This document shows positions 1 to 64,000 of a stretch of 64,000 nt of DNA, one piece after another (within the stretch, counting starts at the first letter, position 1; every line of letters starts with the position of its first letter). Source of the DNA: a virus; the IMG/VR virus record IMGVR_UViG_3300037086_000360, positions 124,001-188,000 of that record; one strand, written 5' to 3'. The translations under genes were made by a program, and so were the position numbers. Under the pieces are notes generated by a model, which did no database searches, was not told the origin of the DNA, and saw only the letters and a list, made by a program, of their open reading frames with translations.

Positions 1-23
1 TTGGCAGAGCAATCCTTTTGAAT

Positions 24-96
24 GGGCTCGTAGCTTAGTGGCCAAAGCATCTGCCTCTTAAGCAGACTATCCCCGGTTCGAGTCCGGGCGAGCTCA
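24..96 (+). tRNA. tRNA-Lys (CTT)
   Basis: A full cloverleaf can be drawn: acceptor GGGCTCG/CGAGCTC with one G-U pair, anticodon stem TCTGC/GCAGA, loop CTCTTAA and T loop TTCGAGT. The loop gives anticodon CTT (Lys). CCA is not encoded. Confidence 0.93.
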
Positions 97-117
97 CTCT
101 TTTTGAAAGGAGATTCC

Positions 118-315
118 ATGGAGTGGTTGATCATGGTTTTGATTTGGGTTGGTTTTGGAATTGCCGGGCTCTTCATCAATAAGGCTAAAAATCGAAGCCC
201 TTTTGGTGGATTTTGTTGGGGCTTCTTTCTCGGTATCATTGGTTTGCTTATTGCTGCATTGATTAAACCCAAGGCCCTGGTTTCACCTACGGATCCAACT
301 TCTCCATCTTCTTGA
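118..315 (+). CDS. Small two-helix membrane protein
   Basis: A 65-residue protein starting at ATG 118, 5 nt after a clear AAAGGAG site; an in-frame TTG at 103 lies upstream of that site and is less likely. Two hydrophobic segments (about residues 3-20 and 35-53) flank a short basic stretch NKAKNRS, and the tail is rich in Pro, Ser and Thr. Such small phage membrane proteins are common, but no function can be assigned. It follows tRNA-Lys directly. Confidence 0.7.
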   Translation: MEWLIMVLIWVGFGIAGLFINKAKNRSPFGGFCWGFFLGIIGLLIAALIKPKALVSPTDPTSPSS

Positions 316-327
316 AAGAAGGCCCGT

Positions 328-492
328 GTGTCTATTGATGAGTATGCAAAAAAGATCACGTCTAAAATCTCGTCTTTGACAAAAATGGCTGCTGGAAAAA
401 TGTCGAAAAGCGAAAACTATGAGATGGTCGACTATGTCCAACTCGAAGAAGTTTTGAAAATAATTGAAGATATGAAGAAGGAGACAGTATGA
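328..492 (+). CDS. Small hypothetical protein
   Basis: A 54-codon frame from GTG 328 (VSIDEYAKKITSKISS) preceded by GAAAGAAGG. Its TGA overlaps the ATG of the next gene (ATGA), which supports translational coupling. The product is polar and probably helical. No family recognised. Confidence 0.6.
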   Translation: MSIDEYAKKITSKISSLTKMAAGKMSKSENYEMVDYVQLEEVLKIIEDMKKETV

Positions 493-1037
493 GACTTAGT
501 ACTGCTCATGGTTCTGGCAGAGCAACAATAAAAGGTTATTGGTCTATTCAGGGACCTCAAGAAGAAGGCGAACACGGTCTTCCTCCTGAAATTGTTGAGA
601 TGTTCAAAAATCCAAGAACTCAGCAAGTTGCAGTTGTTCATGCGAGTGCTGAGGGTGAAGGCTCTTCAGTTTACAGTCGATTCACCGACGATCCAGCATA
701 CATACCCCCGAAGTACGGCAAAGAAGAAGATCGTCTGACTGAGGAGACAGTTCAAGCCTGGTTTATGTCAGCAGGTTTTCCAAAGCCAGAGAAAATGCAT
801 TGTCTTGTCAATGGTTATGATTGGGAGAGAGAGGATCACTGGTGGCTGGTGAAAGTCGATCAGGGCTACATCAAAATCGGTTGGAGAAAAAGGGTCATCA
901 ACATCGACTGGTCTGAAACTCCTCTCCGAAAGATTATCACGCCCGATGACGTGACAAAGAGTGGTGACATGGTTCATGCGTGGAGTATTGCCAAAGCTAT
1001 CGAGTATCTCACTGAAGTGAGACGGTCGTTCTTATAG
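489..1037 (+). CDS. Hypothetical protein, 182 aa
   Basis: A soluble protein with no signal peptide or membrane segment. It is rich in aromatic and charged residues (NGYDWEREDHWWLVKVDQGY near the middle) and has a C-terminal part that looks alpha/beta. It begins inside the stop of the preceding small gene. I do not recognise a family; coding is supported by its length and by the coupled start. Confidence 0.75.
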   Translation: MRLSTAHGSGRATIKGYWSIQGPQEEGEHGLPPEIVEMFKNPRTQQVAVVHASAEGEGSSVYSRFTDDPAYIPPKYGKEEDRLTEETVQAWFMSAGFPKPEKMHCLVNGYDWEREDHWWLVKVDQGYIKIGWRKRVINIDWSETPLRKIITPDDVTKSGDMVHAWSIAKAIEYLTEVRRSFL

Positions 1038-1044
1038 GAACAAT

Positions 1045-1173
1045 ATGGAAAATAGCATGAAGGATGTCATTTTTCTTTTACTCAAAGGAAAGACAAAAGA
1101 GGCCAAGCTTCTTCTCGAAAGCATAATGGTTTATCAATTGGTTCGAGCTATTCACGACAAGAGAAACAAATGA
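1045..1173 (+). CDS. Small hypothetical protein with AKLLLES motif
   Basis: A 42-codon frame from ATG 1045, with AGGAA upstream. Its TGA overlaps the next ATG at 1170. It contains KTKEAKLLLES, a version of the AK-x-LL motif that recurs in many small proteins of this window. Function unknown. Confidence 0.6.
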   Translation: MENSMKDVIFLLLKGKTKEAKLLLESIMVYQLVRAIHDKRNK

Positions 1174-1445
1174 GCGATGCTCCTATGTTTTCTGAGCGTT
1201 GGGAAAAAGCAGTTGCCAATGCAAAAATAGTATTAGAACAGTACAAGAATCAGCCAAATAAAGAAGATTACTCATGGACAGTTTGGTCCATTGGTAATTG
1301 GCTCTATCTTGAGCAAGCATGGAAACGACAAGGAATTGTCGTTTTAGAAGCACTTGAAGCAATTGTTTTCGATCCAATCAAAAGCAAAAACCACACATTC
1401 AAAGGTCCAAAGCGAGGCAAAGCTGGACGAGAAATTGCTGATTAG
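1170..1445 (+). CDS. Hypothetical protein, 91 aa
   Basis: A soluble protein with a tryptophan-rich centre (YSWTVWSIGNWLYLEQAWKRQG) and a basic tail. It is coupled to the previous gene by an ATGA overlap. No family recognised. Confidence 0.68.
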   Translation: MSDAPMFSERWEKAVANAKIVLEQYKNQPNKEDYSWTVWSIGNWLYLEQAWKRQGIVVLEALEAIVFDPIKSKNHTFKGPKRGKAGREIAD

Positions 1446-1455
1446 GAGAAAAGAA

Positions 1456-1638
1456 ATGAACAAGATTTTCAATTGGGTTCTCACCGCCATAGATGCATTG
1501 GTGGGCGTGTTCGTCATTTATTCAACCATTGGTCCAATCTTCAAAGGAAACTTCTTCATGATTGGCGTCCTCATTCTTGGTCTGGTTGTCTGTGTTCGAC
1601 TCTTTGTAGCTGATATTGGGAAGGCTTTGAAGAAATGA
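1456..1638 (+). CDS. Small two-helix membrane protein
   Basis: Sixty residues from ATG 1456, with AGGAGAA 7 nt upstream. Two hydrophobic segments (residues about 8-28 and 34-50) and a basic C-terminus KALKK suggest a small inner-membrane protein. Its stop overlaps the next start. Confidence 0.68.
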   Translation: MNKIFNWVLTAIDALVGVFVIYSTIGPIFKGNFFMIGVLILGLVVCVRLFVADIGKALKK

Positions 1639-1865
1639 ACACCATCAATGAAGGACCGGTGAAAAAGGGCGGCAACAACGGACCTGCCAGAACTCCACCT
1701 CCACCCTTTGCTCCTGCTCCTCGACCTACTCAATCCTCGAATGAGGCATCCATTAAGGATGCTCTGAAAGAGATTTGTAACAAAGAGAGTCCAGATATGA
1801 AGATCCCCTTCATGGCTGGCGTTCATTTTACAATAAAGTACCTAAAGGAACAAGGTATTCTCTAG
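1635..1865 (+). CDS. Proline-rich hypothetical protein
   Basis: A 76-residue protein with a disordered N-terminal part (TPPPPFAPAPRP) and a short helical C-terminal domain. It overlaps the previous stop by 4 nt and lies 9 nt before thymidylate synthase. No function assigned. Confidence 0.65.
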   Translation: MNTINEGPVKKGGNNGPARTPPPPFAPAPRPTQSSNEASIKDALKEICNKESPDMKIPFMAGVHFTIKYLKEQGIL

Positions 1866-1874
1866 GAGTGAAAA

Positions 1875-2693
1875 ATGAAAAAGTATCTCGATCTCTGCCA
1901 ACACATTTTGGATAATGGTGTTGACAGACCAGACAGGACTGGAACTGGGACGAGAGGCGTCTTCGGCCATCAAATCCGCTTTAATCTGCAAGAAGGATTT
2001 CCTCTTCTTACCACAAAAAAACTAAACACGAAAGCAATCATAGAGGAGCTGCTTTGGTTTCTTCGTGGTGAGAGCAACATCAAGTCTTTGAATGATGTTG
2101 GAGTCCATATTTGGGATGAATGGGCCGATGAAAAGGGAAATCTTGGACCAGTATATGGCACACAGTGGAGAAGATGGGAACATTGGGTTGCTGAACCACA
2201 AGACCCGCCACACGTAGAGATCATCGACCAGATTGCCAATATCATCAATAGCATCAGACACAATCCAAACTCTAGACGACATATAGTGACTGCATGGAAT
2301 CCTGGAGAAATCGAAAAGATGGCTCTCCCACCCTGTCATTGTCTCTTCCAGTTTTTTGTAGCAAATGGGACTCTCTCTTGTCAACTCTATCAGCGTTCAG
2401 CCGATACCTTTTTAGGATTACCCTGGAATATTGCTTCTTATTCTCTTTTAACAATGATGATTGCACAAGTTTGTAATCTGAAACCGGCAGAGTTTATTCA
2501 TACACTTGGTGACACGCATATTTATAACAATCATTTTGATCAAGTGAAGCTTCAATTGACAAGAACTCCAAGAGTTTTGCCAAAGATGATTATTAATCCC
2601 GATATCAAAAACATTGATGATTTCAAATTTGAAGATTTCAAACTGGAAGGATATGATCCATATCCAGCAATTACAGCCACTATTTCAGTATGA
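1875..2693 (+). CDS. thyA: Thymidylate synthase
   Basis: This enzyme methylates dUMP to dTMP with methylene-tetrahydrofolate. The 272 residues match the usual ThyA length (about 264). Visible family features are the N-terminal [17 protein letters not shown], the catalytic Cys154 in [20 protein letters not shown], and the dUMP-binding [12 protein letters not shown]. An AGGAG site precedes the start. It forms a dTMP pathway with the dihydrofolate reductase 1.1 kb downstream, and its last codons overlap the start of a GIY-YIG endonuclease, an arrangement reminiscent of the T4 td gene, although td carries an intron and this gene is intact. Confidence 0.97.
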
Positions 2694-3508
2694 AAGAAAA
2701 GATTTGTGGCTTATACAAGATAATTTGCTCCTCAAACAACAAGTTTTATCTAGGCAGTTCTGTTAACATAAAATTACGCTGGTATTATCATTTGAAATCT
2801 TTGAGAGCCAACAAACATCATTGCATCCATCTTCAAAGAGCTTACAATTTGTATGGAGAACCAAATTTTAGACTAGAAATCTTTAAAGTTTGCGAAAATA
2901 TTTTGGAAGAAGAACAGAGATTCTTTGATGAACACTTTGATAAAGAAATCATGTTCAATTTGAGTAGAGCGGCGACTGGTGGAGATTTGATGTATAATCA
3001 TCCTAATAAAAAAGAGATAATAGAGAGAATGACGGCCACCATCCATAAAAATATGAAGGCTTTAGGAGAAGAAGGAAGAAAAAAGATATATGGACAAGTG
3101 GGGGCTAAAAATGGAATGTATGGCAAACATCAATCTAGAGAGGCTAAGGAAATAATCAGATTAGCTAATCTAGGACACCATCACAATCTTGGAATTAAAC
3201 AATCAGAAGAACATAGAAGAAAAACATCTGAATTTGCTAAAACAAGAGTTGGAGATAAAAATTCATTTTATGGTAGGCACCACACTAAAGAAACAAAAGC
3301 AATAATAGGAAAAAAGAACGCTGGCAAGACTCCAGCCAACATCAAATATTTCAAAATTGAAGGAAAGCCGTATAGGGGACTAGGAGAAGTGAATAGATCT
3401 CTCAATATCCCGTATACCACCGTTTTATGGAGAGTGAGATCTAAAAATTTTCCAAGTTATGAAGAAATCACAAAAGAACAATATGAATTGCTTAGAGGGA
3501 GTTTATGA
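2690..3508 (+). CDS. GIY-YIG homing endonuclease, free-standing
   Basis: The N-terminal GIY-YIG nuclease domain is visible as CGLYKII...[13 protein letters not shown] (residues about 5-32), followed by a conserved glutamate region near 75. The C-terminal half carries NUMOD3-like DNA-binding repeats ([18 protein letters not shown]). It shares an ATGA overlap with thyA. Such genes spread by cutting the cognate site in thyA of other phages. It is more A-rich than its neighbours, in keeping with mobile origin. Confidence 0.93.
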
Positions 3509-3792
3509 TCAAGAGAAATAAGCAGAAGGACTTGAAGAAACTCGCTATCGCTTTCTTTGAAAACTTAGAGATAGACGAGTGTGAGTTTGGTGGAATAGGT
3601 GTAAACTGCAAGAGACCTTTTGGAAATTCTTATGTCGAGGGCGACATCCTTGAGATCATTGGATGGGAGCCCGAGGGAGATGACGGAGAAGATTCATGCT
3701 TCTCATCAGAACAAAAGAGATATGCCCGTGATCTCTATCTTAGTGAATTGATCCCCTATCTCCAGACTATAGGCAGGAAGATGGCCAAATGA
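3505..3792 (+). CDS. Hypothetical protein, 95 aa
   Basis: An acidic soluble protein sitting between the GIY-YIG gene and DHFR and overlapping both by 4 nt, so probably translationally coupled. The sequence has no motif I recognise. Confidence 0.7.
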   Translation: MIKRNKQKDLKKLAIAFFENLEIDECEFGGIGVNCKRPFGNSYVEGDILEIIGWEPEGDDGEDSCFSSEQKRYARDLYLSELIPYLQTIGRKMAK

Positions 3793-4301
3793 TCTCGTTG
3801 ATAGCTGCGGTTGCCAACAATATGATTATTGGCAAAGACGGCAGACTTCCATGGCGGCTGCCTGCGGATATGAAATACTTCAAGAAAATCACTATGGGGC
3901 ACCAGGTGATCATGGGGAGAAAGACCTTCCAATCGCTTGGAAAGCCTCTAGCTGGCAGATCAAACATCATCCTCACACATGATTCTGGATTCTCCAACAA
4001 AGAGTGCATCACAATCTACGCAAAGGATGATTCCTATGCTCTTGCTGAAGTGATGATGCTAGTTGGTTCAGAGGAGACTTTCGTGATTGGTGGAGCACAG
4101 ATCTACAATCTCTTCATAGACCATGCAGACAAGCTCTACATCACTCATGTTGATGCAGATTTTGAAGGGGACGTTGTTTTTCCAAGAATCGATCATGACA
4201 GATGGGAGCTTCTCAGCATAGAATCACACGAGAAAGACAATGAAAATCCATACCCTTATCAGTTCGCCATATACGGCAACAAAGTGATGACAATCTCATG
4301 A
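3789..4301 (+). CDS. folA: Dihydrofolate reductase
   Basis: This enzyme reduces dihydrofolate, the by-product of thymidylate synthase, with NADPH. Family motifs are MISLIAAVANNMIIG, the active-site segment GRLPWRLPADMKYFK, the NADPH-binding MGRKTFQSLGKPLAGR and the later EETFVIGGAQIY. At 170 residues it has the normal length. Together with thyA it completes a phage dTMP cycle. Confidence 0.97.
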   Translation: MISLIAAVANNMIIGKDGRLPWRLPADMKYFKKITMGHQVIMGRKTFQSLGKPLAGRSNIILTHDSGFSNKECITIYAKDDSYALAEVMMLVGSEETFVIGGAQIYNLFIDHADKLYITHVDADFEGDVVFPRIDHDRWELLSIESHEKDNENPYPYQFAIYGNKVMTIS

Positions 4302-4450
4302 AGCATACTTGTGATATATGTAAGCACTCCTATGAAAAGGATGATGCTTCTCTCTATTGCAATGAGAAGAGGAAGAAGACGAACTACTATGACACCTGCG
4401 AAAAATGGGAACGAAGAGTTAATAATAAAAAAAGCCAAAAAACTCCTTGA
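4298..4450 (+). CDS. Small cysteine-cluster protein
   Basis: A 50-codon frame whose ATG overlaps the DHFR stop. It carries four cysteines (CDICKHS, LYCNEK, DTCEKW), a layout shared with the small proteins at 13.9-14.9 kb, where C-x2-C is followed by a spaced C and then C-x-KW. It may bind zinc. It overlaps the next gene by about 60 nt, which lowers confidence. Confidence 0.55.
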   Translation: MKHTCDICKHSYEKDDASLYCNEKRKKTNYYDTCEKWERRVNNKKSQKTP

Positions 4451-4745
4451 GGGCAGATGTTTCCACGAAATCAAGATCCAGGAACCAGATAATGAAGGAT
4501 ACTATGGATCAGCTGAATGTATCTACTGTGATGGTCTTGGATGGAACAGCATCTTCACTTGGTATTGTCCAGACAGCCCAGATCATGCTTGTCACTATCA
4601 TTCTGACAGCGATGGTAAGAGACGATATACAACAGACATAAATGGAGAAAGAATCTATCTCTCCAAAAAACATACAGATGAAAATGCAAGATGGGAGACT
4701 GATGACCAGTGTCTTTTCTGTGGTCTGCCCAATGAGCGCAAATAA
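4389..4745 (+). CDS. Hypothetical zinc-binding-like protein
   Basis: The internal ATG 4389 is chosen because it gives an N-terminus with the recurrent motif KKAKKLLEGR. The protein has two C-x2-C pairs (AECIYCDGLG and DQCLFCGLP) and several histidines, suggesting a metal-binding fold. No defined family. Confidence 0.62.
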   Translation: MTPAKNGNEELIIKKAKKLLEGRCFHEIKIQEPDNEGYYGSAECIYCDGLGWNSIFTWYCPDSPDHACHYHSDSDGKRRYTTDINGERIYLSKKHTDENARWETDDQCLFCGLPNERK

Positions 4746-5031
4746 GCTAGAACCTGGATACTATCACTACACCCCCGACAATGCGTACGCCATTATTCAA
4801 TGGCGAGAACGTTTAGCTGATTCTGAGTCTGATTATAGAATCATCTACTATCATCCAGATTATCCAATAGGGGATCAATACTTTTTTCACGAGCTTGAAG
4901 AAAAAGATCTAGAAGCTACGTTTTTAGCAAGTTTCATTCCAATTACTGATCCATCAGTTCTAGCCAAGTTGTTCCTTATTGGATTTCAGTTTCCACTCAT
5001 CGCCCGTGCGGGCAAATGGACCTTCCCCTAA
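4732..5031 (+). CDS. Paralog of the 15-17 kb small protein family
   Basis: The start at ATG 4732 overlaps the previous stop. The N-terminal LEPGYYHYTPDNAYAI and the C-terminal DPSVLAKLFLIGF resemble the proteins at 15232, 15531, 16008 and 17025 (E/K-x-G-x-x-L near the start, then an L-F-x-x-G-x-F-like end). Function unknown. Confidence 0.62.
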   Translation: MSANKLEPGYYHYTPDNAYAIIQWRERLADSESDYRIIYYHPDYPIGDQYFFHELEEKDLEATFLASFIPITDPSVLAKLFLIGFQFPLIARAGKWTFP

Positions 5032-5037
5032 GATTAC

Positions 5038-5045
5038 GCATATTT
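5038..5045 (+). promoter_or_regulatory. GCATATTT motif upstream of 5063
   Basis: An exact copy of the recurrent intergenic octamer GCATATTT. It lies 18 nt before ATG 5063, in the short gap after the previous gene. Confidence 0.4.
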
Positions 5046-5062
5046 CATAGTAGAGGAAAGAG

Positions 5063-5320
5063 ATGACACTCCTAGAAGAAGTAGCTTTTCTTATTGAGGC
5101 TCAAAAGAAGTTTCTCCAAGGCCCACATAAGGAGAAAGACTTCATCAAACAAGTGATGAAGTTTGCCAAAGATGAGACCATTTCTGTAGAAGCCTTCGGA
5201 ATAGCACTCAGACTTTTTCCAACCAATGCTCAAATAGCTAAGCAGGCTAAAGATCTGTTGACTCATTTGGGAGAATCTGATTATGATCCATGTGGATCTA
5301 GTTACAAGAGTTCATGTTGA
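5063..5320 (+). CDS. Hypothetical helical protein, 85 aa
   Basis: A soluble, mostly helical protein with the C-terminal segment AQIAKQAKDLLTHL, close to the AK-x-LL motif seen elsewhere. AGAGGAAAG precedes the ATG. Its stop overlaps the start of the radical SAM gene. Confidence 0.68.
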   Translation: MTLLEEVAFLIEAQKKFLQGPHKEKDFIKQVMKFAKDETISVEAFGIALRLFPTNAQIAKQAKDLLTHLGESDYDPCGSSYKSSC

Positions 5321-6192
5321 TGAAAACCATCAAGATTTTTGACACAAAAGTCCCAGTCAAAGAATGGTCGTGTTGTATGAATGGGGATGAGCGCGAAGAG
5401 ATCGGTCCCTATTTCAATCTTTATATTCGTGTGACCGACTTTTGTCAAGCGTCTTGTAAGTTTTGTGTCTATCATTCTACTGACCAAAAACGCTTTGACG
5501 CGAAGAAGTTCAATGAAATCCTCAAATACCTCAAGGCTCATAAAGTAAAAATCAACAAGGCGGCACTTACAGGTGGAGAACCAGCTTTCAATCCTGTTCA
5601 TCAGAAGGCAATTGTTGATCTGATAAGATTGAGTTATCCAAGAGTTCATACTACAATCAACACCAATGGAATCAATCTAAAGCAGACCATAAACGCTGGT
5701 GTGCAATGTGTCTCTATAAGCCGTCATCACTTTGATGACGACGCTAATTTTGAGATTTTTGGCACTCACAAAGTTTCAACTACAGAGCAGTTGAGAAAAC
5801 TCGACAAGAAAGACATTGTCCATTTGAGATGCAATTTGATCAGGGGACAGATTGATTCGCAGAAGAAAATGTTTGATTTCATAGATTGGGGTGCTGAACT
5901 TGGATTCTCAGACTTTGGATTCATTTCTCTCATGACCGTGAATCCGTATTGCAAATCCAATTTTGTCGATCATTCTATTTGCCAGTTTGAAGACGCTCCT
6001 AATACAAAGTTGGCCTACTATCAGAGTGACACCGTTGGCTGCAACTGCAAGAACTACTTGCATTTCACAGAAAGAGGGGAGCTAGTGAAGGTTTATTCAC
6101 GAGTAAATGGAGCATATACAGAATGTGAAAGCACATTGGTATATGATGTTGATACTTTGAAGGTTGGTTTTTCTGGACCAATTCTTGCATAG
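5314..6192 (+). CDS. Radical SAM protein
   Basis: The cluster-binding motif is clear: C44-x3-C48-x2-C51 in DFCQASCKFC, followed by LTGGEPAFNP (the GGE motif that contacts SAM). The C-terminal third has further cysteines (VGCNCKNYL, TECES) that could hold a second cluster. At 292 residues it resembles small radical SAM enzymes, but the substrate cannot be read from the sequence, and no queuosine-type partner genes are present. It lies just before two tRNA genes. Confidence 0.85.
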   Translation: MLMKTIKIFDTKVPVKEWSCCMNGDEREEIGPYFNLYIRVTDFCQASCKFCVYHSTDQKRFDAKKFNEILKYLKAHKVKINKAALTGGEPAFNPVHQKAIVDLIRLSYPRVHTTINTNGINLKQTINAGVQCVSISRHHFDDDANFEIFGTHKVSTTEQLRKLDKKDIVHLRCNLIRGQIDSQKKMFDFIDWGAELGFSDFGFISLMTVNPYCKSNFVDHSICQFEDAPNTKLAYYQSDTVGCNCKNYLHFTERGELVKVYSRVNGAYTECESTLVYDVDTLKVGFSGPILA

Positions 6193-6212
6193 TTGTATAA
6201 ATATAGATCCAT

Positions 6213-6285
6213 CCGGCGATAGCTCAGTTGGTAGAGCGACGGTCTGAAGAACCGCCTGTCCTCCGTTCAATTCGGAGTCGTCGGA
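6213..6285 (+). tRNA. tRNA-Phe (GAA)
   Basis: Acceptor CCGGCGA/TCGTCGG, D stem GCTC/GAGC, anticodon loop CTGAAGA with normal T33, T arm CTCCG/CGGAG with loop TTCAATT. The anticodon is GAA (Phe). A27-C43 is a mismatch. Confidence 0.9.
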
Positions 6286-6292
6286 CTTTTAT

Positions 6293-6366
6293 CCAAGGGT
6301 AGCTCAAGAGGCAGAGCACTAGGCCGAAGACCTAGCATTATGTAGTTTCAAGTACTATCCCTTGGA
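6293..6366 (+). tRNA. tRNA with GAA anticodon and C33
   Basis: Acceptor CCAAGGG/CCCTTGG pairs perfectly, the anticodon stem is CTAGG/CCTAG, and the T loop is TTCAAGT. The seven-base loop is CCGAAGA, so position 33 is C rather than the near-universal U, with GAA at 34-36. It lies 7 nt after a normal tRNA-Phe. Whether it acts as Phe is uncertain. Confidence 0.78.
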
Positions 6367-6400
6367 CTAGTTTTTCTGATCCTTAGAAAGGACATCGGAA

Positions 6401-7474
6401 ATGGGAGAGAAAGAAAAGACTATGGCTGTGAATGTAAATGGTGTCCAATCAGACATGGACATTCTCAATAAGTTTTTTGAAGAAGTCAAGAAGCTTTCAA
6501 AAACAGAAATCAACATCATCATGCATGACACTCCAGATCCAGACAGTGCTGGAGCCGCTTTTGGTTTCCAGTTGATTTGCAAGCACTTCGGAGTTGAATC
6601 AAAGATTTACTATCGAGGTGAGATCAGTCATCCTCAAAATAAGACACTTGTCAATCTTCTTTCATTGCCGGTAAATAAGGTCACAAATAACCTTCCAGAG
6701 GGAGTGAATGTGTGTGTCGACGGAACTCCACAGAACTCTTGTGTCAGTGAAGCAATGCTCATCATCGACCACCACAAAGTCACAAACAACAAAACAAAGT
6801 TTCAGATCGTTAGGCCAAACCTTGGATCATGTTGCACGTTGATTTGGCGAATGATCAGAGAACTCAAGATTGAGAAGAATGTAGATCATACCAACATCTA
6901 CACTGCTCTTCTAGTGGGCATCAGGACCGATACAAACGACCTCATTTCTGATTACATGACTCTCGAAGATTTTCAGGCATATGAACAACTCATTGAACTT
7001 GCCGATAAGGAAAATCTCCAGAAGATCATGAACTATACTCTTCCTAGATACCTCTATGAGAAGAGACTGCTTCTGAATGAAAAGGGAAACTTCTACGAGG
7101 CAAATGGCCTTTTTGTAGGAGGCATTGGTTTCATTCCAGCTACTCAAAGAGATGCCATTGCCATCCTTGCTCAAGAATACACTCGAATGGAAGGAGTACA
7201 CACTGCAATCATTTTTGCAGTCACTGACAAGAAGACTGTAGAGGTGAGTGTGCGATCTTCTAATGTTTCTTTTGATGTCAACGCCTTTTGCAAAGAAGTT
7301 TTTGGTGAATATGGTGGTGGAACTTCTTACAAGGGAGCTGCAAGAATCCCCATGATGTTCTATTCCAACATTGATGACAAGCTGAAAGACAATCTTTGGA
7401 CTATCACTTGCGACCACATGTTCAAGCTTGTCCATAAGGAAAATTGGAAAAACGATGAAAAGCCAGAAGGCTAA
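6401..7474 (+). CDS. DHH-family phosphoesterase (NrnA-like)
   Basis: The protein has the DHH superfamily signatures DTPDPDSAGAAFG (residues about 47-59) and LIIDHHKVTNN (the DHH motif), and a C-terminal DHHA1-like domain ending GEYGGGTSYKGAARIP (GG-x2-...-A-G-like nucleotide-binding loop). Relatives degrade nanoRNA or pAp, or hydrolyse cyclic dinucleotides. It could recycle oligoribonucleotides in infection; the substrate is an inference. The start used is ATG 6401; ATG 6422 is an alternative. Confidence 0.87.
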   Translation: MGEKEKTMAVNVNGVQSDMDILNKFFEEVKKLSKTEINIIMHDTPDPDSAGAAFGFQLICKHFGVESKIYYRGEISHPQNKTLVNLLSLPVNKVTNNLPEGVNVCVDGTPQNSCVSEAMLIIDHHKVTNNKTKFQIVRPNLGSCCTLIWRMIRELKIEKNVDHTNIYTALLVGIRTDTNDLISDYMTLEDFQAYEQLIELADKENLQKIMNYTLPRYLYEKRLLLNEKGNFYEANGLFVGGIGFIPATQRDAIAILAQEYTRMEGVHTAIIFAVTDKKTVEVSVRSSNVSFDVNAFCKEVFGEYGGGTSYKGAARIPMMFYSNIDDKLKDNLWTITCDHMFKLVHKENWKNDEKPEG

Positions 7475-7682
7475 AATCTTCAAGCGCAGGATGAAGAGCA
7501 TCAAAAGAGCTGTAGCTGAAAGAGCTCTGAATCTTCTGGTGGGCGATAAAGACTGCGAACATTGCTGGTGGCATACTGAATATAATTCAGCCAGTTATTA
7601 TTACAAAGATAGAGTCGTCTGTAAATTGCACAATCATACTCCAATCAAAACTTATCATTGTCTCATGTGGAAACAGTCATGA
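7455..7682 (+). CDS. Small Cys/His protein
   Basis: The start at ATG 7455 lies inside the end of the DHH gene. The basic N-terminus is followed by RALNLLVGDKDCEHCWWH, so the recurrent A-x-x-LL motif stands directly before a C-x2-C pair, and a later VCKLHNHT-HCLMW has more possible zinc ligands. The same order (AKNLL, then C-x2-C, ending near C-x-KW) is seen at 14070, 14314 and 14583. Confidence 0.66.
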   Translation: MKSQKAKIFKRRMKSIKRAVAERALNLLVGDKDCEHCWWHTEYNSASYYYKDRVVCKLHNHTPIKTYHCLMWKQS

Positions 7683-8404
7683 CAGTTGAATCACTCGAAA
7701 ACTTCAAGAAAGAAAAAATCCACCAGATCGCAGAGAAGTTCAGAGAGTTTGTAAAGAAGGAATATATTTCTGATGAGTTGAAAGATTGGCCACGTCTTGC
7801 CTATGTGAACCAGGGGAAAAGTGGTTATCATGATCATATGCAATCATATATAACGGCCCGAGCTTTTCCTATTCACTACGGCGGAAAAATATTTTTATCA
7901 GTCGATTCTCTCGATTTTCTAGAATGGAGTTATGTAGACGGTCCATCAAACGGCAAACTCAAGGTGGCTAGAGATGAGACTGTGGCCGATTTGGATCCTA
8001 ACAGCCTCGATTTCCATGATAGTATCAAAGAACTTTGGAAGTCCTATCGCAAGGAAAAACATCGGGCTGGAATCGTTCTCCCAGATAGGTGGTTCAAGGA
8101 AGCTATATTGATTGGACTGGATCTTTCATATGAAGACCTCAAATCACACTACAGGGGAATCGAGCATGAGATGATTTATGAGAAAGGCAAGGTAGGAGAC
8201 AAAGAAGTTCCGATAAATTTGTCTGGAATTGCACTACCAAATTTGAATGAGAAAAAATTTCTAGAAATCAAAAAGAGCTTCACATCCATTATGGCAAAGA
8301 AGATGTTAAAAAGAAACAAAGAGAAGAAACGCTTTCAAATATGGGATGATGACAATGAAGATCTCCTTGAAGACGATACAGAAAAAAATAGTCGATGGCA
8401 TTAG
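7679..8404 (+). CDS. Hypothetical protein, 241 aa
   Basis: Start ATG 7679 overlaps the previous stop (ATGA). The protein is soluble, charged, and ends with a strongly acidic stretch (DDDNEDLLEDDTEK). No catalytic motif or family recognised. Long uninterrupted frame and coupled start support coding. Confidence 0.75.
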   Translation: MTVESLENFKKEKIHQIAEKFREFVKKEYISDELKDWPRLAYVNQGKSGYHDHMQSYITARAFPIHYGGKIFLSVDSLDFLEWSYVDGPSNGKLKVARDETVADLDPNSLDFHDSIKELWKSYRKEKHRAGIVLPDRWFKEAILIGLDLSYEDLKSHYRGIEHEMIYEKGKVGDKEVPINLSGIALPNLNEKKFLEIKKSFTSIMAKKMLKRNKEKKRFQIWDDDNEDLLEDDTEKNSRWH

Positions 8405-8413
8405 AGGGTAAGG

Positions 8414-8689
8414 GTGACTACTGTTGTACATTGCAAACGCGACAAATACAATTTAGCAATCTATGTCTATATTGGACGCCCCTCTAAGTGGGGCAATCCA
8501 TTTCTCATTGGTCGAGATGGAACTAGAGAAGAAGTTGTAGAAAAGTATCGAGACTATCTCCATAGTTCTGGACTCATCAAAGACATATATGAGTTGAAAG
8601 ACAAGGTGCTGGGCTGTTGGTGCCATCCGCAATTGTGTCATGGAGATGTTCTTGCCGAAGAAGCTAATAAGTGCGTACTTAAGGAATAA
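8414..8689 (+). CDS. DUF4326 family protein
   Basis: The start is GTG 8414 after AGAGGGTAAGG. The family signature is visible: IGRPSKWGNPFLIG near residue 20 and LGCWCHPQLCHGDVLAE near the C-terminus, with conserved Cys and His residues. DUF4326 proteins are frequent in phages; their role is unknown, possibly metal or nucleotide binding. Confidence 0.85.
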   Translation: MTTVVHCKRDKYNLAIYVYIGRPSKWGNPFLIGRDGTREEVVEKYRDYLHSSGLIKDIYELKDKVLGCWCHPQLCHGDVLAEEANKCVLKE

Positions 8690-8692
8690 AGT

Positions 8693-8911
8693 ATGAATAT
8701 TCGAATCATTCAAAATGGTGATCACTTTGTAGTTAAGTATAAGAGATTTTTGTTTTGGAAATATGTAAGACATCTTGAAAGCGTTTCACCTGAAGGACTT
8801 CCATGGAATGCAATCACAAGATTCAAAACCATGATGGAAGCGGTCAAAGCAGTAAAGAAGCAATACCCACAAAACATCAATCATGATACTGTCAAAGAGT
8901 TTTTGGTTTAG
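8693..8911 (+). CDS. Small paralogous protein A
   Basis: A 72-residue protein related to the one at 9834: both have KY-x-x-x-FWK/H near residue 20, then (A/V)(I/A)TRFKT and a helical tail. The two copies flank a nuclease gene and a tRNA, so the pair may be an old duplication later split by the insertion. Confidence 0.7.
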   Translation: MNIRIIQNGDHFVVKYKRFLFWKYVRHLESVSPEGLPWNAITRFKTMMEAVKAVKKQYPQNINHDTVKEFLV

Positions 8912-8927
8912 CATAATTTTGTATTGA

Positions 8928-9767
8928 ATGTATAAATGTGAAGAGTGTGGAAAAGAATATGAATCTTTGTATTCTTATAGATCTCATACTGCCTGCCACA
9001 GCCCAAAATACAAATTGTCTCAGAAGAATAGAAAACGATTAGAACAAGTTGTCGTAGAAAGAACTTGTGTCAAGTGTGGAGAGATTTTTACTGTTATTAG
9101 AACCATCAACAAAAACGGCACTCAAAACATACACAAATATGAATCGAAATGCTGTTCTCACGGTTGTGCCAATTCTATACTTGTTCTTACAAAAGAACAG
9201 AATAAGAGTAAAGGAAGAAGTGGTCCAAAAAATAATAGATGGGTTGAACCCGAAAATCGTCTAAGAAATAGAAAAGACTACAGGTGTAGAATTTGTGGTA
9301 ATCCGATCAGGAAAAAAAAACATGGATTATGTGTTGTTTGCTACAAGACTTCTCCAGAAATGAAATCAATTAGATCAATAGCTGGTCTCAATTCCGCCGC
9401 GTCACGAAAAAATAGATCTAAAAATGAACAACTGTTCTGTGAGATGTGCGAATCACATTTTTCTATTGTCAAGCACAATGAGCCAATGTTCAATGGATGG
9501 GATGCTGATGTGATAGTAGAGGATGTAAAAACCGCAGTTTTATGGAATGGTAGGTGGCACTATCTCCAAATAACAAAATGTCAACATCTGAATCAGATTC
9601 AAAACAGAGATAAGATCAAGATTGGTGAGATAGAAAAAGCCGGCTATCGTCCATATGTAATCAAAGATTTAGGAAGATTCAATCCGAAATTTGTAAAGGA
9701 AGAATTCGACAAGTTCATTAGCATATTTCAGGGTGTTGATATATTGGCCCTTAGCTCAGCTGGTTAG
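8928..9767 (+). CDS. Zinc-finger homing endonuclease next to tRNA-Met
   Basis: The N-terminus is a C2H2-like finger (YKCEECGKEY...HTACH), followed by several more C-x2-C pairs. The C-terminal half has GWDADVIVEDVKTAVLWNGRWHY and NRDKIKIGEIEKAGY, shared with the protein at 57060 and compatible with a PD-(D/E)XK- or Vsr-like nuclease core. The frame reads through a GCATATTT element and ends 23 nt inside tRNA-Met, so the last residues may not belong to the ancestral protein. It is probably a mobile nuclease targeting tRNA genes. Confidence 0.8.
   Translation: MYKCEECGKEYESLYSYRSHTACHSPKYKLSQKNRKRLEQVVVERTCVKCGEIFTVIRTINKNGTQNIHKYESKCCSHGCANSILVLTKEQNKSKGRSGPKNNRWVEPENRLRNRKDYRCRICGNPIRKKKHGLCVVCYKTSPEMKSIRSIAGLNSAASRKNRSKNEQLFCEMCESHFSIVKHNEPMFNGWDADVIVEDVKTAVLWNGRWHYLQITKCQHLNQIQNRDKIKIGEIEKAGYRPYVIKDLGRFNPKFVKEEFDKFISIFQGVDILALSSAG
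9721..9728 (+). promoter_or_regulatory. GCATATTT motif upstream of tRNA-Met
   Basis: Exact octamer lying 16 nt before tRNA-Met (9745). It is inside the 3' end of the endonuclease frame, suggesting the original intergenic sequence was captured as coding sequence. Confidence 0.4.
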
Positions 9768-9819
9768 TAGCAACGGTCTCATAATCCGTGGGTCCCCAGT
9801 TCGATCCTGGGAGGGCCAA
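9745..9819 (+). tRNA. tRNA-Met (CAT)
   Basis: Acceptor TGGCCCT/AGGGCCA, anticodon loop CTCATAA with normal T33, T arm CCCAG/CTGGG with loop TTCGATC. The D arm has only three good pairs. CAT could be elongator Met or, if C34 is lysidine-modified, Ile. Confidence 0.87.
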
Positions 9820-9833
9820 CGAAGGAGAAAATA

Positions 9834-10046
9834 ATGAAAGTTAGAATTGAAAAGTATAAGGGCGAATACACTGCTAGCTACAAGGGTCTTTTGTTTTGGC
9901 ACAACATTCATCATCATGTTTTCAATCCTGGAATGAAACCATTTCCAGTCGCTACTAGATTCAAAACTACTAAAGCAGCAGAACAGGCCCTAGTTGATCA
10001 TTTTACAAAAGTCAAACCGACTCTTATTAAGGAGTATGAACTATGA
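9834..10046 (+). CDS. Small paralogous protein A, second copy
   Basis: Seventy residues with the same KYKGEYTASYKGLLFWH...VATRFKT layout as the protein at 8693. GAAGGAGAAA directly after tRNA-Met is a strong ribosome-binding site. Function unknown. Confidence 0.7.
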   Translation: MKVRIEKYKGEYTASYKGLLFWHNIHHHVFNPGMKPFPVATRFKTTKAAEQALVDHFTKVKPTLIKEYEL

Positions 10047-10087
10047 AATGGATAATACGACTGATCAACGATCATCAACGCAATCAT

Positions 10088-10173
10088 GGGAGATTGCGCG
10101 AACGGTTAAGCGGTCAGTCTTATAAACTGAAGCCTGGACTAATCCAGAAGTGGTTCAACTCCACTATCTCCTA
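10088..10173 (+). tRNA. Class II tRNA with TAT anticodon
   Basis: Acceptor GGGAGAT/ATCTCCT, anticodon stem TCAGT/ACTGA with loop CTTATAA, a long variable arm closed by CTGGA/TCCAG, and T loop TTCAACT. A long variable arm belongs to Leu, Ser or Tyr tRNAs, yet the loop reads TAT (Ile). The acceptor amino acid is therefore uncertain. Confidence 0.82.
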
Positions 10174-10177
10174 AATC

Positions 10178-10597
10178 ATGACAGTATCAGCAGGAACAAT
10201 CATTCATGATGGAAAAATGGTGCTTGGATGTGTACCATTTGGACAAGCCAAAAAGGCTTCTCACAATCTCGACATTCCAAAAGGCAATATAGACGAGGGA
10301 GAAATCCCTATTGAGACCGCCATCAGAGAATGCAAAGAAGAAACTGGAATCACCATCGACAAGAGCAAAATGAACGCGCTTGGCAAATTCAATTACAAAC
10401 CAGAGAAACAACTTCATATTTTTGTTTGTAAGATGACCATTCCTCCTCTCAATACCTTGAAATGCACTTCTTTTTTGCCTACGATTAGAGCACCAGAAAT
10501 GGTGAGCTATCGATTAGTTTCTTATCAAGACATTGAAGAAATGTTTTTCAGAGACTTAGGTCCAATAATAATCAAAGCTTTAGGTCTTGGGAGATAA
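10178..10597 (+). CDS. Nudix hydrolase
   Basis: The complete Nudix box GX5EX7REUXEEXGU is present from GNIDEGE to REC-KEETGI (residues about 35-57), where U is a hydrophobic residue. It hydrolyses a nucleoside diphosphate linked to another group; the substrate is unknown. The protein is 139 residues, normal for small phage Nudix enzymes, and is followed 3 nt later by GMP reductase, so the two may act together in nucleotide handling. Confidence 0.92.
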
Positions 10598-10599
10598 AA

Positions 10600-11712
10600 A
10601 TGAGAATCGAAGATGATGTAAAGTTAGATTTCAAAGACGTTTTGATAAAGCCTAAGAGAAGCACTCTTAGATCAAGAAAAGAAGTAGATCTGAACCGCCC
10701 TTTCAAATTCAAATATTCTGGATGGGATTGGAATGGAGTTCCAATCATGGCATCCAATATGGATACTGTTGGAACTTTTGAAATGGCAAAAGCCTTCACA
10801 AGAGAGCATATGCTTACTTGCATCCATAAGTATTATACTTTGGATGATTGGAAGAGCCAAATCAAAACTCTAGATTTTGGTTTTGTTGCTCCTAGTATTG
10901 GAGCAAATGAAGAAGATTTTTCTAATTTTAAAGAGCTCCTAAAAGTCGCACAAGACACTAAAAACAATCCAGCACCAATTTATTTTTTGTGCATCGATGT
11001 AGCTAATGGATATGGAGAATATTTCCCAGATTTTATCAAGAGAGTCCGTGAGACCTGGCCACATTTAACCATCATTGCTGGAAATGTAGTCACTGATGAA
11101 ATGACTGAACAACTTATTCTCTCTGGTGCGGATGTTGTGAAAGTTGGACTTGGAAGCGGGTCTGTCTGTACTACTCGTCTTCAGACTGGAGTTGGTTATC
11201 CTCAGCTTTCAGCAGTAATGGAATGTGCCGATGCTGCCCATGGTCTCGGTGGCCAAATTATTTCTGACGGTGGATGTGTGTGCCCTGGGGATGTTGCCAA
11301 AGCATTTGGTGGAGGAGCCGATTTTGTTATGCTTGGTGGAATGTTGGCTGGACATGATGAAAGTGGTGGAGAACTCATTTCAGAATGGCATAAGAGTTCT
11401 CTAGTCATCAAAGACATCGATGGATCGAATCTTGGATGTCTTGAAGTTGAGAAGAAATTCAAAAAATTCTATGGAATGTCTTCAAAGACTGCTATGAACA
11501 AACACAGTGGTGGAATGGCGGGATATCGTTCTTCCGAGGGAAAAGAAGTTACGGTGGAGTACAGGGGAAAAGTAGCCACTACAATTCAACAAGTGCTTGG
11601 TGGATTGAGATCGACTTGTACTTATGTTGGAGCACCCTCTTTGAAGCAATTGAGCAAATGCACAACTTTCATTCGAGTGACTCAACAAGTGAACGGGGTG
11701 TATTCAAAATGA
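10600..11712 (+). CDS. guaC: GMP reductase
   Basis: The N-terminus [20 protein letters not shown] and [16 protein letters not shown] match GuaC very closely. The catalytic cysteine is in [18 protein letters not shown], and [24 protein letters not shown] is the phosphate-binding part of the TIM barrel. It converts GMP to IMP with NADPH, redirecting guanine nucleotides. At 370 residues it is slightly longer than the E. coli enzyme (347). Confidence 0.95.
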
Positions 11713-12026
11713 ATCATGAAGAGTTTCTGGAGAAAGTGAATTCCGAAATGACTCACATTCTTAAACCACAAGATAGAAGAATGTTGAGCTTGAGTACTCA
11801 TGACGGAGTCGAAGAACATCATCACATTGGTCAATGGCTGAGAAACAATTGGAATCTTTGGACTGGTGAAAATGAATGGACAGAGTTCTTTAATGAAAAT
11901 GACATTTGGCATGCTGACGATATGAGTGGAATAATCATTGCTTCATATGTCAGAATGTTGAGGAATGAAGAAATCAAACTAGAAGAGCAGTTCAAACATT
12001 ACATCGATTATTGGAAAAAGATGTGA
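11709..12026 (+). CDS. Hypothetical protein with ADDMSGII motif
   Basis: The start at ATG 11709 overlaps the guaC stop. The C-terminal part [18 protein letters not shown] resembles a widespread family of small bacterial and phage proteins of unknown function (possibly DUF6794). No enzymatic residues are evident. Confidence 0.7.
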
Positions 12027-12066
12027 GTGAATATAAAGAAAGACACTCTTCAGGCTAGAGCAAGAG

Positions 12067-12306
12067 CTAAGATAACGGGTTGAATTGATCAAAAATATAA
12101 CCAATTACTTCATGTTGATCTTGAGTAACTCTGACATGGTTGGGATAGTTGGCAGTACCTTTTAAATCTTTCATAGTATTGAGTCTAAGAAAACCTTTTG
12201 ACACGTAAAATATGGTAATCGTTTTGAATAGCTTTTCTTTTTTATCGGGTATTTTTTGAGTGGAAAGGACAAAGCTATCATCAATAACCCAATGAGTTGC
12301 TCTCAC
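12067..12306 (-). CDS. Minus-strand hypothetical protein
   Basis: One of three convincing minus-strand genes. It starts MRATHWVIDDSFVLSTQK and resembles its upstream neighbour (SHWLIDPNIILALTR). The two overlap by 4 nt, so they form a small bicistronic unit convergent with the gene at 11709. Confidence 0.65.
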   Translation of the reverse strand: MRATHWVIDDSFVLSTQKIPDKKEKLFKTITIFYVSKGFLRLNTMKDLKGTANYPNHVRVTQDQHEVIGYIFDQFNPLS

Positions 12307-12530
12307 AAAAAGAACTCCTCAGCAAACTCTCCAAAGATAAATTTTACTACTCTGTGTTTGCTTCTGGTGATAGTATCCATAGAAAAATTATATTGAGCAT
12401 GTAGAACGACATTTTCCGCTGGTTCTGTTCGATAGATAATGTCGAGTACTCTATAGTTTGATCCCGATGAACGAGTAAGTGCTAAGATAATGTTTGGATC
12501 TATCAGCCAGTGTGAAGAAATACCTATCAT
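12303..12530 (-). CDS. Minus-strand hypothetical protein, paralog
   Basis: Seventy-five residues; SSHWLIDPNIILALTR aligns with THWVIDDSFVLSTQK of the next gene, and both have VVKFIF or VIGYIF near the C-terminus followed by an acidic or polar end. It is the first gene of the minus-strand pair, divergent from the + gene at 12569. Confidence 0.63.
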   Translation of the reverse strand: MIGISSHWLIDPNIILALTRSSGSNYRVLDIIYRTEPAENVVLHAQYNFSMDTITRSKHRVVKFIFGEFAEEFFL

Positions 12531-12568
12531 ATGATTATCTTGCAGCCACGAGCATACTTTTGTATGAA

Positions 12569-12727
12569 ATGCACAGGATAGAGATTACTTGCACTTTTTG
12601 TCAGACGAAAAACATCGTGATGGACTACGACTGGAATATCTCTCCTGAGAATTGTGAGAGATGTGGAAATAAGCTACCTATTCCAGAAGAAGGAACACAG
12701 AAAGTTGTCGATTTTGGATATTATTAA
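12569..12727 (+). CDS. Small zinc-ribbon protein
   Basis: With the start at ATG 12569 the product has two C-x2-C knuckles (CTFCQTKN and CERCGNKLP), a simple zinc ribbon. The longer frame from 12494 would overlap the divergent minus gene, so the internal start is preferred. It ends just before tRNA-Leu. Confidence 0.65.
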   Translation: MHRIEITCTFCQTKNIVMDYDWNISPENCERCGNKLPIPEEGTQKVVDFGYY

Positions 12728-12729
12728 AC

Positions 12730-12810
12730 GCGCGAGTGGCGGAATGGCAGACGCACTGGTTCGAGGTACCAGCACCGCAAGGCGTGGAGGTTCAAGTCCT
12801 CTCTCGCGCA
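12730..12810 (+). tRNA. tRNA-Leu (GAG) with C33
   Basis: Acceptor GCGCGAG/CTCGCGC, long variable arm CACCGCAAGGCGT, T arm GGAGG/CCTCT, anticodon stem CTGGT/ACCAG. The loop TCGAGGT places C at 33 where Leu(GAG) tRNAs normally have TTGAGGT. Confidence 0.88.
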
Positions 12811-12822
12811 TAGGAGACTAGA

Positions 12823-13020
12823 GTGCTGAAAGCTAGGGCGTATGGAATTCCAGTCACGCTTGAAAAAGTAATCCAAGATGGAGAAGACGTGTGGCTGATG
12901 GTTGGTAAGACTTGGGTTGGTGATTGGACAATGCGTTTTCTGATGTTCATGAATAGTCTTTTTGGAAGTGGTCTTAAGATCACTGATATAGAGGAAAACA
13001 AATGCACTATCAGACATTGA
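12823..13020 (+). CDS. Hypothetical protein, 65 aa
   Basis: GTG start with AGGAG 7 nt upstream, directly after tRNA-Leu. The protein is small and partly hydrophobic (WTMRFLMFMNSLFGSGL). Its end overlaps the next gene by 19 nt. No family recognised. Confidence 0.55.
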   Translation: MLKARAYGIPVTLEKVIQDGEDVWLMVGKTWVGDWTMRFLMFMNSLFGSGLKITDIEENKCTIRH

Positions 13021-13241
13021 TGGATTTGGCTGATGAGAGAGCTGCGGCTAATGGTGTAAATTACCTTGTTGCGTGTGATGAGGTCAAAGCTCTTCTAGAG
13101 ACAAGAGGTGCTAAGGTTGAAGTTGGCCCCCACATCAACAAACAGGTTTTTCTTGAAGTTGATATGGATGATGATTTGTGGTATATTGCGTTTTCAGCTC
13201 GTGGGGCCGAAGTGATCCAGAAATCGAATATGATTCTTTAG
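13002..13241 (+). CDS. Hypothetical protein, 79 aa
   Basis: Soluble protein containing the helix ACDEVKALLETRG and a beta-rich end. It ends 6 nt before the next tRNA-Leu. No known family. Confidence 0.62.
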   Translation: MHYQTLMDLADERAAANGVNYLVACDEVKALLETRGAKVEVGPHINKQVFLEVDMDDDLWYIAFSARGAEVIQKSNMIL

Positions 13242-13247
13242 TTTCCT

Positions 13248-13329
13248 GCGTCCGTGGCGTAAAGGCAGCCGCACCAGTTTTAGGAACTGGCGTCCAAAAG
13301 ACGTGGAGGTTCAACTCCTCTCGGGCGCA
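13248..13329 (+). tRNA. tRNA-Leu (TAG)
   Basis: Acceptor GCGTCCG/CGGGCGC, anticodon stem CCAGT/ACTGG with loop TTTAGGA, variable arm CGTCCAAAAGACGT, T loop TTCAACT. This is a canonical contiguous Leu(UAG) gene, useful for comparison with the permuted Leu(UAG)-like gene at 63.1 kb. Confidence 0.93.
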
Positions 13330-13333
13330 TACT

Positions 13334-13870
13334 TTGAGAAAGTTTATCTTACTTTTTCTTCTTGTCTCGACGGCGCTTTTCTCGGCTCCCAAATGGTATA
13401 AGACACAGATTGACACAGGAATTGGAAATTGTGGTCCAGCTTCTGTTGCAATGAGTATCATGTGGGCTGATGGAACGGACGTCTCTGTCCAAGCAATAAG
13501 AAAAATCATAGGTTGGCCCGCTGCAAATGGGGCTACTGGTTTTGATGACTTAGACCGAGCTCTCTCAAAATATAATGTGCCATATAAAGACATTGCAGCA
13601 AAGGGCGTTGAGAGTATTAGGTGGTTGTTGAATTGGAATCTTGTGATAATTGTGATTGATGCTTCAAAAATCAAAGAGAAAAATTACGAATACAACAATG
13701 GCCATTTTGTTGTCCTGTCTGGTGTTAGCGGAAATAATTTCATAGTTCAAGATCCATGGGGCGGACCAGATCAAAAATATAACATCATGGAAGTTTGGCG
13801 TGCGATGACCTACAAGGAACTAATCGTTGTTTCTCATCCACTCGAATACTTAGCAGATCCAGATGAATAA
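13334..13870 (+). CDS. C39-like cysteine peptidase, exported
   Basis: The longer frame runs through tRNA-Leu, so TTG 13334 is taken as the start; it gives a signal-peptide-like N-terminus (RKFILLFLLVSTALFSAP). The mature part has the cysteine motif GNCGPASVAMSIMW, a later NGHFVVLSGV with the expected His, and VQDPWGG with the Asp, the order of a papain-like C39 peptidase. It probably acts in the periplasm or outside the cell. The target is unknown. No good ribosome-binding site is visible. Confidence 0.72.
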   Translation: MRKFILLFLLVSTALFSAPKWYKTQIDTGIGNCGPASVAMSIMWADGTDVSVQAIRKIIGWPAANGATGFDDLDRALSKYNVPYKDIAAKGVESIRWLLNWNLVIIVIDASKIKEKNYEYNNGHFVVLSGVSGNNFIVQDPWGGPDQKYNIMEVWRAMTYKELIVVSHPLEYLADPDE

Positions 13871-13893
13871 AACACTTTTCTAAAGGAAAGCTT

Positions 13894-14073
13894 ATGACTG
13901 AATGGAAGATAGCATCAAAGTTTCTCGCAGGAAAGGTATGTGATACGTGTGGAAATTGGGCCGCTTCAAAATTTTGTATTAGGCTTGAAATAAGAAATAG
14001 TGAACTCCATCAGACAATAGAAAAAATGAACCAAGATGGAACTTGTGAAAAATGGAAAGAACGCATTGGATGA
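13894..14073 (+). CDS. Small cysteine-cluster protein
   Basis: Fifty-nine residues from ATG 13894, with AAAGGAAAG upstream. The start WKIASKFLAGKVCDTCGNW and the end GTCEKWKERIG define a family with the next three genes: an AK-x-LL-like helix, C-x2-C, a spaced C, and C-x-KW. It could be a tiny zinc-binding domain. Confidence 0.68.
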   Translation: MTEWKIASKFLAGKVCDTCGNWAASKFCIRLEIRNSELHQTIEKMNQDGTCEKWKERIG

Positions 14074-14348
14074 ATAAGGCCATTATTGCCAAAAATCTAT
14101 TGGAAGACAAAATCTGTAGTAACTGTCTTCATGTTGGCCATAGCGACATCACTTCCATAGTTTGTATGTTGGGTAAGAAAAGCGTAACCACTCCAAAAGA
14201 ATTCACATGTGTGAAATGGACAGTAATTAATCCACCATATTCTATGTCGTTCTCAGTCAAAATCAAGAAAAATAAAGTCGTTATAGGTGGACAGACTTGG
14301 AGAGTGAAGTGGGATGACAAAGGCTCAAATAGCAAAAAATCTTCTTGA
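14070..14348 (+). CDS. AKNLL cysteine-cluster protein
   Basis: ATG 14070 overlaps the previous stop. The N-terminus KAIIAKNLLEDKICSNCLH is followed by a Cys at about 38 and FTCVKW; the C-terminal 35 residues are beta-like. It is coupled to the next gene by a 35-nt overlap. Confidence 0.7.
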   Translation: MNKAIIAKNLLEDKICSNCLHVGHSDITSIVCMLGKKSVTTPKEFTCVKWTVINPPYSMSFSVKIKKNKVVIGGQTWRVKWDDKGSNSKKSS

Positions 14349-14586
14349 AGAAAAGAACTGTGATTCCTGTCGATATGTCGAATGGGCCGCAGAGCGGCTC
14401 TGTCACCATGATCAAGGCATGCATTCTGCTTCGCGTGATTTTACCTGTGCTAAATGGGAAAAACCAAGACCTTTGAATTTAACCTGGAGCACAGTGCCCA
14501 CGGTGAATTTTCCAACCTCCAAAACTTCAGAAAAAAAGCTAATTAGAGCTGTCACAAGAGAACTAAAAAAGGCATTGCGACAATGA
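14314..14586 (+). CDS. AKNLL cysteine-cluster protein
   Basis: The N-terminus AQIAKNLLEEKNCDSCRY, a middle cysteine and FTCAKW repeat the family pattern. The tail differs from its neighbours (a basic helix ending in KKALRQ). Confidence 0.72.
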   Translation: MTKAQIAKNLLEEKNCDSCRYVEWAAERLCHHDQGMHSASRDFTCAKWEKPRPLNLTWSTVPTVNFPTSKTSEKKLIRAVTRELKKALRQ

Positions 14587-14921
14587 CAAGAGCGAAGATA
14601 GCAAAAAATCTTCTTGAAGGTAAGAATTGTGGTACTTGCCAAAACAATATCAATGGCAAATGTATGCTGCTCCAATACTCTCCAATTCCAGAAGATTTCA
14701 CATGTGTCAAGTGGAAAAAAATTGAAGACATCAGCATACATCTAACTAGTACACCAATAACCATACAGGCTAGAAAGCTGAATGTGACATGGACCACAGA
14801 GAGTGTATTAGACATGGCTTCAACTCTGAGTGATGATGTTACGACAGAGTTGGATGCTCATTATAAAAAGATGATTGATGAAATAGTCGAAAAGACGTTG
14901 AAGGATAAATCGGCTCCGTAG
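14583..14921 (+). CDS. AKNLL cysteine-cluster protein
   Basis: The N-terminus is AKIAKNLLEGKNCGTCQN, with FTCVKW at about residue 45 and a long C-terminal helix. Its TAG stop is the TAG at positions 8-10 of tRNA-Arg(TCG), so the coding end and the tRNA 5' end overlap by 10 nt. Confidence 0.72.
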   Translation: MTRAKIAKNLLEGKNCGTCQNNINGKCMLLQYSPIPEDFTCVKWKKIEDISIHLTSTPITIQARKLNVTWTTESVLDMASTLSDDVTTELDAHYKKMIDEIVEKTLKDKSAP

Positions 14922-14985
14922 CTCAAATGGATAGAGTTCTAGTCTTCGAAACTAGAGGTTGCCCGATCGTACCGGGCCGGAGTCA
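14912..14985 (+). tRNA. tRNA-Arg (TCG)
   Basis: Acceptor GGCTCCG/CGGAGTC, anticodon stem CTAGT/ACTAG with loop CTTCGAA, T stem GCCCG/CGGGC. The T loop ATCGTAC is unusual because the first base is A rather than T. Confidence 0.88.
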
Positions 14986-15000
14986 TTTCAGGAGAAATGT

Positions 15001-15183
15001 ATGAGCCAACACAGTTGGGAAAGATTGGTCGATGATCTTTTGATAGGAACCGTTGCCTATGATAGATCAAAATTCGAAAAACCTGGTGATTTTTTGAAAA
15101 GAAGAATGGACAACATGACCGAAAAAGAACGTGAAATGATTCAAAACGCTAGTTCGAAAGATTGGAATCATCGTCCCTACTAG
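15001..15183 (+). CDS. Hypothetical protein, 60 aa
   Basis: Starts at ATG 15001 after AGGAGAAATGT. Highly charged and helical (EKEREMIQNASSKDW). No family recognised. Confidence 0.6.
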   Translation: MSQHSWERLVDDLLIGTVAYDRSKFEKPGDFLKRRMDNMTEKEREMIQNASSKDWNHRPY

Positions 15184-15231
15184 ACCAACTCATCGATAGA
15201 TCAGCTACGCTTTCTTAGTAAAGATAATATC

Positions 15232-15534
15232 ATGCTATTCAAAGATTTGGAAGTTGGAATGACCTTGGGCGGAAGCAACATCAGTGCAGGTCCAGACTTC
15301 AAATACCATTACCTGATCTACATCAAAGACAGAGTCCAAAATGCTGTGATTTGTGATTGGCACACATTTGGTGGGGCTGCTGATGAGCCCTATCTATACG
15401 ACGATCACAGAAAAATAAGTTGGCAGGAATGGAATAGCAGCAAGCATATTTTTGTCCATTTAGGACTCGCTGATCCAACCACATTCAAACTCTTTATCAA
15501 GGGTCTTTTTGAGTCTCCGAGGGTAGAACCATGA
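15232..15534 (+). CDS. Small paralog family B
   Basis: First of four related genes between 15.2 and 17.3 kb. It begins FKDLEVGMTLGGSNIS, has YHYLIYIKDRV about residue 28, a SWQEWNS motif, and ends FKLFIKGLFESP. The layout (E-x-G-x-x-L-x-G-x-N, then Y/F-x-x-x-IKD, then W-x-x, then FxxGxF) holds across copies. Function unknown. Confidence 0.7.
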   Translation: MLFKDLEVGMTLGGSNISAGPDFKYHYLIYIKDRVQNAVICDWHTFGGAADEPYLYDDHRKISWQEWNSSKHIFVHLGLADPTTFKLFIKGLFESPRVEP

Positions 15535-15824
15535 CGTCTGATGAACTAAAACCAGGCATGATTCTCAAGGGTGAAAACACTAGCACTACCACTGGTTCAT
15601 TCATTTGGTTTCTCATTTTTATAAAAGATGTTTCAGAAAAGGGAGTGACGTCACTGCAATATGTCATGTCTTATTCAAATGGAAAGCCCCGACTCACCCG
15701 TGATAATGAATCGACCATAACCTCGGAAGGCTGGGACAGTAGAGCATCAATCTTTCACAAGACTATTCCAGCTAGCTGGGATTTTTGTAGAAGATTTCTG
15801 ACGGATGTGTTTTTGTCTGATTGA
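15531..15824 (+). CDS. Small paralog family B
   Basis: Begins DELKPGMILKGENTS, then WFLIFIKDV, TSEGWDS and ends CRRFLTDVFLSD. It overlaps the previous copy by 4 nt. Identity to its neighbour is low, so the duplication is old. Confidence 0.68.
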   Translation: MTSDELKPGMILKGENTSTTTGSFIWFLIFIKDVSEKGVTSLQYVMSYSNGKPRLTRDNESTITSEGWDSRASIFHKTIPASWDFCRRFLTDVFLSD

Positions 15825-15831
15825 CATTTTT

Positions 15832-15839
15832 GCATATTT
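15832..15839 (+). promoter_or_regulatory. GCATATTT motif upstream of tRNA-His
   Basis: Exact octamer in the short gap after the family B gene, 10 nt before the -1 G of tRNA-His. TTGACA (15821-15826) lies just upstream, but the gap is too short for a classical -35/-10 pair. Confidence 0.4.
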
Positions 15840-15849
15840 GTTTTCACAT

Positions 15850-15923
15850 GGAGAGTGTAGCTCAACTGGTAGAGCGGAAGATTGTGGATCTTCAGGTCGT
15901 GGGTTCAACCCCCATCACTCTCC
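15850..15923 (+). tRNA. tRNA-His (GTG)
   Basis: Acceptor GAGAGTG/CACTCTC with the extra G-1 pairing C73, the hallmark of tRNA-His. The anticodon loop TTGTGGA gives GTG. T loop is TTCAACC. Confidence 0.93.
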
Positions 15924-16007
15924 CTCTTCTCTAAACACCTTTTTTGTAAGATAGACCCTGTCTGTTGAAAGCTCAAATCTATCGATTTTCTGTAAGATAA
16001 TCTCATA

Positions 16008-16292
16008 ATGAAATTTGTTGAGCTCAATTCAAACACTGTTCTTTCTGCCCACAATTTTTCTGATCTTTACTACCTTTTCTTCATAAAGGAAATTAGGGAT
16101 GATAGTGTAGTAATCGGCCAGCTCACCATAAACAATAGTTCACAATTCTTCAACATTCAACATCATGTCATTCCAACAGATCAGTGGAATGATGCTTTCA
16201 ATATTTACTACAGTTCCAAGCTAGCGAGTGAGCAACAGTGCAAGAGATTCATACGAGGTGTGTTTGGCGTTCCAATGGTGGAGAAAAGATGA
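16008..16292 (+). CDS. Small paralog family B
   Basis: Contains FVELNSNTVLSAHNFS, YYLFFIKEI and a C-terminal CKRFIRGVFGVP, matching the family layout with the CK/CR-x-F-x-x-x-x-F end shared with 15531. It follows a 75-nt gap after tRNA-His. Confidence 0.68.
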   Translation: MKFVELNSNTVLSAHNFSDLYYLFFIKEIRDDSVVIGQLTINNSSQFFNIQHHVIPTDQWNDAFNIYYSSKLASEQQCKRFIRGVFGVPMVEKR

Positions 16293-16609
16293 GAGAGAAG
16301 TTTGTGATGAAGCCATATGTTTGGTATTCACGCACCTCGAGTAAAAAGTTCATTCAACATGGTGTTGTAACAGATCACCCTGATCTCCATTTTAGCGTCT
16401 ATTTTGCACCTACTCCATGGGGCGACAAGAAGGATGACATTGGCTTCGCTCATTTTGAGGACGATCCATCTTCCTATATTTCAAGGATAAATGATTTTGA
16501 GCCGTCTGATATGGACAGTTATCTCTGGTTCAAAGTATCACATGCTACCAAAATCGCGCATCAATCAATCGCTAAGATTTTTGGTGATGATTTTGTTCGC
16601 ATAAAGTAG
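16289..16609 (+). CDS. Hypothetical protein, 106 aa
   Basis: ATG 16289 overlaps the previous stop. The protein is aromatic-rich (YVWYSRTSSKKF, HFSVYFAPTPWG) and ends with HQSIAKIFGDDF, perhaps a distant member of family B. No known domain. Confidence 0.65.
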   Translation: MREKFVMKPYVWYSRTSSKKFIQHGVVTDHPDLHFSVYFAPTPWGDKKDDIGFAHFEDDPSSYISRINDFEPSDMDSYLWFKVSHATKIAHQSIAKIFGDDFVRIK

Positions 16610-16633
16610 CGTACATATTGATTGCTCATAAGA

Positions 16634-16641
16634 GCATATTT
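16634..16641 (+). promoter_or_regulatory. GCATATTT motif upstream of tRNA-Arg
   Basis: Exact octamer starting 21 nt before the first base of the tRNA at 16655. Confidence 0.4.
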
Positions 16642-16654
16642 GACATGTCTAAAC

Positions 16655-16727
16655 GAGCCTATCGTCCAGCAGAATCGGACACAGGTCTGCGGAACCTGAA
16701 ATGTGGGTTTGAGTCCCGCTAGGCTCA
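16655..16727 (+). tRNA. tRNA-Arg (GCG)
   Basis: Acceptor GAGCCTA/TAGGCTC is perfect, D stem GTCC/GGAC, anticodon stem CAGGT/ACCTG with loop CTGCGGA, T stem GTGGG/CCCGC. The anticodon GCG would read CGC/CGT; bacteria normally use ACG for these codons. Confidence 0.87.
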
Positions 16728-16764
16728 TAGTTATTTTGGAGGTTCTATGTTTTGGCATTAGTAT

Positions 16765-17007
16765 ATGCCACACAAAAAGTCTAATGTCCTAAAATGGACG
16801 GATTCGAATAGAATCTACAGCATATACTATAAGTGGGTCTTGTGGGGAGACATTTGCCCCCACTGCATGAAACACATTCCTGGCAAAGTCTTTTGCAAGG
16901 ATTCTTTCAGAAGAACATGTGATTTTTCTTGGCACAGTTTTAAATGGTTCAAAAAATCTACTAATTGGAAAAGTTGGCGAAAATACCAATGCAAAAATCG
17001 GTGTTAG
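16765..17007 (+). CDS. Small Cys/Trp-rich protein
   Basis: Eighty residues with ICPHCMKH and later cysteines (RTCDFSW, YQCKNRC), basic and tryptophan-rich. It may be a zinc-binding module; no family recognised. Confidence 0.6.
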   Translation: MPHKKSNVLKWTDSNRIYSIYYKWVLWGDICPHCMKHIPGKVFCKDSFRRTCDFSWHSFKWFKKSTNWKSWRKYQCKNRC

Positions 17008-17024
17008 AAGCAAGATAACTACAT

Positions 17025-17291
17025 ATGGCACACATCTATTATTTCCCAGATCCAAATGGTGAAGAAAAACTAACACCAGAAGATTGGTCGATTTGGAACT
17101 TCTTTCTCCCATTTCCTTCTAAGCGGCCACAAACAGGAGATAGCGGACTTATGGTTAGTTATCAGAATGGACGTGCTATATGGACACGACTATCTGGTCA
17201 AGATGACGCTACTCAACTCCCCTTTGCCTTTACAAAGTTGCCAGACGAAGCCCTTAGATATTTTCTTAGTCAGGTTTTTGAAGCTGAATAG
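17025..17291 (+). CDS. Small paralog family B, divergent
   Basis: Contains KLTPEDWSIWNFFLPF and ends ALRYFLSQVFEAE, similar to the FLTDVF and FIRGVF ends of family B. Converges on the minus-strand gene 17293-17691 with a 1-nt gap. Confidence 0.65.
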   Translation: MAHIYYFPDPNGEEKLTPEDWSIWNFFLPFPSKRPQTGDSGLMVSYQNGRAIWTRLSGQDDATQLPFAFTKLPDEALRYFLSQVFEAE

Positions 17292-17292
17292 A

Positions 17293-17691
17293 TTAGAGAT
17301 CTGCCATCCAATCTTCTTCAAAGCAAGTCTTAATGACATCTCGATGACTCGGAACTTCATGACCTCCACCCGCAGCAGTCATCAATGCTTTTAGCATCTT
17401 CTTGGGGATTATTTTTTTAATATATTTGGCTCTCGCAATCGCTCTTGGTTTTGGAGTTTTTAGTCTGTAACCAGCGGGATATCTCTTCTCATTTGCATAA
17501 AACTCAAGAGTGTCGTCATCCATCCACATTTCGTCCCTTCCACATAAAGGGCAAACAAAGAGATAGTTATAGGCCAGTCCTCTGGCATCTTCCCAACCAT
17601 TTCCTGATTCGTAATAACGCCAGAACTCGAAACCACAGCTTTCACAAGTCCAGGCCTCATCATTTCCAAATTCTCTGAGTAATCTTCGCAT
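17293..17691 (-). CDS. Minus-strand zinc-ribbon protein
   Basis: The N-terminal half has two cysteine knuckles, CESCGFEFW and CPLCGRDEMW, separated by about 30 residues, forming a plausible zinc ribbon; the rest is basic and ends in an acidic tail. It is divergent from the acyltransferase-like gene with a 34-nt gap, so the gap must hold promoters for both. Confidence 0.75.
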   Translation of the reverse strand: MRRLLREFGNDEAWTCESCGFEFWRYYESGNGWEDARGLAYNYLFVCPLCGRDEMWMDDDTLEFYANEKRYPAGYRLKTPKPRAIARAKYIKKIIPKKMLKALMTAAGGGHEVPSHRDVIKTCFEEDWMADL

Positions 17692-17713
17692 ATATTTATC
17701 TTATACATTTACT
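17688..17713. promoter_or_regulatory. Divergent promoter region
   Basis: The gap between the minus gene (start 17691) and ATG 17726 is AT-rich and includes GCATATATTTATCTTA, which is repeated exactly at 60545 upstream of a tRNA. TT-ATAC-AT on the + strand could serve as a -10. Its precise role is an inference. Confidence 0.35.
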
Positions 17714-17725
17714 TTGAGGAATGGC

Positions 17726-18406
17726 ATGCCAAAAATAATCTATCGAATATGCTACAAGGTGATGAGATTTCTCATACTTAAGATCCATGTGTCCGGAAGA
17801 AGACACCTTGAAAATGGACCAATTATCTTAGTATCGAATCATTCGGGATCTTTCGGCCCACTTTCCATAATTTCTTCATTTCCATTCATTCTCTATCCAT
17901 GGATAGACCATGAAATAGCAGATCAGTCAACCGTTTCTAAAAAAATTAAAGAAGAATTTCTTGAAGGAGAGCTTCATTTGAAGCCTCCATTTTCAACCTA
18001 TTTTGCAAGATGGATTGGTAGAATCTGTATCGTTTTGATGAAGAACATCAACGCTATTCCTGTTTACGACAAAAGCAGAAAGATAATGGTGACCCTTGAT
18101 AAAAGCATTGATCTTCTCAAGCTTGGAAAGAAGGTCTTGATTTTTGGAGAAAGTGCGAAGCCGTCTGAAAATGAAGACTTTCATGAGCTCGCTACTGGGT
18201 TTATAGCTCTGGCTAAGGGGTATTATGACGCAACTGGAAAGTCGGTTTCAATTCTTCCTATCGCAGTCAACAGTAAAGTTGGTGGAGTCTCAATAGGACA
18301 TTCAATGACATTTGATCCTAATCTTTCCTACTCTGAGGAGAAGATAAGACTGAAGAATAGTGTAGAGACAGAGATAAGAAAACTCTACCACTCCATGGAG
18401 AAATAG
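17726..18406 (+). CDS. PlsC-like acyltransferase, atypical
   Basis: The protein resembles 1-acylglycerol-3-phosphate acyltransferases: GRRHLENGPIILVSNHSG near residue 25, INAIPVYDK in the middle and LIFGESAKPSEN later. In active members the first block is NHx4D; here the position of the Asp is Gly (NHSGSFG), and the usual PEGTR block reads FGESAKP. It may be inactive or have altered chemistry. ATG 17726 with TTTGAGGAATGG upstream is preferred over TTG 17714. Confidence 0.7.
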   Translation: MPKIIYRICYKVMRFLILKIHVSGRRHLENGPIILVSNHSGSFGPLSIISSFPFILYPWIDHEIADQSTVSKKIKEEFLEGELHLKPPFSTYFARWIGRICIVLMKNINAIPVYDKSRKIMVTLDKSIDLLKLGKKVLIFGESAKPSENEDFHELATGFIALAKGYYDATGKSVSILPIAVNSKVGGVSIGHSMTFDPNLSYSEEKIRLKNSVETEIRKLYHSMEK

Positions 18407-18407
18407 A

Positions 18408-18581
18408 ATGCCAAACAGTAAAAGAGTGAAAGAAGCTACAGAAAAATCGTTCAAAAAATTGACGACAATGCCACCAGAAGTTCTTCGATCTGAAATAGAT
18501 AGGCATATGGACGGGTTGGTAGCACGCTTGCTAATCGATTCTGGTATGTTTGAAACCGAGGAGTTTAAAAATGGCAAATAG
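18408..18581 (+). CDS. Small helical hypothetical protein
   Basis: A 57-codon frame from ATG 18408 (MPNSKRVKEATEKSFKKL) between the acyltransferase and the release-factor-like gene, overlapping the latter's ATG by 11 nt. Amphipathic and basic. No family recognised. Confidence 0.6.
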   Translation: MPNSKRVKEATEKSFKKLTTMPPEVLRSEIDRHMDGLVARLLIDSGMFETEEFKNGK

Positions 18582-18948
18582 AGATCCAAAAAATTTACTT
18601 TTTTCAGTGACGAAAGACGATTTAAAACTGACTTGGTTCAGCGGAACCGGAAATGGTGGGATGAACAAGAACGCTCATCATAAGTGTTGTAGAATCCAAC
18701 ACAAGGACAGCGGAGTTACTGTTACTGGTCAGGATCAAAGAAGCAGAGAACAAAATCTTCGCAATGCTTTTATTCGTTTAACGGAACATCCCAAGTTCAA
18801 AATCTGGCTTAAGATCAAAACAGCGGAGTCTCTAGAAGATAAGAGAGAGATAGAGCGACAGATCCAGAGAAGAGTTGATGAGGCCATGAGAGAAGAAAAT
18901 ATGAAGGTCGAATTTTATGATCCGGAGGAAACAGTTGCCAACAGATAG
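18571..18948 (+). CDS. Release-factor-like (RF-1 domain) protein with GGM
   Basis: The region TWFSGTGNGGMNKNAHHKC...IQHKDSGVTVTGQDQRSREQN aligns with the RF-1 catalytic domain of class I release factors and of the rescue factor ArfB, including the N/K residues after the loop, the V-T-V strand and the R-S-x-x-x-N helix. The universal GGQ tripeptide reads GGM. At 125 residues with a basic C-terminal tail it is the size of ArfB-type rescue factors. ATG 18571 is chosen over TTG 18550. Role could be ribosome rescue, or binding without peptidyl hydrolysis. Confidence 0.82.
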   Translation: MANRDPKNLLFSVTKDDLKLTWFSGTGNGGMNKNAHHKCCRIQHKDSGVTVTGQDQRSREQNLRNAFIRLTEHPKFKIWLKIKTAESLEDKREIERQIQRRVDEAMREENMKVEFYDPEETVANR

Positions 18949-19219
18949 TGAAATCAAGGCCGCTTTTGATTGTCTAGGTTCTCTTTCATCTATTGAACTT
19001 AGAAAAAGAATCATTCAATACCATGGTGATCTTTTTGAGAAGCTTATGGAAACCGCGTGTCTTGATCCAGACGATGAAAAGATTGAGCTAGAAGAGCCAG
19101 ATCAGATCAACAAAGAAGATACTAAGCGGCTGTGGGGATCTGGAAAGAAGGTGAAAGACTTGAGTGCGGGAGCAGATCTGTTTGACGACAATGATAAAAT
19201 AGAGCGGTCTGACGATTAG
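18935..19219 (+). CDS. Hypothetical acidic protein
   Basis: TTG 18935 is preferred to ATG 18917 because CCGGAGGAA lies 5-7 nt upstream of it. The product is acidic, with a helical N-terminal half (AAFDCLGSLSSIELRKRI) and a disordered acidic C-terminus. Function unknown. Confidence 0.65.
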   Translation: MPTDSEIKAAFDCLGSLSSIELRKRIIQYHGDLFEKLMETACLDPDDEKIELEEPDQINKEDTKRLWGSGKKVKDLSAGADLFDDNDKIERSDD

Positions 19220-19342
19220 CATATCAGTGCCGTAGGCATATATGAAATATAAGGATGACCGAGACCTAAGGGGCTCGGCCATCAAGCGAACGCAGAGCTA
19301 TTCGACAAAGCGTGGCTGATCTGAGAGCAAGATCTGGTTTAA
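19220..19342 (+). ncRNA. Possible structured RNA leader, uncertain
   Basis: No reading frame is supported here. There is a strong hairpin at 19254-19283 (GATG and CCGAG pairing with CTCGG and CATC) and a second one, GATCT with AGATC, near 19318-19334. The stretch leads directly into a tRNA-like domain, so the two could form one RNA. Confidence 0.35.
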
Positions 19343-19403
19343 GTTGCTAGGGCTAGGTGTCCGCCCGACGGGGAAACGCTGAGTTCGAATCTCAGTAGCG
19401 ACA
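19343..19403 (+). ncRNA. tRNA-like domain lacking a D arm
   Basis: Acceptor strands GTTGCTA and TAGCGAC pair over 7 positions (one G-U), followed by a perfect T arm CTGAG-TTCGAAT-CTCAG and discriminator A. Only 29 nt separate the 5' acceptor strand from the T arm, too few for both a D arm and an anticodon arm. It may be a decayed or minimal tRNA, or the 3' domain of a larger RNA. Confidence 0.5.
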
Positions 19404-19418
19404 GTTCATTTTTCTTAG

Positions 19419-19440
19419 AGGCGTGGCTCAACGGCCAATT
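19419..19440 (+). pseudogene. 5' fragment of tRNA-Trp
   Basis: The first 7 bases AGGCGTG and the following D-arm-like bases match the 5' end of the intact tRNA-Trp at 20321, then the sequence runs straight into the endonuclease start. This is what remains when a mobile gene inserts into a tRNA gene and brings a new 5' end for the target. Confidence 0.6.
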
Positions 19441-20322
19441 ATGATTGAAAGTGAAAAAGAATACACATGCTCCAAATGTGGGGCAAAACTAAAATCAATT
19501 GTCAACTTAGCAAATCATCATGCTAAAGAACATCCAAAACCACCGATCTATGAATTGATCTTGGTCAAGAAGTCATGTGAAAAATGTGGGAAGGAGATTG
19601 AAGCTAAAAGATATTTGAAAAGAGGAATACCACAGCTAGAAACTGAAAGAAGATTTTGTGATTTTTGTTCCCACGGACATTCTCATACAAAAGAGTGGAA
19701 TGAAAAGATTAGCGTGTCTTTGAAAGAAAGAGATATTGTTCCGAAAGCAAAAATACAATTTGACATTGAGACCTTAATCACAAGGATCTCGACATCAAAA
19801 CCCTTCATTGTCACATGTATAACTTGTGGTAAATTGTTTCTATCGAGTTCAATATCGGGAAAATGTTGTAGTCAGAAGTGTATCGGAGGATCTCATAAAG
19901 GAATAAAACACAAAGCTGGAAGCAAGGCTGGTGGATTAAGAAATGGAGGTGGGAAATCGAAACAGATTTTCCATCATTCTAAAATAGCAGGAGAGATGAA
20001 ACTAAATACGGAAGAGATCAAGTTAGCAACCATCTTAGATAAGCTTGAATTGAAATGGGAAAGAAACTGGAAAGGTTTTCCCTATATCACAAAAGATGGG
20101 AAATATAGAAAATATTACCCTGATTTTCATCTTATTGAAAATGATTGGTATCTTGAATACAAGGGATGGATTACAGAAGAAATGATTCATAAGATGGAAG
20201 ATGCAAAGAAAAGAAATGATTTGAAGCTATTGATTATTTATGGAAATGATCGTCGATATAAAGATCTTGGTCTGAGCATAGTTGAATTAGAAGTAGACAA
20301 CGCTTTGTTGTCTCTCACATAG
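19441..20322 (+). CDS. Zinc-finger PD-(D/E)XK homing endonuclease in tRNA-Trp
   Basis: The N-terminus has a C2H2 finger (YTCSKCGAKL...HHAKEH) and several C-x2-C pairs. The C-terminal part has YYPDFHLIENDWYLEYKGW, a good PD-(D/E)XK core. ATG 19441 is chosen; the frame open to 19423 covers the tRNA fragment. Its stop TAG overlaps the first bases of the intact tRNA-Trp. Position between two tRNA-Trp 5' ends marks it as a tRNA-targeting mobile gene. Confidence 0.84.
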   Translation: MIESEKEYTCSKCGAKLKSIVNLANHHAKEHPKPPIYELILVKKSCEKCGKEIEAKRYLKRGIPQLETERRFCDFCSHGHSHTKEWNEKISVSLKERDIVPKAKIQFDIETLITRISTSKPFIVTCITCGKLFLSSSISGKCCSQKCIGGSHKGIKHKAGSKAGGLRNGGGKSKQIFHHSKIAGEMKLNTEEIKLATILDKLELKWERNWKGFPYITKDGKYRKYYPDFHLIENDWYLEYKGWITEEMIHKMEDAKKRNDLKLLIIYGNDRRYKDLGLSIVELEVDNALLSLT

Positions 20323-20399
20323 GCGTGTGGCCCAGCGGCGACGGCAACAGACTCCAAATCTGTCATAACACATCGAGGGTTCGAGTCCTTCCACGCCTG
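20321..20399 (+). tRNA. tRNA-Trp (CCA)
   Basis: Acceptor AGGCGTG/CACGCCT is perfect, anticodon stem ACAGA/TCTGT with loop CTCCAAA, T stem GAGGG/CCTTC, discriminator G. The variable region of about 11 nt is longer than usual for tRNA-Trp. Confidence 0.88.
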
Positions 20400-20465
20400 A
20401 AACTGTGACCGAGCGTTCGAATCGCTCCGCCTCTGAATCTCTTGTCTTTCTTAAATAGGTGGGAT

Positions 20466-20882
20466 ATGAAGAAAAAGTTCGCCCTCATTTTTTTGGCCTT
20501 GGCCGTTCTTTCATCTTGTACCACTCTCCAATCTTGGACCAAGGCTGTTACAAAATATGATCAAAAGTCATATGAGAACTTCACGTCTCTCAAGGCTGAA
20601 TTGAACGCCTTTATAGAAATGGTGAAACCTGAAACTCCTCAAGACAAAATAGATATATTCTATCTCATTTATAACAAAATCTATGAATATGAAAAGGGCA
20701 AAGGCCTTGCTAATCACGAAACAATTGCTCAGCTAGAGTTATTGAAGGGCAGAATTGACGATTTTGTTGGACAAGCTCAGGCGTCAGACCTTTCTCAATT
20801 TTATAAAGATGCTAAAGTCGAAACTCTCGACAGAATCTTAGATGTAATCATATCTACTGAATACGCAAGACCTCGAGCTTAA
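20466..20882 (+). CDS. Small lipoprotein
   Basis: ATG 20466 follows AGGTGGGAT. The N-terminus KKKFALIFLALAVLSSC is a lipoprotein signal with lipobox LSSC. The mature part is helical (about 120 residues) with no known domain. Likely anchored in a membrane of the host envelope. Confidence 0.75.
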   Translation: MKKKFALIFLALAVLSSCTTLQSWTKAVTKYDQKSYENFTSLKAELNAFIEMVKPETPQDKIDIFYLIYNKIYEYEKGKGLANHETIAQLELLKGRIDDFVGQAQASDLSQFYKDAKVETLDRILDVIISTEYARPRA

Positions 20883-20887
20883 TTAAG

Positions 20888-21979
20888 ATGTTGAGAATAG
20901 AAATAACAAATACTAGATATAATAAAATCTATTACAGTTGTAAATCTTGTGGCAGTAGCCGTACTAAGCAACTCTTGCTTAGAGCTGAATTGGACAAATT
21001 TGATTTTCTTTGTAAAAAGTGTAAAACTACCAAAACGTGTTTGGAAAAATATGGAGTTGATCATATTTCTAAAATAAAGAACGTTAGAGAGAGAACAAAA
21101 CAAACATGTTTAAAAAGATATGGAGTAGAGACTCCATTTGAAAACAGAGAAGTAAGAGAAAAATTTGAACAAACATGTTTAGAGAAATATGGAGTAAGCA
21201 ACCCAAATAAAATAAAAGAAGTCAGGAATAAAATTAAAAATACAAGCTGGAAAAAATATGGGAATGATATGGCTCCGATTGTGGAAAAACGTAAAAATAC
21301 TTTCTTGAGAAAATATGGTGTTATTAATCCCAACAAACTAGAATCAGTTAAAGAAGAGAAAAAGTTGACTTATTTAAAGAGATATGGAGTTGATAATCCA
21401 GCTAAAAATGAAAAAGTAAAAGAGAAAACTAGGCAAACCTGTATAGAAAGATACGGAGTGGATCATCCATGGAAAAATTCTGAAATTTCTAAAAAACTGT
21501 TAGAAAAGGGAAAAAAGACTCTTTTAGAGAGATACGGAGTCGATCACAATATGAAAGTACAAGAATTTCATGCTAAGACTGTAGCGAATGGTCTTGTTAC
21601 CAAAAAACTTAATCATACTTTTAATTCTTCAAAATCTGAAGACAAATTTTATGAAATTCTGAAGTTAAAATACGTTGACGTGGAAAGACAATATTCATAT
21701 TATCGTTACCCGTTCTATTGTGATTTTTATATTCCAGAAAAAGATTTGTTTATAGAGCTAAATGAATTTTGGACTCACGGAAAAGAAGCGTTTGATGTGA
21801 CGAACAATGACCATATTAAGAAAATGAATGGGTGGCAAGAAAAAGCGAAAACTTCGAAATTTTATCAAGGTGCCATTGAAACTTGGACTATTAGAGATGT
21901 TAAAAAACGCAAATGTGCTAAAGAAAATAATATAAACTATATTGAGATTTTTGGAAATCATCAATTTGATCTAGTCTAG
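20888..21979 (+). CDS. Homing endonuclease with KYGV repeats
   Basis: Two cysteine pairs at the N-terminus (SCKSCGSS, LCKKCKTT) are followed by eight or nine repeats of the form TCL-x-(K/R)YGV-x-x-P, about 22 residues apart, a NUMOD-like DNA-binding array. The C-terminus has SKSEDKFYEIL and YCDFYIPEKDLFIELNEFWTHG, a PD-(D/E)XK/EDxHD-type nuclease core. Very A-rich compared with neighbours, consistent with lateral mobility. Confidence 0.85.
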   Translation: MLRIEITNTRYNKIYYSCKSCGSSRTKQLLLRAELDKFDFLCKKCKTTKTCLEKYGVDHISKIKNVRERTKQTCLKRYGVETPFENREVREKFEQTCLEKYGVSNPNKIKEVRNKIKNTSWKKYGNDMAPIVEKRKNTFLRKYGVINPNKLESVKEEKKLTYLKRYGVDNPAKNEKVKEKTRQTCIERYGVDHPWKNSEISKKLLEKGKKTLLERYGVDHNMKVQEFHAKTVANGLVTKKLNHTFNSSKSEDKFYEILKLKYVDVERQYSYYRYPFYCDFYIPEKDLFIELNEFWTHGKEAFDVTNNDHIKKMNGWQEKAKTSKFYQGAIETWTIRDVKKRKCAKENNINYIEIFGNHQFDLV

Positions 21980-22001
21980 CTAATGATAAAAGGAAAAATC
22001 C

Positions 22002-22343
22002 ATGGAACTAAATTTTCATTTGGACGACTTTTTGAAATATGTTGGTGACAACTCAAGCAAAGCAGCCCTATCAGCTCTTCAGGGTGCTCTTACTGGTGCA
22101 GCAATGAGTGAATCTCCTTTCCTTCTTTCTCAAGCAGAACTTGTCACAAAGTACATGAACATGAGAAAAGATGGAAAGCTCTCAGGACCAGAGCTCCAGT
22201 CCCTTCTCGACGACATCAATACCGCCATGCAAGCAGAACTGTTGAAGATGAATATGACAACTAGGGTTGCCGCTCAAGCTCTTTGCAATTCTCTTCTTGA
22301 CATCCTTAAGGGCGCTCTTACGATTTTAGTCACTCTAGCATAG
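22002..22343 (+). CDS. Helical hypothetical protein, 113 aa
   Basis: An alanine- and leucine-rich soluble helical protein (ALSALQGALTGAAMS, AAQALCNSLLDILKGAL) with a hydrophobic C-terminal end. No family recognised. Confidence 0.7.
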   Translation: MELNFHLDDFLKYVGDNSSKAALSALQGALTGAAMSESPFLLSQAELVTKYMNMRKDGKLSGPELQSLLDDINTAMQAELLKMNMTTRVAAQALCNSLLDILKGALTILVTLA

Positions 22344-22371
22344 AAAGCATAGTTCTTCTTAGGAGAAGAAA

Positions 22372-22647
22372 ATGGAGCCAAGAAGCCCGGTAGATGTTTC
22401 AAAGCAAATCAAAGCTGTCATTCCTGTGGAGTTTCAAGAAGAAATTGATTGGTTCATAAACGACTTTTCATATAAGCCTCCTGAAATGGTTGGAAACTGC
22501 TTTCGCGCGCTTGGAGAGTTCATCACCATGAAACTCTTCAGAGAATCTGAATTTTTGACGGAACCATGGCAAATCAAGGTCGCCTCCATTTTCAGCACTC
22601 TCTCAGAAGAAGAAATCATGATTCACAATGAGAAGGTGAGACCATGA
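22372..22647 (+). CDS. Hypothetical protein, 91 aa
   Basis: AGGAGAAGAA precedes the ATG. The product is a mixed alpha protein with no visible motif. Overlaps the next start by 4 nt. Confidence 0.68.
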   Translation: MEPRSPVDVSKQIKAVIPVEFQEEIDWFINDFSYKPPEMVGNCFRALGEFITMKLFRESEFLTEPWQIKVASIFSTLSEEEIMIHNEKVRP

Positions 22648-23117
22648 AGCTCAAGTTCAAGGATATTTTTCATCTAAGTCTAGTCCAAGCCGCGCTTCCT
22701 CCACTAGTAGTATTGGTTGTGTGGGGAGGTTTTTTGTTGCAGTGGATTGTTGTTGATAGGATTCCAGCACACAGCCTGCTCTTTCCGATTATCTCTGGAA
22801 TTGTAATACTCTTTGTTTTTCCATTTTTGTTTTATACTCTTTTTGCAATAAGTCGAAAGCAACAGCTTGAGAAAAGAATTGAAGTATTCAAAAATGCTCC
22901 AATACGTGTGGCTTATGTTCCAGTGATTCCTCCAGTGTTAGAAAATGAAACTACATATATGACGAACGGGAGTATCTTTTCTTCTGTTCCACAAGAACAT
23001 AGATGTGAGAAATGTGGTTGGGTCGGCATGCCATATGATGAAGGCAAAGTTTTTACTCATTGTCCTGGATGTAGCAGAAAAATCAGATATGACATTGTGA
23101 AGTGCAATGACATTTAA
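22644..23117 (+). CDS. Membrane protein with C-terminal zinc ribbon
   Basis: Two hydrophobic segments (residues about 15-33 and 45-65) are followed by a cytosolic tail with HRCEKCGWVG and FTHCPGCSRKI, a zinc ribbon. Coupled to both neighbours by overlaps. Confidence 0.73.
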   Translation: MKLKFKDIFHLSLVQAALPPLVVLVVWGGFLLQWIVVDRIPAHSLLFPIISGIVILFVFPFLFYTLFAISRKQQLEKRIEVFKNAPIRVAYVPVIPPVLENETTYMTNGSIFSSVPQEHRCEKCGWVGMPYDEGKVFTHCPGCSRKIRYDIVKCNDI

Positions 23118-23380
23118 TGGAAAAACAGATGAAAATTACTCGAGAGTTGTTTAGCTGGTGGTTTGGGGATTTCAAACTCCCTTTCACTCGTCAGCTTGTG
23201 GGATTTGGATTTGGAAGGACAGATGTTGGTGGAACAATTCATCCCACAGTTTTTGGTGGCTTTAAGATGAAGGGTGGTTACAACGTCTCTATTACTGTGG
23301 CTAGATTCTTTCTTCAAGTGATTTGGATCAAAGAAGGCTCTCGGAAAGGTACTTGGGAGAATTGGTTCAAAATTGTATGA
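23117..23380 (+). CDS. Hypothetical protein, 87 aa
   Basis: Starts at ATG 23117 (TAATG overlap); ATG 23129 is an alternative. Rich in Phe, Gly and Trp (FSWWFGDFKLPFTRQLVGFGFG). No family recognised. Confidence 0.62.
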   Translation: MEKQMKITRELFSWWFGDFKLPFTRQLVGFGFGRTDVGGTIHPTVFGGFKMKGGYNVSITVARFFLQVIWIKEGSRKGTWENWFKIV

Positions 23381-23384
23381 TTTT

Positions 23385-23460
23385 CAGGCAGTAGCGTAGT
23401 TCGGTCTATCGCGCTACCTTGGGGTGGTAGAGACCGTCAGTTCAAATCTGGCCTGCCTGA
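23385..23460 (+). tRNA. tRNA-Pro (GGG)
   Basis: Acceptor CAGGCAG/CTGCCTG is perfect, anticodon stem CTACC/GGTAG with loop TTGGGGT, T stem GTCAG/CTGGC with loop TTCAAAT. Confidence 0.92.
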
Positions 23461-23472
23461 TTAGGAGATGAT

Positions 23473-23679
23473 ATGAGAAGGTTTGAGATAGCGTTCTATT
23501 CTTACATACTCGTTTGGATGGTAATTGGGGTCACTGCCGTCCTTACACATTTCATTCAACCAGTTTGGATCACAATAATCTTCATCACTGGAATTGCCAT
23601 AATCGCTCTCATCATTGCACTTTCAGAAAAGGTGAGAGACTGGATGGTAATAAAAGTGAAACTTGGAAGGAAAAAATAA
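23473..23679 (+). CDS. Small two-helix membrane protein
   Basis: AGGAGATGAT before the ATG. Two transmembrane segments (residues about 10-28 and 35-52) and a basic tail. First of three consecutive small membrane proteins. Confidence 0.68.
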   Translation: MRRFEIAFYSYILVWMVIGVTAVLTHFIQPVWITIIFITGIAIIALIIALSEKVRDWMVIKVKLGRKK

Positions 23680-23885
23680 TGGCTCGACAACCGTGGTTAA
23701 TGACATCCTCTTTTTCAACTTTTGGTGTTGGAGGTGCTCTTATAGGCTGGGCAGCAGGTGGATTTAATGGATCATCTGGATTCAAGGGAGCAATACTCGG
23801 TGGAATTGTTGGAGCTATTGCGGCAGTTCTCTTTTGGCTAGCAAATCTTTTCATCGAAAATAGGAAAAAGAATGACAACAACTAG
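23679..23885 (+). CDS. Small glycine-rich membrane protein
   Basis: ATG 23679 overlaps the previous stop. The glycine-rich centre GGALIGWAAGGF...GAILGGIVGAIAAVLFW resembles small glycine-zipper membrane proteins. Function unknown. Confidence 0.68.
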   Translation: MARQPWLMTSSFSTFGVGGALIGWAAGGFNGSSGFKGAILGGIVGAIAAVLFWLANLFIENRKKNDNN

Positions 23886-24141
23886 AGAGCGTGTGATTGT
23901 CTTTGGTTTTGTGATTGGATGGCTAGTTATAACGTTCGTTCAATCATTGGTCGGAACATTTCATGATAGATCCTTTGGATGGATGTGCCTCGCTACCTTG
24001 GCACTTATGGGTCTCACCACACTCATTGGAAGCATTTCTCCAAAGTTTGAGGAATGGATGAAACGAGAAGTGAAATTCCGTAAGCATCGTCTTGCCGATA
24101 GGCATACTTCTTCTAAAGGGAGAAATGAATGGGAGCAATAA
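23872..24141 (+). CDS. Small membrane protein
   Basis: Two predicted helices (VIVFGFVIGWLVITFVQSLV, CLATLALMGLTTLIG) and a basic, hydrophilic tail. Same size class and gene order as the two preceding membrane proteins. Confidence 0.66.
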   Translation: MTTTRERVIVFGFVIGWLVITFVQSLVGTFHDRSFGWMCLATLALMGLTTLIGSISPKFEEWMKREVKFRKHRLADRHTSSKGRNEWEQ

Positions 24142-24326
24142 TTCCTCCTCCGCCTCCAACATTTGAAGAGTTTCGGAAGAGGGTGCATGCTGGTGCCACT
24201 ACCATGGAGAAGCTCGATCCTGCCTTTGCAAAATGGTATAGGATGGGGCATTTTGGTCTTGGTTGGCTTTTCAGAAACAAAAAGAAAGAGGATGTACTTA
24301 CCAAGCCTCTTTTCAAGAAAAAGTGA
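24129..24326 (+). CDS. Hypothetical basic protein
   Basis: Sixty-five residues beginning MGAIIPPPPPTFEEF, with a basic C-terminus PLFKKK. GGGAGAAATGA precedes it. Overlaps the previous gene by 13 nt. No family recognised. Confidence 0.55.
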   Translation: MGAIIPPPPPTFEEFRKRVHAGATTMEKLDPAFAKWYRMGHFGLGWLFRNKKKEDVLTKPLFKKK

Positions 24327-24623
24327 TCTAGTTGTCACACTCAAACACGACAACTTGGGGTGGTTGAAAGGATTTGAATCGGTTGTCAACCGAGGCAATC
24401 CACTCACCTGTGATCTAATCATCACACGTGCCTTAAGGCCAATCGAAAGGTTGAAAAAAATGATTTGGTGGGATGGATTAGGTTCTTCTAATCTACCGAC
24501 CCCGTCATCTAGTTGTCAGACGTAGCTCTATGGAGCCAACTAAAAGTTGAAAAGACAATATGGTGAACGTGGTGGATGGCCTTGGGATACCAACCTGAGG
24601 CCATTCCTCTGCAAGAGGGCGAC
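24327..24623. other. Gene-poor stretch with inverted repeats
   Basis: No coding frame here is convincing. There are several short inverted repeats: AGTTGTC with GACAACT, CGGTTGTCAACCG, GATTAG with CTAATC, and TGGCCT with AGGCCA. CTAGTTGTCA occurs twice. A tRNA could not be assembled on either strand, though decayed tRNA sequence is possible. Confidence 0.4.
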
Positions 24624-24827
24624 ATGAGAAAACAAAAGTTTGTAGTCGTAGTTGAAAAAGTAGAAAACAACTATTCAGCTTATTCTCCAGGATTGGATGG
24701 ATGTGTTGCCACCGGAGACACGATTTTTCAAACCATTGATAACATGAAAGAGGCTATTCGATTTCATCTTGAAGGCGAAAAATTAGAGCCTTCTTCTGTT
24801 GTAGCAATAGAGATCGTGAGTATATGA
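24624..24827 (+). CDS. HicB-like small protein
   Basis: The sequence KFVVVVEKVENNYSAYSPGLDGCVATGDT and the helix DNMKEAIRFHLEGE match the HicB-type fold (a partially degraded RNase H-like domain) of HicAB antitoxins. No HicA toxin gene lies next to it, so it is an orphan. ATG 24624 has CAAGAGGG upstream. Confidence 0.78.
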   Translation: MRKQKFVVVVEKVENNYSAYSPGLDGCVATGDTIFQTIDNMKEAIRFHLEGEKLEPSSVVAIEIVSI

Positions 24828-25039
24828 TGAAAGTAGATAAAAAGAAGTTCATAGAATCGATGGAGTATCTCCGAGAAATCAACAGTCAGAATTTAAAAGA
24901 TCTCGACATGTCGGAATTTACAGATAGAGATCTTACAAAAGAAATCAAGGAATGGGATTTCACCGGATTGGCAAATCGCGACTTCATTCAAATGATGTTA
25001 GTGGAGAGTGGAAAATGGGAGACCATTTCACCCAAATAA
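24824..25039 (+). CDS. Hypothetical acidic protein, 71 aa
   Basis: A helical, charged protein coupled to the HicB-like gene by a 4-nt overlap. It does not look like a HicA toxin (no conserved His in a GSHH context). Confidence 0.62.
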   Translation: MMKVDKKKFIESMEYLREINSQNLKDLDMSEFTDRDLTKEIKEWDFTGLANRDFIQMMLVESGKWETISPK

Positions 25040-25044
25040 TGAAA

Positions 25045-25083
25045 CGGGGATTAACTCAGTTGGTTAGAGCGCGATCCATCTAA
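25045..25083 (+). pseudogene. tRNA 5' fragment before an endonuclease gene
   Basis: CGGGGAT-TA-ACTC-AGTTGGTTA-GAGC has the acceptor strand, TA and D arm of a tRNA and then about 15 nt of possible anticodon arm before the endonuclease ATG at 25086. No matching 3' half with ATCCCCG was found nearby. Confidence 0.6.
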
Positions 25084-25085
25084 TT

Positions 25086-25961
25086 ATGAACAAATGTAAA
25101 ATCTGTGAAAAAGAATTTGAACACTGGCGTCAACTAAGAGGACACGACAATGCTTCTCATCGACCCGATGTTCAAAAGAAAATGTGTAAAACTCGACATA
25201 AAAAGATCGCCGAAAAATATGAAAAGAGAATGAAAATAAAAAAGAAGTGTCCGAAATGTGGCACTTCTTTTGTTGTCTATCGCTTCAGAAGAGATGAAAT
25301 ACCAAAAAGAGAACAACAATTTTGCAAACAGAGTTGTGCTAACTCAAAGGTTTTTACCAAAGAACAAAATAAGAGTAAGGGAAGAAGCGGTTCAGAAAAC
25401 CACAACTGGAAAGGTATTGTCTACCATTGCAAAAATTGTGGCAAAGAAATACAGAAAAGAAAACACCAACTTTGTAGAAATTGTTTGAATTCCTCAAATG
25501 AATATAGAGAACTCTGTTCTAAGTCGGCAGTCAAAAAATCAGTGCGCCATGGTAAAGCCTACACTAAATGTACATTATTTTATGATGGAAAAAGAATTGA
25601 ATGTGATTCAAAGCTGGAAGCAGCTGGATATGTTTATTTAGCAAGATTGGGTGAAAAACAGATAAATAATGTAGTCGATTATATTGAATATGAGTTTGAT
25701 GGAGTACCACTTCACTTTTTTCCAGATTATGTTACAGAACATTTTTTAGCTGAAGTAAAAAGCACTATTAGTGACTATCAATCCAAAAAGTGGAGAAGCT
25801 ATAAAGAGAAAATACCGGCGAAAAAAGAAGCCTTAGAGAGAAAAGCCGAAGAATTGAACAAAATTCCATTGTGGATAGATAGAGACAATAAGGAATTCAA
25901 TCAGATCTACAATGAATATTTTCTAGGTAAGAAACAAACTGTTTTTGCTATAGTGAAATAG
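25086..25961 (+). CDS. Zinc-finger PD-(D/E)XK homing endonuclease
   Basis: Starts with a C2H2 finger (NKCKICEKEFEHWRQLRGH), then C-x2-C pairs, FTKEQNKSKGRSG (shared with 8928) and a C-terminal core RIECDSKLEAAGY...FFPDYVTEHFLAEVKST, a clear PD-(D/E)XK signature. It sits 3 nt after a truncated tRNA and 30 nt before tRNA-Ile. Confidence 0.87.
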   Translation: MNKCKICEKEFEHWRQLRGHDNASHRPDVQKKMCKTRHKKIAEKYEKRMKIKKKCPKCGTSFVVYRFRRDEIPKREQQFCKQSCANSKVFTKEQNKSKGRSGSENHNWKGIVYHCKNCGKEIQKRKHQLCRNCLNSSNEYRELCSKSAVKKSVRHGKAYTKCTLFYDGKRIECDSKLEAAGYVYLARLGEKQINNVVDYIEYEFDGVPLHFFPDYVTEHFLAEVKSTISDYQSKKWRSYKEKIPAKKEALERKAEELNKIPLWIDRDNKEFNQIYNEYFLGKKQTVFAIVK

Positions 25962-25968
25962 TGCTTCT

Positions 25969-25976
25969 GCATATTT
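25969..25976 (+). promoter_or_regulatory. GCATATTT motif upstream of tRNA-Ile
   Basis: Exact octamer followed by CTTTTTT, starting 22 nt before tRNA-Ile. Confidence 0.4.
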
Positions 25977-25990
25977 CTTTTTTGATTAAC

Positions 25991-26066
25991 GCGAGGTTAG
26001 CTCAGTCTGGTTATGAGCAGCCGGCTGATAACCGGCAGGTCCAAAGTTCAAATCTTTGACCTCGCA
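25991..26066 (+). tRNA. tRNA-Ile (GAT)
   Basis: Acceptor GCGAGGT/ACCTCGC, anticodon stem GCCGG/CCGGC with loop CTGATAA, T arm CAAAG/CTTTG with loop TTCAAAT. The D loop is one base longer than usual. Confidence 0.93.
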
Positions 26067-26081
26067 TTTATAAGAGGTTTT

Positions 26082-26324
26082 ATGCTAAACTTTATTACTA
26101 CTCATGGAAAGACGGTGAAAATGAAAAAGCTAAAATACAAGCAGTATCTCTGTAGCTATGGGTCCATTATTCTCTATGAGGATAATTCGGTTGAGTTTAT
26201 TCCTTTTCAGTCTGTAGATTTGAATGACGAATTATATGGTACTGAACAGGATGAACTAGATTTTGACAACAATGAGACATGTGAACTAATAGCAGAGGAC
26301 GAAACAGAGTTTGAAGAAGAGTAG
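26082..26324 (+). CDS. Acidic hypothetical protein, 80 aa
   Basis: ATG 26082 has AAGAGG upstream; the longer frame would overlap tRNA-Ile. The second half is very acidic (EQDELDFDNNETCEL...EEE). No family recognised. Confidence 0.62.
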   Translation: MLNFITTHGKTVKMKKLKYKQYLCSYGSIILYEDNSVEFIPFQSVDLNDELYGTEQDELDFDNNETCELIAEDETEFEEE

Positions 26325-26338
26325 TTCAGGAGGTTGTG

Positions 26339-26506
26339 TTGGATAAATGTAAATGGTTTGAAAGCAAGGATGAGGATGGCACTTTTCTCACTCTTTGTGA
26401 CTCATTAGTGAAATCAATCTTTGATTATAAGCTGCTGAATGTGATGGAATGCACCAAATGTAAGAAACCAATAGAGGTTGTCCCTTTTAGAAAAACCACA
26501 TCGTGA
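26339..26506 (+). CDS. Small cysteine-pair protein
   Basis: TTG 26339 is preferred because AGGAGG lies 5 nt upstream. The 55 residues include KCKWFES, TLCDSL and MECTKCKKPIEV, so it may bind zinc. Not present in longer-ORF lists because of its size. Confidence 0.55.
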   Translation: MDKCKWFESKDEDGTFLTLCDSLVKSIFDYKLLNVMECTKCKKPIEVVPFRKTTS

Positions 26507-26795
26507 AAACAAATATTCCCTATGACTTTGAACGTTCTATAAAAGTAATGAATCTTTTATAGAGAATCATACGAAACCAGATTGCGCTTCGGTATGCGGA
26601 TCAATTTGCTACCAATTGCAGTTGACGTCACTCCAAAAAAGAATAGTACCGATCTCAAAATCACCCCTACTCCTCTGTTTTATTTAGAATCTAGCCTCAA
26701 ACAAAACTCTCAACATTCTCGACAAACCCAAAAGATAAATTATAGTAGGTGTTCTTTTTGGTTTATTTAAGACCTAGGAGCACGAGGTGAAAAAT
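26507..26795. other. Non-coding gap before the signalling block
   Basis: About 290 nt with no convincing gene. It holds a perfect 9-bp inverted repeat CTATAAAAG/CTTTTATAG at 26537-26562 and an AT-rich end with AAATTATAGTAGG, a possible -10 region for the following operon. The unusual length of the gap fits a recombination junction. Confidence 0.45.
26537..26562. repeat. Perfect 9-bp inverted repeat
   Basis: CTATAAAAG and CTTTTATAG separated by 8 nt. It is not followed by a T-tract, so it is more likely an operator-like or weak terminator hairpin than a classical terminator. Confidence 0.45.
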
Positions 26796-27878
26796 ATGCA
26801 AAAAATTAAAATAACTCTTATATTTGTAATATGTGTCGCAATATGCGCTCCGCTGCTTGCAGATACAATAAAGATCGGTGCAATTCTTTCGCTCACGGGC
26901 AATTCTGCTGGAATGGGCCAAAGCATGCGTGATGGTATCCTACTTGCTGTAGATGAGGTTAATAAGCGTGGTGGAGTGAATGGAAATAAAATTGAAATGA
27001 TCATTGAAGATAGCAAAAGTGATCCGAAAACTGCTGTCGATATGTTCAACAAAATAGAGCTGTCTCAACCTCCACTCTTCTATCTGACATTTCTTAGTAG
27101 TGTTGGCGTTGCTCTCGGTCCTCTTGTAGATGAAAAGAAAGTCGTGCTTGTGGCTCTCTCATCAAATGCTCCAGCCCTTACGCGCAATCGTCAATTTGTT
27201 TATCAATATTGGCCAACAGTACAGGCTGATGTCCCTCCAATATTGTTAACTCTTCAGGATTTGAAAATAAAAAAGCTGGGCATTATCTATTCAAACGAAG
27301 TATATGGAATTGAAGAGCAGCAGTCTGTTGCCAAGGCGTTCAAAGATGTTGGCGGTTCGGTCGTTACTCAATCGATTGAATTGATGGCTACAGACTTTAA
27401 TCAGCAAATTGAAGCTCTTAAGAACACTGACGCAATATTCATTTCATCGCTGGGCACTAGCCTGACAAATGTCATACATCAACTTCGAGAGATAAAATAC
27501 GCTGGGCACATCTTAATACCGGGCGCCGGAGCCAATCCTACATTTTTCATCTTACCTGAGATGCAAGGCATCTATCTTTCAGCACCAATTATATATAACC
27601 CAGAATATCTCTACGCCCGAGACATCGCAGTCAAATTTACTGCAAGATACCAAAAACCCCTTAATCATTGGGCGGCAATCGGTTATGATTTCATCAAATT
27701 AATTTCTGGACTGTTTGAAGATCATTCAATGACTCGACAGAGTATACGAGACATTTTAGCAAAAGGGTTTGAATATTCGGGCGTGTTTGGACAGGTGAGA
27801 CTCAAATTAGGAGAACATGTCATTGCTTTTCCAATGTACGCAGCACAAATTCTAAACAATACGCTTAATTTTCGCTAA
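26796..27878 (+). CDS. ABC-type branched-chain amino-acid-like binding protein
   Basis: After a signal peptide (MQKIKITLIFVICVAICAPLLA) come the family landmarks IKIGAILSLTGNSAGMGQSMRDG, NKIEMIIEDSKSDP and later ALSSNAPALTR, typical of LivJ/LivK-type periplasmic proteins (Peripla_BP_6). ATG 26796 is 6-8 nt after ACGAGGTG. No transporter genes follow; instead a sensor kinase does, so it may serve as a ligand sensor. It reads like a bacterial gene in a phage-like setting. Confidence 0.87.
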   Translation: MQKIKITLIFVICVAICAPLLADTIKIGAILSLTGNSAGMGQSMRDGILLAVDEVNKRGGVNGNKIEMIIEDSKSDPKTAVDMFNKIELSQPPLFYLTFLSSVGVALGPLVDEKKVVLVALSSNAPALTRNRQFVYQYWPTVQADVPPILLTLQDLKIKKLGIIYSNEVYGIEEQQSVAKAFKDVGGSVVTQSIELMATDFNQQIEALKNTDAIFISSLGTSLTNVIHQLREIKYAGHILIPGAGANPTFFILPEMQGIYLSAPIIYNPEYLYARDIAVKFTARYQKPLNHWAAIGYDFIKLISGLFEDHSMTRQSIRDILAKGFEYSGVFGQVRLKLGEHVIAFPMYAAQILNNTLNFR

Positions 27879-27896
27879 CTTTAGAGATAACTTGTT

Positions 27897-29798
27897 ATGA
27901 AAAAATTGGGCACGAAACTTATAATCAGTTTTCTCATCTTTCTTTTGATGATTGTTGCTGTCACATTCTATTCAACCCTTACAAGTCAAAAGTCATTACA
28001 AGATTCAATCGGTCAGAACTTGATTTTCGTAGCTAAAGATATGCTTGTAAATATGAATATGGCAATCTATGATTGGATAGATCGCATTGAACAACGAGCC
28101 GCAACTGGATCTGTAATTGCGAGTGTAAGTGCATCAAATAAAGAATTTGAGGCATCGGGGGTCCCTTTGTCATATCTGAACCAGATCGAAAAAAATTGGA
28201 CTGTTGACGAAAATGGAAAAATGTCTTTTTCTCTCCAGAGGGTGATTGAAAGTGATCTTTCGAGAGAATTGAAAAATCAATTTGCGATTCATTTTGAAAA
28301 GAAACTGGGTTTTCAAATAGTTGATACATTTGTTGTCACCAATAAATACGGAGCAACTGTTGCTGAACGCTTTGCGTATGAAAAATATAGATTTGATAAT
28401 AATCTCTTGTGGCAGAAAGCAAAAGAATCAGGATCTTCTGTCGGAGAAGTTGAAATGAGTCAACGGACTGGACAGGAGGTTGTTCCATTTGCAGTACCAA
28501 TTATTGATATTCAAAATAAGTTTTTAGGAACAATAATGGTAGATGTGACCACTGACTCAATTATCCGCAACGCGATCATCACTTATAAGAAATATGAGAA
28601 CACACAAATTAGATTGATAGCGCTCGACGGAAAACTCATCTATTCAACTAAACCATACCAATTCATGGAAGACATTTCGACTAAGCCATATTTTCAAAAT
28701 ATCAAGGGAGAGAGTGGCTCATTTATATCTGTCGACGGTGGCAGACAAACTCTTTTTTCATACGCTAGATCTCAAAAATATCTCACACTTGCTGGCATGC
28801 CGTGGATATTGATAGTTGGAAATGATGTGAACGAAGTGTTAATACCGAGTTTTAATTTACGAAACAATATCATTTTTATGTCGGGGGCCCTATTTGTCCT
28901 TGGTCTGCTCTTTGCATTCGTCTTATCACGATCTATTACTAAACCAATTGTAGCATTGCAGAGAGCAGCCACAGAAGTAGCGAAAGGAAATCTAACATAC
29001 AAAATTGAATTCAAGGGCAAAGATGAAATCAGCATGCTTGCGCAATCATTTAATCAAATGGCGGCCTCAATTAGCAATCGTATAGAAGAGAAAGAGCGAT
29101 CAGCTCAACAACTTCTTACTGTCAATAAAGAAATCAAAGCTTTTAGCTATTCTATATCTCATGATCTTCGTTCACCTCTGAGAGCTATTGCTGGATACAC
29201 TCGCATTTTACTCGAAGATTATTCAACTCAACTAGATGCTGAAGGAAAACGAATTTGCACTGTGATTAGCGATGGTGCTAAAAACATGGGAAAACTCATT
29301 GACGACATTTTAGCTTTCTCACGTCTTGGTCAAGCTGAAATGCAACGCTCATCTATAGATATGACCGCTTTAGCTAAAGCGGTATTTCTTGAAATAACGA
29401 CTCCTGAAAGTCGAGAAAGAATTGATTTCAATGTCGAGCCTTTGCATGTAATAATGGGAGATCCAGTTCTCATTCGTCAGGTTTGGACCAATCTCTTAAC
29501 AAATGCTATCAAGTTTTCATCTAAGAAAGAGCGAGCTATCATTAAGGTGAGCGACCAGACTGTGAAAAACGAAGTGATATTCTCAATTCACGACAATGGT
29601 GCGGGTTTCAACATGGCTTATATTGATAAACTCTTTGGAGTGTTTCAAAGATTGCATAGCACGACTGAATTTGAAGGGACAGGAGTTGGTTTAGCCATTG
29701 TCCAACGCATTGTCCAGCGCCATGGCGGCAGAATTTGGGCCGAAGGTGAAATAGATAAAGGCGCGACTTTTAGCTTTACAATAGAAAAAGGAGAATAG
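27897..29798 (+). CDS. Membrane sensor histidine kinase (Cache-HAMP-HisKA)
   Basis: Order of domains: TM helix (residues 8-26), an extracytoplasmic sensor of about 270 residues (dCache-like, ending MPWILIVGND), a second TM (about 315-340), HAMP (SRSITKPIVALQRAATEVAKGN), the H box FSYSISHDLRSPLRAIAGYTR, and an HATPase domain with DNGAGFNMAYIDKLFGVF and GTGVGLAIVQRIVQRHGG. All catalytic boxes look intact. Probably senses the upstream binding protein or its ligand and phosphorylates one of the two downstream receivers. Confidence 0.94.
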   Translation: MKKLGTKLIISFLIFLLMIVAVTFYSTLTSQKSLQDSIGQNLIFVAKDMLVNMNMAIYDWIDRIEQRAATGSVIASVSASNKEFEASGVPLSYLNQIEKNWTVDENGKMSFSLQRVIESDLSRELKNQFAIHFEKKLGFQIVDTFVVTNKYGATVAERFAYEKYRFDNNLLWQKAKESGSSVGEVEMSQRTGQEVVPFAVPIIDIQNKFLGTIMVDVTTDSIIRNAIITYKKYENTQIRLIALDGKLIYSTKPYQFMEDISTKPYFQNIKGESGSFISVDGGRQTLFSYARSQKYLTLAGMPWILIVGNDVNEVLIPSFNLRNNIIFMSGALFVLGLLFAFVLSRSITKPIVALQRAATEVAKGNLTYKIEFKGKDEISMLAQSFNQMAASISNRIEEKERSAQQLLTVNKEIKAFSYSISHDLRSPLRAIAGYTRILLEDYSTQLDAEGKRICTVISDGAKNMGKLIDDILAFSRLGQAEMQRSSIDMTALAKAVFLEITTPESRERIDFNVEPLHVIMGDPVLIRQVWTNLLTNAIKFSSKKERAIIKVSDQTVKNEVIFSIHDNGAGFNMAYIDKLFGVFQRLHSTTEFEGTGVGLAIVQRIVQRHGGRIWAEGEIDKGATFSFTIEKGE

Positions 29799-29800
29799 TT

Positions 29801-30247
29801 ATGGATCAGCCTACAGATGTTATCGACATTTTAATAGTTGAAGACAATCCTCAGGATGCTGAGTTGATGATTCGAGCGCTCAAGAAACGCAATTTCGCAA
29901 ATCCTCTTTTTGTAGTAGAAGATGGTGAAGCAGCACTTGATTTTATTTTCTGTAGAGGAGCGTATATAGATCGACATCCTCAACGCCCTCCAAAAGTGAT
30001 CTTTTTAGATCTCAAACTTCCTAAAGTAAGTGGCTTAGGGATATTAAAACAAGTCAAATCTAATGAGTCTCTGCGCTCAATTCCAATAGTTGTAGTAACT
30101 TCATCTAGAGAAGATCCTGATATTAAAACAGCTTATGATCTTGGTGCAAATAGCTACGTAGTGAAGCCAGTTGATTTTGATGTCTTTTTAGACTCAATGA
30201 GCACTCTGGGATTGTATTGGTTAGTAGTGAATGAACCCTCAAAATAG
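29801..30247 (+). CDS. Single-domain response regulator (Rcp1-like)
   Basis: A receiver domain alone: LIVEDNPQDAELM acidic pocket, phosphoacceptor Asp in IFLDLKLPKVSG, Thr/Ser in VVVTSSRED, and Lys in SYVVKPVDF. The extended loop after beta-3 (CRGAYIDRHPQRPPK) is typical of Rcp1-type regulators paired with phytochrome-like or hybrid kinases. It lies 2 nt after the kinase gene. Confidence 0.94.
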   Translation: MDQPTDVIDILIVEDNPQDAELMIRALKKRNFANPLFVVEDGEAALDFIFCRGAYIDRHPQRPPKVIFLDLKLPKVSGLGILKQVKSNESLRSIPIVVVTSSREDPDIKTAYDLGANSYVVKPVDFDVFLDSMSTLGLYWLVVNEPSK

Positions 30248-30258
30248 GAAGTATCGCT

Positions 30259-32187
30259 ATGTCTGATAACATACGTGTTCTGATTGTTGAAGATATTCGC
30301 ACAGATGCCGAACTTGTTGAACGTGAAGTTAAAGAAACTATTCCAAATAGCGAGTTTTTGGTAGTCGAAACACGAGAAGATTTTCTTACTGCATTGTCAG
30401 TCTTCAATCCTGACGCTGTGTTATCTGATTACAAGCTGCCAAATTTTGATGGTATGACGGCGCTACAATTGACACTCAAACACTCTCCATGCATTCCATT
30501 TATTTTAATTACAGGTTCGATGAATGAAGACATCGCAGTGAAGTGTATGAGAGCAGGCGCCTGGGATTATATAATCAAAGATCGGATTAAGCGTCTAGGA
30601 CCCGCAGTAGAAGGAGGATTGCAGCGTGCTTCTATGCTTCGAGAGCAAAAAATTGTTGAAGTAGCATTGAAGACCTCAGAACTTCAATATCGCCGTCTTT
30701 TTGAAACCGCAAAGGATGGTATTTTGATTCTTGATGCCAATACTGGAATGATTCTAGATGTGAATCCATTTTTAGTCGATCTGCTAGGATATTCATCCGA
30801 ATATTTTCTTGGAAAGAAGATATGGGAGATAGGCACTTTTAAAGATTCCATAGTCAATCAGGCTAATTTTGTAGAGTTGCAAGAAAATAAGTATGTGCGC
30901 TATGAAGACATGCCCCTGCAAACATCTCATGGCAAACTGGTCGATGTCGAGTTTGTCAGTAATACATATAATGTGGGTAATAAAAAATTGGCTCAGTGTA
31001 ACATTAGAGATATTAGTGCTCGGGTACTCTCTCTGAAAAAGAATCTGAGACTTGAAAACGAACTTCATCAATCTCAAAAAATGGAAGCTATTGGACAGTT
31101 GGCCGGTGGTGTGGCCCATGATTTCAACAATATGCTTGGAGTGATTCTTGGTCATACAGAAATGTCGATTAGTCAATTAAGTCCATCACATCCGCTCTAT
31201 GACACATTCCAAGAAATACACAAGGCAGCAAAACGTTCTGCACAATTGGTGAATAATCTCTTGGCCTTCGCGCGTAAACAACCAATCATGCCTCAAATAG
31301 CCGATGTGAATAATTCTATAGAAAATATAGAAAAAATGGTAAAACAAACAATTGGTGAAAACGTCAAACTAGAATGCCATTTCGATAAAAGTCTGTGGCC
31401 AATAAAAATAGATCCATCTCAATTTGATCAAATCATAATCAATTTGTCGGTAAACGCCCGAGACGCTATTGATGGAATCGGTAAAATAATCATTACAACA
31501 AAAAATGCTACTATGAATGATGAACTTATTGAAAGTTTTCATATAAAAGGTGATTATGTGCTCCTCGAGATAATTGATACTGGATGTGGTATGTCGAAAG
31601 AAGTTCAATCACATATTTTCGAGCCATTTTTTACTACCAAAGAAAAAGGCAAAGGGACTGGTTTGGGATTAGCTACCGTATACGGCATCGTTAAGCAGAA
31701 CAATGGATATATAAAAATAATCTCCGAAATCAATCGTGGAACCACTTTCAAAATATATTTTCCTCGATACAAAAATGGTATAAAACCGGAGCTAAAAACG
31801 ATAGAATCAATGAAAAGTGGAAGTGAGACTATTTTAATTGTAGAAGATGAACTTTCCCTCTTGAATCTCATTACAAAAATGCTCGAAAAACAAGGTTACA
31901 CTGTTGTGATAACAGATTCTCCAAAAGCAGCCATCTGTTTGGCTGAAAAGATTCATGGTAAGATTGATTTGCTTTTGACAGATGTAATAATGCCAGAGAT
32001 AAGTGGAAAAGACTTAATGAAAACTCTGTCCACGACTTATCCTAGAATCAAGAGCATATTTATGTCTGGTTATACAGAAAATATTATCAGTCAAAGTGGT
32101 TTGCTCGACAAAAATCTGAATTTCATTCAAAAGCCTTTTTCTTTAAAAGACCTTTCTATCTTAATAAGAAAAGTATTAGACGAATAG
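30259..32187 (+). CDS. Hybrid kinase: REC-PAS-HisKA-HATPase-REC
   Basis: N-terminal receiver (SDYKLPNFDG phosphosite, about residues 5-120), a PAS domain (YRRLFETAKDGILILDANTG), H box KMEAIGQLAGGVAHDFNNMLGV, ATPase boxes NARDAIDG, DTGCGMSKEVQSHIFEPFFTT and GTGLGLATVYGIVKQ, and a second receiver (LLLTDVIMPEISG). There is no membrane segment. It completes a cytosolic phosphorelay with the two previous genes. All motifs look functional. Confidence 0.93.
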   Translation: MSDNIRVLIVEDIRTDAELVEREVKETIPNSEFLVVETREDFLTALSVFNPDAVLSDYKLPNFDGMTALQLTLKHSPCIPFILITGSMNEDIAVKCMRAGAWDYIIKDRIKRLGPAVEGGLQRASMLREQKIVEVALKTSELQYRRLFETAKDGILILDANTGMILDVNPFLVDLLGYSSEYFLGKKIWEIGTFKDSIVNQANFVELQENKYVRYEDMPLQTSHGKLVDVEFVSNTYNVGNKKLAQCNIRDISARVLSLKKNLRLENELHQSQKMEAIGQLAGGVAHDFNNMLGVILGHTEMSISQLSPSHPLYDTFQEIHKAAKRSAQLVNNLLAFARKQPIMPQIADVNNSIENIEKMVKQTIGENVKLECHFDKSLWPIKIDPSQFDQIIINLSVNARDAIDGIGKIIITTKNATMNDELIESFHIKGDYVLLEIIDTGCGMSKEVQSHIFEPFFTTKEKGKGTGLGLATVYGIVKQNNGYIKIISEINRGTTFKIYFPRYKNGIKPELKTIESMKSGSETILIVEDELSLLNLITKMLEKQGYTVVITDSPKAAICLAEKIHGKIDLLLTDVIMPEISGKDLMKTLSTTYPRIKSIFMSGYTENIISQSGLLDKNLNFIQKPFSLKDLSILIRKVLDE

Positions 32188-32196
32188 GAGATAAAA

Positions 32197-32610
32197 ATGA
32201 CAATCATTAGTGAAAGAGTCACTCCAAAATGGATCGATCATTTGGAAGAAAATGAAATCTTCCTGTTCGGAAGCAATGAAAAAGGCCGCCATGGAAAGGG
32301 CGCTGCTAAGACTGCTCTTCAGTGGGGAGCTAAGTTTGGTCAAGCCTTCGGCCTTCATGGAAAAACATTTGCTATTCCTACTGTAAATGCTTCTATCTCC
32401 AACAATCTTTCTGTTGAAAAAATCAAAAGATATGTGGATCGTTTCATTGAGTTCGCAAAAGATCATCACGAGCTCAACTTTCTCGTGACACTCGTGGGTT
32501 GTGGTCTTGCCGGGCATACTTCTAAAGAGATAGCTCCTCTTTTCAGAGAATGTACGGATTTGAAGAATGTGTGGTTACCTAAAGAGTTCTGGCGAGTCCT
32601 TCAACACTAA
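32197..32610 (+). CDS. A1S_2505-like (macro-related) phage protein
   Basis: The sequence FLFGSNEKGRHGKGAAKTAL...GKTFAIPT and LVTLVGCGLAGHTSKEIAPLF match a phage family related to macro domains (known as A1S_2505-type non-structural protein). Such folds bind ADP-ribose-like ligands. With the NAD genes at 39-41 kb it could act in ADP-ribose metabolism; that link is only an inference. Confidence 0.83.
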   Translation: MTIISERVTPKWIDHLEENEIFLFGSNEKGRHGKGAAKTALQWGAKFGQAFGLHGKTFAIPTVNASISNNLSVEKIKRYVDRFIEFAKDHHELNFLVTLVGCGLAGHTSKEIAPLFRECTDLKNVWLPKEFWRVLQH

Positions 32611-32617
32611 TCTTCTA

Positions 32618-32647
32618 TTTTAGAGTCTAACAACCATGTAGTAGAAT
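32618..32647 (+). promoter_or_regulatory. Sigma70-like promoter upstream of HNH gene
   Basis: TTTAGA, 17-nt spacer, TAGAAT. One of five near-identical arrangements between 32.6 and 39.2 kb. Confidence 0.6.
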
Positions 32648-32655
32648 GTCTTATA

Positions 32656-33387
32656 ATGGTTGAACGAAGTATTGAGCATGTTCAGGGTGCAGAAGACAGA
32701 GAAGTTCATATCCTTGAGAGAGTCATTGAATATTACGATGACAAAAAGAAGCAAGTCAAGGAAATTCGTTTCTTTGTCGATGGCCAAATGAATGGAGACC
32801 ATAGAGGTTTCTACCCTAATGGAATCCGTAAGTTCCGCTATCACTACACCAAGGGCATCAAGCACGGAAGCCACTATGAATACAGCGAAAATGGCAAAGC
32901 AGTCGTAAGAGATTATTACTGCCATGGTGAGCTTTCTATGTCACCATATGCTGCCAAACCCTCTCCCATCAGGGTGCTCAACAAGTATGGCGTCCAGAAT
33001 ATGCTCAACTGGCTGAAGACGGCCAAGAAGCCTTATGACTTTCTGCCTGGAGATTTCAGAGTCCACACCACTTCGGTTCGTCTGAAGCTCTTTCAGATGT
33101 CACAGATTTGTGTGGCTTGTGGAACAGTGGCCACTCACTTTCAGCTTGAATGGTCGAACGCAAATACTATTCCTCATCTCAACATGTACACTACCATTGA
33201 TGGACGGTCCATCATGATGACGCGTGACCATATCATTCCAAAATCTCTTGGTGGTGGGAATGGCCTCAGTAATTCTCAGGTGATGTGTTCCAAGTGCAAC
33301 AGCCTCAAGGGCAACAAATATGAGTATGAGCTTGATGAGAGCTTCTGGAAGGTGAAGGTGATTTCTGCAGCCAAAGAGCTGCTGTAG
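32656..33387 (+). CDS. HNH endonuclease with MORN-like N-terminus
   Basis: The C-terminus is an HNH nuclease: CVACG, then MMTRDHIIPKSLGGGNGLSNSQVMCSKCNSLKGN with the DH, N and H/N positions and both cysteine pairs. The first 100 residues contain three MORN-like blocks (VDGQMNGDHRGFYPNG, KGIKHGSHYEYSENG, CHGELS), unusual for an HNH enzyme and more typical of toxin or envelope-associated proteins. It is probably a homing or DNA-nicking enzyme. Confidence 0.87.
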   Translation: MVERSIEHVQGAEDREVHILERVIEYYDDKKKQVKEIRFFVDGQMNGDHRGFYPNGIRKFRYHYTKGIKHGSHYEYSENGKAVVRDYYCHGELSMSPYAAKPSPIRVLNKYGVQNMLNWLKTAKKPYDFLPGDFRVHTTSVRLKLFQMSQICVACGTVATHFQLEWSNANTIPHLNMYTTIDGRSIMMTRDHIIPKSLGGGNGLSNSQVMCSKCNSLKGNKYEYELDESFWKVKVISAAKELL

Positions 33388-33389
33388 AA

Positions 33390-33397
33390 GCATATTT
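33390..33397 (+). promoter_or_regulatory. GCATATTT motif adjoining a promoter
   Basis: Exact octamer 3 nt upstream of the TTTTAGAG box of the first lipoprotein promoter. Confidence 0.4.
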
Positions 33398-33400
33398 CTA

Positions 33401-33430
33401 TTTTAGAGATGTATGGTAATATGTTAATAT
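33401..33430 (+). promoter_or_regulatory. Sigma70-like promoter of lipoprotein 1
   Basis: TTTAGA, 17-nt spacer, TAATAT at 33425-33430, about 48 nt before ATG 33479. Confidence 0.55.
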
Positions 33431-33478
33431 TTGTTTGTCGATAATTATGTCGACCAAAATGCTTTGATGGAGGACAAG

Positions 33479-34444
33479 ATGAAGAAGATTGTTGGTTTGA
33501 TGGTTCTGGCCATGTTGATGGCCTTCGTTCTCGGGTGCCAGATGCCTGGTTCGATTACCTCAGACACGACTTCGGGCTGGGGCAATGGCAATGGCGGAAA
33601 TACTCCCGCACTCACTGCTGATCAGGCTGGAGTGACTTTCACTCTTCCTTCTAGTGGTGCACGGTCGGCCAATATCACATCTGCGTGGGCCCAGACTTAT
33701 GCAAATCTCTACCAGTTATATGTCTATGATAGCACCGGCACAGTTCTTCATTCGGTCCCTGTAACGAGTGGCTCAATCAATCTGGCCATCAATATGTCGA
33801 CCGACTCAGCGCTTTACAAGGTCGTAGTGGTCGCCGGCCACTCTCCTTATCCCAATGATCCCAGTGGCTATCCTGCTTACCTCTTGGGCGCCGGTACTCA
33901 GACTGTTACACTCACGAAGGGTCAGGTCACTCCGATCAGCATTACGCTACACACAGCCGATATGCAGGTTCCTGGTGCAACACCTGCAACGACGGGCCAG
34001 GTGATGAATGGTACGGTTACTGGTTCTTACGGCATCACTGAACTTAGCCTTAGGTTTGGAAACAAAGACTTTTCTATCAAGGGAATGCTTGGTTCAACAT
34101 CTATCGGCACTCCGGTCCAGATCGATCTCAACAATGATACAATCAACAGCGTGAAGCAGCCGACATTCACTGGTCACTTCTCTATCACCATGCCTGTGTC
34201 TCTCCCTGTGGATCCCTCGACTGTCACTCTCTGGTACAGTTCAAACTGCTTGGTGATCTCCGAGTTCACATCGGAAGGCGGGTTCGCCAACATCAATAAG
34301 CTCCTTTGTGATGGGGTTACTGGTTGGGTCCTTCCTACAACTTGGCAGTGGCGCTTGGCTGACTTTGTCCCTCCCTTCGCCATCACCACTCCCATAGCGG
34401 TCACTTACGGAGCTACTCAGCTGGCCGGTACGATCGGCTGGTAA
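33479..34444 (+). CDS. Lipoprotein 1 of a tandem set
   Basis: ATG 33479 follows TGGAGGACAAG. The signal MKKIVGLMVLAMLMAFVLGC ends in a lipobox (VLGC). The mature protein of about 300 residues is rich in Ser, Thr, Gly and looks beta-stranded, as in surface or outer-membrane lipoproteins. Only the leader is shared with the next two genes. It could alter the cell surface, for example against superinfection; that is speculative. Confidence 0.8.
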   Translation: MKKIVGLMVLAMLMAFVLGCQMPGSITSDTTSGWGNGNGGNTPALTADQAGVTFTLPSSGARSANITSAWAQTYANLYQLYVYDSTGTVLHSVPVTSGSINLAINMSTDSALYKVVVVAGHSPYPNDPSGYPAYLLGAGTQTVTLTKGQVTPISITLHTADMQVPGATPATTGQVMNGTVTGSYGITELSLRFGNKDFSIKGMLGSTSIGTPVQIDLNNDTINSVKQPTFTGHFSITMPVSLPVDPSTVTLWYSSNCLVISEFTSEGGFANINKLLCDGVTGWVLPTTWQWRLADFVPPFAITTPIAVTYGATQLAGTIGW

Positions 34445-34465
34445 ATTCTCTCCCTTTCAAATCAA

Positions 34466-34487
34466 GGGGCCGAAAGGCCCCTTTTTT
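34466..34487 (+). terminator. Intrinsic terminator after lipoprotein 1
   Basis: GGGGCC-GAAA-GGCCCC followed by TTTTTT. The stem is perfect with a GNRA-type loop. Confidence 0.9.
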
Positions 34488-34488
34488 G

Positions 34489-34518
34489 TTTTAGAGCTAA
34501 TCAACAAAATGTTAGAAT
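34489..34518 (+). promoter_or_regulatory. Sigma70-like promoter of lipoprotein 2
   Basis: TTTTAGAG starts 2 nt after the terminator T-tract; -10 is TAGAAT at 34513-34518. Confidence 0.65.
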
Positions 34519-34556
34519 GACATGTGATAAAAACTAGCACTCTAATGGAGGAAAAT

Positions 34557-35522
34557 ATGAAGAAGCTTGTTGGTTTGATTGTGATTGCCATCCTCATGGT
34601 GGCAGTAGTTGGATGCCAGATGCCTGGGATGTCAACCATTACTCCAGGTGCAAAGACGGTCAAAGTCACGAAGGTGCCCTTGATTGGTGGAAAGCCGATG
34701 AATTTGAAGGGTCGATCAATTGCATCGCGCACCGTCACTACTGGAATCCCTGTTCAGTATGATGCGAGCAGCACTGCTGGATATTGTGCCTATGTGGCAC
34801 TCGGCGCCCCTATTGTTACCGGTCTTCAGAGCACTACACAATACAATGTGGGCGACAGTTTTTCAAGTCCAATCCAGGTATCTGATGACAGCGGCAATCT
34901 CATTACATTCACTGGGAACATTACCACCATTATCAGCACTGATGATCAGGGTGATATTATTTTCACCGGCACTTTCGACGAAGATCAACAGAGTGGATAT
35001 GTTTTCACCATGCATTCTGATGGAACTTTCCAGTATGACCAGAGAGTAGTGTTTGAGGGGCCCTTTTCGAGATACAACCAGGATGGAACCCCGACTGACA
35101 TCACCATCATGAATCATACTTCTCTTTCTGGATCTACCAACGCAACTGGATTTGCAGCCACCGGATTTGCAAACATCTATCAGAATGGCATGAGCAATGA
35201 TCAGAGTGGCCCGGCAGTCTCCATGCTTGCAGCCACTTATGGTGATTTGAATCTGAAGGCCGATACAGCATACTACAACGTGATGTTATCAAACACTGTA
35301 AATGGTTCAACCACCAGTATCAATCTTTATGATTTCACTTCTCTTGATGCTGCGTGTGAGCACACCATAGCTTCGCCCGATACTACCAATGCAAACTGTC
35401 TCTACTATTTGAATCTTTCAAACAATAGGTGGGGTGGTTTTGGCCAGAGTGGTCCCATTGGAGGATCAGCCAATAATGGTTCGACCGTGGTAGCAACTCT
35501 CGTTGATCAGTGGGATCTCTAG
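34557..35522 (+). CDS. Lipoprotein 2 of a tandem set
   Basis: Shares AATGGAGGAAAATATGAAGA leader DNA with lipoprotein 3 and the signal MKKLVGLIVIAILMVAVVGC. The mature part (about 300 residues) has a central region that resembles lipoprotein 3 (FxGxFDEDQQSGYVFTMHSDGTFQYDQ versus FNGQFGDGGNFSITYHLNNN). It is beta-rich and threonine-rich. Confidence 0.8.
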   Translation: MKKLVGLIVIAILMVAVVGCQMPGMSTITPGAKTVKVTKVPLIGGKPMNLKGRSIASRTVTTGIPVQYDASSTAGYCAYVALGAPIVTGLQSTTQYNVGDSFSSPIQVSDDSGNLITFTGNITTIISTDDQGDIIFTGTFDEDQQSGYVFTMHSDGTFQYDQRVVFEGPFSRYNQDGTPTDITIMNHTSLSGSTNATGFAATGFANIYQNGMSNDQSGPAVSMLAATYGDLNLKADTAYYNVMLSNTVNGSTTSINLYDFTSLDAACEHTIASPDTTNANCLYYLNLSNNRWGGFGQSGPIGGSANNGSTVVATLVDQWDL

Positions 35523-35540
35523 ACTCTCATTTCAAATCAA

Positions 35541-35561
35541 GGGGCCAAAAGGCCCCTTTTT
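35541..35561 (+). terminator. Intrinsic terminator after lipoprotein 2
   Basis: GGGGCC-AAAA-GGCCCC followed by TTTTT. Confidence 0.9.
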
Positions 35562-35562
35562 G

Positions 35563-35592
35563 TTTTAGAGCTGTTTTGTAAAATGATAGAAT
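35563..35592 (+). promoter_or_regulatory. Sigma70-like promoter of lipoprotein 3
   Basis: TTTTAGAG immediately after the T-tract; -10 is TAGAAT at 35587-35592 with a 17-nt spacer. Confidence 0.65.
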
Positions 35593-35628
35593 GTCATTAA
35601 TCAATCTTCAATTCCAATGGAGGAAAAT

Positions 35629-36522
35629 ATGAAGAAGCTTGTTGGTTTGTTTGTGATTGTTGTTCTGATGGCAATGGTTCTTGGTTGCAGCATGAATGCT
35701 GTAATGGGTGATGGATCTGCTGTGAAGATGATTCCCATTATCGGTAGTGGTAATACAGTCGCTGGAAAATCGATGGCATCTTCGCGGAACATCGCAATCT
35801 CAGGCAGTGAAACCAATCTTACTATTGAACAACTTGGAGCCATGGCTGTTATTCCGGTTGTTACCGGATGGACGACCGATACGTCTTCAGTCAATACCGT
35901 AACCAACTCCTTCAAGAGCACTGTTCTTGGTCATGATGTCACGACTAGTTTTTACGTCTCTGGAACTGATGTGGTATTTAATGGACAGTTTGGAGATGGT
36001 GGGAATTTCAGTATCACTTATCATTTGAACAACAACACTTTCGATTTCGCTCAGACAGTGATATATGACTACACGCCTGCTAGCGGAGATGAAGCCGTCA
36101 TGTTGATGAATATCACCATGACCGGAGCAAAGCTCAACAAAAATAATACCTATTCTGGAAATGGAATTGTCAATATGTGTACGTTCGACAAAACCACTTC
36201 TCAGTGCTGGTATGTCTGGTCGGTCCCTTATCAGATTCTTGCTGGTAATGGTACTGTTGTTGAGTATGCTAGTGTATACCCTTACACTGGAGCTCTTCCC
36301 ACTTCTGCTCCCTCTTATAGCAACCAGCCTGTTGCTGATTGGGCCAGTATCAATGCATCGACTAGTATTCCCGTATTATCGACTACGTCCCCCGCGCCCT
36401 ATAACATTTATGTGATTTCTTATACCCTCGGCGGTCTCCCCAATGTCAACGACATATTGTACATGCACAAGACCCTTGATCAGCTCAACACCCTCTGGCA
36501 AACTGCGATCAACGGAATGTAG
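35629..36522 (+). CDS. Lipoprotein 3 of a tandem set
   Basis: Signal MKKLVGLFVIVVLMAMVLGC with lipobox, then about 275 residues of threonine-, serine- and asparagine-rich sequence. A distant paralog of lipoprotein 2. The gene is a separate transcription unit between its own promoter and terminator. Confidence 0.8.
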   Translation: MKKLVGLFVIVVLMAMVLGCSMNAVMGDGSAVKMIPIIGSGNTVAGKSMASSRNIAISGSETNLTIEQLGAMAVIPVVTGWTTDTSSVNTVTNSFKSTVLGHDVTTSFYVSGTDVVFNGQFGDGGNFSITYHLNNNTFDFAQTVIYDYTPASGDEAVMLMNITMTGAKLNKNNTYSGNGIVNMCTFDKTTSQCWYVWSVPYQILAGNGTVVEYASVYPYTGALPTSAPSYSNQPVADWASINASTSIPVLSTTSPAPYNIYVISYTLGGLPNVNDILYMHKTLDQLNTLWQTAINGM

Positions 36523-36544
36523 ACTTTTCGATTCATCAATCTAA

Positions 36545-36566
36545 GGGGCCAATTGGCCCCTTTTTT
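36545..36566 (+). terminator. Intrinsic terminator after lipoprotein 3
   Basis: GGGGCC-AATT-GGCCCC followed by TTTTTT. Confidence 0.9.
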
Positions 36567-36591
36567 ATTTGTCCGAACATATTGTTGCTGA

Positions 36592-36599
36592 GCATATTT
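36592..36599 (+). promoter_or_regulatory. GCATATTT motif
   Basis: Exact octamer just after the third lipoprotein terminator, about 30 nt before a possible 23-codon frame at 36624. Confidence 0.4.
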
Positions 36600-36623
36600 C
36601 AAATCGATCAAGGTAGGTATGAA

Positions 36624-36695
36624 ATGGAACAAAAGTTTTCTGCACTTTGTGCAAATGATCGTGGTGCAGGTTGCAACAATGGAGGTCGCCGTTAG
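36624..36695 (+). CDS. Possible 23-codon leader peptide
   Basis: ATG 36624 opens a short frame (MEQKFSALCANDRGAGCNNG...) whose TAG overlaps GTG 36695 of the next gene. Coupled arrangement is suggestive, but such a short frame can arise by chance. Confidence 0.3.
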   Translation: MEQKFSALCANDRGAGCNNGGRR

Positions 36696-36976
36696 TGTTC
36701 ATCAAATTCAATACTCACATACTCAACCTTGACCAACTTGTAGAAGTTGGTCAGGTTGAACAACTCTCAAAAGGAGATAACATCAAGTGGGCCTTTCCAC
36801 TCAACATGTCAAATGGGATCGGTCTTCTTTCCTTAGAATACGATAGCAAAGAAGATGCAGAAACACATCGAAATCTTTTTATCTCTTTTATAGATGAAGA
36901 AATTGGAGTGTTGGATTCAAATGTGGATGTGGCCAATAGTATGCTTCTGCACAAACACTTCAAGGAAAAGAAATGA
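36695..36976 (+). CDS. Hypothetical protein, 93 aa
   Basis: GTG 36695 has GGAGG 9 nt upstream and is preferred over 36671. Contains FIKFNTHILNLDQLVEVGQ and ends in a helical region; no family recognised. It overlaps the next ATG by 4 nt. Confidence 0.62.
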   Translation: MFIKFNTHILNLDQLVEVGQVEQLSKGDNIKWAFPLNMSNGIGLLSLEYDSKEDAETHRNLFISFIDEEIGVLDSNVDVANSMLLHKHFKEKK

Positions 36977-37491
36977 AGATCAGAAATGGATTTGTGAGCA
37001 ACTCTTCTGCAAGCTCATTTATTATTGGCATCGCCGCCATTATTGATCGCGCGAAGTTCGACGCCTGGATCAAGAGGGATGGTATCCCTCTCGACAAGTA
37101 TGATGTGTCAGTTGTAGATTTTGATGAGCTTATATCACGTGTCCAATATGACGATTATGTCAAGGGTGAGCATGGAAAGTTTTCAGTCTTTTCTTTTGAT
37201 GATGTCACTCACGTTGATCTTTCATACGATGTGATTTTTGACGTCAACAATACTCGTCCTCTCGACAAAGAGGCAAAACGTCTTCTTGCTGGTCATGAGG
37301 GTGAGGTATTTATTGTTCGTATCTTCAATGACGAGGGTGATGAGATCTTCTGGAATGGAGATGAGTATGACTATGATCGTGTCGATGCCAATTATTTCAC
37401 TGGTTGGCAGGGAAAGCTATTGAATGGAATGACTGAGGAAAATGGCCTATTAGCCCCTCAAGTGGCATTTGGAGCAGGAAGAAACGGATGA
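36973..37491 (+). CDS. MKIRNGFVSNSS-type phage protein
   Basis: The N-terminus MKIRNGFVSNSSASSFII is characteristic of a widespread family of phage proteins of unknown function that begin with this serine-rich segment. The C-terminal part is acidic, with many Asp residues (GDEIFWNGDEYDYDRVD). Confidence 0.78.
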   Translation: MKIRNGFVSNSSASSFIIGIAAIIDRAKFDAWIKRDGIPLDKYDVSVVDFDELISRVQYDDYVKGEHGKFSVFSFDDVTHVDLSYDVIFDVNNTRPLDKEAKRLLAGHEGEVFIVRIFNDEGDEIFWNGDEYDYDRVDANYFTGWQGKLLNGMTEENGLLAPQVAFGAGRNG

Positions 37492-37763
37492 AGACTGCTG
37501 AAGAGGCAAAAGCCTTGCTTGCTGAAAAACCACTTCTTCAAGGATTTCGTATTTTTAGGGAAGTGACCACTCAATTCAGTGGCAGCACAAAAGAAGTATA
37601 CTACATCAAAGAACGCATGCGTCCTTTTGGATGGAAGTGGGTCAAAAGACGTGGTAACTTTCGTCATAAACGCATACTCCCCTTTGAAAGCGAACATGAA
37701 GCTCGAACTTGGATAGAAAGGCAGCAGCCTCCAAAGAAAAAACTTGAGGAAGTTCCTCTTTAG
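37488..37763 (+). CDS. Small paralog family C
   Basis: First of three consecutive related genes: AEEAKALLAEKPLLQGFRIFRE, then FGWKWVKRRGNF and HEARTWIERQ. The family pattern is AK-x-LL...K-V/F-x-x-FR/LF-K, FGWKWLK, then EA-RAWI. Function unknown. Confidence 0.72.
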   Translation: MKTAEEAKALLAEKPLLQGFRIFREVTTQFSGSTKEVYYIKERMRPFGWKWVKRRGNFRHKRILPFESEHEARTWIERQQPPKKKLEEVPL

Positions 37764-37772
37764 GAGAATGAA

Positions 37773-38057
37773 ATGATGAATGAAGTATTGCCAAGATCAG
37801 CAAAGAATCTTCTAGAAGGAAAAAGTGGAATGGTTTATCGTCTCTTCAAAAGGACAGAGATGATGACAGACGGTAGTCTTTACTATCGCTTCAATATAAA
37901 AGTTCCTCGACTTTTGTTCGGATGGAAGTGGTTAAAGAGAAATGAATCTTGGCCAAGACTCAAGATGGAGTGGAAGGGAGAAGAAGAGGCACGAGCTTGG
38001 ATAGAATCACATAAAAAAGTTATTCGATCTGGAAGTTATGAGGAGGTCGAACTTTGA
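37773..38057 (+). CDS. Small paralog family C
   Basis: RSAKNLLEGKSGMVYRLFKRTE, FGWKWLKRNESW and EEARAWIESHKK; about half identical to the third copy. The last six residues (SYEEVEL) also parallel the other copies (LEEVPL, YVEIPL). Confidence 0.74.
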   Translation: MMNEVLPRSAKNLLEGKSGMVYRLFKRTEMMTDGSLYYRFNIKVPRLLFGWKWLKRNESWPRLKMEWKGEEEARAWIESHKKVIRSGSYEEVEL

Positions 38058-38335
38058 ACAGAGAAATGACGCCTCTTGTAGCAAAGAATCTTCTTGAAGG
38101 AAAAAATGCCAAAGTTTACCGTCTCTTCAAGAAAACAAACATGTTTGATGATGGTAGAACTTATGATAAGTTTTATGCCAAGATTCCAAGACGTTTTTTT
38201 GGATGGAAATGGTTAAAAGTGAAAGACAACACAGAAAGTAAAATGTGCTGGGATACTGAGATAGCGGCTCGAGCATGGATAGGGTCTCATAAAGACGTTC
38301 CTAGAACTGGTCAATATGTGGAGATTCCTCTCTAA
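38054..38335 (+). CDS. Small paralog family C
   Basis: VAKNLLEGKNAKVYRLFKKTN, FGWKWLKVKDN and IAARAWIGSHKD. TTG 38054 start overlaps the previous stop; ATG 38066 is possible. Its end overlaps the ACP-like gene. Confidence 0.73.
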   Translation: MNREMTPLVAKNLLEGKNAKVYRLFKKTNMFDDGRTYDKFYAKIPRRFFGWKWLKVKDNTESKMCWDTEIAARAWIGSHKDVPRTGQYVEIPL

Positions 38336-38750
38336 AAGGAGAAAACGTATTACAACATTTGAAAGAGTGAGAAAAATAGTTGCAGATCAACTCGAAATAG
38401 AAGAGGGTGAAATCACTCCGTCTTCTATTCTTCGAGCAACTTTCAGTATGGATGATCTTGATGTGATTGAGATCATCCTTGCTGTTGAACAAGCTATGAG
38501 TATCGAAATCCCTGATGAGGAAGAAGAAGCTATTGTCACTGTTGGAGATCTTGTCAAATTTGCAGATCAACACCTAATTGACAAAACAGTAAAAGAGATA
38601 AAACCCGGTTGGAAAACACTCTCTATTTCATCAGCACTCGATGGCTCGAGATTGGTGAAGATAGAACCAGAAGAGCCTTTGAGTTCTAGTGCAGGTCCAA
38701 AAATCCTAGTGATTAGTGAAGATGGAAAGGTAGTTGGTGAACAAGGCTAG
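38316..38750 (+). CDS. Acyl-carrier-like protein lacking the carrier serine
   Basis: Residues about 10-95 resemble an acyl carrier protein: VRKIVADQLEIEEGEITPSS, DDLDVIEIILAVEQAM, IEIPDEEEEAIVTVGDLVKF. In ACPs the phosphopantetheine serine sits in DSL; here the tripeptide is DDL. The protein is longer than ACP, with a C-terminal extension of about 50 residues. It therefore cannot carry an acyl group in the normal way and may be a structural mimic. The true start may be downstream of 38316. Confidence 0.75.
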   Translation: MWRFLSKRRKRITTFERVRKIVADQLEIEEGEITPSSILRATFSMDDLDVIEIILAVEQAMSIEIPDEEEEAIVTVGDLVKFADQHLIDKTVKEIKPGWKTLSISSALDGSRLVKIEPEEPLSSSAGPKILVISEDGKVVGEQG

Positions 38751-38822
38751 TTTATGATATATTTTGATTGTGACTAAAAATCGTAAATATTCTGGAATCT
38801 CACACAGTGAATTAGAAAAATA

Positions 38823-38830
38823 GCATATTT
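38823..38830 (+). promoter_or_regulatory. GCATATTT motif upstream of 38852
   Basis: Exact octamer starting 29 nt before ATG 38852; AAAGGTAAG lies between. Confidence 0.4.
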
Positions 38831-38851
38831 CTGTAATTGAAAGGTAAGAGA

Positions 38852-39097
38852 ATGACAAAGATCGACCGCCCTTCAGATCAGCCGAGAGTGGAGAGTGGAG
38901 CTCTTCAGTTTGGTGATGATTGGCCTGGTTTATTTCTACGTGGAGACGATTCACTCATGACTGCAATGCAAATCGAAATTATTCTGAATCAGCTTCCCAA
39001 TGGTGTTTCTGGTGAAGTTCTCATTGCAGCCAAATGGCTCTCAAGCCTCAAGGATTCGATTTTTGAAGATGTTGCAGAGAAGAGGCAAAATGGATAA
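38852..39097 (+). CDS. Hypothetical protein, 81 aa
   Basis: The protein begins MTKIDRPSDQPRVESGALQF and contains LFLRGDDSLMTAMQIEIILNQ. Related small phage proteins often carry the phrase GLFLRGD-x-(A/S), but the role is unknown. It ends before tRNA-Val. Confidence 0.7.
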   Translation: MTKIDRPSDQPRVESGALQFGDDWPGLFLRGDDSLMTAMQIEIILNQLPNGVSGEVLIAAKWLSSLKDSIFEDVAEKRQNG

Positions 39098-39103
39098 TTT
39101 TGA

Positions 39104-39176
39104 GCGAGACTAGCTTAGTGGCTAAAGCACCGCCGTTACAAGGCGGCCACCGTAGGTTCGAGTCCTATGTCTCGCA
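39104..39176 (+). tRNA. tRNA-Val (TAC)
   Basis: Acceptor GCGAGAC/GTCTCGC, anticodon stem CCGCC/GGCGG with loop GTTACAA, T stem GTAGG/CCTAT with loop TTCGAGT. Confidence 0.91.
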
Positions 39177-39183
39177 TCCCATA

Positions 39184-39213
39184 TTTTAGAGCCCTCTTTA
39201 CAAAATGTATAAT
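39184..39213 (+). promoter_or_regulatory. Sigma70-like promoter of the NAD genes
   Basis: TTTAGA, 17-nt spacer, perfect TATAAT at 39208-39213, 22 nt before ATG 39235 of pnuC. AGAGAGGAG is the ribosome-binding site. Confidence 0.7.
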
Positions 39214-39234
39214 CATAAGTAGAGAGGAGTATCC

Positions 39235-40053
39235 ATGAGAACACTGGGTCAGACCTGGAAGAACGTCTTTGGCGAGATGACGAAGTTCGAGAAGAGGTGG
39301 CTTGGAGTTTTCACGCTTGTCATTCTGGCTACCACAATCTACTTCAGCGCAACTGGAACCAATTGGGGAGATTGGAAGAACATTGTCCTCAATTGGATCG
39401 TGTCGCCAGTCAGTGCGGTGACGGGAGTTGTTTGCGTCCTTCTCGTTGCTCGAGGGAGCATTTACAACTATTCTTTCGGTCTTGTCCAGTCCATCCTCTA
39501 CGGCTTGATTGCATGGGTCTCTGGCTACTATGGAGACTGGATCCTCAATTGGTTCTTCTTCGTCCCTACTCAGATTCTTATCTATATCTTCTGGCGAAAG
39601 CATATCGAGAGCAAGAGTTTAGATCTCATCAGAGTTGCGAAACTCAACTGGTGGAAGACAACTCTAGCAGTTGTTTTTTCTATCGGAGCTCTGATTGGAT
39701 TCGGGTTCGCTCTGAACAGTCTTGATCACTGGTTCATCAAAGACATGCAGCGCAATGTGTCAATCTATTCCAACATTGCGAAGGTCACGGGAGTTCCTCT
39801 TTTTGGCCCGATGATGGACAGTTCAACTGAAGTTCTACAGATTGCAGGCCAGATCCTCATGATCGCTCGTTTTGCTCTCCAGTGGCCGATGTGGATTGCC
39901 ACGAATGTGATCACTATTTTCATGTGGGCTACTGTGGCTCTCACTGACCCCTCTCAGATGCCGATGGTGATGCCCACCCTAATCATGTGGGTAGTGTTCC
40001 TACTCAATAGCATTTATGGTGCATACAATTGGTCGAAGAAAAGGAGGATGTAG
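39235..40053 (+). CDS. pnuC: Nicotinamide riboside transporter PnuC
   Basis: A membrane protein with about seven helices and the PnuC landmarks GSIYNYSFGLVQSILYGLIAW, YYGDWILNWFFFVPTQI and a terminal IYGAYNW. It imports nicotinamide riboside by facilitated diffusion, driven by phosphorylation inside the cell. The next gene supplies that kinase with no intergenic gap. Confidence 0.94.
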   Translation: MRTLGQTWKNVFGEMTKFEKRWLGVFTLVILATTIYFSATGTNWGDWKNIVLNWIVSPVSAVTGVVCVLLVARGSIYNYSFGLVQSILYGLIAWVSGYYGDWILNWFFFVPTQILIYIFWRKHIESKSLDLIRVAKLNWWKTTLAVVFSIGALIGFGFALNSLDHWFIKDMQRNVSIYSNIAKVTGVPLFGPMMDSSTEVLQIAGQILMIARFALQWPMWIATNVITIFMWATVALTDPSQMPMVMPTLIMWVVFLLNSIYGAYNWSKKRRM

Positions 40054-41085
40054 ATGTATCAGGTTGGAGTGTTTCCTGGAAAGTTTCTTCCTCCTCATCG
40101 TGGCCATCTGAATGCAATCCTTCGTGCAGCTTCTCAGTGTAAAAAGTTTTACGTGGTGGTTTCCGACAACGCGAACTACGCTGCAGAATCGGCTTCTAAG
40201 AACGAGATTCGTCCGATGCCTATGATGCTTCGAACGAAGTGGCTCAGTCAGGAACTTCAGGGTCTCAATCACATTAAGGTTGTGATGCTTGATGAAACTA
40301 ATATTCCAGCTTATCCAGCCGGAACTGTCCAGTGGGCAGCTCTCCTCAAGAAGGCCGTTCCTGAGCCTTTCGATGTCATCTTTGGTGGTGAAGAGGTCTA
40401 TCGAAAGACTTATATGCCCAATTTTCCAAACGTCGAATATGTTGTCTATGACCGCAATCGAGAGCGTTATCCCATCAGTGCAACTGAGGTTCGTAACAGT
40501 CCACTTCAACACTGGGACTACATTCTCGGAAGTGCCAGGGCACATTTCGCCAAGAGGGTCCTGATCACTGGAACTGAGAGTTGTGGAAAAACGACTCTCG
40601 TGAAAACGCTGGCAAAAATGTACCACACCTCTTGGGCAGAAGAACTTGGCAGATTCTACTCCGAACGCTGTCTCGGTGGAAACGAGAGTGTCTTCACTTC
40701 TGAAGATTTTTTCAAGATTGCTTTTCAGCAGACAGAGCTTGATGAACACGCTCTCAAGACTGCCAATAAGATCGCCTTTTTCGATACTGATGCAGTAGTG
40801 ACTCAGTTTTATTGCGAGTTGTATCTCGGAAACATCAACCCCAACATCGAGATCTTCGTTGATCCCACCAAGTACGACCTCACCATCATGCTTGCTCCAA
40901 ACGTTCCTTGGGTAGCTGACGGACTTCGCTGGAATGAGAACCAGACAGATCGTAATAGACTACATGACGAGCTTTACAGCATGTATGCTGCAAGGGGCTT
41001 CAGAGAAATCATGGTGATTGATGATCCGACCTATATCAGACGTCTCGACAAAGTTGTAGAAATGGTGGAGGATTTGCTAAAGTAA
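40054..41085 (+). CDS. nadR: NadR-like NMN adenylyltransferase / nicotinamide riboside kinase
   Basis: The N-terminal nucleotidyltransferase has FPGKFLPPHRGHLNAI (HxGH-type) and the later ISATEVRNSP (ISxTxxR). The C-terminal kinase has the P-loop ITGTESCGKTTLVK and AEELGRFYSER. It lacks the N-terminal DNA-binding region of enterobacterial NadR. With PnuC it makes NAD from nicotinamide riboside: uptake, phosphorylation to NMN, adenylation to NAD. Confidence 0.95.
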   Translation: MYQVGVFPGKFLPPHRGHLNAILRAASQCKKFYVVVSDNANYAAESASKNEIRPMPMMLRTKWLSQELQGLNHIKVVMLDETNIPAYPAGTVQWAALLKKAVPEPFDVIFGGEEVYRKTYMPNFPNVEYVVYDRNRERYPISATEVRNSPLQHWDYILGSARAHFAKRVLITGTESCGKTTLVKTLAKMYHTSWAEELGRFYSERCLGGNESVFTSEDFFKIAFQQTELDEHALKTANKIAFFDTDAVVTQFYCELYLGNINPNIEIFVDPTKYDLTIMLAPNVPWVADGLRWNENQTDRNRLHDELYSMYAARGFREIMVIDDPTYIRRLDKVVEMVEDLLK

Positions 41086-41093
41086 GCATATTT
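41086..41093 (+). promoter_or_regulatory. GCATATTT motif after nadR
   Basis: Exact octamer overlapping the nadR stop region, 14 nt before GTG 41100. Confidence 0.4.
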
Positions 41094-41099
41094 CGTTTA

Positions 41100-41270
41100 G
41101 TGAATAATAGCCAAAAGAAGCTTCGTCAGACGATAGCCCTTTTTCTCAAAAAGGAACCTAAAATACGTCTGACGAAGCTTTTTATCCTTCTCTATCTGAG
41201 CGATCGAGAATCACTTAAAAAGTGGGAAAGATCCATCAATGATTTTAACTATTGGAAAATAAAACACTAA
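41100..41270 (+). CDS. Possible small basic protein over an inverted repeat
   Basis: A 56-codon frame from GTG 41100 (VNNSQKKLRQTIALFLKKEP) stays open through a perfect 15-bp inverted repeat. No ribosome-binding site is visible before the GTG, so the coding claim is modest. Confidence 0.4.
   Translation: MNNSQKKLRQTIALFLKKEPKIRLTKLFILLYLSDRESLKKWERSINDFNYWKIKH
41118..41180 (+). repeat. Perfect 15-bp inverted repeat with inner hairpin
   Basis: AAGCTTCGTCAGACG at 41118-41132 pairs with CGTCTGACGAAGCTT at 41166-41180, followed by TTTAT. Inside the loop CCTTTTT pairs with AAAAAGG (41138-41154). It could act as a terminator for nadR or as a stable RNA. Confidence 0.75.
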
Positions 41271-41279
41271 GGAGAGAAA

Positions 41280-41786
41280 ATGAAAATGAAAGCCCTTTTC
41301 ATTGCCATAGCGCTTTTGATTGCGCTTGGAACCATTATGACCTATGCTGAATACAATTTTTCTAACGTTCGAGCCACACCACAACTATTTCCTAATGATT
41401 CGAATAGGTCTAGTTTTGATTTCTCAAAAGAAACTCAACTAGTCGATGCACAAATAACCGCAACTCCAGTCAATTTGATCACTGTTGATGAATGGGCTGG
41501 TTATCAGTGGGAAGCTGCCACAACATTCAGCATTACCTTGCAAAGGGATACAGTGAATGCGGTTCTTGCAGGTATTGGAATTGTAAGAGATTATGCTTTC
41601 GATGTAGATCCAAAGATGTATGAATACTACCAGGCATATCAAAATTTTTTGATGCGAGAGGGTATTGTCGATAAGATCGTAGATGATCTTACTCGCTATT
41701 ACAAGCTCAATCATGACAACTATAAGTACAAGGATCGTGTGGTGACAATGATTATGGTTATCTACGGCAAGTATTGGTGGAGGTAG
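41280..41786 (+). CDS. Exported hypothetical protein
   Basis: TAAGGAGAG precedes the start. The N-terminus MKMKALFIAIALLIALGTIMTYA is a signal peptide. The mature 145 residues have aromatic-rich segments (VDEWAGYQWEAATTF, EYYQAYQNF) and no known domain. Confidence 0.7.
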   Translation: MKMKALFIAIALLIALGTIMTYAEYNFSNVRATPQLFPNDSNRSSFDFSKETQLVDAQITATPVNLITVDEWAGYQWEAATTFSITLQRDTVNAVLAGIGIVRDYAFDVDPKMYEYYQAYQNFLMREGIVDKIVDDLTRYYKLNHDNYKYKDRVVTMIMVIYGKYWWR

Positions 41787-41789
41787 AAA

Positions 41790-42038
41790 ATGGCAGCCAC
41801 AAAAGAAAGAATTCAGCGCTGGTTCAAAGAAGGGCAATCAAAAGATGCCCATCACATGCTCGTCATTACAGACACTTACGAGTATGAAGACTACCCTATG
41901 TATGTCATGAAGAATGAAGACACGAGAAAGAAAATTAAAGAAATTCGAGAAAATGAGACGCAAGTAGTTCAAGAGATCTATGACCTTTCACTCGACATGA
42001 ACGTGCAACTCGAAGAAAAAAGAGCTTATCATCCATAG
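41790..42038 (+). CDS. Hypothetical protein, 82 aa
   Basis: A soluble protein beginning MAATKERIQRWFKEGQSKDAHHM. The motif HMLVITDTYEYEDYPMYV followed by a helix is seen in many phage proteins of unknown role. Confidence 0.72.
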   Translation: MAATKERIQRWFKEGQSKDAHHMLVITDTYEYEDYPMYVMKNEDTRKKIKEIRENETQVVQEIYDLSLDMNVQLEEKRAYHP

Positions 42039-42046
42039 GAGAAAAC

Positions 42047-42505
42047 ATGTTTTACGTAGAGGCACCAATATATCCATTAGACCTTCCACATTCACCATCA
42101 ATTTTTTTGGCTGGTGGAATAACGGGATGCCCTGATTGGCAAACAGAAATGGTCGAAAAGCTGAAGAATGAAGAGTTGATCATTTTCAATCCTCGCAGAA
42201 AGACATTCGACATAACAAAGAAAGAAGAGAGTGGGATTCAGATTAAATGGGAAAGAGACCATTTAAAGGGATCAAAATATATTTCATTTTGGTTCTGCAA
42301 AGACCAGGTTCAACCCATCGTTCTTTTTGAGCTTGGAAAGTATGCATTCTCAAACGAACATGTCATTTTTATTGGAATAGAACCAGGTTATCCAAGGGAA
42401 ATGGATGTATCCATTCAGATAGGTCTCGAAATGAATCTTCACATCAATAGATCTTTAGATGAACTTGTTGATGAAATCAAGAGAGGATTAAAGATTGGGT
42501 ATTGA
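42047..42505 (+). CDS. Nucleoside 2-deoxyribosyltransferase-like protein
   Basis: SIFLAGGITGCPDWQTEMVEKL at the N-terminus, FNPRR, then SKYISFWFCKDQVQPIVLFELGKYA match the nucleoside deoxyribosyltransferase-like family, with the G(x)I nucleotide pocket and a catalytic-type Glu in LFELG. It could transfer or hydrolyse deoxyribosyl groups. AGGAGAAAAC precedes the ATG. Confidence 0.8.
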   Translation: MFYVEAPIYPLDLPHSPSIFLAGGITGCPDWQTEMVEKLKNEELIIFNPRRKTFDITKKEESGIQIKWERDHLKGSKYISFWFCKDQVQPIVLFELGKYAFSNEHVIFIGIEPGYPREMDVSIQIGLEMNLHINRSLDELVDEIKRGLKIGY

Positions 42506-42686
42506 TGTAGGAAACCATATAAAATTCAAACAGAATCCAGAAAGATTGCAGTTCTTGAACGAAGAAATGAAGAGGTTTATGGCCGAGCACTCAGACACGA
42601 TGGCAGTAGAAAAAATTGATGATACTGCTGCCAAATTGTGCAAGTATGGATTCTGGGTCACATTCGATCTATTGGAACAAGCATAG
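42495..42686 (+). CDS. Hypothetical protein, 63 aa
   Basis: A TTG start overlaps the previous gene by 11 nt, with AGAGGA upstream. The protein is helical and charged (RLQFLNEEMKRFMAEH). No family recognised. Confidence 0.5.
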   Translation: MGIDVGNHIKFKQNPERLQFLNEEMKRFMAEHSDTMAVEKIDDTAAKLCKYGFWVTFDLLEQA

Positions 42687-42705
42687 TTTAGATAAAGAGG
42701 TATGT

Positions 42706-43062
42706 ATGAAGAAGTTGTTCATTGTGCTAATACTTTTAGTGTTAGCTTCTTTTGCTTTTGCTGCTAGCAATGTCCCTCTTAGCAAGACTCTTAGAATCAT
42801 AGATAGAGAAAATACTGTTTGGATCATTTCAATTGATCAAATCGCCGCTATTAGAATCAGTATCCCTGTTCAATATGACATCACTAATGATGGAAAACTG
42901 AGCAGTGGTCCTGGAAGACATATAGTTTGGGCTGAAAATATTTGGGTTTTATTTAACAACGGTAAAGATCCAATCTATTTTACCATTTGGGTAACTGATA
43001 AAAGTGGGATTGAAGCTTTGAAGATACTTGATCAAGTTGAAGCAAGGTTGAATCTCAAATGA
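42706..43062 (+). CDS. Exported hypothetical protein
   Basis: ATG 42706 with AGAGGTATGT upstream. MKKLFIVLILLVLASFAFAA is a signal peptide with an AFAA cleavage site. The mature part is a small beta-rich domain of about 100 residues (VWIISIDQIAAIRI...). Likely periplasmic. Confidence 0.72.
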   Translation: MKKLFIVLILLVLASFAFAASNVPLSKTLRIIDRENTVWIISIDQIAAIRISIPVQYDITNDGKLSSGPGRHIVWAENIWVLFNNGKDPIYFTIWVTDKSGIEALKILDQVEARLNLK

Positions 43063-43778
43063 GTCATTTTTGCATGGGTGTTATCATGCTAAATGAAACA
43101 CAAAATGTTCAAGATTATTTAAATAATACCATGGCTCCCTATGACGAGAGAATAGAGGTTGATGAATACACGCGTCCATGTTGGTGTGTCGGAAGATTAG
43201 CAAAAAAAGAAGTTGAAGAAAAAGTTACTGCAAAGTTTGGTGACATCCAAGTTGAAAGAGATGCTTTTTGGACACGTCATAATGCGAAAGATCCGGATGA
43301 AGATGGTCACGAAAAGGCCTGGAAAGAAGAAGTCATGGATAAGAGAAATACTCTTACTGACGAACTTTTCGAAAAGCATCCAGGAAAAAATACTCCAGAT
43401 CCAAAATGCAAGGATTGTTGGGGAACCGGTCTCGAAAGATCGACCTACAATCCTAAATCGAAATGGGATTGGTGGGTGATTGGTGGCAGATGGTGTGGCC
43501 GCATTCAAGGCAAACAAATAGACGACAAGGATGGTGGATTCAATTTTGGTGATGAATACCATCGTGAAGAAGAAAACATTGCCATAGTTTCTGATGTTTT
43601 GAAAATTGATTTCATTCCTTTTGGGTTAATTACTCCGGACGGAGAGTGGCATGAAAAGGGTGAGATGGGTTGGTTTGGAGCAGTATCTGGAAAAATGGAC
43701 ACTTGGGAAGACGAAGCAAAGGAGATTTTTGCATCATATCCCGATCATAAAGTAGTCCTTTTAGATTGTCATATATGA
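43059..43778 (+). CDS. Hypothetical protein with KWDWWVIGGRW motif
   Basis: A 239-residue protein with the conserved phrase YNPKSKWDWWVIGGRWCGRI and a DnaJ-like zinc knuckle CKDCWGTG before it; FGLITPDGEWHEKGEMGWFG lies later. The combination occurs in phage and bacterial proteins of unknown function. Confidence 0.77.
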   Translation: MSHFCMGVIMLNETQNVQDYLNNTMAPYDERIEVDEYTRPCWCVGRLAKKEVEEKVTAKFGDIQVERDAFWTRHNAKDPDEDGHEKAWKEEVMDKRNTLTDELFEKHPGKNTPDPKCKDCWGTGLERSTYNPKSKWDWWVIGGRWCGRIQGKQIDDKDGGFNFGDEYHREEENIAIVSDVLKIDFIPFGLITPDGEWHEKGEMGWFGAVSGKMDTWEDEAKEIFASYPDHKVVLLDCHI

Positions 43779-43918
43779 AAATAGGACGACTTGAATTCAA
43801 AATCATTTGGCATGAGCCCCTTATCAGTCCAAACAATATGTTGGTGGCTCCTCGTTGGATCGATATTATTCTTGGGAGAAAATATGTCGGAAATAGAAGA
43901 AAGAAAAAAATTTCTTGA
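43775..43918 (+). CDS. Small hypothetical protein
   Basis: A 47-codon frame whose ATG overlaps the previous stop (MKIGRLEFKIIWHEPL); basic C-terminus. It overlaps the next gene by 35 nt. Confidence 0.5.
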   Translation: MKIGRLEFKIIWHEPLISPNNMLVAPRWIDIILGRKYVGNRRKKKIS

Positions 43919-44036
43919 GCGATTGAGACCAACACATCTGCTTGCACTTGCTTGTATTGTGGGAGCAGTTGTAATGGCTATTCATGAAATACACGGATGG
44001 GGATGGCTTCTTTTTGTGGCCCTTCTCATTGCATAA
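43884..44036 (+). CDS. Small membrane protein, 50 aa
   Basis: ATG 43884 is preceded by TTGGGAGAAAAT. One or two hydrophobic segments (LLALACIVGAVVMAI, WGWLLFVALLIA) follow a charged N-terminus. Confidence 0.6.
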   Translation: MSEIEERKKFLERLRPTHLLALACIVGAVVMAIHEIHGWGWLLFVALLIA

Positions 44037-44047
44037 AAGGAGAAAAA

Positions 44048-44515
44048 ATGAAAGGACAACAGGCAATTATCGATTCTATGAATGGTCTGCTTGCTGACGA
44101 GCTGACCGCCGTGGATCAATATATGGTCCATGCAGGCATGGTAGCTAATTGGGGATACACCAAACTCCATGATTACTATGAGAAAAGGGCCATTGATGAA
44201 ATGAAGCATGCTGAAATGCTTATTGATAGAATCCTTTTTCTTGAAGGAACACCCATCGTTTCAAAGCTGAACCCAATCCATATTGGAGCAGAAGTTCCAG
44301 TACAACTAGACAATGACCACACTGCTGAAGACACGGCCATCAAGAGTTATAACGCTGCAATCAAGCAATGCTACGATCTTGGTGACGGTGCAACTCGCGA
44401 ACTTCTCGAACACATTCTACAAGATGAAGATCGCCACATCAACGAGATCGAAGAGAAACAGGATCAGATCAATCATATGATGCTGCCAATGTTCCTCAGT
44501 GAGCAAATGGGATAA
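44048..44515 (+). CDS. bfr: Bacterioferritin
   Basis: ATG 44048 follows AAGGAGAAAAA. NGLLADELTAVDQYMVHAGM, HDYYEKRAIDEMKHAEMLIDRILFLEG (ferroxidase Glu and His, plus the possible haem-ligand Met) and LLEHILQDEDRHINEIE are bacterioferritin signatures. At 155 residues it has the normal length. It stores iron in a 24-mer; in a phage it may protect against iron stress or sequester iron. Confidence 0.94.
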   Translation: MKGQQAIIDSMNGLLADELTAVDQYMVHAGMVANWGYTKLHDYYEKRAIDEMKHAEMLIDRILFLEGTPIVSKLNPIHIGAEVPVQLDNDHTAEDTAIKSYNAAIKQCYDLGDGATRELLEHILQDEDRHINEIEEKQDQINHMMLPMFLSEQMG

Positions 44516-44554
44516 ATCAAATAGGTGGAAAACTGCCTATTCATTGGAGAAAAA

Positions 44555-45067
44555 ATGACAGAACAACAATATATTGAAAAGCAAGTAGTGGAAATGCTCA
44601 ATAAAACTTATGATCAACTGATTGAATATTCTAAAGATTCTGAGCATGGTAAAGAGGCCCTAAGTCTAGCCGGAACACGCCAAGAATATATCAATAAAGA
44701 AATGGACAAATGGCACGAAGCAAATCTTGACACTGATAAGGAAGTACTTTCTGCTGAAGAAGTCATTATGATCCAAAACAGTGATTCAGCAGCTCAAGTT
44801 GTACCGTTTGGTACGGCCCCAATTCCAGAGGGAGCCACTGATTTGATGAAACAGATTCAAGAAGATATTGATTTTTATGAACTTTCAGTAATCGGTGATG
44901 AAGTAATTTTAAGTAAGGGTCATGGTGGAATCTATCAATTCAAACTGCCCACTGATGTTTTCAAGAAAATGGCCAAGCATCTTATTGACGTTGGCATTGA
45001 AAGCATGCTCAAAGATCAAAAGAACGATGGAAAGACAATCTATCTAAGGGTATCGACAGAAACATGA
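44555..45067 (+). CDS. Hypothetical protein, 170 aa
   Basis: ATG 44555 after TTGGAGAAAAA. Helical N-terminal half (EQQYIEKQVVEMLNKTYDQL) and a compact C-terminal domain ending YLRVSTET. No family recognised. Its stop overlaps the next start. Confidence 0.72.
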   Translation: MTEQQYIEKQVVEMLNKTYDQLIEYSKDSEHGKEALSLAGTRQEYINKEMDKWHEANLDTDKEVLSAEEVIMIQNSDSAAQVVPFGTAPIPEGATDLMKQIQEDIDFYELSVIGDEVILSKGHGGIYQFKLPTDVFKKMAKHLIDVGIESMLKDQKNDGKTIYLRVSTET

Positions 45068-45582
45068 GTGGAGCTGATCTGGCTTCTCAAATAGCAATTC
45101 AGATCTCTCTCATGAACCTTAGACTTAGTCTTCTTGAACCTCATCATGGAACAGAAGAAAAGACGCAAATCCCTCCTCACTATCTACCTCAAAGCGTTCC
45201 TCCATCTGATGATGTCATCAAAGAAGAAATGTTGGCATTGGGTCCAGGAGCCGGTATAGATTTCAACAATCATCCCGTAAAAGAGGAATACGAATGGATT
45301 TTGAAAAGAAATCCAGAAGTTGTTCTAGAACAAACATTCACATTTCAAATAGGAGAAGAGAAAACCTCAATCACTCCCAAATCACTATTTGTTGATCCGA
45401 GTGATAATGAACACTATATGATTTGTGATGTGACGGATAGTCTAGGGTCAAGAATAGAAAGACTTCAAGAAACTAGTTTCTTGGAAGACATCTATGCTGG
45501 AAATTTAAGACCACTTGAAGATTCAGCAGCTCTTGCTGCCAAGCTTCTATTGATGGATTCTATTAGAAAACAGAAAGCATAG
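45064..45582 (+). CDS. Hypothetical protein, 172 aa
   Basis: Soluble, with a proline-rich middle (IPPHYLPQSVPPSDD) and a C-terminal DSAALAAKLLLMDS carrying the AK-x-LL motif. Coupled to the previous gene. Function unknown. Confidence 0.7.
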   Translation: MSGADLASQIAIQISLMNLRLSLLEPHHGTEEKTQIPPHYLPQSVPPSDDVIKEEMLALGPGAGIDFNNHPVKEEYEWILKRNPEVVLEQTFTFQIGEEKTSITPKSLFVDPSDNEHYMICDVTDSLGSRIERLQETSFLEDIYAGNLRPLEDSAALAAKLLLMDSIRKQKA

Positions 45583-45600
45583 TTTATGTTGGAGAAGAAA

Positions 45601-45921
45601 ATGGCTAAGAAATTCGCGACCATGGAAGAAGAGATGGATTACTTTCATTGGTGGAATAAACATATCTATGGTCCCTACATGACTATTGGTGGAAAATACA
45701 CCTCATTACAAATCAATGGTGATGAGGTTGCGATAAGAATGCAAGTCGAAAAAATTGAAGAAAAGATGAAAGTGGTACTTGAGAAGTTAGTAGCCTCTGG
45801 AGTGCTCAAATCATTCAATCTCAAACAATCTTACAAAGAACAAGGGTGGATCATAGAAACAGATTCGGAGAAATATGGTCCAGACATCAGTCTATTAGAT
45901 TTGGAGATACTTGAAAAATGA
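45601..45921 (+). CDS. Hypothetical protein, 106 aa
   Basis: ATG 45601 has GGAGAAGAAA upstream. MEEEMDYFHWWNKHIYG and QEWII-like C-terminal segments; mixed alpha/beta. No known domain. Confidence 0.68.
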   Translation: MAKKFATMEEEMDYFHWWNKHIYGPYMTIGGKYTSLQINGDEVAIRMQVEKIEEKMKVVLEKLVASGVLKSFNLKQSYKEQGWIIETDSEKYGPDISLLDLEILEK

Positions 45922-46145
45922 ACATTATGGAACATGTAAAAGACAACCAACAAGTCCATTTCGACTTCTATCGAGATGGAATCCTTTATTACAAAACCGA
46001 TACGAACTTGGTTTTTGAAATTCCTATCAAGGATACTGTTGGTGGTATTTTCCTTAGAGACGATAAGGCCCTCAATTTCATGAGATGGATCCGTCATCAG
46101 CTTGAAAGAAATGAGGCCGCCATGACGGAGATGTCTACTCAGTGA
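45918..46145 (+). CDS. Hypothetical protein, 75 aa
   Basis: Beta-rich start (VHFDFYRDGILYYKTDTNLVFEIPI) with a helical end. Overlaps both neighbours by 4 nt. Function unknown. Confidence 0.68.
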   Translation: MNIMEHVKDNQQVHFDFYRDGILYYKTDTNLVFEIPIKDTVGGIFLRDDKALNFMRWIRHQLERNEAAMTEMSTQ

Positions 46146-46342
46146 ATGTCGAGACGGGCCAATATATTAGATCTTTACTATCCCCACGTATCTATCAGGT
46201 AACAGAGATCAGAGATGGATTGGTCTATCTTAAAAATGTAGAATATGGTAGTCATTTGGCTCTAAGATTGAAAGCTATGGACGATATGTATGTCGCGGAT
46301 GATGAGATGGCCAAGGTTTTTCTCTTAGGAGAGAAGAGATGA
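46142..46342 (+). CDS. Small paralog family D (GQYI...AKxLLxG)
   Basis: First of a set: VETGQYIRSLLSPRIYQVTEI at the start and DDEMAKVFLLGEKR at the end. The N-terminal part looks like a small beta barrel, the C-terminus carries the AK-x-LL motif. GTG start overlaps the previous stop. Confidence 0.68.
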   Translation: MNVETGQYIRSLLSPRIYQVTEIRDGLVYLKNVEYGSHLALRLKAMDDMYVADDEMAKVFLLGEKR

Positions 46343-46557
46343 GAAGATCAAAGATTGGTCAATATATCAAAGCGCCTTTCTCAAAACAACTCTATAAGAT
46401 AGTCAATATAAGTGACATGTTGATTGAAATCAGAAGTCCAAAATAAGATAATAATAAGGTTCTTGACAGAAGAGCACTGAGTAGTAGATGGCCAATCGCT
46501 ACCAAAGATGAATTAGCCAAGGCTATTCTTTTAGGAGAAATCGATCTTGAAGATTGA
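46339..46557 (+). pseudogene. Family D copy interrupted by an in-frame TAA
   Basis: The frame opens MRRSKIGQYIKAPFSKQLYK and stops at TAA 46444-46446, but continues in the same frame as DNNKVLDRRALSSRWPIATK and then DELAKAILLGE, exactly the C-terminal family motif. A single nonsense change therefore splits an otherwise complete copy. Stop readthrough cannot be excluded. Confidence 0.7.
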
Positions 46558-46765
46558 AGTTGGTCAATATGTAAGAGACGCTTATCGTCATGTTTTCAAA
46601 GTAGAACTTGTGAGGGACAATCTTGTAGAAGCAAGAATCAATTCGATGAGTGAGTTTGTTTTCTTTACAATAGAATTTGGTAAAACTTGGTTCATAGCTA
46701 CTGAAAATGAAGTAGCCAAGGCTCTTCTTGTTGGAGTAAAAGAGAACGGTAATGTCGTACTTTGA
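46547..46765 (+). CDS. Small paralog family D
   Basis: TTG 46547 start gives KIEVGQYVRDAYRHVFKVEL and a C-terminal ENEVAKALLVGVK. It overlaps the preceding pseudogene by 11 nt with AGGAGAAA upstream. Confidence 0.66.
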   Translation: MKIEVGQYVRDAYRHVFKVELVRDNLVEARINSMSEFVFFTIEFGKTWFIATENEVAKALLVGVKENGNVVL

Positions 46766-46946
46766 GATTCAAAAGATGAGAAAGCTTAGGAAGCTTTCAA
46801 AAAAGCAGGAGAGAAATCTCAAAGAGCTCGCCGAAAAACCAGATTCTGAGATTGACACCTCCGACATCCCAGAACTTACAAAAGAGCAGCTCTCAAAAAT
46901 GACACCCTTTAAGTGGCATAAGCACAAGTATAAAAAACGTCGATAA
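46752..46946 (+). CDS. Basic hypothetical protein, 64 aa
   Basis: Very basic at both ends (KMRKLRKLSKKQERN, KWHKHKYKKRR) with an acidic middle. Possibly nucleic-acid binding. No family recognised. Confidence 0.58.
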   Translation: MSYFEIQKMRKLRKLSKKQERNLKELAEKPDSEIDTSDIPELTKEQLSKMTPFKWHKHKYKKRR

Positions 46947-46980
46947 GCGTCTCTCTTACTCTCAGGCATACTTCTTATCG

Positions 46981-47223
46981 ATGAGGCCTGAGACAGTTTC
47001 AATTGTTGCTTCAAATCTTCTCAATAACCGTTTGTGTGGTAACTGTCTATACTTACGAACAATCCCACAATCAACCAACTATCTGGATCCTCAAATCACA
47101 GATCCAGAGTATTGTCTTTTGAGAACGGGATGGTCTTCTCAGGTTATCACTCCAAAAGAGAGGCCTCCCAAAAAGAGAACTTGTGCGAAATGGAAGGATG
47201 AGAATGTTTTGGTTGGCCAATAG
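46981..47223 (+). CDS. AxNLL cysteine-cluster protein
   Basis: VSIVASNLLNNRLCGNCLYLR, a middle EYCLLRTG and RTCAKWKDEN repeat the layout of the 13.9-14.9 kb cysteine family, including C-x-KW. A copy of that family 32 kb away. Confidence 0.7.
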   Translation: MRPETVSIVASNLLNNRLCGNCLYLRTIPQSTNYLDPQITDPEYCLLRTGWSSQVITPKERPPKKRTCAKWKDENVLVGQ

Positions 47224-47743
47224 GATCAATAGTTGGTTCCACGAAGGAATGATGTGGAAAACATATGTCCTTCTTAGTTTCACTCTCGGATTGTTTGTGA
47301 TTCCACTCACAATCGACATGATTTTTCACATCTCCGGATTCAAAATTTATGCAGTATTGTCGAGCTTGCTGGCAATGGTGCTGAACACCTTTCTTATTGT
47401 CTATGTGAGAAACATTTGCTATAACATGAAAGATAAGATGGTGAAGAAGCATTTTCACGAAAAATGGTTGAGAACTCCTGGTGGTGGCTTCATATATTTT
47501 TCACTCATGGGACAATCCGATAATTCTTTCAATCTCATCTACCACAGAGCATGGAATATTGAAGAAATTGTTTATTATCCGTGTAAAGAAGAGCTCAAAC
47601 ACTATGAGAAAATAGAGGTCCACCCATTTCAGCTTTTTCCATTGTGGCCGGCATCTAAAAAAGATATTGCAAAATATGATCTCGATGTTAAATTGGCAAA
47701 AGCCTTTTTAGACGGAGCGGAACGAGATGGCAAACCCTACTAG
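47198..47743 (+). CDS. Membrane protein with cytoplasmic domain
   Basis: ATG 47198 is preceded by TGGAAGG. Two transmembrane helices (YVLLSFTLGLFVIPLTIDMIF and YAVLSSLLAMVLNTFLIVYV) are followed by a soluble domain of about 110 residues ending in VKLAKAFLDGAERDG, an AK-x-x-L-x-G motif. Confidence 0.68.
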   Translation: MRMFWLANRINSWFHEGMMWKTYVLLSFTLGLFVIPLTIDMIFHISGFKIYAVLSSLLAMVLNTFLIVYVRNICYNMKDKMVKKHFHEKWLRTPGGGFIYFSLMGQSDNSFNLIYHRAWNIEEIVYYPCKEELKHYEKIEVHPFQLFPLWPASKKDIAKYDLDVKLAKAFLDGAERDGKPY

Positions 47744-47942
47744 AAAAATGATTGAGTCGTATAAATACGCCATTTCTCATACTAATCATTTTGTTTGTCA
47801 GATTCTAGCCGTGAACGATGCGCATATTGCTCTTCGTGATCTTAATTCTAGTGATCAAACACTTCTTTCTCACAAACAATTTATGGATTTATGGACACTT
47901 GCTAATGAAGAAGACGTCGCAAAAGAGTTGTTATTGTCGTGA
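47727..47942 (+). CDS. Small paralog family D, divergent
   Basis: FVCQILAVNDAHIALRDLNS in the middle and the end NEEDVAKELLLS match the family pattern. It overlaps the previous gene by 17 nt and the next by 4 nt. Confidence 0.66.
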   Translation: MANPTRKMIESYKYAISHTNHFVCQILAVNDAHIALRDLNSSDQTLLSHKQFMDLWTLANEEDVAKELLLS

Positions 47943-48157
47943 TTGAAACAATTTGGCTGCACACTATTGTAAAAGATTTGGAAAATCGCCGTCTTTACGA
48001 AGTGAAGAGCGCTAAGGTGTACGATGAAGATCATGGTTTTGTTGAGATATGGGATCTTGCTTCTAACGACAAGATTATCATCACACCTTTTCAATTTTTT
48101 GATGGGTATCAGATGTTAAGTGCGGATGAGGCAGCTCATGAAATGTTATCTAGTTGA
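47939..48157 (+). CDS. Small paralog family D, divergent
   Basis: LYEVKSAKVYDEDHGFVEIWDLAS and the end SADEAAHEMLSS correspond to the previous copy (EEDVAKELLLS). GTG 47939 start. Confidence 0.65.
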   Translation: MIETIWLHTIVKDLENRRLYEVKSAKVYDEDHGFVEIWDLASNDKIIITPFQFFDGYQMLSADEAAHEMLSS

Positions 48158-48168
48158 AAGAATATTGA

Positions 48169-48447
48169 ATGGGTAGCAGAAGGCATCCAACTCCAGAAAC
48201 AAGAATCAAACGCATGAAGTATATAAGACCGATAGAAAGCCACGCTCCATGGAAGATTCTCTACGCCACCAGTGGTTGGATCTACCTCGAAAACATGCTC
48301 ACAAACATTCATAAAACAATCGCTTATGAGACGCTCTATAAACGATGGAAACACATTCCAGAAAACAAGGTGGCTAAATTGCTTATTGAAAATTTGATTT
48401 CTGAAGGAGAACAAAATGAACGAAAGAGAACATCCGCATACCGATAA
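48169..48447 (+). CDS. Hypothetical protein, 92 aa
   Basis: Contains APWKILYATSGWIYLENM and ENKVAKLLIENLISEGEQ, so it may be another divergent member of family D with an extended tail. Confidence 0.6.
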   Translation: MGSRRHPTPETRIKRMKYIRPIESHAPWKILYATSGWIYLENMLTNIHKTIAYETLYKRWKHIPENKVAKLLIENLISEGEQNERKRTSAYR

Positions 48448-48538
48448 AAGAGTTCGAAAAGGAAAGGAAATTCCTCTCTATATGCAGAGACCAATGATTC
48501 CAATCAATCCAAAGGCCAAAACTTTTAAGAAGAAATAA
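48416..48538 (+). CDS. Small basic hypothetical protein
   Basis: A 40-codon frame from ATG 48416 after GAAGGAGAACAAA. Basic, proline- and methionine-containing tail (LYMQRPMIPINPKAK). It overlaps the preceding gene by 32 nt and ends 1 nt before the AMMECR1 gene. Confidence 0.5.
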   Translation: MNEREHPHTDKRVRKGKEIPLYMQRPMIPINPKAKTFKKK

Positions 48539-48539
48539 G

Positions 48540-49076
48540 ATGACTGATGCAGAACAACAAGTTCTTTTGACAACTGCTCGAGAGTCAATTGAAGCATGGC
48601 TATTTAAACGTCCACCAAAATACTCATCTTCCACTCCAGAGCTTTCAAAACCATGTGGTGCATTTGTCACCCTAAGACATGATAATGAATTAAGAGGCTG
48701 TGTTGGCCACATCATAGCAGCAAAGCCCCTGATAGAAACAGTAAAAGAAGTTGCAACACAGAGCGCTTTCAATGATAGTCGCTTTCCCAGTATGACTTCT
48801 ACTCGATGGGAAGGAACAAAGATAGAGATTTCAGTTCTCTCTCCATTCAAATATATAGCGAACTATGAAGAGATTCAAATAGGGATTCATGGAGTCATGA
48901 TTCGAAAAGAAGGTCGATCAGCCCTGTTTCTTCCACAGGTGGCTGCTGAAGAAAGGTGGGATCTTCCCACCATGCTCACCCACCTTTGTCACAAGGCTGG
49001 ACTAATACAAGAGGCATGGAAGGCCAAAGATGCTTACTTCGAAATCTTCACCGCAACGGTCTTCAAAGAAGCATAG
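48540..49076 (+). CDS. AMMECR1 / AmmeMemoRadiSam protein A-like
   Basis: ARESIEAWLF, GAFVTLRHDNELRGCVGHI, AFNDSRFPSM and IEISVLSPF are the conserved blocks of the AMMECR1 family, including the LRGC motif. At 178 residues it is normal in length. In bacteria the family often accompanies Memo and radical SAM genes; here neither partner is adjacent, but a radical SAM gene exists at 5.3 kb. Biochemical role unknown. Confidence 0.9.
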   Translation: MTDAEQQVLLTTARESIEAWLFKRPPKYSSSTPELSKPCGAFVTLRHDNELRGCVGHIIAAKPLIETVKEVATQSAFNDSRFPSMTSTRWEGTKIEISVLSPFKYIANYEEIQIGIHGVMIRKEGRSALFLPQVAAEERWDLPTMLTHLCHKAGLIQEAWKAKDAYFEIFTATVFKEA

Positions 49077-49094
49077 TTCATTTAGGAGAAACAA

Positions 49095-49397
49095 ATGGGA
49101 GCACCCGGCTACGTGGCGTTCTGTGGCAACGGTCATATGGTTAAGGCCGTTCCACATCACTGTATTGATGATACAGAAATCACTGAATGTACTTTCTGTG
49201 ACGCAAAAGAATTCGTTATTCTTACCGAATGGCCAGATGAAGACTATTACCCCGATGGCAAAACCATTGTTCCTGAAGAGCCTATCCGCCAAGAATGGAT
49301 AGAAGTCAATAATAACCACATTAAGGGAAAAGTAAATGTGGATGTATTTGATGTATCGAAAGTTCCAGCAAGTTGGTGGAGGAATCGTGTCTTTTGA
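49095..49397 (+). CDS. Hypothetical zinc-binding-like protein
   Basis: Contains GYVAFCGNGHMVKAVPHHC and ECTFCDAKEF, a Cys/His layout that could bind zinc. GGAGAAACAA precedes the ATG. Confidence 0.7.
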   Translation: MGAPGYVAFCGNGHMVKAVPHHCIDDTEITECTFCDAKEFVILTEWPDEDYYPDGKTIVPEEPIRQEWIEVNNNHIKGKVNVDVFDVSKVPASWWRNRVF

Positions 49398-49473
49398 TCC
49401 AAGTCTTCTTATTGAGATCTTGAAAGGTCACAGTCTGAAATTGAGAATAGATGATGAGAGGGGTGTAGAATGA
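49336..49473 (+). CDS. Small hypothetical protein
   Basis: A 45-codon frame (MWMYLMYRKFQQVGGG) beginning inside the previous gene with AAGGGAAAAG upstream. Its stop overlaps the next start by 4 nt, which supports translation. Confidence 0.45.
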   Translation: MWMYLMYRKFQQVGGGIVSFDPSLLIEILKGHSLKLRIDDERGVE

Positions 49474-49667
49474 TTCCATTAATATGGCGGATTGTGATAG
49501 CGGTTGGATACATTTTGATTTCATGCCTTATATCGTGGCGTTGTATGAGACATCAACTAGGAGCACTTGCATCAATTGCAATTGGTTTTGCAACACCATT
49601 TGCTGTTTTTTGTGTGTTTTATCTCATTGCGTACACCATAACTTGGGTAGTGGTAGGAAAAGTGTGA
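49470..49667 (+). CDS. Small two-helix membrane protein
   Basis: Two transmembrane segments (LIWRIVIAVGYILISCLIS and ASIAIGFATPFAVFCVFYLI plus a hydrophobic end). AGAGGGGTG precedes the ATG. Confidence 0.65.
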   Translation: MIPLIWRIVIAVGYILISCLISWRCMRHQLGALASIAIGFATPFAVFCVFYLIAYTITWVVVGKV

Positions 49668-49882
49668 TGCGTCAAAAGAAACAACCACTACTAGTGGCTG
49701 ACCCACCGAACAATCGAATGTCAAATTGGGCTGCCCAAGTAGAGATCCTAGACAAACTCATAGATCTTATTGACCAAGGCTGCAATCCTCGACAGACTGC
49801 TATTGCGTTTCGTAATAATGCAGCATATTGCTACACAAAGGGGTCTCGCCAGCATCATGGAGTAATCTCAAAGAGAGTGTAA
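49667..49882 (+). CDS. Hypothetical protein, 71 aa
   Basis: ATG 49667 overlaps the previous TGA. A helical protein (WAAQVEILDKLIDLIDQG) with GCNPRQTAIAFRNNAAY, resembling small DNA-binding helices; function unknown. Confidence 0.62.
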   Translation: MRQKKQPLLVADPPNNRMSNWAAQVEILDKLIDLIDQGCNPRQTAIAFRNNAAYCYTKGSRQHHGVISKRV

Positions 49883-49918
49883 TGACATGATTGATGCCAG
49901 TTTTGGAAGTTTAAGAAT

Positions 49919-50356
49919 ATGGAAATGATAGTTTTCGTTGGTCTCCAGGGATCTGGAAAATCTACTTACTATAACAAACACTTTGTTAGAAAGCGACAGT
50001 ACTATGTTAGAGTCAGTAAAGACTTGATGACTGGTTCTTCTACTAAGAAGAGAGATACTCAAAGAGAAATGATTTCTCTTGCTCTTTTGAAGGGATTGAA
50101 TGTGATAGTTGATAATACGAGCGTTTCGGCAGCAGTTCGAAAACCTCTTATCGATCTTGGACATTTATTTGGAGCAAGAGTTGTTGCTTATTGGTTTCCG
50201 ATGTCAGTAAAAGAGTGTGTTGCTCGCAATGCTCAGCGTAAGGGAAAAGCCAAGGTTCCAAATGTAGCCATTTATACTATGGCTAAAAAGTTCGAAGACC
50301 CAACAATTGCTGAAGGATTTGACGAAGTAATGAAAATAGTCCAGGAGAAGGAGTAA
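49919..50356 (+). CDS. P-loop kinase (polynucleotide kinase-like)
   Basis: Walker A motif VGLQGSGKSTYYNKHF at the N-terminus, VIVDNTSVS as Walker-B-like segment, and VKECVARNAQRKGKAKVP as a lid with arginines, the pattern of phage polynucleotide-kinase-like P-loop proteins. At 145 residues it lacks a phosphatase domain. It could phosphorylate 5' ends, for example in tRNA repair, but no RNA ligase is in the window. Confidence 0.82.
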   Translation: MEMIVFVGLQGSGKSTYYNKHFVRKRQYYVRVSKDLMTGSSTKKRDTQREMISLALLKGLNVIVDNTSVSAAVRKPLIDLGHLFGARVVAYWFPMSVKECVARNAQRKGKAKVPNVAIYTMAKKFEDPTIAEGFDEVMKIVQEKE

Positions 50357-50359
50357 AGC

Positions 50360-50689
50360 ATGTCACTAAATCCAGAAGATGCTAAAAATCAGTTCGAAAA
50401 AGAACTTATGTATGAAATCCAGTATCGCAATATGGAGTATCAATCGACCCTTCGTGATGATGATCCTCCACCACATAATGATCTCATTATTCAGAGACAT
50501 ATAGCAATTCTTAGGATGCTTTTTCATACACTTTGTGCTTACCGAGGAACGCTGCCTTGGGGACCTATGTCTCAAGCTGCTCAGAAATATCCAGAGCTTT
50601 GGAACAACATTTCACTTGAGGCAGAGATCGACAAAATTTCTAAAGAGCTCGGCGTTCCATATCCCGATTATCCAGAAGATTCAAAATGA
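50360..50689 (+). CDS. Hypothetical helical protein, 109 aa
   Basis: Acidic, helical protein with NDLIIQRHIAILRMLFHTL in the centre. Follows the kinase by 3 nt, so the two are probably co-translated. No family recognised. Confidence 0.68.
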   Translation: MSLNPEDAKNQFEKELMYEIQYRNMEYQSTLRDDDPPPHNDLIIQRHIAILRMLFHTLCAYRGTLPWGPMSQAAQKYPELWNNISLEAEIDKISKELGVPYPDYPEDSK

Positions 50690-50710
50690 TATATCAAAAA
50701 GGAGATAATA

Positions 50711-50980
50711 ATGTCTTATAGATGCGACGTTTGTCATAAAGTTCAAGCACCCGGATCAAAGCCTGAATTTGTCACCACTGGAAAAAGAGAAGTGTCTTAT
50801 CCTGCACGCTACTCCGAAGATAAGAGATTGATTGATAAGGGTGGAAATGGATGGGAAATTACTGGTACCAAAAAGGTGTGCAAGAACTGTCTTAAACTCG
50901 AAAAGAAAGAGATTCCAGTCGCTCATGAAGATAATGCTCGACCCACTCTTCAATTTTCTTCCCACAGTACAGATCGTTGA
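50711..50980 (+). CDS. Zinc-ribbon protein
   Basis: YRCDVCHKVQAPGSKP and KVCKNCLKLEKK give two C-x2-C knuckles separated by about 50 residues. AAAGGAGATAATA precedes the ATG. Similar zinc-ribbon proteins are found in many phages. Confidence 0.7.
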   Translation: MSYRCDVCHKVQAPGSKPEFVTTGKREVSYPARYSEDKRLIDKGGNGWEITGTKKVCKNCLKLEKKEIPVAHEDNARPTLQFSSHSTDR

Positions 50981-51164
50981 AGAGTTGCCTCAGTGGATTA
51001 TCAGCAGCGATAAGGCGGCCTACAATCCATATTCAAATACTATATGGATTCGACAAGACAAATTCCACCATATAGTCCATGAGTTTATACATTGGTTTGC
51101 CCATAGGACACAAATCAAATGGATCCACAAGATGATTGATGGTGGCAGGATTAATTTCAAGTAG
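50934..51164 (+). CDS. Minimal HExxH metalloprotease-like protein
   Basis: ATG 50934 is chosen inside the open frame. NTIWIRQDKFHHIVHEFIHWFAH contains the zinc-protease motif HEFIH preceded by a beta strand, as in small M78- or WLM-like domains. Only 76 residues long, so the third ligand is not certain. It overlaps the zinc-ribbon gene by 47 nt. Confidence 0.6.
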   Translation: MLDPLFNFLPTVQIVEELPQWIISSDKAAYNPYSNTIWIRQDKFHHIVHEFIHWFAHRTQIKWIHKMIDGGRINFK

Positions 51165-51184
51165 GCATACTTATATTCACGTAC

Positions 51185-51461
51185 GGCTCTGTAGCTCAGA
51201 TGGATAGAGCAACAGCCTTTGTTTTTCACGGAGCACCAGAGAGAAAACTTTCTGAGTGAATGTCTTCAAATTCGGTGGATCCCCTGAAAAGGGCAATACC
51301 GAGCCAAGCCCGAAAGGGAAGGTGTAGAGACTAGATGGAGACCACCTAAAGCATCCGCCATGGTGAAGGTATAGTCCAGCCAACAAACTCTTGGAGTGTC
51401 ACAGTAATGTGATGTTGGAGAGCTAAGCTGTGGGTCGCCCGTTCGAATCGGGCCAGAGTCA
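51185..51461 (+). tRNA. tRNA-Arg (TCT) interrupted by a group I intron
   Basis: Exons are 51185-51219 and 51423-51461. Joined, they give acceptor GGCTCTG/CAGAGTC, D stem GCTC/GAGC, anticodon stem ACAGC/GCTGT, loop CTTCTAA (anticodon TCT), T stem GCCCG/CGGGC and A73. The intron interrupts the anticodon after its first base, follows a U and ends in G, as group I introns do. Confidence 0.92.
51220..51422 (+). ncRNA. Group I intron, IC3-like, 203 nt
   Basis: The core closely resembles the Azoarcus tRNA-Ile intron: CAAATTCGGTGGAT, ATACCGAGCCAAGCC, AAGGTGTAGAGACTA and GAAGGTATAGTCC, in the same order. GACTA and TAGTC form P7, and ACC/GGT pairs form P3-P4-P6 elements. There is a P2-like hairpin CAGAGAG...CTTTCTG. 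No endonuclease frame is inside, so it is probably a small self-splicing ribozyme. Confidence 0.92.
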
Positions 51462-51473
51462 ATGTTTTCACAG

Positions 51474-51556
51474 GCGAGCGTACGACTAACTGGATAAGTT
51501 CCCAGATTTCTACTCTGGTGCCGCAAGGCTTGGGGGTTCGAGTCCCCCCGCTCGTT
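51474..51556 (+). tRNA. Class II tRNA with TCT-like anticodon
   Basis: Acceptor GCGAGCG/CGCTCGT (one G-U), anticodon stem CCAGA/TCTGG with loop TTTCTAC, variable arm TGCCGCAAGGCTT, T stem GGGGG/CCCCC. The long variable arm suggests Leu or Ser, but a seven-base loop gives TCT. CTA would need a shifted register. Identity unresolved. Confidence 0.75.
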
Positions 51557-51574
51557 TATTTATGGTAGGTCTAT

Positions 51575-51829
51575 ATGGACGTATCTGATTTCAAACATGG
51601 CATCATGGCTCTCGACAAAGAAGGAAACATTCTTCATTTTTGTGGCTATCGAATCCGCCCAACAAAAAAAATGTTTGATCACTTGAAGTGGGAGCTTTCG
51701 ACTGATGAAGAAATCGGACTGACTGATAGAATTGGGGAGTTTGTGTTGGTCGAGGCCCCTCAAGAAGTTGTCAACGTTTATCGAAATACCGGCAATGATC
51801 CAAATATAACTTGGTTGCCTAGCAAGTAG
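51575..51829 (+). CDS. Hypothetical protein, 84 aa
   Basis: Begins [25 protein letters not shown]; compact alpha/beta protein ending TWLPSK. No family recognised. Confidence 0.68.
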
Positions 51830-51837
51830 GAGAGAAA

Positions 51838-52008
51838 ATGGCTAAAGCCAAAACACAAGAGCTAGTAGCTCTACAATGCACTGAATGCAAAAGACGAAAT
51901 TATACAACTGCGAAAAACCGCAGAAATACTCAAGAGAAACTCGAGTTTATGAAGTATTGCAAGTGGGACAGAAAGCACACACTACACAAGGAAACGAAGA
52001 TAAAGTAG
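51838..52008 (+). CDS. rpmG: Ribosomal protein bL33
   Basis: Fifty-six residues, the normal size of bL33. The landmarks are [38 protein letters not shown] and the terminal TKIK. It has the first zinc-ribbon pair C-x2-C but only one cysteine in the second position, an intermediate form. AGGAGAGAAA precedes the ATG. Phage-encoded ribosomal proteins may replace the host copy and bias translation. Confidence 0.9.
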
Positions 52009-52011
52009 GCT

Positions 52012-52479
52012 ATGATCTACGTAGTGAGGCCGGTGATTGATAGCAAGATGATTGCTCTTTGTAAGAGATCATACCCTTCACATCCAAAAGGATGTCCAAA
52101 CTTTGGAAAGAAAAAGGGGTGTCCTCCCAAGGTACCAATGTTTGACAACGTGTTTGATACCTCTTCTGTTTTTGCTATTGTCAACACCTTTCCAATTGGA
52201 CAACATATCGAGAAAATGCGTGCATCACATCCAAATTGGTCTGATAGACAATTGAGATGCTGTCTCTATTGGCAAGGAACTGCCAGAAAACAATTGAAAA
52301 AAGACATCAAAGACTTTCAAAATAGCAATTCAGAGTATGTTGTAAGTACGTGTCCAGAAGCAATGGGAGTGAATCTTACAGCTACTATGAAAGACATTGG
52401 AATTGAGATTGAATGGCCACCTCAAAAGCTGGCTTATCAAATAGCACTTGCTGCAATTCCAATAAGGAGCAAAAGATGA
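52012..52479 (+). CDS. Putative metal-binding protein (cysteine-rich)
   Basis: Contains LCKRSYPSHPKGCPNFGKKKGCPPKVP near the N-terminus and LRCCLYWQ and VSTCPEAMGVN later, like predicted metal-binding proteins with CKxxYPxHPKGCPN. The function is unknown. It overlaps the DUF4419 gene by 4 nt. Confidence 0.75.
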   Translation: MIYVVRPVIDSKMIALCKRSYPSHPKGCPNFGKKKGCPPKVPMFDNVFDTSSVFAIVNTFPIGQHIEKMRASHPNWSDRQLRCCLYWQGTARKQLKKDIKDFQNSNSEYVVSTCPEAMGVNLTATMKDIGIEIEWPPQKLAYQIALAAIPIRSKR

Positions 52480-53513
52480 TAGTAGAGTTGAATCCTGAAC
52501 TGAAACAAAGAGAACTTTCTCCGCAAACCATCAAGAATCATCAGGAGAAGTTTTACCGAACAGTGAAGAAAATGGCTCCCAATGTCATCAAGAGTGATTT
52601 CGCGACAATTGCTCCACTGAAGCATCTTAATTATCTCGAGTATCTCGCATTCTGCTATGGAGGTCATTATTCTTCTATTGTTTCTCCAGAGCATCTTTGG
52701 TATCTAGTTCTTTGCAACCTCGCAAATGAAGTGAAGGAGAATCCAGAGAAGTATCGCTCTCTCTTCACAGATTCGAAAGACAAGAAGGAAATATTGGTTC
52801 AAACCGATGATGTCACAGAGATCAGTGTTTCTGTTGTGATTGAAGAATTAAGAGAGTTGGTGTTCTTTGACATGAGCAAGACACTTCCAAAGTTCTCAAC
52901 TTCTACTGAGCTTTCAGAACTCGCGAATGGGATCGCATTTTGTGATATGGCATCCCCGTTCTTCAATTATTCAACTTACCTCTGCGGAATTCCAAGACTC
53001 AAGATTCTTGGAACAAAAGAGGACTGGGTGCTCTTCAGGAATAGTCTTAATGAAACCAAGGCAATTTTCGACAAGGTTGACAACGACCAAATGGTAGCTC
53101 ACTACTTGAACAAAGTGTGGGGAACCATTGGCAAGATCATTGATGTTTTTGAAGAAAGCGTTGATGTTGATTTCTTCAAAAGCATTTTTGAAGTGACTCC
53201 TTGTGGGAGTGGTCACCAAGAAGAAATCAGTGGTTGGATCACAAACTTTTTCATGACAGTTCCAGAGACAGCGTATGTCGAAAACTTTTTGACTTGTGTC
53301 TCACGCATGCAATACAAGAACATCGAAACACAGCGCCACTTCAGACTATCAGTCGGACTCTTTGCCTCTAAGTTTGAAGATGATTTCTTAGTGCCTGAAT
53401 ATGGGGAGTTTATTGAGGAGCTCAGCGAAGGAGCCTTGATGACAGACGCCGATAGATACAAGATTGTTGCAGAGGTTGGAAATGGTATTTACGTAAGACG
53501 GAGAATCAGATAA
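52476..53513 (+). CDS. DUF4419 family protein
   Basis: ATG 52476 with AAGGAGC upstream. Landmarks are FCYGGHYSSIVSPEHLWYLV and CGSGHQEEISGWITNFF, characteristic of DUF4419, a family of unknown function found in eukaryotes, bacteria and phages. At 345 residues it is complete. Confidence 0.85.
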   Translation: MIVELNPELKQRELSPQTIKNHQEKFYRTVKKMAPNVIKSDFATIAPLKHLNYLEYLAFCYGGHYSSIVSPEHLWYLVLCNLANEVKENPEKYRSLFTDSKDKKEILVQTDDVTEISVSVVIEELRELVFFDMSKTLPKFSTSTELSELANGIAFCDMASPFFNYSTYLCGIPRLKILGTKEDWVLFRNSLNETKAIFDKVDNDQMVAHYLNKVWGTIGKIIDVFEESVDVDFFKSIFEVTPCGSGHQEEISGWITNFFMTVPETAYVENFLTCVSRMQYKNIETQRHFRLSVGLFASKFEDDFLVPEYGEFIEELSEGALMTDADRYKIVAEVGNGIYVRRRIR

Positions 53514-53954
53514 ATGGAAATCTTATCAAGGTGGAGACTGAGGCACATCAATTCAGATGTTCCTCTCTATGATCCTGTCAATAAGACTTATGGAATCATA
53601 ATCGGTGACGACATGGTCGATGTCCCAGAAGATCTCTTTCTCAAGCTCTTTGAGAGAATTGAACTGCCACATGATAAAAGTGCCAGGGCATTTTATTTAG
53701 ATGCTGAACGAGCTACCGAGTCTCTCAATACTGATACTCCTGAATTAGATACTCTTGCTCAATTGAAAATTAGAGCATTTCAGGGGCTGAAAGAACAGAT
53801 GATGATCATGATTCGTTTGAATTTCAACAAAGAAGAAACCATAGAGAAGGTCAGAGAGATGCTGCCCCAATCTCTCATAAATCATGAAACTGATATTATG
53901 CAAATGATTTCGAGCGCATACGATGATGCATTAGAGGAGATAAAAAATGGCTAA
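53514..53954 (+). CDS. Hypothetical protein, 146 aa
   Basis: Starts at the base after the DUF4419 stop, and probably shares its mRNA. A beta-rich N-terminus (VPLYDPVNKTYGIIIGDDMV) and a long helical C-terminus. No family recognised. Confidence 0.72.
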   Translation: MEILSRWRLRHINSDVPLYDPVNKTYGIIIGDDMVDVPEDLFLKLFERIELPHDKSARAFYLDAERATESLNTDTPELDTLAQLKIRAFQGLKEQMMIMIRLNFNKEETIEKVREMLPQSLINHETDIMQMISSAYDDALEEIKNG

Positions 53955-54123
53955 GAAAGAAAAAATGATTGATGTAGAAGTGGATCTAGATGACGCGACT
54001 TTTCTTGCTCTTGCAAAAATGGCACACGAGCAGGACGTCACTTTCAATCAACTCGCCAATAAGATACTTATAGAAGAAATGGATAGATTGGACCAAGAAG
54101 AGAAGAAACCCAAAAAGAAATAA
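53947..54123 (+). CDS. Small ribbon-helix-helix-like protein
   Basis: Fifty-eight residues: MIDVEVDLDDATFLALAKMA followed by QDVTFNQLANKILIEEM, a short strand and two helices as in ribbon-helix-helix or phage Arc-like proteins (VTFNQ like the usual T-x-N-E turn). Could be a DNA-binding regulator. Confidence 0.65.
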   Translation: MAKKEKMIDVEVDLDDATFLALAKMAHEQDVTFNQLANKILIEEMDRLDQEEKKPKKK

Positions 54124-54141
54124 GCATAATTAGTATTGTTG

Positions 54142-54226
54142 TGCCTGGTTACCAGAGCGGTCGAATGGGCCGGTTTTGTAAACCGGAGGAGAAATCCCAC
54201 GCAGGTTCGAATCCTGTGCCAGGCTA
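54142..54226 (+). tRNA. Ser-like class II tRNA with TGT anticodon
   Basis: Acceptor GCCTGGT/GCCAGGC, a Ser-type D arm (CCAGAGCGGTCGAATGG), anticodon stem CCGGT/ACCGG with loop TTTGTAA, variable arm AGGAGAAATCCCAC and T stem GCAGG/CCTGT. The body looks like tRNA-Ser but the anticodon TGT is Thr. Confidence 0.85.
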
Positions 54227-54247
54227 TTTTCTACAGGAGAATTTATC

Positions 54248-54439
54248 GTGAAAGTATGGATCGACCCGGATCTTTGCACCGCTTGTGGTCTTTGTACTGA
54301 TAATGTTCCTGGTATTTTCAGAATGGGAAAAGACTACGCCGAAGCTATATCAAATGAAGACATTCCTCTTCAATTTGTTCATTCTGTTCATCAAGCCATG
54401 GATGACTGCCCAGCAGAGTGCATCTTTGAAAAAACCTGA
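54248..54439 (+). CDS. Ferredoxin, single [4Fe-4S]
   Basis: CTACGLC near residue 10 and DDCPAEC near residue 55 supply the cluster cysteines (C-x2-C-x2-C...C-P). A 63-residue Fd of the Thermotoga/Desulfovibrio type. GTG start with ACAGGAGAATT upstream. It may donate electrons to phage radical SAM or other redox enzymes. Confidence 0.93.
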   Translation: MKVWIDPDLCTACGLCTDNVPGIFRMGKDYAEAISNEDIPLQFVHSVHQAMDDCPAECIFEKT

Positions 54440-54752
54440 TTTTCAAGCCACAATTTTAGGCGAATTTTTCTCAGAAAGAGAACAATTCTCTCAAGACAAA
54501 TGGGCTCAAGAGGCCAAGGTCACTCTTACAGAAGGCCCATTCAGTGATCGTCTTGCCGAAGCCCTAAGAAAAACAAAAAAAGACGAACGATCAAAAAGAA
54601 AACAACACAAAGCTTTAGACGAAGGCCTTCATTATCTTTACATGAAAGGCTTTATTGAAGATTTTCGTATTGATGAAAGCTTGACTATTGGTTTTGATTT
54701 CAAAATCATATACAAATGTTATGATGGAAGCTTTTATTCAGTACTTCTGTAG
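54402..54752 (+). CDS. Hypothetical protein, 116 aa
   Basis: ATG 54402 is chosen inside the end of the ferredoxin gene. Helical and charged (AEALRKTKKDERSKRKQHKALD), ending IIYKCYDGSFYSVLL. No family recognised. Confidence 0.62.
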   Translation: MTAQQSASLKKPDFQATILGEFFSEREQFSQDKWAQEAKVTLTEGPFSDRLAEALRKTKKDERSKRKQHKALDEGLHYLYMKGFIEDFRIDESLTIGFDFKIIYKCYDGSFYSVLL

Positions 54753-55099
54753 TGTTCGAAAAATGTATGATCCTAAACTATTCCGATATACCGAAATGGA
54801 TTAAAACCTTGAAAAGACTTGGTGACTATCCTCCACCCATTAATAAACCTGAACATCTACTCAATGTGACTTTTACATGGAGTCTTGATGGAAATCGCCA
54901 ATATATAAAACCCTACAAGACTGAAAATAGTCCAATCGTAAAGCTGCTCGTCCATTGCAAGGTGTTGGGAGAGGGAGATATGGCAGCTAGAGAAGAAGAT
55001 ATTTCTGCTGAAACGCTTTACGAAGATGTGCAATCAGGATTTTTAACAGAATTGAAAGATGAATCAATTTTGGCTAAACTAGCTCTATTAGATTTTTAA
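54752..55099 (+). CDS. Hypothetical protein, 115 aa
   Basis: GTG 54752 overlaps the previous stop; ATG 54764 is possible. Contains YPPPINKPEHLLNVTFTW and ends DESILAKLALLDF, with an AK-x-x-LL segment. Confidence 0.66.
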   Translation: MFEKCMILNYSDIPKWIKTLKRLGDYPPPINKPEHLLNVTFTWSLDGNRQYIKPYKTENSPIVKLLVHCKVLGEGDMAAREEDISAETLYEDVQSGFLTELKDESILAKLALLDF

Positions 55100-55109
55100 G
55101 GAGTTAAAA

Positions 55110-55310
55110 ATGATTTACGGACCACTTCAAGGAACCTATGCAAATGCGGACAAGAGCCAAGTCATGTATGTGAATAAAAATTGGCTTTATCCTGCAATCA
55201 CCTATCCACAATTCATCAGTGTTGCTGGACCAGATGGCGCTTATAAGCAATACCCACATTGTGGCTTGATTGAGGATGATTTCGAGAAAAGATTTACTCA
55301 TGTGGGATGA
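55110..55310 (+). CDS. Hypothetical protein, 66 aa
   Basis: TTAAGGAGTTAAAA precedes the ATG. Aromatic-rich (MYVNKNWLYPAITYPQF). Its stop overlaps the next start. Confidence 0.64.
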   Translation: MIYGPLQGTYANADKSQVMYVNKNWLYPAITYPQFISVAGPDGAYKQYPHCGLIEDDFEKRFTHVG

Positions 55311-55861
55311 GTATGAATTTTAGTGAAGAAATACAAAAGTTAGCCATCTGTTTTGCACAAGAGATAAGAGAAAATTTTCAATTGGCTCCTGCTCCGATCT
55401 TTGAAACGCAGATAAAAGAAAAAGACAAATTTGGCTATCACGTCATCACAATTCAGCACGCATCTGAAGGGTATTTGTTTCCGAGTTTCAAGTTCAAATT
55501 TGGTGTTGATGATGAACGGAGCGGTTATGATCCAACATTCCGTTCATCAGTTATCGTGCCAAACAAAAATGCTATGGAAATTCATGCTAAAGAAACCATA
55601 GACGCATTTCCTTCTAATGTTTTGTCACTAATTTGTCAGATGAAGTTAGATGGAGTTTGGGCTGTAGTTGTGCCAGAGATAATCACGGCGGATTTTGATT
55701 TCGTTCAACACATCTTCATAGGCCCCATTATCAAGGATGAATGTGCTACTGAAGGTGGAGGGTCGATAGATTTTGTTTGGTACGTACCACATTTTCGTCT
55801 ATTTTATCATCCTGGCAGCAAGCCCAGCTTTCCTTCAATAACTAATGGAATGATTTGGTGA
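55307..55861 (+). CDS. Hypothetical protein, 184 aa
   Basis: A soluble alpha/beta protein with an ATG start overlapping the previous stop (ATG 55313 also possible). No motif recognised. Confidence 0.72.
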   Translation: MSMNFSEEIQKLAICFAQEIRENFQLAPAPIFETQIKEKDKFGYHVITIQHASEGYLFPSFKFKFGVDDERSGYDPTFRSSVIVPNKNAMEIHAKETIDAFPSNVLSLICQMKLDGVWAVVVPEIITADFDFVQHIFIGPIIKDECATEGGGSIDFVWYVPHFRLFYHPGSKPSFPSITNGMIW

Positions 55862-55877
55862 AATATGGGAGCATAAT

Positions 55878-56114
55878 ATGTTTAGTATATTGGTCGTACT
55901 TGGAGTTATCGGAATAATTGTATTGGGTACTATAGTAGTATTGCGCTTAGAAAAAGAAGATTGGAACGGAGGCATTTGCAAAGATTGTGGAACTCCATGG
56001 GTTCGTTTTGATACAGATTCGGGTGGTGGAAGATTGTACAAATGCAAATGTCCAGATAACTTTATAGCCATAAGCTGGTGGTTCGATGATAAATACGAAA
56101 AGAAGAAAGCATAA
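55878..56114 (+). CDS. Membrane-anchored zinc-ribbon protein
   Basis: N-terminal transmembrane helix (FSILVVLGVIGIIVLGTIVVL), then ICKDCGTPWV and YKCKCPDNF, a zinc ribbon facing one side of the membrane. Confidence 0.7.
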   Translation: MFSILVVLGVIGIIVLGTIVVLRLEKEDWNGGICKDCGTPWVRFDTDSGGGRLYKCKCPDNFIAISWWFDDKYEKKKA

Positions 56115-56126
56115 TTCTCTCTACAC

Positions 56127-56199
56127 GCGGAATTAGCTCATTTGGTAGAGCACCACTTCGACGTAGTGGGGGTGGGCAGTTCAAATCCGCCATTCCGTA
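56127..56199 (+). tRNA. tRNA-Val (GAC) with C33
   Basis: Acceptor GCGGAAT/ATTCCGT (one G-U), D stem GCTC/GAGC, anticodon stem CCACT/AGTGG and a GGGTG variable loop, as in Val(GAC). The loop TCGACGT has C33; bacterial Val(GAC) typically reads TTGACAT. Confidence 0.83.
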
Positions 56200-56208
56200 A
56201 TAATTTCA

Positions 56209-56523
56209 ATGTCAGAACAACAAATAGCAGACAGAGCAAAATGGCTCCTCGATCCTAGAAATGCCCTAGAGCGTCTTGAATTAGAGCTTGAGCACGCCAT
56301 TATGAACACCGTCACCAAAGATGGTAAAGTTGTTCTAGAACATCTGAGAGTTGATTTGAATGAGAGACTAGAAGAACTTCGGTCTCTTGGACTCACTGAT
56401 GCTACTGGAATTGCTCTTAGTAACTCCCTAATTGGAGAAAAGTGTGTGTCTTTTATTCTTATGAGAGAAGTGAATGGTAGAAGAATACCATATAAAACGA
56501 GGCTCAGTTTATCATATGTATGA
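56209..56523 (+). CDS. Hypothetical protein, 104 aa
   Basis: QQIADRAKWLLDPRNALERLELELEHAI at the N-terminus parallels the next gene (AEEAKWLLDPPTLAKQLEMVI), so the two are paralogs with a shared AKWLLDP motif. It begins 9 nt after tRNA-Val. Confidence 0.68.
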   Translation: MSEQQIADRAKWLLDPRNALERLELELEHAIMNTVTKDGKVVLEHLRVDLNERLEELRSLGLTDATGIALSNSLIGEKCVSFILMREVNGRRIPYKTRLSLSYV

Positions 56524-56911
56524 AAGACTTGGAGACAAAACACCGCTCATCAATCCAACAGCTCTCTTCTCAGATGATCCAGACACAAGAACAGCAGAAG
56601 AGGCTAAATGGCTGCTTGATCCTCCCACTCTTGCAAAGCAACTAGAAATGGTCATTGCTGCCAATATCAAGAAACACCTTCTTCAAAGCAAACCACTTCC
56701 ATTTATTTCGGCAGTATTAGAAGAGGAGCTCACTCAAAGATTTCTTGAACTTCATACGCGGAACGCCATTTATGATTTTGAGGTAGAAAATACTACAACT
56801 CCTGATGAAATCGATCGAGGCATCGTCTCTATGAGAGCTATCTACAGGGTAGATTCATCACTTTCAACCAGTTTCTATATGGTAGAAACGAAGGTTGATA
56901 CCACAAAGTGA
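56516..56911 (+). CDS. Hypothetical protein, 131 aa, paralog
   Basis: ATG 56516 overlaps the previous stop. AEEAKWLLDPPTLAKQLEMV is followed by a longer C-terminal domain. Paralog of the preceding gene. Confidence 0.68.
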   Translation: MYERLGDKTPLINPTALFSDDPDTRTAEEAKWLLDPPTLAKQLEMVIAANIKKHLLQSKPLPFISAVLEEELTQRFLELHTRNAIYDFEVENTTTPDEIDRGIVSMRAIYRVDSSLSTSFYMVETKVDTTK

Positions 56912-56913
56912 TA

Positions 56914-56921
56914 GCATATTT
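56914..56921 (+). promoter_or_regulatory. GCATATTT motif upstream of a tRNA fragment
   Basis: Exact octamer starting 18 nt before the truncated tRNA at 56932. Confidence 0.4.
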
Positions 56922-56931
56922 GTTATTTCTT

Positions 56932-56965
56932 ACTGACGTAGTCTAGTGGTAAGGCACCGGCCTCA
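56932..56965 (+). pseudogene. Truncated tRNA, 5' half only
   Basis: ACTGACG-TA-GTC-TAGTGGTAA-GGC-A-CCGGC-CTCAT gives an acceptor strand, D arm and 5' half of an anticodon arm. It then meets GCATATTT. No 3' half with CGTCAGT was found upstream or downstream. Confidence 0.65.
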
Positions 56966-56966
56966 T

Positions 56967-56974
56967 GCATATTT
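56967..56974 (+). promoter_or_regulatory. GCATATTT motif upstream of tRNA-Met
   Basis: Exact octamer directly abutting the truncated tRNA and starting 18 nt before the intact tRNA at 56985. Confidence 0.42.
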
Positions 56975-56984
56975 TATTTTCCAT

Positions 56985-57057
56985 GGAGAGGTAGAATAGC
57001 GGCTAATTCAGCAGATTCATATCCTGCCTATCGTGGGTCCGAGTCCCACCCTCTCTA
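56985..57057 (+). tRNA. tRNA-Met or tRNA-Ile2 (CAT)
   Basis: Acceptor GGAGAGG/CCTCTCT, D stem GAAT/ATTC, anticodon loop TTCATAT (T33 present; A31-C39 mismatch), T stem GTGGG/CCCAC with loop TCCGAGT. CAT is either Met or lysidine-modified Ile. Confidence 0.82.
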
Positions 57058-57059
57058 TA

Positions 57060-57953
57060 TTGTACTCCTGCAAACTTTGTAAAAAATCATTCGATAAAAA
57101 ACAGTCTCTCGGTGCTCATGTCGCGTCTGCCCACACGTATCGTAATTTTCACCAAAAGATCACGATTTTCAAACCATGCAAAAAATGTGGTACACTTTTT
57201 CCAGTAGCTCGTTTTCTTGATAAAAGGAAACAACCCAAAGAATCAAAATATGAAAAGATGTGCTGCTCTAGTTTTTGTGCTAAATCACTTTCAACAATGT
57301 TTGATGATTCAAAGGAACAAAAGAAAGCCTCTTGTGCTGTTTGCGGGACGAATCTTTTCGTCAACAAGAGAAGTAGTTCTGCTAAGGTAAAATGTCAAAG
57401 TTGTAAAATACAATACCGTAGAATAACGTCACCAAAAGCAAAAGCGCATAGAGAATCTAAAATGATAAAAATGACAAATTGCAAAGAATGTGGGATTATG
57501 ATTCCATTCTCAAACAAAACGGGCCATTGTAACAAACACTATAGAAATCATGTCACATATACTGATGAAATGATAGCAAGATTTAGACGTGGTGGTATTA
57601 ATAGTAGCCAGCAACAAAAAGCCTTACGAAGAAGTAAAAACGAAATTTATTTCGCTGAACTTTGCGGCGCCCAATTCAATGTAAAATTGAATGAGCCGAT
57701 GTCCAATGGCTGGGATGCCGACGTAATTTTGATTGAACAGAAGGTGGCAGTTCTTTGGAATGGTAAATGGCACTACCAACAAATTGGCAACTCTCGTCTT
57801 CAACAAATACAAAACCGTGACAAAATCAAACTTGGTGAGATAGAGAAATCCGGCTACTTGGCATATATTATTAAAGATATGGGCAAGCGAGACGATAGAT
57901 TCGTTCAAGTCCAATTCGCTCGTTTCAATAAATGGTTAGACAAGATTACATAG
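57060..57953 (+). CDS. Zinc-finger homing endonuclease next to tRNA
   Basis: The open frame extends back into the tRNA, so TTG 57060, just after the tRNA 3' end, is the likely start. It has a C2H2 finger (YSCKLCKKSFDKKQSLGAH), further C-x2-C pairs, and the nuclease block GWDADVILIEQKVAVLWNGKWHY shared with 8928, followed by NRDKIKLGEIEKSGY. The two proteins are clear paralogs, about 60% identical at the C-terminus. Confidence 0.82.
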   Translation: MYSCKLCKKSFDKKQSLGAHVASAHTYRNFHQKITIFKPCKKCGTLFPVARFLDKRKQPKESKYEKMCCSSFCAKSLSTMFDDSKEQKKASCAVCGTNLFVNKRSSSAKVKCQSCKIQYRRITSPKAKAHRESKMIKMTNCKECGIMIPFSNKTGHCNKHYRNHVTYTDEMIARFRRGGINSSQQQKALRRSKNEIYFAELCGAQFNVKLNEPMSNGWDADVILIEQKVAVLWNGKWHYQQIGNSRLQQIQNRDKIKLGEIEKSGYLAYIIKDMGKRDDRFVQVQFARFNKWLDKIT

Positions 57954-57961
57954 GAGAAAAA

Positions 57962-58684
57962 ATGAAAGACGCCGACATTTTGAAGATACTTCAGCCTCAG
58001 GCCACCTATGAAAAGCCGAAGGATGCGCTTCCTCTATTTGATCAGTGGGATAGAGAGCTTGGTGAGAGATGGATCAAATCGGGTTTTACCGATTTTTCAA
58101 TGTATCAAGATCCGAAGTACTTCACAAATCTCTATCTTTGTTGGCATTATGTTTCAAAGGGTTCTCTCGCAGGATTGAAGAAATTCATGGAGATGAATGA
58201 ACCTGGATGGAAAGAGAACTTGACTTTCTTCGACGACTATAACGGACTTGGAATCACCACTCTTTCTCTTCTTGAATCTGGTGTAGATCCAAAAAACGTC
58301 TTCTACTTCAACGACAATCCAGATCAAGTGAGCCTTTTCAAATCCTTTTGTGAAAAAGCCGCCTGTACTCCAGCTACTCTTGGACAACGAGATCAGTACT
58401 ACGACGTCTATATGTCACTTGAAGTAATCGAGCACTATGAGAAGCCACTCGATTATTTGGCTGGAGTTCTTGCAACCAAGCCGAAGTATTTTGTGCTTAC
58501 TTCGAATTTTTCTCCAAAGGGAAATAGAATCTACCCAGGACACTTCGCCCAGTATATTAACAGCAAGGGCGAGAAAGTTCCACCTCGAAAGATTTCTCGT
58601 GAGAAAACCGCTATGTTGAAGCAAGACTACGAGAATGTCTTCCATGGTTATAATGGAAAGCCGGTCATTTGGAAGAGGAAGTGA
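57962..58684 (+). CDS. SAM-dependent methyltransferase-like protein
   Basis: AGGAGAAAAA precedes ATG 57962. FFDDYNGLGITTLSLLESG is a motif-I-like segment, NVFYFNDNPDQVSLF motif II, and YDVYMSLEVIEHYEKPLDYL the VIEH motif typical of class I methyltransferases. The glycine loop is atypical, so the SAM-binding call is inferred. Target unknown. Confidence 0.8.
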   Translation: MKDADILKILQPQATYEKPKDALPLFDQWDRELGERWIKSGFTDFSMYQDPKYFTNLYLCWHYVSKGSLAGLKKFMEMNEPGWKENLTFFDDYNGLGITTLSLLESGVDPKNVFYFNDNPDQVSLFKSFCEKAACTPATLGQRDQYYDVYMSLEVIEHYEKPLDYLAGVLATKPKYFVLTSNFSPKGNRIYPGHFAQYINSKGEKVPPRKISREKTAMLKQDYENVFHGYNGKPVIWKRK

Positions 58685-58932
58685 AAGACTACTTCGTCTG
58701 CAAGAAATGTGGAACCTCTATTGGAGATGGTGAGGGCGTTGTCATCAAAGGCAACGTCCATATTGTTTCCGCTGTTGCTAAAGATGACCTGGAACGTGTC
58801 ATTGGAAATGATACTTCCAGAGGAATAACTTTTGGCAATCTTGATCGACACACCTACTGTTGGCCTTGTCTTCTTGAAGTTCTTCACATTCCTTTTGACA
58901 GAGTAGCTAAAGCATTGATGATGGAGAGGTAA
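58681..58932 (+). CDS. Zinc-binding-like protein, 83 aa
   Basis: GTG 58681 overlaps the previous stop (GTGA) with GGAAGAGGA upstream. DYFVCKKCGTSIGDGEG and TYCWPCLLEVL are cysteine knuckles; the C-terminus FDRVAKALMMER carries the AK-x-L motif. Confidence 0.68.
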   Translation: MKDYFVCKKCGTSIGDGEGVVIKGNVHIVSAVAKDDLERVIGNDTSRGITFGNLDRHTYCWPCLLEVLHIPFDRVAKALMMER

Positions 58933-59189
58933 TGGCGCGACAAGTATCTCACTATTATAGTACTCCTGAAGCCTACCAAAATCACTATGTTGGTATTTTT
59001 GACCAACTTGATGAAGCCACAAGAGCTGCCGTAATCGAATCTTTGGAAAAGATTAATAGCAAATATACTCTTCTCGCCACGAAGGATGGAAAATATTTTG
59101 TTGGTGATAAGGAACTTGATCCAAAACATCCTGAAGAATGGGGAGCAGTCATCATGTCAGAAATGGCACAAAAGCTCCTAAGAAAGTAG
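58932..59189 (+). CDS. Small paralog family E, copy 1
   Basis: First of six tandem genes with the same C-terminal module: a strand pair GKYFVGDKELDP, then HPEEWG and the helix VIMSEMAQKLLRK. N-terminal parts differ among the copies. Confidence 0.74.
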   Translation: MARQVSHYYSTPEAYQNHYVGIFDQLDEATRAAVIESLEKINSKYTLLATKDGKYFVGDKELDPKHPEEWGAVIMSEMAQKLLRK

Positions 59190-59190
59190 T

Positions 59191-59439
59191 ATGTCAAATT
59201 TAAAATGGAATCTAGATTCTGATATAGACGGCGTATATAAGAAACTTGTTGACATGCTCAACAAAACTCTTCAAAACACTAATGCAGAACTCGAAGCCAA
59301 AAAAGATGAATTGGCTTTCACCCAAAAAGACGATAAATACTATATTGGTGAAAAAGAACTTGATCCAAACAAACTGGAAGAATGGGGATCAATTCTGATT
59401 TCTGAAATGGCAAAGAAGTTGATGAATGATCAACGCTGA
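59191..59439 (+). CDS. Small paralog family E, copy 2
   Basis: Module DKYYIGEKELDPNKLEEWGS followed by ILISEMAKKLM. N-terminus is a coiled-coil-like helix (KKLVDMLNKTLQNTNAELEAK). Confidence 0.74.
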   Translation: MSNLKWNLDSDIDGVYKKLVDMLNKTLQNTNAELEAKKDELAFTQKDDKYYIGEKELDPNKLEEWGSILISEMAKKLMNDQR

Positions 59440-59680
59440 TGGAGAGATAGACACTGTGAGAAATGCTGATGGAGACAAGCTTACTGGTGAAGATCTCATG
59501 AGAGCTCTCGGAGTCAAGAAGCCACCTCATATTATTCCTTTCAATAGAGTTTTTGTGGAAGAAAAGAATGGTAAATATTATTTGGATGGAGTAGGAATTG
59601 AACTAGATCCAAATAAATTGGAGGAATGGGGATCTATTCTTCTTTCAAAATTGGCTAAGAATCTCTTGAGGCGAGAGTAA
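59426..59680 (+). CDS. Small paralog family E, copy 3
   Basis: Module GKYYLDGVGIELDPNKLEEW then ILLSKLAKNLLRRE. It overlaps copy 2 by 14 nt. The phrase LDPNKLEEWGSIL is identical to copy 2 over most positions. Confidence 0.74.
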   Translation: MINADGEIDTVRNADGDKLTGEDLMRALGVKKPPHIIPFNRVFVEEKNGKYYLDGVGIELDPNKLEEWGSILLSKLAKNLLRRE

Positions 59681-59684
59681 GATA

Positions 59685-59873
59685 ATGTCATTGAGTGAGA
59701 TGATTGAGGCCTTCACAGACGCCCTAAAAGAAGAGCCCTCAAAAGAAATGATTCTCAAAGAAGAAAATGGAAAATTTCTTCTTGATGGTATTGAGCTTCC
59801 ATTAGATCATCCTGAAGAATGGGGACCGATCATTATTTCGAAAGTAGCTAGAAGGTATTTGAAAAATGGCTAG
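59685..59873 (+). CDS. Small paralog family E, copy 4
   Basis: Module GKFLLDGIELPLDHPEEWGP then IIISKVARRYLKN. The preceding PSKEMILKEEN is also in copy 5 (SNEMILKEEN). Confidence 0.74.
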   Translation: MSLSEMIEAFTDALKEEPSKEMILKEENGKFLLDGIELPLDHPEEWGPIIISKVARRYLKNG

Positions 59874-60078
59874 GGGACTCGTCGGCGGAGGGTGGGGATA
59901 TGGAGTTGGAGCAAAAAAAGTAATCTTCAAAGAAAGACCAAAGTCATCTAATGAAATGATTCTCAAAGAAGAGAATGGAAAGTTTTCTGTAGATGGAATG
60001 AAACTGCCAATAAATAACCCTGAAAAGTGGGGTGAAATCATCATTTCGAAAATGGCTAAGAATTACTTAAATGAGTGA
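59866..60078 (+). CDS. Small paralog family E, copy 5
   Basis: A glycine-rich start (RGLVGGGWGYGVGAKK), then NEMILKEENGKFSVDGMKLP and IIISKMAKNYLNE. Overlaps both neighbours by 8 nt. Confidence 0.73.
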   Translation: MARGLVGGGWGYGVGAKKVIFKERPKSSNEMILKEENGKFSVDGMKLPINNPEKWGEIIISKMAKNYLNE

Positions 60079-60328
60079 GACAGAAGATCATCGTCCCGAT
60101 ATAGCTGCCAAAGCAAAACTCGCGCAAATGGCCAAAGTCATGGCGGGCAGTGGAGGCGGAGGAACATGGCAAGTGAATTTCGATGAATTGCAAGTTCCAA
60201 AAAACTTCATAGCCATTACAGAAAAAGATGGAAAATATTTCATCAAGGATAAAGAGCTTCCTATGGAACATCCAGAAGATTGGCAGTCTATTATTGTTGC
60301 CGAGATGGCAAAGAATTATCTAAAATGA
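60071..60328 (+). CDS. Small paralog family E, copy 6
   Basis: Module GKYFIKDKELPMEHPEDWQS then IIVAEMAKNYLK. The N-terminus has a glycine-rich linker (AGSGGGGTW). Last of the array. Confidence 0.73.
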   Translation: MSETEDHRPDIAAKAKLAQMAKVMAGSGGGGTWQVNFDELQVPKNFIAITEKDGKYFIKDKELPMEHPEDWQSIIVAEMAKNYLK

Positions 60329-60528
60329 GCGATTCAGTAGAAGAAGCTAAGCACCTTCTCCTCAGAGAAGAACAGTGCCACGTTTGCAAGAAATGGTTTC
60401 CAGTTGAGCTTGATGATATGACAGAAGACAAAGAAGGCAATCATTACTTGACTTGTGAGAAGTGCCTTCAAGAAGGTTGGGAACAGTTGAGTCTTGAAGC
60501 TCTGATGGAAATGGATGATAAAGAGTAA
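60325..60528 (+). CDS. AKHLL zinc-binding-like protein
   Basis: ATG 60325 overlaps the previous stop. SVEEAKHLLLREEQCHVCKKWF followed by TCEKCLQEGW: the AK-x-LL motif is again directly before a cysteine pair. Ends 32 nt before the tRNA array. Confidence 0.7.
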   Translation: MSDSVEEAKHLLLREEQCHVCKKWFPVELDDMTEDKEGNHYLTCEKCLQEGWEQLSLEALMEMDDKE

Positions 60529-60560
60529 TTTGCGCAAAGATCTTGCATATATTTATCTTA

Positions 60561-60633
60561 GTAGGCATGGAGAAATGGCGTCTCACGAGGCCCATAACCT
60601 CGGAATCGGAAGGGTTCGAATCCCTCGCCTGCC
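60561..60633 (+). tRNA. tRNA (CAT) with C33, copy 1
   Basis: D stem GAGA/TCTC, anticodon stem CGAGG/CCTCG with loop CCCATAA, T loop TTCGAAT. The acceptor GTAGGCA/CGCCTGC pairs at 6 of 7. Position 33 is C. GCATATATTTATCTTA ends directly before it. Confidence 0.68.
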
Positions 60634-60643
60634 ATCTTCACTT

Positions 60644-60719
60644 AGCAGGATAGAGGAGCCTGGTCGTCCTCACGAGGCCCATAACCTTGAGATCGTTGGT
60701 TCAAATCCAACTCCTGCCA
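60644..60719 (+). tRNA. tRNA (CAT) with C33, copy 2
   Basis: Acceptor AGCAGGA/TCCTGCC pairs at 6 of 7 with an A1-C72 mismatch (initiator tRNAs also lack a 1-72 pair, though with other bases). D stem GAGG/CCTC, anticodon stem CGAGG/CCTTG with loop CCCATAA, T stem GTTGG/CCAAC. Position 33 is C. Confidence 0.76.
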
Positions 60720-60722
60720 TAT

Positions 60723-60796
60723 CGACTCGTAGCGGGTGGTTCGGTTACATCATTAGGTAGATAACAACCGTCCATGTGATTCATGAGTCGTTTTTT
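60723..60796 (+). ncRNA. AGCGG-CATC RNA element 1 (no tRNA insert)
   Basis: P1 CGACTCGT/ATGAGTCG (60723-60730 with 60783-60790), AGCGG at 60731, P2 CGGTT/AACCG (60742-60746 with 60766-60770), ACATC, ATTC before P1', and a T6 tract after. The loop of P2 is only 19 nt. It begins 3 nt after a tRNA. Confidence 0.78.
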
Positions 60797-60806
60797 AGAA
60801 ATTTTG

Positions 60807-60891
60807 GAAGACTTGTAGCGGTTGGTCCAGTTACATCAAACTGAAAATTTGTAAAAACAACTGTTCCATAAAATCCACACGTCTTCTTTTT
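60807..60891 (+). ncRNA. AGCGG-CATC RNA element 2 (no tRNA insert)
   Basis: P1 GAAGACTTGT/ACACGTCTTC pairs at 9 of 10, AGCGG at 60817, P2 CAGTT/AACTG (60828-60832 with 60859-60863), ACATC, and ATCC before P1'; T5 follows. The short P2 loop is A-rich. Confidence 0.78.
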
Positions 60892-60912
60892 ACATTGCTT
60901 AAATCTTTTCAA

Positions 60913-61059
60913 AGGTTTGTAGCGGCGGAAAACAGTTACATCGGTTAACACAAAATCCTTCAGAGATTTCAAGTGCAAGTCCTATATGGTTCAAATCCGT
61001 AAGGCCGTCGTAAGACGAGTATTTCAACTGTTTCTGAATTTCACAGACCTTTTATTTTT
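60913..61059 (+). ncRNA. AGCGG-CATC RNA element 3 with tRNA-like insert
   Basis: P1 AGGTTTGT/ACAGACCT (60913-60920 with 61043-61050), AGCGG at 60921, P2 AACAGTT/AACTGTT (perfect 7 bp, 60931-60937 with 61026-61032), ACATC and TTTC before P1'. The insert has a T arm TATGG-TTCAAAT-CCGTA at 60985-61001 and then CGTC-GTAA-GACG, a capped acceptor-like stem. No D arm is evident, so the tRNA part seems degenerate. Confidence 0.72.
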
Positions 61060-61067
61060 GCATATTT
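61060..61067 (+). promoter_or_regulatory. GCATATTT motif after element 3
   Basis: Exact octamer directly after the T-rich end of element 3, 47 nt before ATG 61107. Confidence 0.4.
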
Positions 61068-61106
61068 CCTTTTGAAGAGCTGCACAGTGCGGATAAAGGA
61101 GATCAA

Positions 61107-61409
61107 ATGAGCGTAAAGATCGAGGGGCCGTGGGAGAGCAGTCACCTCATAGGTACAAAGCTCACCCATGAGCAGTATGCTTTTGTGATCCAGACCATTA
61201 ACAAATGGGCCACAGAGGTCCATGAAAGTGCTTCGAGTGCTGGACACGGTGAAGGTTATTTTAAGCAGCCGGTAATTACTGGAGAAACTAGAGCCATGGT
61301 TCGACAGCAGATGGTCGCCGACATTATGCACTCAGGGCTTCTTTATCGCATGATGACTGGTGACGGTCCTGTGACAGTAGAGGATCCAGTAGATAAGAAA
61401 ATAAAATAA
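61107..61409 (+). CDS. Hypothetical protein, 100 aa
   Basis: AAAGGAGATCAA precedes the ATG. A helical protein (AFVIQTINKWATEVHESAS, MVRQQMVADIMHSGLL) with no known domain. It lies between RNA elements 3 and 4. Confidence 0.68.
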   Translation: MSVKIEGPWESSHLIGTKLTHEQYAFVIQTINKWATEVHESASSAGHGEGYFKQPVITGETRAMVRQQMVADIMHSGLLYRMMTGDGPVTVEDPVDKKIK

Positions 61410-61413
61410 AGGG

Positions 61414-61560
61414 GAATGACGTAGCGGAGGAGAGAGTTTCATCGACTATTAATCGAGAGGTCGCTGGTTCGAGCCCAGCCAGAGGACGAAAGTCCGATGT
61501 AGCTCAGTTGGTAGAGCACTAAAAAAAGCTCTTTTCGTTATTCATGTTATTCTTCTTTTT
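61414..61560 (+). ncRNA. RNA element 4 carrying a permuted tRNA
   Basis: P1 GAATGACGT/ATGTTATTC (9 bp, two G-U; 61414-61422 with 61544-61552), AGCGG at 61423, P2 AGAG/CTCT (61433-61436 with 61529-61532), CATC, ATTC. Inside: 3' half 61443-61487 with anticodon hairpin CGA-CTATTAA-TCG, T arm GCTGG-TTCGAGC-CCAGC and CAGAGGA; then a GAAA loop; then 5' half 61493-61520 TCCGATG-TA-GCTC-AGTTGGTA-GAGC. The acceptor pairs at 5 of 7 (tandem G-A mismatches). The anticodon would be ATT. Confidence 0.78.
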
Positions 61561-61575
61561 GAAAGATTTAAATTG

Positions 61576-61677
61576 ATGTTTATAGGATCAGTTGTTAGAG
61601 TTATTATTCACGATTCAGAGGATTTCCTATTGAACGGAGTATACCAATTAACTGATTCGTTCAAAGGAGATCGATAA
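61576..61677 (+). CDS. Possible 33-codon protein upstream of RRM gene
   Basis: ATG 61576 (MFIGSVVRVIIHDSEDFLLNG) ends with TAA overlapping the RRM ATG (TAATG). The coupling supports it; the size keeps confidence low. Confidence 0.45.
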   Translation: MFIGSVVRVIIHDSEDFLLNGVYQLTDSFKGDR

Positions 61678-61961
61678 TGGCAAAGAAAATCTATGTTGGC
61701 AACATGAACTACAACACGAGTGAAGACTCTCTTAGGACACTTTTCACTCAATATGGTGAGGTAGTATCCGTCAACATCATCACAGACCGCGTTACTGGTC
61801 GTGCTAAGGGCTTCAGCTTTATAGAAATGGCAACCGAAGAAGCTGCAAAAGCAGCAATTGCTGCACTAAATGGCAAGGAAGTAGACGGCCGACAGTTGAA
61901 AGTGAATGAAGCTAATGATAAGCCACGGAACGATAGAGATGGTGGTTATAAAAGTCGTTAA
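61677..61961 (+). CDS. RRM RNA-binding protein
   Basis: A single RNA recognition motif: RNP2 KIYVGNMNY at residues 4-12, RNP1 RAKGFSFIEM at about 42-51, and a short basic tail KPRNDRDGGYKSR. It resembles the bacterial Rbp family of small RRM proteins. AAAGGAGATCG precedes it. It is encoded between RNA elements 4 and 5, so those RNAs are candidate ligands. Confidence 0.94.
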   Translation: MAKKIYVGNMNYNTSEDSLRTLFTQYGEVVSVNIITDRVTGRAKGFSFIEMATEEAAKAAIAALNGKEVDGRQLKVNEANDKPRNDRDGGYKSR

Positions 61962-61990
61962 TTATTGAAGACTTCTTACGGGTTAAAAAA

Positions 61991-62389
61991 GTGGCACCAA
62001 AGCAAGTGATAGTTGTAAGAAAAGATCTCAATATGAGAAAGGGCAAGATGGTAGCTCAAAGTTGTCATGCTTCAATGAAAGTGTTCTTCGATAGAATAAA
62101 ATTTGTAACTGATCATGATGGTAGAAAATACTACGAGATTCCATTTATCTCTTCTCAAGTAGATGAATGGATAGGCGGTCTTTTTACTAAGATTGTTGTT
62201 TCTGTTGATTCTGAGGAAGAAGTTCTTCAGCTTCAAAAGAAAGCGGATGAAGCAGGTATCATAAACGCAGTAGTGACTGATGCCGGACTCACAGAATTCC
62301 ATGGAATTCCAACCATCACTTGTATTTCAATTGGACCAGATGATCCAGAAAAAATTGACAAGATTACTGGAGAACTACCTCTTCTATGA
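61991..62389 (+). CDS. Peptidyl-tRNA hydrolase 2 (Pth2)
   Basis: KQVIVVRKDLNMRKGKMVAQSCHAS is the Pth2 signature, and VVTDAGLTEFHGIPTITCISIGP the second conserved block with the catalytic-type Asp. Pth2 is the archaeal and eukaryotic type of peptidyl-tRNA hydrolase, rare in bacteria and known in large phages. It releases peptides from stalled peptidyl-tRNAs. GTG 61991 start. Confidence 0.93.
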   Translation: MAPKQVIVVRKDLNMRKGKMVAQSCHASMKVFFDRIKFVTDHDGRKYYEIPFISSQVDEWIGGLFTKIVVSVDSEEEVLQLQKKADEAGIINAVVTDAGLTEFHGIPTITCISIGPDDPEKIDKITGELPLL

Positions 62390-62610
62390 TAGAAGAAGGG
62401 TTGGAATGGCTGTCGCAGACAGATGAAGAAATTGTCGAAGAAGCCAAACGACTTTTATGTCCGTTGCCATTTACTCATTTTAACAATGTAACCGTACTTG
62501 ATAAGAAGCACTTTCTTTTTTCTTTTGCCGACAATACATGCCAAATTGCAATTCTCGTAGGGGACATTGTTACGCTTGGACCAAGAATTCCGTTTGCTGA
62601 ACGTACATGA
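62386..62610 (+). CDS. Hypothetical protein with EEAKRLLCP
   Basis: Seventy-four residues: TDEEIVEEAKRLLCPLPFTHF and a beta-rich C-terminus (HFLFSFADNTCQIAILVGDIV). Overlaps Pth2 by 4 nt and precedes RNA element 5. Confidence 0.66.
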   Translation: MIEEGLEWLSQTDEEIVEEAKRLLCPLPFTHFNNVTVLDKKHFLFSFADNTCQIAILVGDIVTLGPRIPFAERT

Positions 62611-62630
62611 AAAAAGAAAATTAAGAAGGG

Positions 62631-62789
62631 AGATATGCAGCGGTAGATAGAGTTTCATCAACCCAAACCGGAAGTTGCCAGTTCGAATCTGGTCAAGTGA
62701 ATGCATCAATAAGTGGTTCACTTGTAGTTCAATTGGATAGAACGCCAGTCGTATTAGACTTTATTTAAAAAATTCGCATATTTTCTTTT
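62631..62789 (+). ncRNA. RNA element 5 carrying a permuted tRNA
   Basis: P1 AGATATGC/GCATATTT (62631-62638 with 62776-62783), AGCGG at 62639, P2 AGAGTTT/AGACTTT (62649-62655 with 62756-62762, two G-U), CATC, ATTC. Inside: 3' half 62660-62701 with CCC at the anticodon position, ACCGG, T arm GCCAG-TTCGAAT-CTGGT, CAAGTGA and A; a 16-nt linker; then 5' half 62718-62750 with TCACTTG, GTTC/GAAC D stem and CCAGT. The acceptor is a perfect 7 bp; the anticodon stem pairs at 4 of 5. Confidence 0.85.
62776..62783 (+). promoter_or_regulatory. GCATATTT motif forming P1' of element 5
   Basis: Exact octamer, here also the 3' strand of P1 of RNA element 5, starting 15 nt before ATG 62791. Confidence 0.4.
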
Positions 62790-62790
62790 A

Positions 62791-63027
62791 ATGGACGAAG
62801 CCCTTTGTGCTAAGAATCTAATGCTCGAAAGAGATTGTGCAAAATGTCGCATTGCGAGAGACACTTATCTCGATTTTGTCGATAATTGGAAACAAATCAA
62901 TGAAGAGCTTCAGAAGCAAGGATGCATTGGTTCATTTAAATTGAAATCAGATGGGACCGAATATGAGTTTTGGGGTCCGCAAGTTGGAGTTTGTGATCAC
63001 TACATCCCTTTCAAAGGGAAAGAATAA
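62791..63027 (+). CDS. AKNLM cysteine-cluster protein
   Basis: ALCAKNLMLERDCAKCRIARD at the N-terminus and VGVCDHYIPFKG at the C-terminus. A further member of the AKNLL-plus-C-x2-C class. Lies between RNA elements 5 and 6. Confidence 0.68.
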   Translation: MDEALCAKNLMLERDCAKCRIARDTYLDFVDNWKQINEELQKQGCIGSFKLKSDGTEYEFWGPQVGVCDHYIPFKGKE

Positions 63028-63056
63028 GTGATTTCGACATAGAATAAAGATAATAC

Positions 63057-63210
63057 AGTATGCAGCGGGGTTAGAGTTACATCAATAGGAACCGGCGCCG
63101 TAAGGCATGTTGGTTCGAGACCAACCTCACTCAGTAATGGGTGAGTGGTGAAATTGGCAGACACACTGGTAAAAGAAAAAACTCTTTCTAGAATTCGCAT
63201 ACTATTTTAT
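63057..63210 (+). ncRNA. RNA element 6 carrying a permuted tRNA-Leu
   Basis: P1 AGTATGC/GCATACT (perfect, 63057-63063 with 63197-63203), AGCGG at 63064, P2 AGAGTT/AACTCT (perfect, 63073-63078 with 63180-63185), ACATC, ATTC. Inside: 3' half 63086-63133 with TAG-GA, ACCGG, a Leu-type variable arm CGCCGTAAGGCAT, T arm GTTGG-TTCGAGA-CCAAC, CTCACTC and A; a 5-nt linker; then 5' half 63139-63170 GGGTGAG-TG-GTGAAATTGGCAGACACA-CTGGT. Acceptor 7 of 7, anticodon stem 5 of 5 (one G-U each). Confidence 0.88.
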
Positions 63211-63242
63211 AAAGTCGCGGGAAACCGCAAAAGGAGAACAAA

Positions 63243-63509
63243 ATGTTTGACATCGTATTGGCTGCCATTTCAGCAGTCATCGCCGTCGGAGTAATCCAGT
63301 TCCTCAAGAACGTTTGGAAGACGGCTCCTCGCTGGGTATGGCAAGTCGCTCTACCAGTCCTAGTCGTTGCACTAGTATTGGTTCTGTCACTCATTCCGGC
63401 ATGGCTAGTGGTTATGCTTCTTGCTTTGGCTATTGCCCAGCTTGGGTATGAGACCATTGTCAAGTTGCTCATTAGCGTCTACCAGAAGTTTTTCCCACCA
63501 AAGGCCTAA
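63243..63509 (+). CDS. Small membrane protein, possibly holin-like
   Basis: AAAGGAGAACAAA precedes the ATG. A short N-terminal helix, a hydrophilic linker (KNVWKTAPRW) and two adjacent hydrophobic segments (QVALPVLVVALVLVLSLI, WLVVMLLALAIAQLGY), then a basic C-terminus. The topology fits small holin-like or channel proteins, but there is no lysis gene nearby. Confidence 0.68.
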   Translation: MFDIVLAAISAVIAVGVIQFLKNVWKTAPRWVWQVALPVLVVALVLVLSLIPAWLVVMLLALAIAQLGYETIVKLLISVYQKFFPPKA

Positions 63510-63520
63510 ATGATCATTTG

Positions 63521-63550
63521 AACTGGCTCCACACGGAGCCAGTTCTTTTC
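63521..63550 (+). terminator. Intrinsic terminator
   Basis: AACTGGCTCC-ACAC-GGAGCCAGTT followed by CTTTTC. A strong 10-bp stem with a weak T-tract. Confidence 0.82.
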
Positions 63551-63624
63551 TCTAATAATAGTGCCCTTCAATAAGGTTGTTGAAGGCTCGTTTTATCTCC
63601 AACGTATATCGAAGGAGGTATTAC

Positions 63625-64000
63625 GTGAAAAAAATGTTTTTGTTTTTATTGCTTTTGGTAGCATCTTTTTCTTTACTGATAATGGCCTGTCCAACGACAG
63701 CCACATTAATTTCTGGATTCGTTGTCAGCGGAGCTGCCACGACGAATGGTTTCAGCATAGATTCAACTATTCCAGCCACTATATCCATAGTGGGCCCCCC
63801 AAATCTTTCTTTAAACATTCCATCTCCACCATCAACTTCAGTCTCTTATTCAGTTCCAAATGTTCCGGCCGGAACCTATTCATTCTCCATAAATCTTTCC
63901 ACCGTTGGTACGGTTGGAACTATTGGAGTTAATGAAACCATAGGTGGAGTGCCACAGAGTTATTTTACCGTTTCTCCTGGATCTCCAAATCTTACACTCA
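63625..64000 (+). CDS. Lipoprotein, truncated by window end
   Basis: GTG 63625 has GAAGGAGGT 5 nt upstream. KKMFLFLLLLVASFSLLIMAC ends in a lipobox (IMAC). The mature part is rich in Ser, Thr, Pro and Gly with repeated short beta segments (VPNVPAGTYSF). The frame is open at 64000. It resembles the 33-36 kb lipoproteins in style but not in leader sequence. Confidence 0.75.
   Translation, partial: MKKMFLFLLLLVASFSLLIMACPTTATLISGFVVSGAATTNGFSIDSTIPATISIVGPPNLSLNIPSPPSTSVSYSVPNVPAGTYSFSINLSTVGTVGTIGVNETIGGVPQSYFTVSPGSPNLTL

Follow-up and report, generated by a model that had tools for sequence, protein, structure and literature searches.

Group I introns have long been known from bacterial tRNA genes. 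Those that interrupt the anticodon loop constitute the IC3 class, which includes the Azoarcus tRNA-Ile intron, and for the group I ribozymes in general a two-step splicing reaction initiated by guanosine is well established. For phages, a 2014 review placed all of the introns then known in protein genes, despite the many tRNA genes that phages carry (PMC3984707), and introns go unmentioned in a 2019 survey of viral tRNA genes (PMC6409571). No paper describing a group I intron in a phage tRNA gene was found by full-text literature searches, which covered few subscription journals or preprints. Because this coverage is partial, the case described here is presented as apparently undescribed and not as the first: the ribozyme and its placement in the anticodon loop are known, while the phage setting is new.

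The window analyzed is a stretch of 64,000 nucleotides corresponding to bases 124001-188000 of a 250,111-bp IMG/VR virus record, which is assigned to an uncultured giant phage. At positions 51185-51461 it contains a tRNA-Arg(UCU) gene that is split between U34 and C35 by a group I intron (Table 1). The unspliced gene is not called by ARAGORN in its normal mode. In intron mode, the program reports a tRNA-Arg(tct) at these positions with a 203-nt intron and the same exons as those read by hand, in agreement with the intron length and the split anticodon given in the initial annotation. When the exons are joined, they form a 74-nt tRNA in which all stems are paired, with an acceptor stem of 7 bp (one G.U), a D-stem of 4, an anticodon stem of 5 and a T-stem of 5, so that the proposed phage-borne tRNA-Arg(UCU) is recovered as a full cloverleaf with the anticodon UCU. 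The search with a group I model that had been suggested as a check gave a match of RF00028 to 51215-51396, which covers model positions 1-253 and scores 58.8 bits against a gathering threshold of 50 bits (E 2.4e-12, whole window, all 4227 families). RF00028 has no other match in the whole 250,111-bp record. The absence of an endonuclease was also correctly noted, as the 203 nt are without an ORF and thus lack the endonuclease gene of a homing intron.

Table 1. Window coordinates of the split tRNA-Arg(UCU) gene, its intron elements and the adjacent tRNA gene.
Feature	Position	Strand	Sequence or basis
5' exon of tRNA-Arg(UCU)	51185..51219	+	Ends ...ACAGC-CUU, through U34; ARAGORN intron mode, spliced cloverleaf
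Group I intron, 203 nt, no notable ORF	51220..51422	+	RF00028, 58.8 bits; model R1, 171 bits (training member of R1)
P1	51217..51233	+	CUU/UGU (51217-51222; splice site at the slash) with ACGGAG (51228-51233), loop UUUUC; sequence and free precursor fold
P2 hairpin, 7 bp	51237..51254	+	Covarying helix in 15-intron alignment; loop AAAA
P3	51262-51267 / 51337-51342	+	6 of 6 pairs covary in 15-intron alignment
P4	51272-51277 / 51297-51302	+	Covariation, free fold; capped by P5
P5	51282-51285 / 51290-51293	+	GAAA loop; covariation, free fold
P6	51303-51305 / 51321-51323	+	Covariation
P6a	51309-51311 / 51316-51318	+	GAAA loop; covariation, free fold
P7, guanosine-binding helix	51329-51333 / 51372-51376	+	GACUA / UAGUC; AGACUA and AUAGUCC columns do not vary among the 15 introns
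P8	51343-51346 / 51362-51365	+	CACC / GGUG; covariation, free fold
P9 region	51380..51418	+	CCAACA/UGUUGG (51380-51385/51413-51418) and small inner hairpin; sequence, free fold
P9-region 5-bp hairpin with GUAA (GNRA) loop L9	loop 51404-51407	+	Read from sequence
Omega-G, final intron nucleotide	51422	+	G203, invariant in 15-intron alignment
3' exon of tRNA-Arg(UCU)	51423..51461	+	Starts CUAA-GCUGU, C35 onward; CCA not encoded; ARAGORN, spliced cloverleaf
Second UCU-anticodon tRNA, long variable arm, next gene downstream	51473..51557	+	ARAGORN

The fold of the intron is supported by both energetics and comparison. The free minimum-energy structure of the 277-nt precursor, at -95 kcal/mol (z = -3.2 relative to dinucleotide shuffles), contains the cloverleaf together with P1, P2, P3, P4, P5, P6a, P8 and P9. 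In an alignment of this intron with 14 relatives, all of them tRNA introns, compensatory changes are present in 29 of the 45 predicted pairs. Within P1, U34 (51219) lies opposite G51231, forming the U.G wobble that defines the 5' splice sites of group I introns. The subgroup is most likely IC3, the tRNA type, judged from the kinship of its sequence with the anticodon-loop tRNA introns, which are its close kin; Rfam possesses a single group I model. Of the tetraloops in L2 and L9 that make contacts with receptors in IC3 introns, L9 is GUAA, while L2 is not of the GNRA type.

By far the likeliest mode of action, as read from this anatomy, is the two-step reaction initiated by guanosine. The precursor would adopt the tRNA fold, with the ribozyme extruded as a loop from the anticodon. 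P1 would present the U34.G wobble, and an exogenous guanosine bound in P7 would attack after U34. The freed 3'-OH of U34 would then attack after omega-G (51422), so that the exons are ligated at U34 and C35 and the intron is released. The product, once charged, would decode AGA. In 21 long ORFs of the window, AGA accounts for 138 of 290 Arg codons and is the commonest of them, so a UCU tRNA would be useful to the phage. Without an endonuclease of its own, the intron may now be inherited passively, or be moved by an endonuclease acting in trans or by reverse splicing. Its arrival would, for the same reason, have needed a trans endonuclease, recombination or reverse splicing.

The intron departs from its relatives at 16 of the 91 alignment columns that are conserved in at least 13 of the other 14 introns. 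The majority fall in P9, at the periphery, and there the intron forms complementary helices of its own with a GNRA loop; another two, in P5, together create a new C-G pair. The loop L2 is AAAA, which is not a GNRA sequence, compared with GAAA in 14 of 14 relatives, and the receptor-like sequence of P8 is altered (CCUAAA...CAUGG); the two are not taken for a coupled change. Position 51278 in J4/5 should contact the wobble pair at the splice site and has G in place of A. On the sequence, either the L2 or the J4/5 change could weaken splicing activity. Together with the divergence of P9 and the presence of a second UCU tRNA next door, they could be taken as signs of decay, in which case the intron would splice poorly or not at all and the gene would be a pseudogene whose work is done by the neighboring UCU tRNA or a host tRNA. 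However, the core helices, P7, the splice-site wobble and omega-G have all been kept, the exons form a perfect cloverleaf, and even the divergent P9 region still pairs and ends in a GNRA loop, which makes decay improbable. The intron is better regarded as apparently functional with an altered periphery. Overall, it is very likely that the phage tRNA-Arg(UCU) anticodon is interrupted by a complete and probably active group I intron of the tRNA type, most likely IC3, and splicing is predicted.

The second UCU tRNA, the only other one in the record, belongs to an unusual set. A long variable arm is usually confined to Ser, Leu and Tyr tRNAs. Here, tRNAs with long variable arms have Arg, Ile, Thr and Lys anticodons and are found at 51473-51557, 10087-10174 and 54143-54225 of the window and at 119358, 120527, 123888 and 43351 of the record. 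They often adjoin a normal copy with the same anticodon, and those for Lys share their acceptor stem with the normal Lys tRNAs. In addition, two adjacent tRNAs with the anticodon CUA, of the amber suppressor type, are located outside the window at 193217-193367 of the record; ARAGORN calls them Pyl.

Other tRNA-like elements occur in the window. The initial annotation counted a second tRNA interrupted at the anticodon loop, which could not be confirmed: the only other split tRNA-like halves found, at 19418 and 20403, have their break in the D-loop. These 5' and 3' halves (19418-20440) have matching 7-bp acceptor strands, lie about 1 kb apart and are separated by an endonuclease-like ORF (19423-20322) and a tRNA-Trp, and no intron model matches the region. 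Nearby, at 19344-19404, a short tRNA-like element consists of an acceptor stem and a T-arm with no room for D or anticodon arms, and ARAGORN makes no call there. At 60730-63200, a motif resembling AGCGG...GAGTT(A/T)CATC is repeated at least six times and is reminiscent of bacterial Y RNAs, with two sub-threshold YrlA matches of 33 and 31 bits; three of the repeats carry a tRNA-like module whose 3' half precedes its 5' half.

The assignment of the record to a phage rests on IMG/VR and on its replication genes. Matches to PHROGs include a split phage-type DnaE-like polymerase, a DnaB-like helicase, a primase, exonucleases and several homing endonucleases. A search with phrog_2 was uninformative because it matched nearly all control genomes. 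With the models tried, no match to capsid, terminase or tail genes, including tail-sheath, was obtained in the record, which may therefore lack the structural part and may be a fragment. Genes for DnaK, a periplasmic binding protein and two histidine kinases are also present, at 73154-75040 of the record and 26787-32187 of the window. A near relative, IMGVR_UViG_3300036886_000243, has a DnaK that is 85% identical, but this tRNA region is absent from it, as is any group I intron, and so it provides no ortholog of the gene, interrupted or not, for comparison. Given the missing terminase and tail-sheath matches and the presence of histidine kinases, DnaK and a periplasmic binding protein, the DNA might be imagined to be another extrachromosomal element or misassigned bacterial DNA. 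This is highly improbable for a virus record with phage-type replication genes, homing endonucleases and 64 tRNA genes in 250 kb (63 called by ARAGORN plus the split tRNA-Arg(UCU)).

The same arrangement recurs in many other viral contigs. At least 145 viral loci, representing 130 distinct genes for Leu, Arg, Asn and other tRNAs, combine an ARAGORN call of a split tRNA with an intron-model match; this count is a lower bound from limited pattern scans and does not represent a frequency. It indicates that the arrangement is maintained in phages. The exact 33-nt core of the window intron, a pattern that favors its close kin, was found at 23 loci, mostly split tRNAs, which were read by hand as Leu(UAA), Asn(GUU) and Lys(UUU), and two wider patterns found at least 120 loci and 35 loci. 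A covariance model built from 15 introns, R1, matches 150 loci, one of them a GenBank phage locus, and includes all 145 of the split-tRNA viral loci. A U at the end of the exon together with a G at the end of the intron, which this splicing mechanism requires, is seen in 120 of 149 calls. Judging from these sequences, interrupted tRNA genes seem to be common among environmental phages, where most have gone unreported. Some of the viral contigs may contain host sequence; many exceed 100 kb and carry several tRNAs.

The 108 short introns in this set range upward from 185 nt with a median of 208 nt, and 33 of them are no longer than 203 nt, so the description of the window intron as one of the smallest was overstated. 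A further 41 introns exceed 350 nt, the majority of them with an ORF of some 140-240 codons. All four such ORFs that were checked are nucleases, of the HNH type in L007, L049 and L165 and of the PD-(D/E)XK type in L092. Several introns may occur together: L166, from a contig of 280,913 bp, has three within 1.5 kb (3400-5200), and L095 has four group I introns at 1000-5900, in each case within one tRNA cluster and in different isotypes. Two other phage tRNA-Arg(UCU) genes (L064:1983-2188 and L135:168-380) have exons 87-90% like those of the window, and their introns were parsed between U33 and U34. A call of a split tRNA-Ser in a crAss-like phage (L351) was left out of the counts. Likewise not counted were the hits in HTVC120P, KM23-C739, RHph_N3_13 and Shewanella phage, which are introns, or resemble introns by the R1 model, but lie outside tRNA genes.

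Sequenced phages in GenBank provide further examples. LR756501/LR756503 (735 kb) has a tRNA-Leu(UAA) with a 205-nt intron, and LR756511 (595 kb) one with a 700-nt intron. The cultured jumbo phage Atu_ph07 of Agrobacterium (MF403008.1, L349:1252-1613) possesses an unannotated tRNA-Leu(UAA) with a 278-nt group I intron, which scores 162 bits with R1 although it was outside the training set of the model. A small predicted protein, AUZ94936.1, is annotated over the 3' half of this split tRNA, and the paper describing the phage reports 33 tRNAs and does not contain the word intron (PMC6102473). The tRNA-Arg(CCU) of Microcoleus phage My-WqHQDG, deposited as a 286-nt tRNA, has a 213-nt intron (R1, 125 bits).

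That many phages keep tRNA introns, sometimes three in a single tRNA cluster, could suggest that the introns are adaptive, either shielding the tRNA gene or its precursor from anticodon nucleases, homing endonucleases or integrases, or timing the maturation of the tRNA. Such a role is very unlikely, given that the mature tRNA has a normal anticodon and that the ORFs examined in the longer introns encode endonucleases. Moreover, mobile introns spread without benefit to their carrier.

The origin of the window intron was considered in relation to both phage and bacterial introns. A pattern scan of bacterial genomes returned at least 114 stretches in which a tRNA-Arg(UCU) has an intron between U34 and C35, from many phyla and classes, including Gammaproteobacteria, Bacilli, Bacteroidota and Omnitrophota, and ARAGORN reads most of them as an interrupted Arg(tct) gene. 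The connection to bacterial tRNA introns drawn at the outset is therefore sound, in that the bacterial gene is often interrupted at the very same phosphate. In the 185 family columns, however, the best identity of the window intron is 72% to phage tRNA-Leu(UAA) introns, 66% to bacterial introns of the tRNA-Leu(UAA) type and 57% to the bacterial tRNA-Arg(UCU) clade. In 1000 resamplings of the columns, the identity to the phage set was higher than that to the bacterial Arg set every time and higher than that to the bacterial Leu set 991 times; these values serve as support and do not amount to a resolved phylogeny. BLAST gave the same order, with 128 bits to phage Leu introns and 98 to the best bacterial Arg intron. 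A search of 793 genomes, covering the two phyla to which a Saprospiraceae and a Chromatiales genome belong, likewise had a tRNA-Leu(UAA) intron as its best match (104 bits).

Phylogenetic analyses bear on whether an already interrupted tRNA-Arg(UCU) was captured from a bacterial host. The careful tree recovers a clade of 62 mostly bacterial Arg(UCU) rows with a support of 100/97, and the structure-guided tree recovers the bacterial Arg clade with 100/100; the window intron is outside in both. Forcing it into this clade was not rejected by AU tests, which used short alignments and visibly imperfect searches, either in the careful tree (p 0.099, leaning against) or in the structure-guided tree (p 0.685, where the free search had missed a better constrained tree). 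Together with the identical insertion point in many bacterial phyla and exons up to about 89% identical to bacterial ones, the AU results leave some room for host capture. Nevertheless, the higher identity to phage Leu(UAA) introns in every resample and the exclusion from the Arg clade make this explanation unlikely for the sample of bacterial genomes covered. The initial annotation had proposed exchange of tRNA genes between phage and host; a simple exchange of tRNA-Arg is weakened by the identities of 57% and 72%. About 10 other viral tRNA-Arg introns do fall inside the bacterial Arg clade of the careful tree, so exchange between phages and bacteria probably occurred within the family, if not here.

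The closest resemblance of the window intron, which is to phage Leu(UAA) introns, suggests instead that it has passed from one tRNA isotype to another, perhaps among phages. It is proposed, with moderate confidence, that phage tRNA genes are a large, unrecognized reservoir of mobile tRNA introns that move between isotypes and phages, and that the window intron came from a phage tRNA-Leu(UAA) intron and independently reached a site also used by bacterial introns. If it is common for phages to harbor tRNA introns and pass them on, in some cases with endonucleases, phages would offer a means of transport behind the patchy occurrence of such introns in bacteria. A practical consequence is that tRNA callers in normal mode miss such phage tRNAs. 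In addition, splicing in infected cells could be tested directly with the cultured phage Atu_ph07.

Several known systems can be compared with the window intron. The bacterial tRNA-Arg(UCU) introns have the same tRNA, insertion point, core and mechanism, but they are only about 57% identical and usually longer, some reaching 600-670 nt. The bacterial introns of tRNA-Leu(UAA), tRNA-Arg(CCU) and related genes, sampled from Pseudomonadota, are likewise inserted in the anticodon loop and are similar in length (about 200-255 nt), but their identity does not exceed 66% and their setting is chromosomal. Group I introns of phage protein genes, such as those of Shewanella phage 1/4 and Rhizobium phage RHph_N3_13, belong to the same ribozyme class but lie within or next to protein-coding genes. 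The closest in sequence, at 72%, are the phage tRNA-Leu(UAA) introns of the viral contigs, LR756501, LR756511 and Atu_ph07, which share the position after U34 and, where they are without an ORF, the size class of about 195-215 nt. They differ in interrupting another tRNA, to which the internal guide sequence is adapted, in having GAAA in L2, and, in some cases, in carrying endonuclease ORFs.

What the first reader, a model, noticed from the sequence alone, without database searches (positions are those of the whole stretch)
62631..62789. Second permuted tRNA with a perfect 7-bp acceptor inside element 5
CAAGTGA-A ends the 3' half at 62701 and TCACTTG begins the 5' half at 62718; the 7 bp are perfect Watson-Crick pairs. 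T arm and D arm are canonical. The triplet at the anticodon position is CCC, directly after CATCAA as in element 6. The flanking helices are again preserved with different sequences, so this is not a simple copy of element 6. One mismatch in the anticodon stem leaves the identity open.
Basis: partly seen in the sequence, partly recalled or inferred. Interest (0 to 1): 0.9.

Follow-up and report, generated by a model that had tools for sequence, protein, structure and literature searches.

The report
Phage Y RNA with permuted tRNA-like domain
The 'inside-out tRNA' is real, but it is almost certainly not a tRNA gene: it is the tRNA-mimicking head of a Y RNA, a small RNA that binds the ring protein Ro60, and it belongs to an unusually large set of such RNAs in one large phage-like virus.

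Summary
The sequence observation holds. CAAGTGA (62694-62700) + A62701 and TCACTTG (62718-62724) form a perfect 7-bp acceptor stem between a canonical T arm (62677-62693) and D arm (62727-62743), in permuted order. This cargo lies inside a conserved outer structure: P1 ATATGC/GCATAT, AGCGG, P2, CATCAA. The outer structure occurs eight times in the 250-kb virus, always on one strand: six copies in the window, two at 77 kb. Rfam finds YrlA (bacterial Y RNA) below its cut-off in element 5 (30.9 bits, E 4e-4) and element 4 (33.1 bits, E 9e-5). The virus encodes a TROVE/Ro60 protein. Element 4 has unannotated counterparts just upstream of TROVE genes in Caulobacter and Xanthomonas phages. In 80 IMG/VR TROVE loci, 51 high-scoring permuted tRNA-like domains lie on the TROVE strand and none on the other; 2.2 Mb of control sequence gave none. 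Element 5 is therefore a phage Y RNA with a tRNA-like domain, a known kind, not a tRNA awaiting splicing or circularisation. It has no U33-bearing anticodon loop; 'CCC' has no standing as an anticodon. Possibly new: the eight-RNA set, a tRNA-Leu-like head, and the frequent retention in related Y RNAs of a normal-looking anticodon hairpin.

The parts
62632..62789 (+). Element 5 (E5): Y RNA with permuted tRNA-like domain, ending in a T-rich tail
62633..62638 (+). E5 P1 5' strand ATATGC
   Evidence: pairs with 62776-62781
62776..62781 (+). E5 P1 3' strand GCATAT
62639..62643 (+). Conserved AGCGG of the putative Ro60-binding internal loop
   Evidence: eight copies in G000
62648..62654 (+). E5 P2 5' strand TAGAGTT (pairs with 62757-62763)
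62757..62763 (+). E5 P2 3' strand GACTTTA
62656..62661 (+). Conserved CATCAA between P2 and the tRNA-like domain
62667..62671 (+). Anticodon-stem-like 3' strand ACCGG (pairs with CCAGT 62745-62749, one A-C mismatch)
62677..62693 (+). T arm of the tRNA-like domain
62694..62700 (+). Acceptor 3' strand CAAGTGA
62718..62724 (+). Acceptor 5' strand TCACTTG (7/7 pairs; closed by a 17-nt loop without CCA)
62727..62743 (+). D arm of the tRNA-like domain
60723..60790 (+). Element 1: short Y RNA without a tRNA-like domain (P1 CGACTC/GAGTCG, then T6)
60807..60886 (+). Element 2: short Y RNA without a tRNA-like domain (P1 GAAGAC/GTCTTC, then T5)
60911..61052 (+). Element 3: Y RNA with a degenerate head (T-arm-like hairpin only)
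61415..61551 (+). Element 4: Y RNA with a tRNA-Asn-like permuted domain that keeps the anticodon hairpin CGA-CTATTAA-TCG; counterparts in Caulobacter and Xanthomonas phages
63057..63203 (+). Element 6: Y RNA with a tRNA-Leu-like permuted domain with long variable arm

Best explanation
Element 5 is a phage-encoded Y RNA of the YrlA type. Its 5' and 3' ends pair (P1, internal loop with AGCGG, P2) to make the stem that should dock on the phage's Ro60 (TROVE) protein. The loop of that stem holds a tRNA-like head in the only order that such a tether allows: T arm, acceptor stem closed by a loop, D arm. The RNA is most likely used as it is, without splicing. Ro60 holds the stem, and the head either tethers the ring to an RNA-processing enzyme (PNPase is the published bacterial case) or offers a tRNA surface to tRNA-recognising enzymes. 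In a phage, the head could plausibly mask phage tRNAs from nucleases, or steer RNA decay. Shown here: sequence, architecture, Ro60 gene in the same virus, and linkage to Ro60 across phages and bacteria. Inferred: transcription, Ro60 binding and the effector role.
For: Rfam RF02553 (YrlA) aligns to E4 (33.1 bits, E 9.4e-5) and E5 (30.9 bits, E 4.1e-4) with the same T-acceptor-loop-acceptor-D order. A TROVE gene is in the same virus at G000 81,126-82,778 (E 1.1e-11), about 4 kb from two further Y elements at 77 kb. Eight copies of AGCGG-N-GTTNCATC lie on one strand, with none in the reversed-pattern control. The E4 counterpart and sister RNAs lie just upstream of TROVE genes in CcrColossus, CcrPW and Xanthomonas phage Olaya. 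Similar Y RNAs lie by TROVE in Brevundimonas, Rhizobium, Streptomyces and Arthrobacter phages and phage G. In 80 IMG/VR TROVE loci there are 51 strong permuted domains on the TROVE strand and 0 on the other; 0 in 2.2 Mb control. In bacterial TROVE loci 57 against 0. The YrlA fold (end-paired Rsr-binding stem plus tRNA-like D, T and acceptor arms, PNPase tethering) is described in PMC8394870.
Against: Both Rfam hits are below the family's gathering score (69 bits), though so are the TROVE-adjacent RNAs of other phages. The E1-E6 array lies about 104 kb from the TROVE gene of this virus. The Ro60-stem motif here (AGCGG...GTTNCATCAA) was matched to YrlA by architecture, not by strong sequence similarity. 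The minimum-energy fold of E5 lacks the T arm. No expression or binding data.
Confidence: 0.9

Rival explanations
1. A permuted tRNA gene as in Cyanidioschyzon or Thermofilum: the flanks are cut off, the two ends at the anticodon are ligated to a circle, and RNase P and 3' processing open the acceptor to give a working tRNA.
For: Permuted order and perfect acceptor stem. The virus has an RNA ligase of the Rnl2 type (PF09414, E 1.3e-25).
Against: Flanks match a Y RNA and some copies of the flanks carry only short loops. E5 has no U33 and no defined anticodon; re-joining gives Gly, Trp, Leu or Met by choice of cut. 27 of 61 related domains have the acceptor capped by a GNRA/UNCG tetraloop and only 6 of 61 have CCA after it. 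By inspection there is no 3-nt bulge / 4-bp helix / 3-nt bulge at the junction. Orthologous Y RNAs of two sister phages differ in the anticodon (CUG against UAG). No RtcB in the virus.
Confidence: 0.04
2. A two-piece tRNA: RNase P and 3' enzymes cut the acceptor loop, CCA is added, and the two halves stay together through P1/P2 as in two-piece tmRNA; the product is charged with an amino acid.
For: Many related Y RNAs keep a normal anticodon hairpin (U33 in 39 of 40); the 17-nt acceptor loop of E5 is long enough to be cut.
Against: E5 itself lacks an anticodon loop. The Ro60 stem leaves at the anticodon stem and would obstruct decoding. Many relatives have tetraloop-capped acceptors.
Confidence: 0.03
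3. Permuted group I intron (PIE) or permuted tmRNA.
For: Permuted exons; a group I intron exists elsewhere in the window (51215-51396), and permuted tmRNA is found near TROVE in Brevundimonas phages.
Against: No group I core or tmRNA hit at E1-E6; the flanks (about 35 and 40 nt) are too short for a group I core.
Confidence: 0.01
4. Remnants of two ordinary tRNA genes that came to lie side by side by chance.
For: Tandem normal tRNAs do trigger the descriptor now and then.
Against: Complementary acceptor across the two halves, paired flanks, eight copies of the outer structure, and the same permuted order in unrelated phages and bacteria.
Confidence: 0.01

Closest known systems
YrlA, bacterial Y RNA (Rfam RF02553; Salmonella YrlA structure PDB 6CU1)
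   Same: End-paired stem with internal loop; loop holds T arm, closed acceptor stem and D arm in permuted order; TROVE/Ro60 gene in the same genome.
   Different: Ro60-stem sequence differs (AGCGG...CATCAA); longer 7-bp acceptor with 17-nt loop; one of eight in one virus; scores below the Rfam cut-off.
YrlB-type Y RNA without tRNA-like domain (encoded in the rsr-yrlBA-rtcBA operon; absence of the domain is from my own knowledge)
   Same: Elements 1, 2 and the 77.1-kb copy have the stem but only a short loop.
Y RNA arrays of CcrColossus, CcrPW, Brevundimonas, Rhizobium RHph_TM and Xanthomonas Olaya phages
   Same: Several Y RNAs in tandem, heads resembling different tRNAs, next to TROVE.
   Different: Not annotated as Y RNAs in those records; parts are annotated as tRNA-Gln (CcrColossus) or tRNA-Ser (Gurke, Kikimora). 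In this virus the main array is far from the TROVE gene.
Permuted tRNA genes of Cyanidioschyzon merolae and Thermofilum pendens (own knowledge)
   Same: 3' half precedes 5' half; intact acceptor stem.
   Different: No junction motif, no defined anticodon loop, flanks form a putative protein-binding stem.

Membership tests
YrlA / bacterial Y RNA | 5' and 3' ends pair to a stem with conserved internal loop | tested here: met
   P1 6/6 pairs in all eight copies, 1 of 40,320 re-pairings as good; P2 39/40; AGCGG and CATC conserved
YrlA / bacterial Y RNA | tRNA-like domain: T arm, looped acceptor stem, D arm in that order | tested here: met
YrlA / bacterial Y RNA | Ro60 (TROVE) gene in the same genome, usually adjacent | tested here: met
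   TROVE at G000 81.1-82.8 kb; near elements 7/8 but about 104 kb from E5
YrlA / bacterial Y RNA | Match to Rfam RF02553 | tested here: inconclusive
   30.9 bits against a gathering score of 69, E 4e-4 in a 2.5-kb scan
YrlA / bacterial Y RNA | Binds Ro60; modified by tRNA enzymes; may bind PNPase | not testable with these tools
   needs experiment
Permuted tRNA gene | 3' half before 5' half with pairing acceptor | tested here: met
Permuted tRNA gene | Re-joined halves give a canonical anticodon loop with U33 | tested here: not met
   E5: A at the U33 position; identity depends on cut
Permuted tRNA gene | Bulge-helix-bulge at the junction | tested here: not met
   12-nt/7-nt internal loop between P2 and the anticodon-like stem by inspection
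Permuted group I intron | Group I catalytic core split around the exons | tested here: not met
   no Rfam group I hit at E1-E6
Permuted tmRNA | tmRNA core and tag reading frame | tested here: not met
   no tmRNA hit in the window or in 60700-63250

The most novel reading that the evidence does not exclude
Y RNAs of phages and bacteria repeatedly carry an almost complete, permuted copy of different tRNAs, often with a well-formed anticodon loop, and act as an array of tRNA decoys held on Ro60, for example to absorb anticodon nucleases aimed at the phage's tRNAs, with tRNA identities swapped in and out as the threat changes. Element 5 would be one, partly degenerate, member.
Probability: 0.12. 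Interest if true: 0.75.

Novelty: new member of a known kind. Interest (0 to 1): 0.38.

Why it matters
It turns an apparent permuted viral tRNA into a recognisable Ro60-Y RNA system, explains six elements of the window at once, and shows that tRNA annotators mislabel parts of such RNAs. The survey adds a testable lead. Of 61 distinct Ro60-linked permuted domains in phage and viral loci, 40 keep an anticodon hairpin with U33 (39/40), and 37 of 57 in bacterial loci do. Published descriptions read here mention only the D, T and acceptor arms (PMC8394870), so what the anticodon loop is for is open and can be tested.

Tried and rejected
TROVE protein of this virus as sole query in IMG/VR: no relatives, so the Caulobacter-type alignment was used. 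Re-joining with ARAGORN: all 40 hairpin-type domains are called tRNA and 0 of 40 shuffles, but ARAGORN also accepts many arbitrary joins of E5 and E6, so this says little about the anticodon. Permuted intron, permuted tmRNA and tandem-tRNA readings were rejected. RNA ligase Rnl1 search had a silent control and is uninformative.

Full report
Observation. All stated bases and coordinates are correct. Element 5 holds, in order, P1 5' strand (62633-62638), AGCGG (62639-62643), P2 5' strand (62648-62654), CATCAA (62656-62661), an anticodon-stem-like strand ACCGG (62667-62671), T arm (62677-62693), acceptor 3' strand (62694-62700), a 17-nt loop, acceptor 5' strand (62718-62724), D arm (62727-62743), CCAGT (62745-62749), P2 3' strand (62757-62763) and P1 3' strand (62776-62781) followed by a T-rich tail. 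The acceptor pairs 7/7. A descriptor for permuted tRNA-like domains gives element 5 the top score of 16; 2.2 Mb of control viral sequence gives no hit at 15 or more.

The repeated outer structure. The window lies in a virus record of 250,111 bases. The motif AGCGG-N4-16-GTTNCATC occurs eight times in it, all on the + strand, with none for the reversed control pattern. Six copies are in the window (E1-E6), two at 77 kb. The P1 strands differ from copy to copy but pair 6/6 in all eight, a result matched by 1 of 40,320 shufflings of partners (positions were picked by eye, so this is illustrative). The cargo differs: E1, E2 and the 77.1-kb copy have short loops, E3 a degenerate head with a T-arm-like hairpin, the 77.2-kb copy three simple hairpins, E4 a tRNA-Asn-like domain, E5 an unassigned one, and E6 a tRNA-Leu-like one with a long variable arm.

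Identification. A DNA search found E4 (61421-61525) at 84% identity in Caulobacter phage CcrColossus, in CcrPW and in Xanthomonas phages, unannotated and just upstream of a TROVE (Ro60-like) gene. Rfam's YrlA model aligns to E4 and E5 with E-values of 9.4e-5 and 4.1e-4, below its gathering score, in exactly the T-acceptor-loop-acceptor-D order. It also aligns, likewise below the gathering score, to the TROVE-adjacent RNAs of Caulobacter, Xanthomonas, Brevundimonas, Rhizobium, Streptomyces and Arthrobacter phages and phage G. The virus of the window has its own TROVE gene at 81.1-82.8 kb, about 4 kb from the two Y elements at 77 kb. According to PMC8394870, YrlA is a 90-150-nt RNA whose end-paired stem binds Rsr/Ro60 and whose tRNA-like domain resembles D, T and acceptor arms and binds PNPase. 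Phages with YrlA are already mentioned in the literature (PMC7765460), and TROVE proteins in jumbo phages in PMC7824862.

Survey. In 80 IMG/VR loci around TROVE genes, 41 carry at least one strong permuted domain, 51 in all, every one on the TROVE strand; by eye two of the 51 (L156:2509, L158:732) are ordinary tandem tRNAs. After requiring the Y motif and adding the phage records, 61 distinct domains remain, with a median distance of 238 bases upstream of TROVE. In 80 bacterial TROVE loci, 57 domains lie on the TROVE strand and none on the other. The permuted order is thus a standing property of Ro60-linked RNAs, not an accident of this window.

Is it a tRNA? For element 5, no: position 33 is A, the five-base stem has a mismatch, and re-joining yields Gly, Trp, Leu or Met depending on the cut. 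There is no CCA. 27 of 61 relatives have their acceptor sealed by a GNRA or UNCG tetraloop, and 6 of 61 have CCA after the acceptor strand. The virus has an Rnl2-type RNA ligase, so ligation cannot be excluded in principle; no RtcB was found.

A side result. 40 of the 61 phage and viral domains keep a hairpin at the anticodon place: the 3' half starts inside the anticodon stem (ACUUCG-A/C), followed by a 7-nt loop with U33 in 39, a purine at 37 in 37, and A38 in 37 (U33 was not used in the selection). The triplets include GUU, UGU, UGG, CUG and GCU. Bacterial loci show the same: 37 of 57, U33 in 36. Element 4 belongs to this type, element 5 does not. Between CcrColossus and CcrPW one such RNA differs by CUG against UAG, which speaks against decoding. 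Whether this hairpin has been described is unknown to me; the main Y RNA papers could not be read.

Mechanism. Most likely the RNA is transcribed, folds with P1/P2 as a handle for the phage's Ro60, and presents a tRNA-shaped head. By analogy with Deinococcus and Salmonella the head tethers or gates an RNA-degrading or tRNA-modifying enzyme. A decoy role against anticodon nucleases has been suggested for YrlA (PMC7790460) and would fit a phage rich in tRNAs. Steps shown: architecture, gene linkage, recurrence. Steps inferred: transcription, Ro60 binding, effector function.

Verdict.

Noticed in passing
61677-61961 and 61991-62389: An RRM RNA-binding protein (Pfam E 1.7e-24) and a PTH2-type peptidyl-tRNA hydrolase (E 2.7e-32) are encoded between elements 4 and 5.
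   Followed up: partly
51215-51557: A group I intron match (58.8 bits) lies directly upstream of tRNA-Arg 51473-51557.
   Followed up: no
L011:5318-5568 (G000 about 193.1-193.4 kb): Two suppressor-like tRNAs with anticodon CUA and one tRNA with a four-base anticodon (gaaa) as called by ARAGORN.
   Followed up: no
L147-L226, L233-L312, L012-L014, L137-L145: Most Ro60-linked Y RNAs keep a tRNA-like anticodon hairpin with U33, of many identities; sister phages differ in the anticodon.
   Followed up: partly
L012:2171-2238; L138:4811-4885; L230:1011-1085: Annotated tRNA-Gln and tRNA-Ser genes of Caulobacter and Brevundimonas phages overlap Y RNAs and are probably mislabelled.
   Followed up: partly
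L137:8791-9046 and L138:8387-8732: Brevundimonas phages Kabachok and Gurke carry permuted tmRNA genes above Rfam's cut-off, not annotated in the records.
   Followed up: no
60559-60720: Two adjacent similar tRNA-Met(CAT) genes directly upstream of the Y RNA array; the second matches tRNA-Met of phAPEC8-like Escherichia phages at 83%.
   Followed up: no
30259-32187: A hybrid sensor histidine kinase / response regulator with PAS domains in a virus record.
   Followed up: no
G000:77159 onwards (L010:3160): A Y-type stem whose head is three simple hairpins instead of a tRNA-like domain.
   Followed up: no
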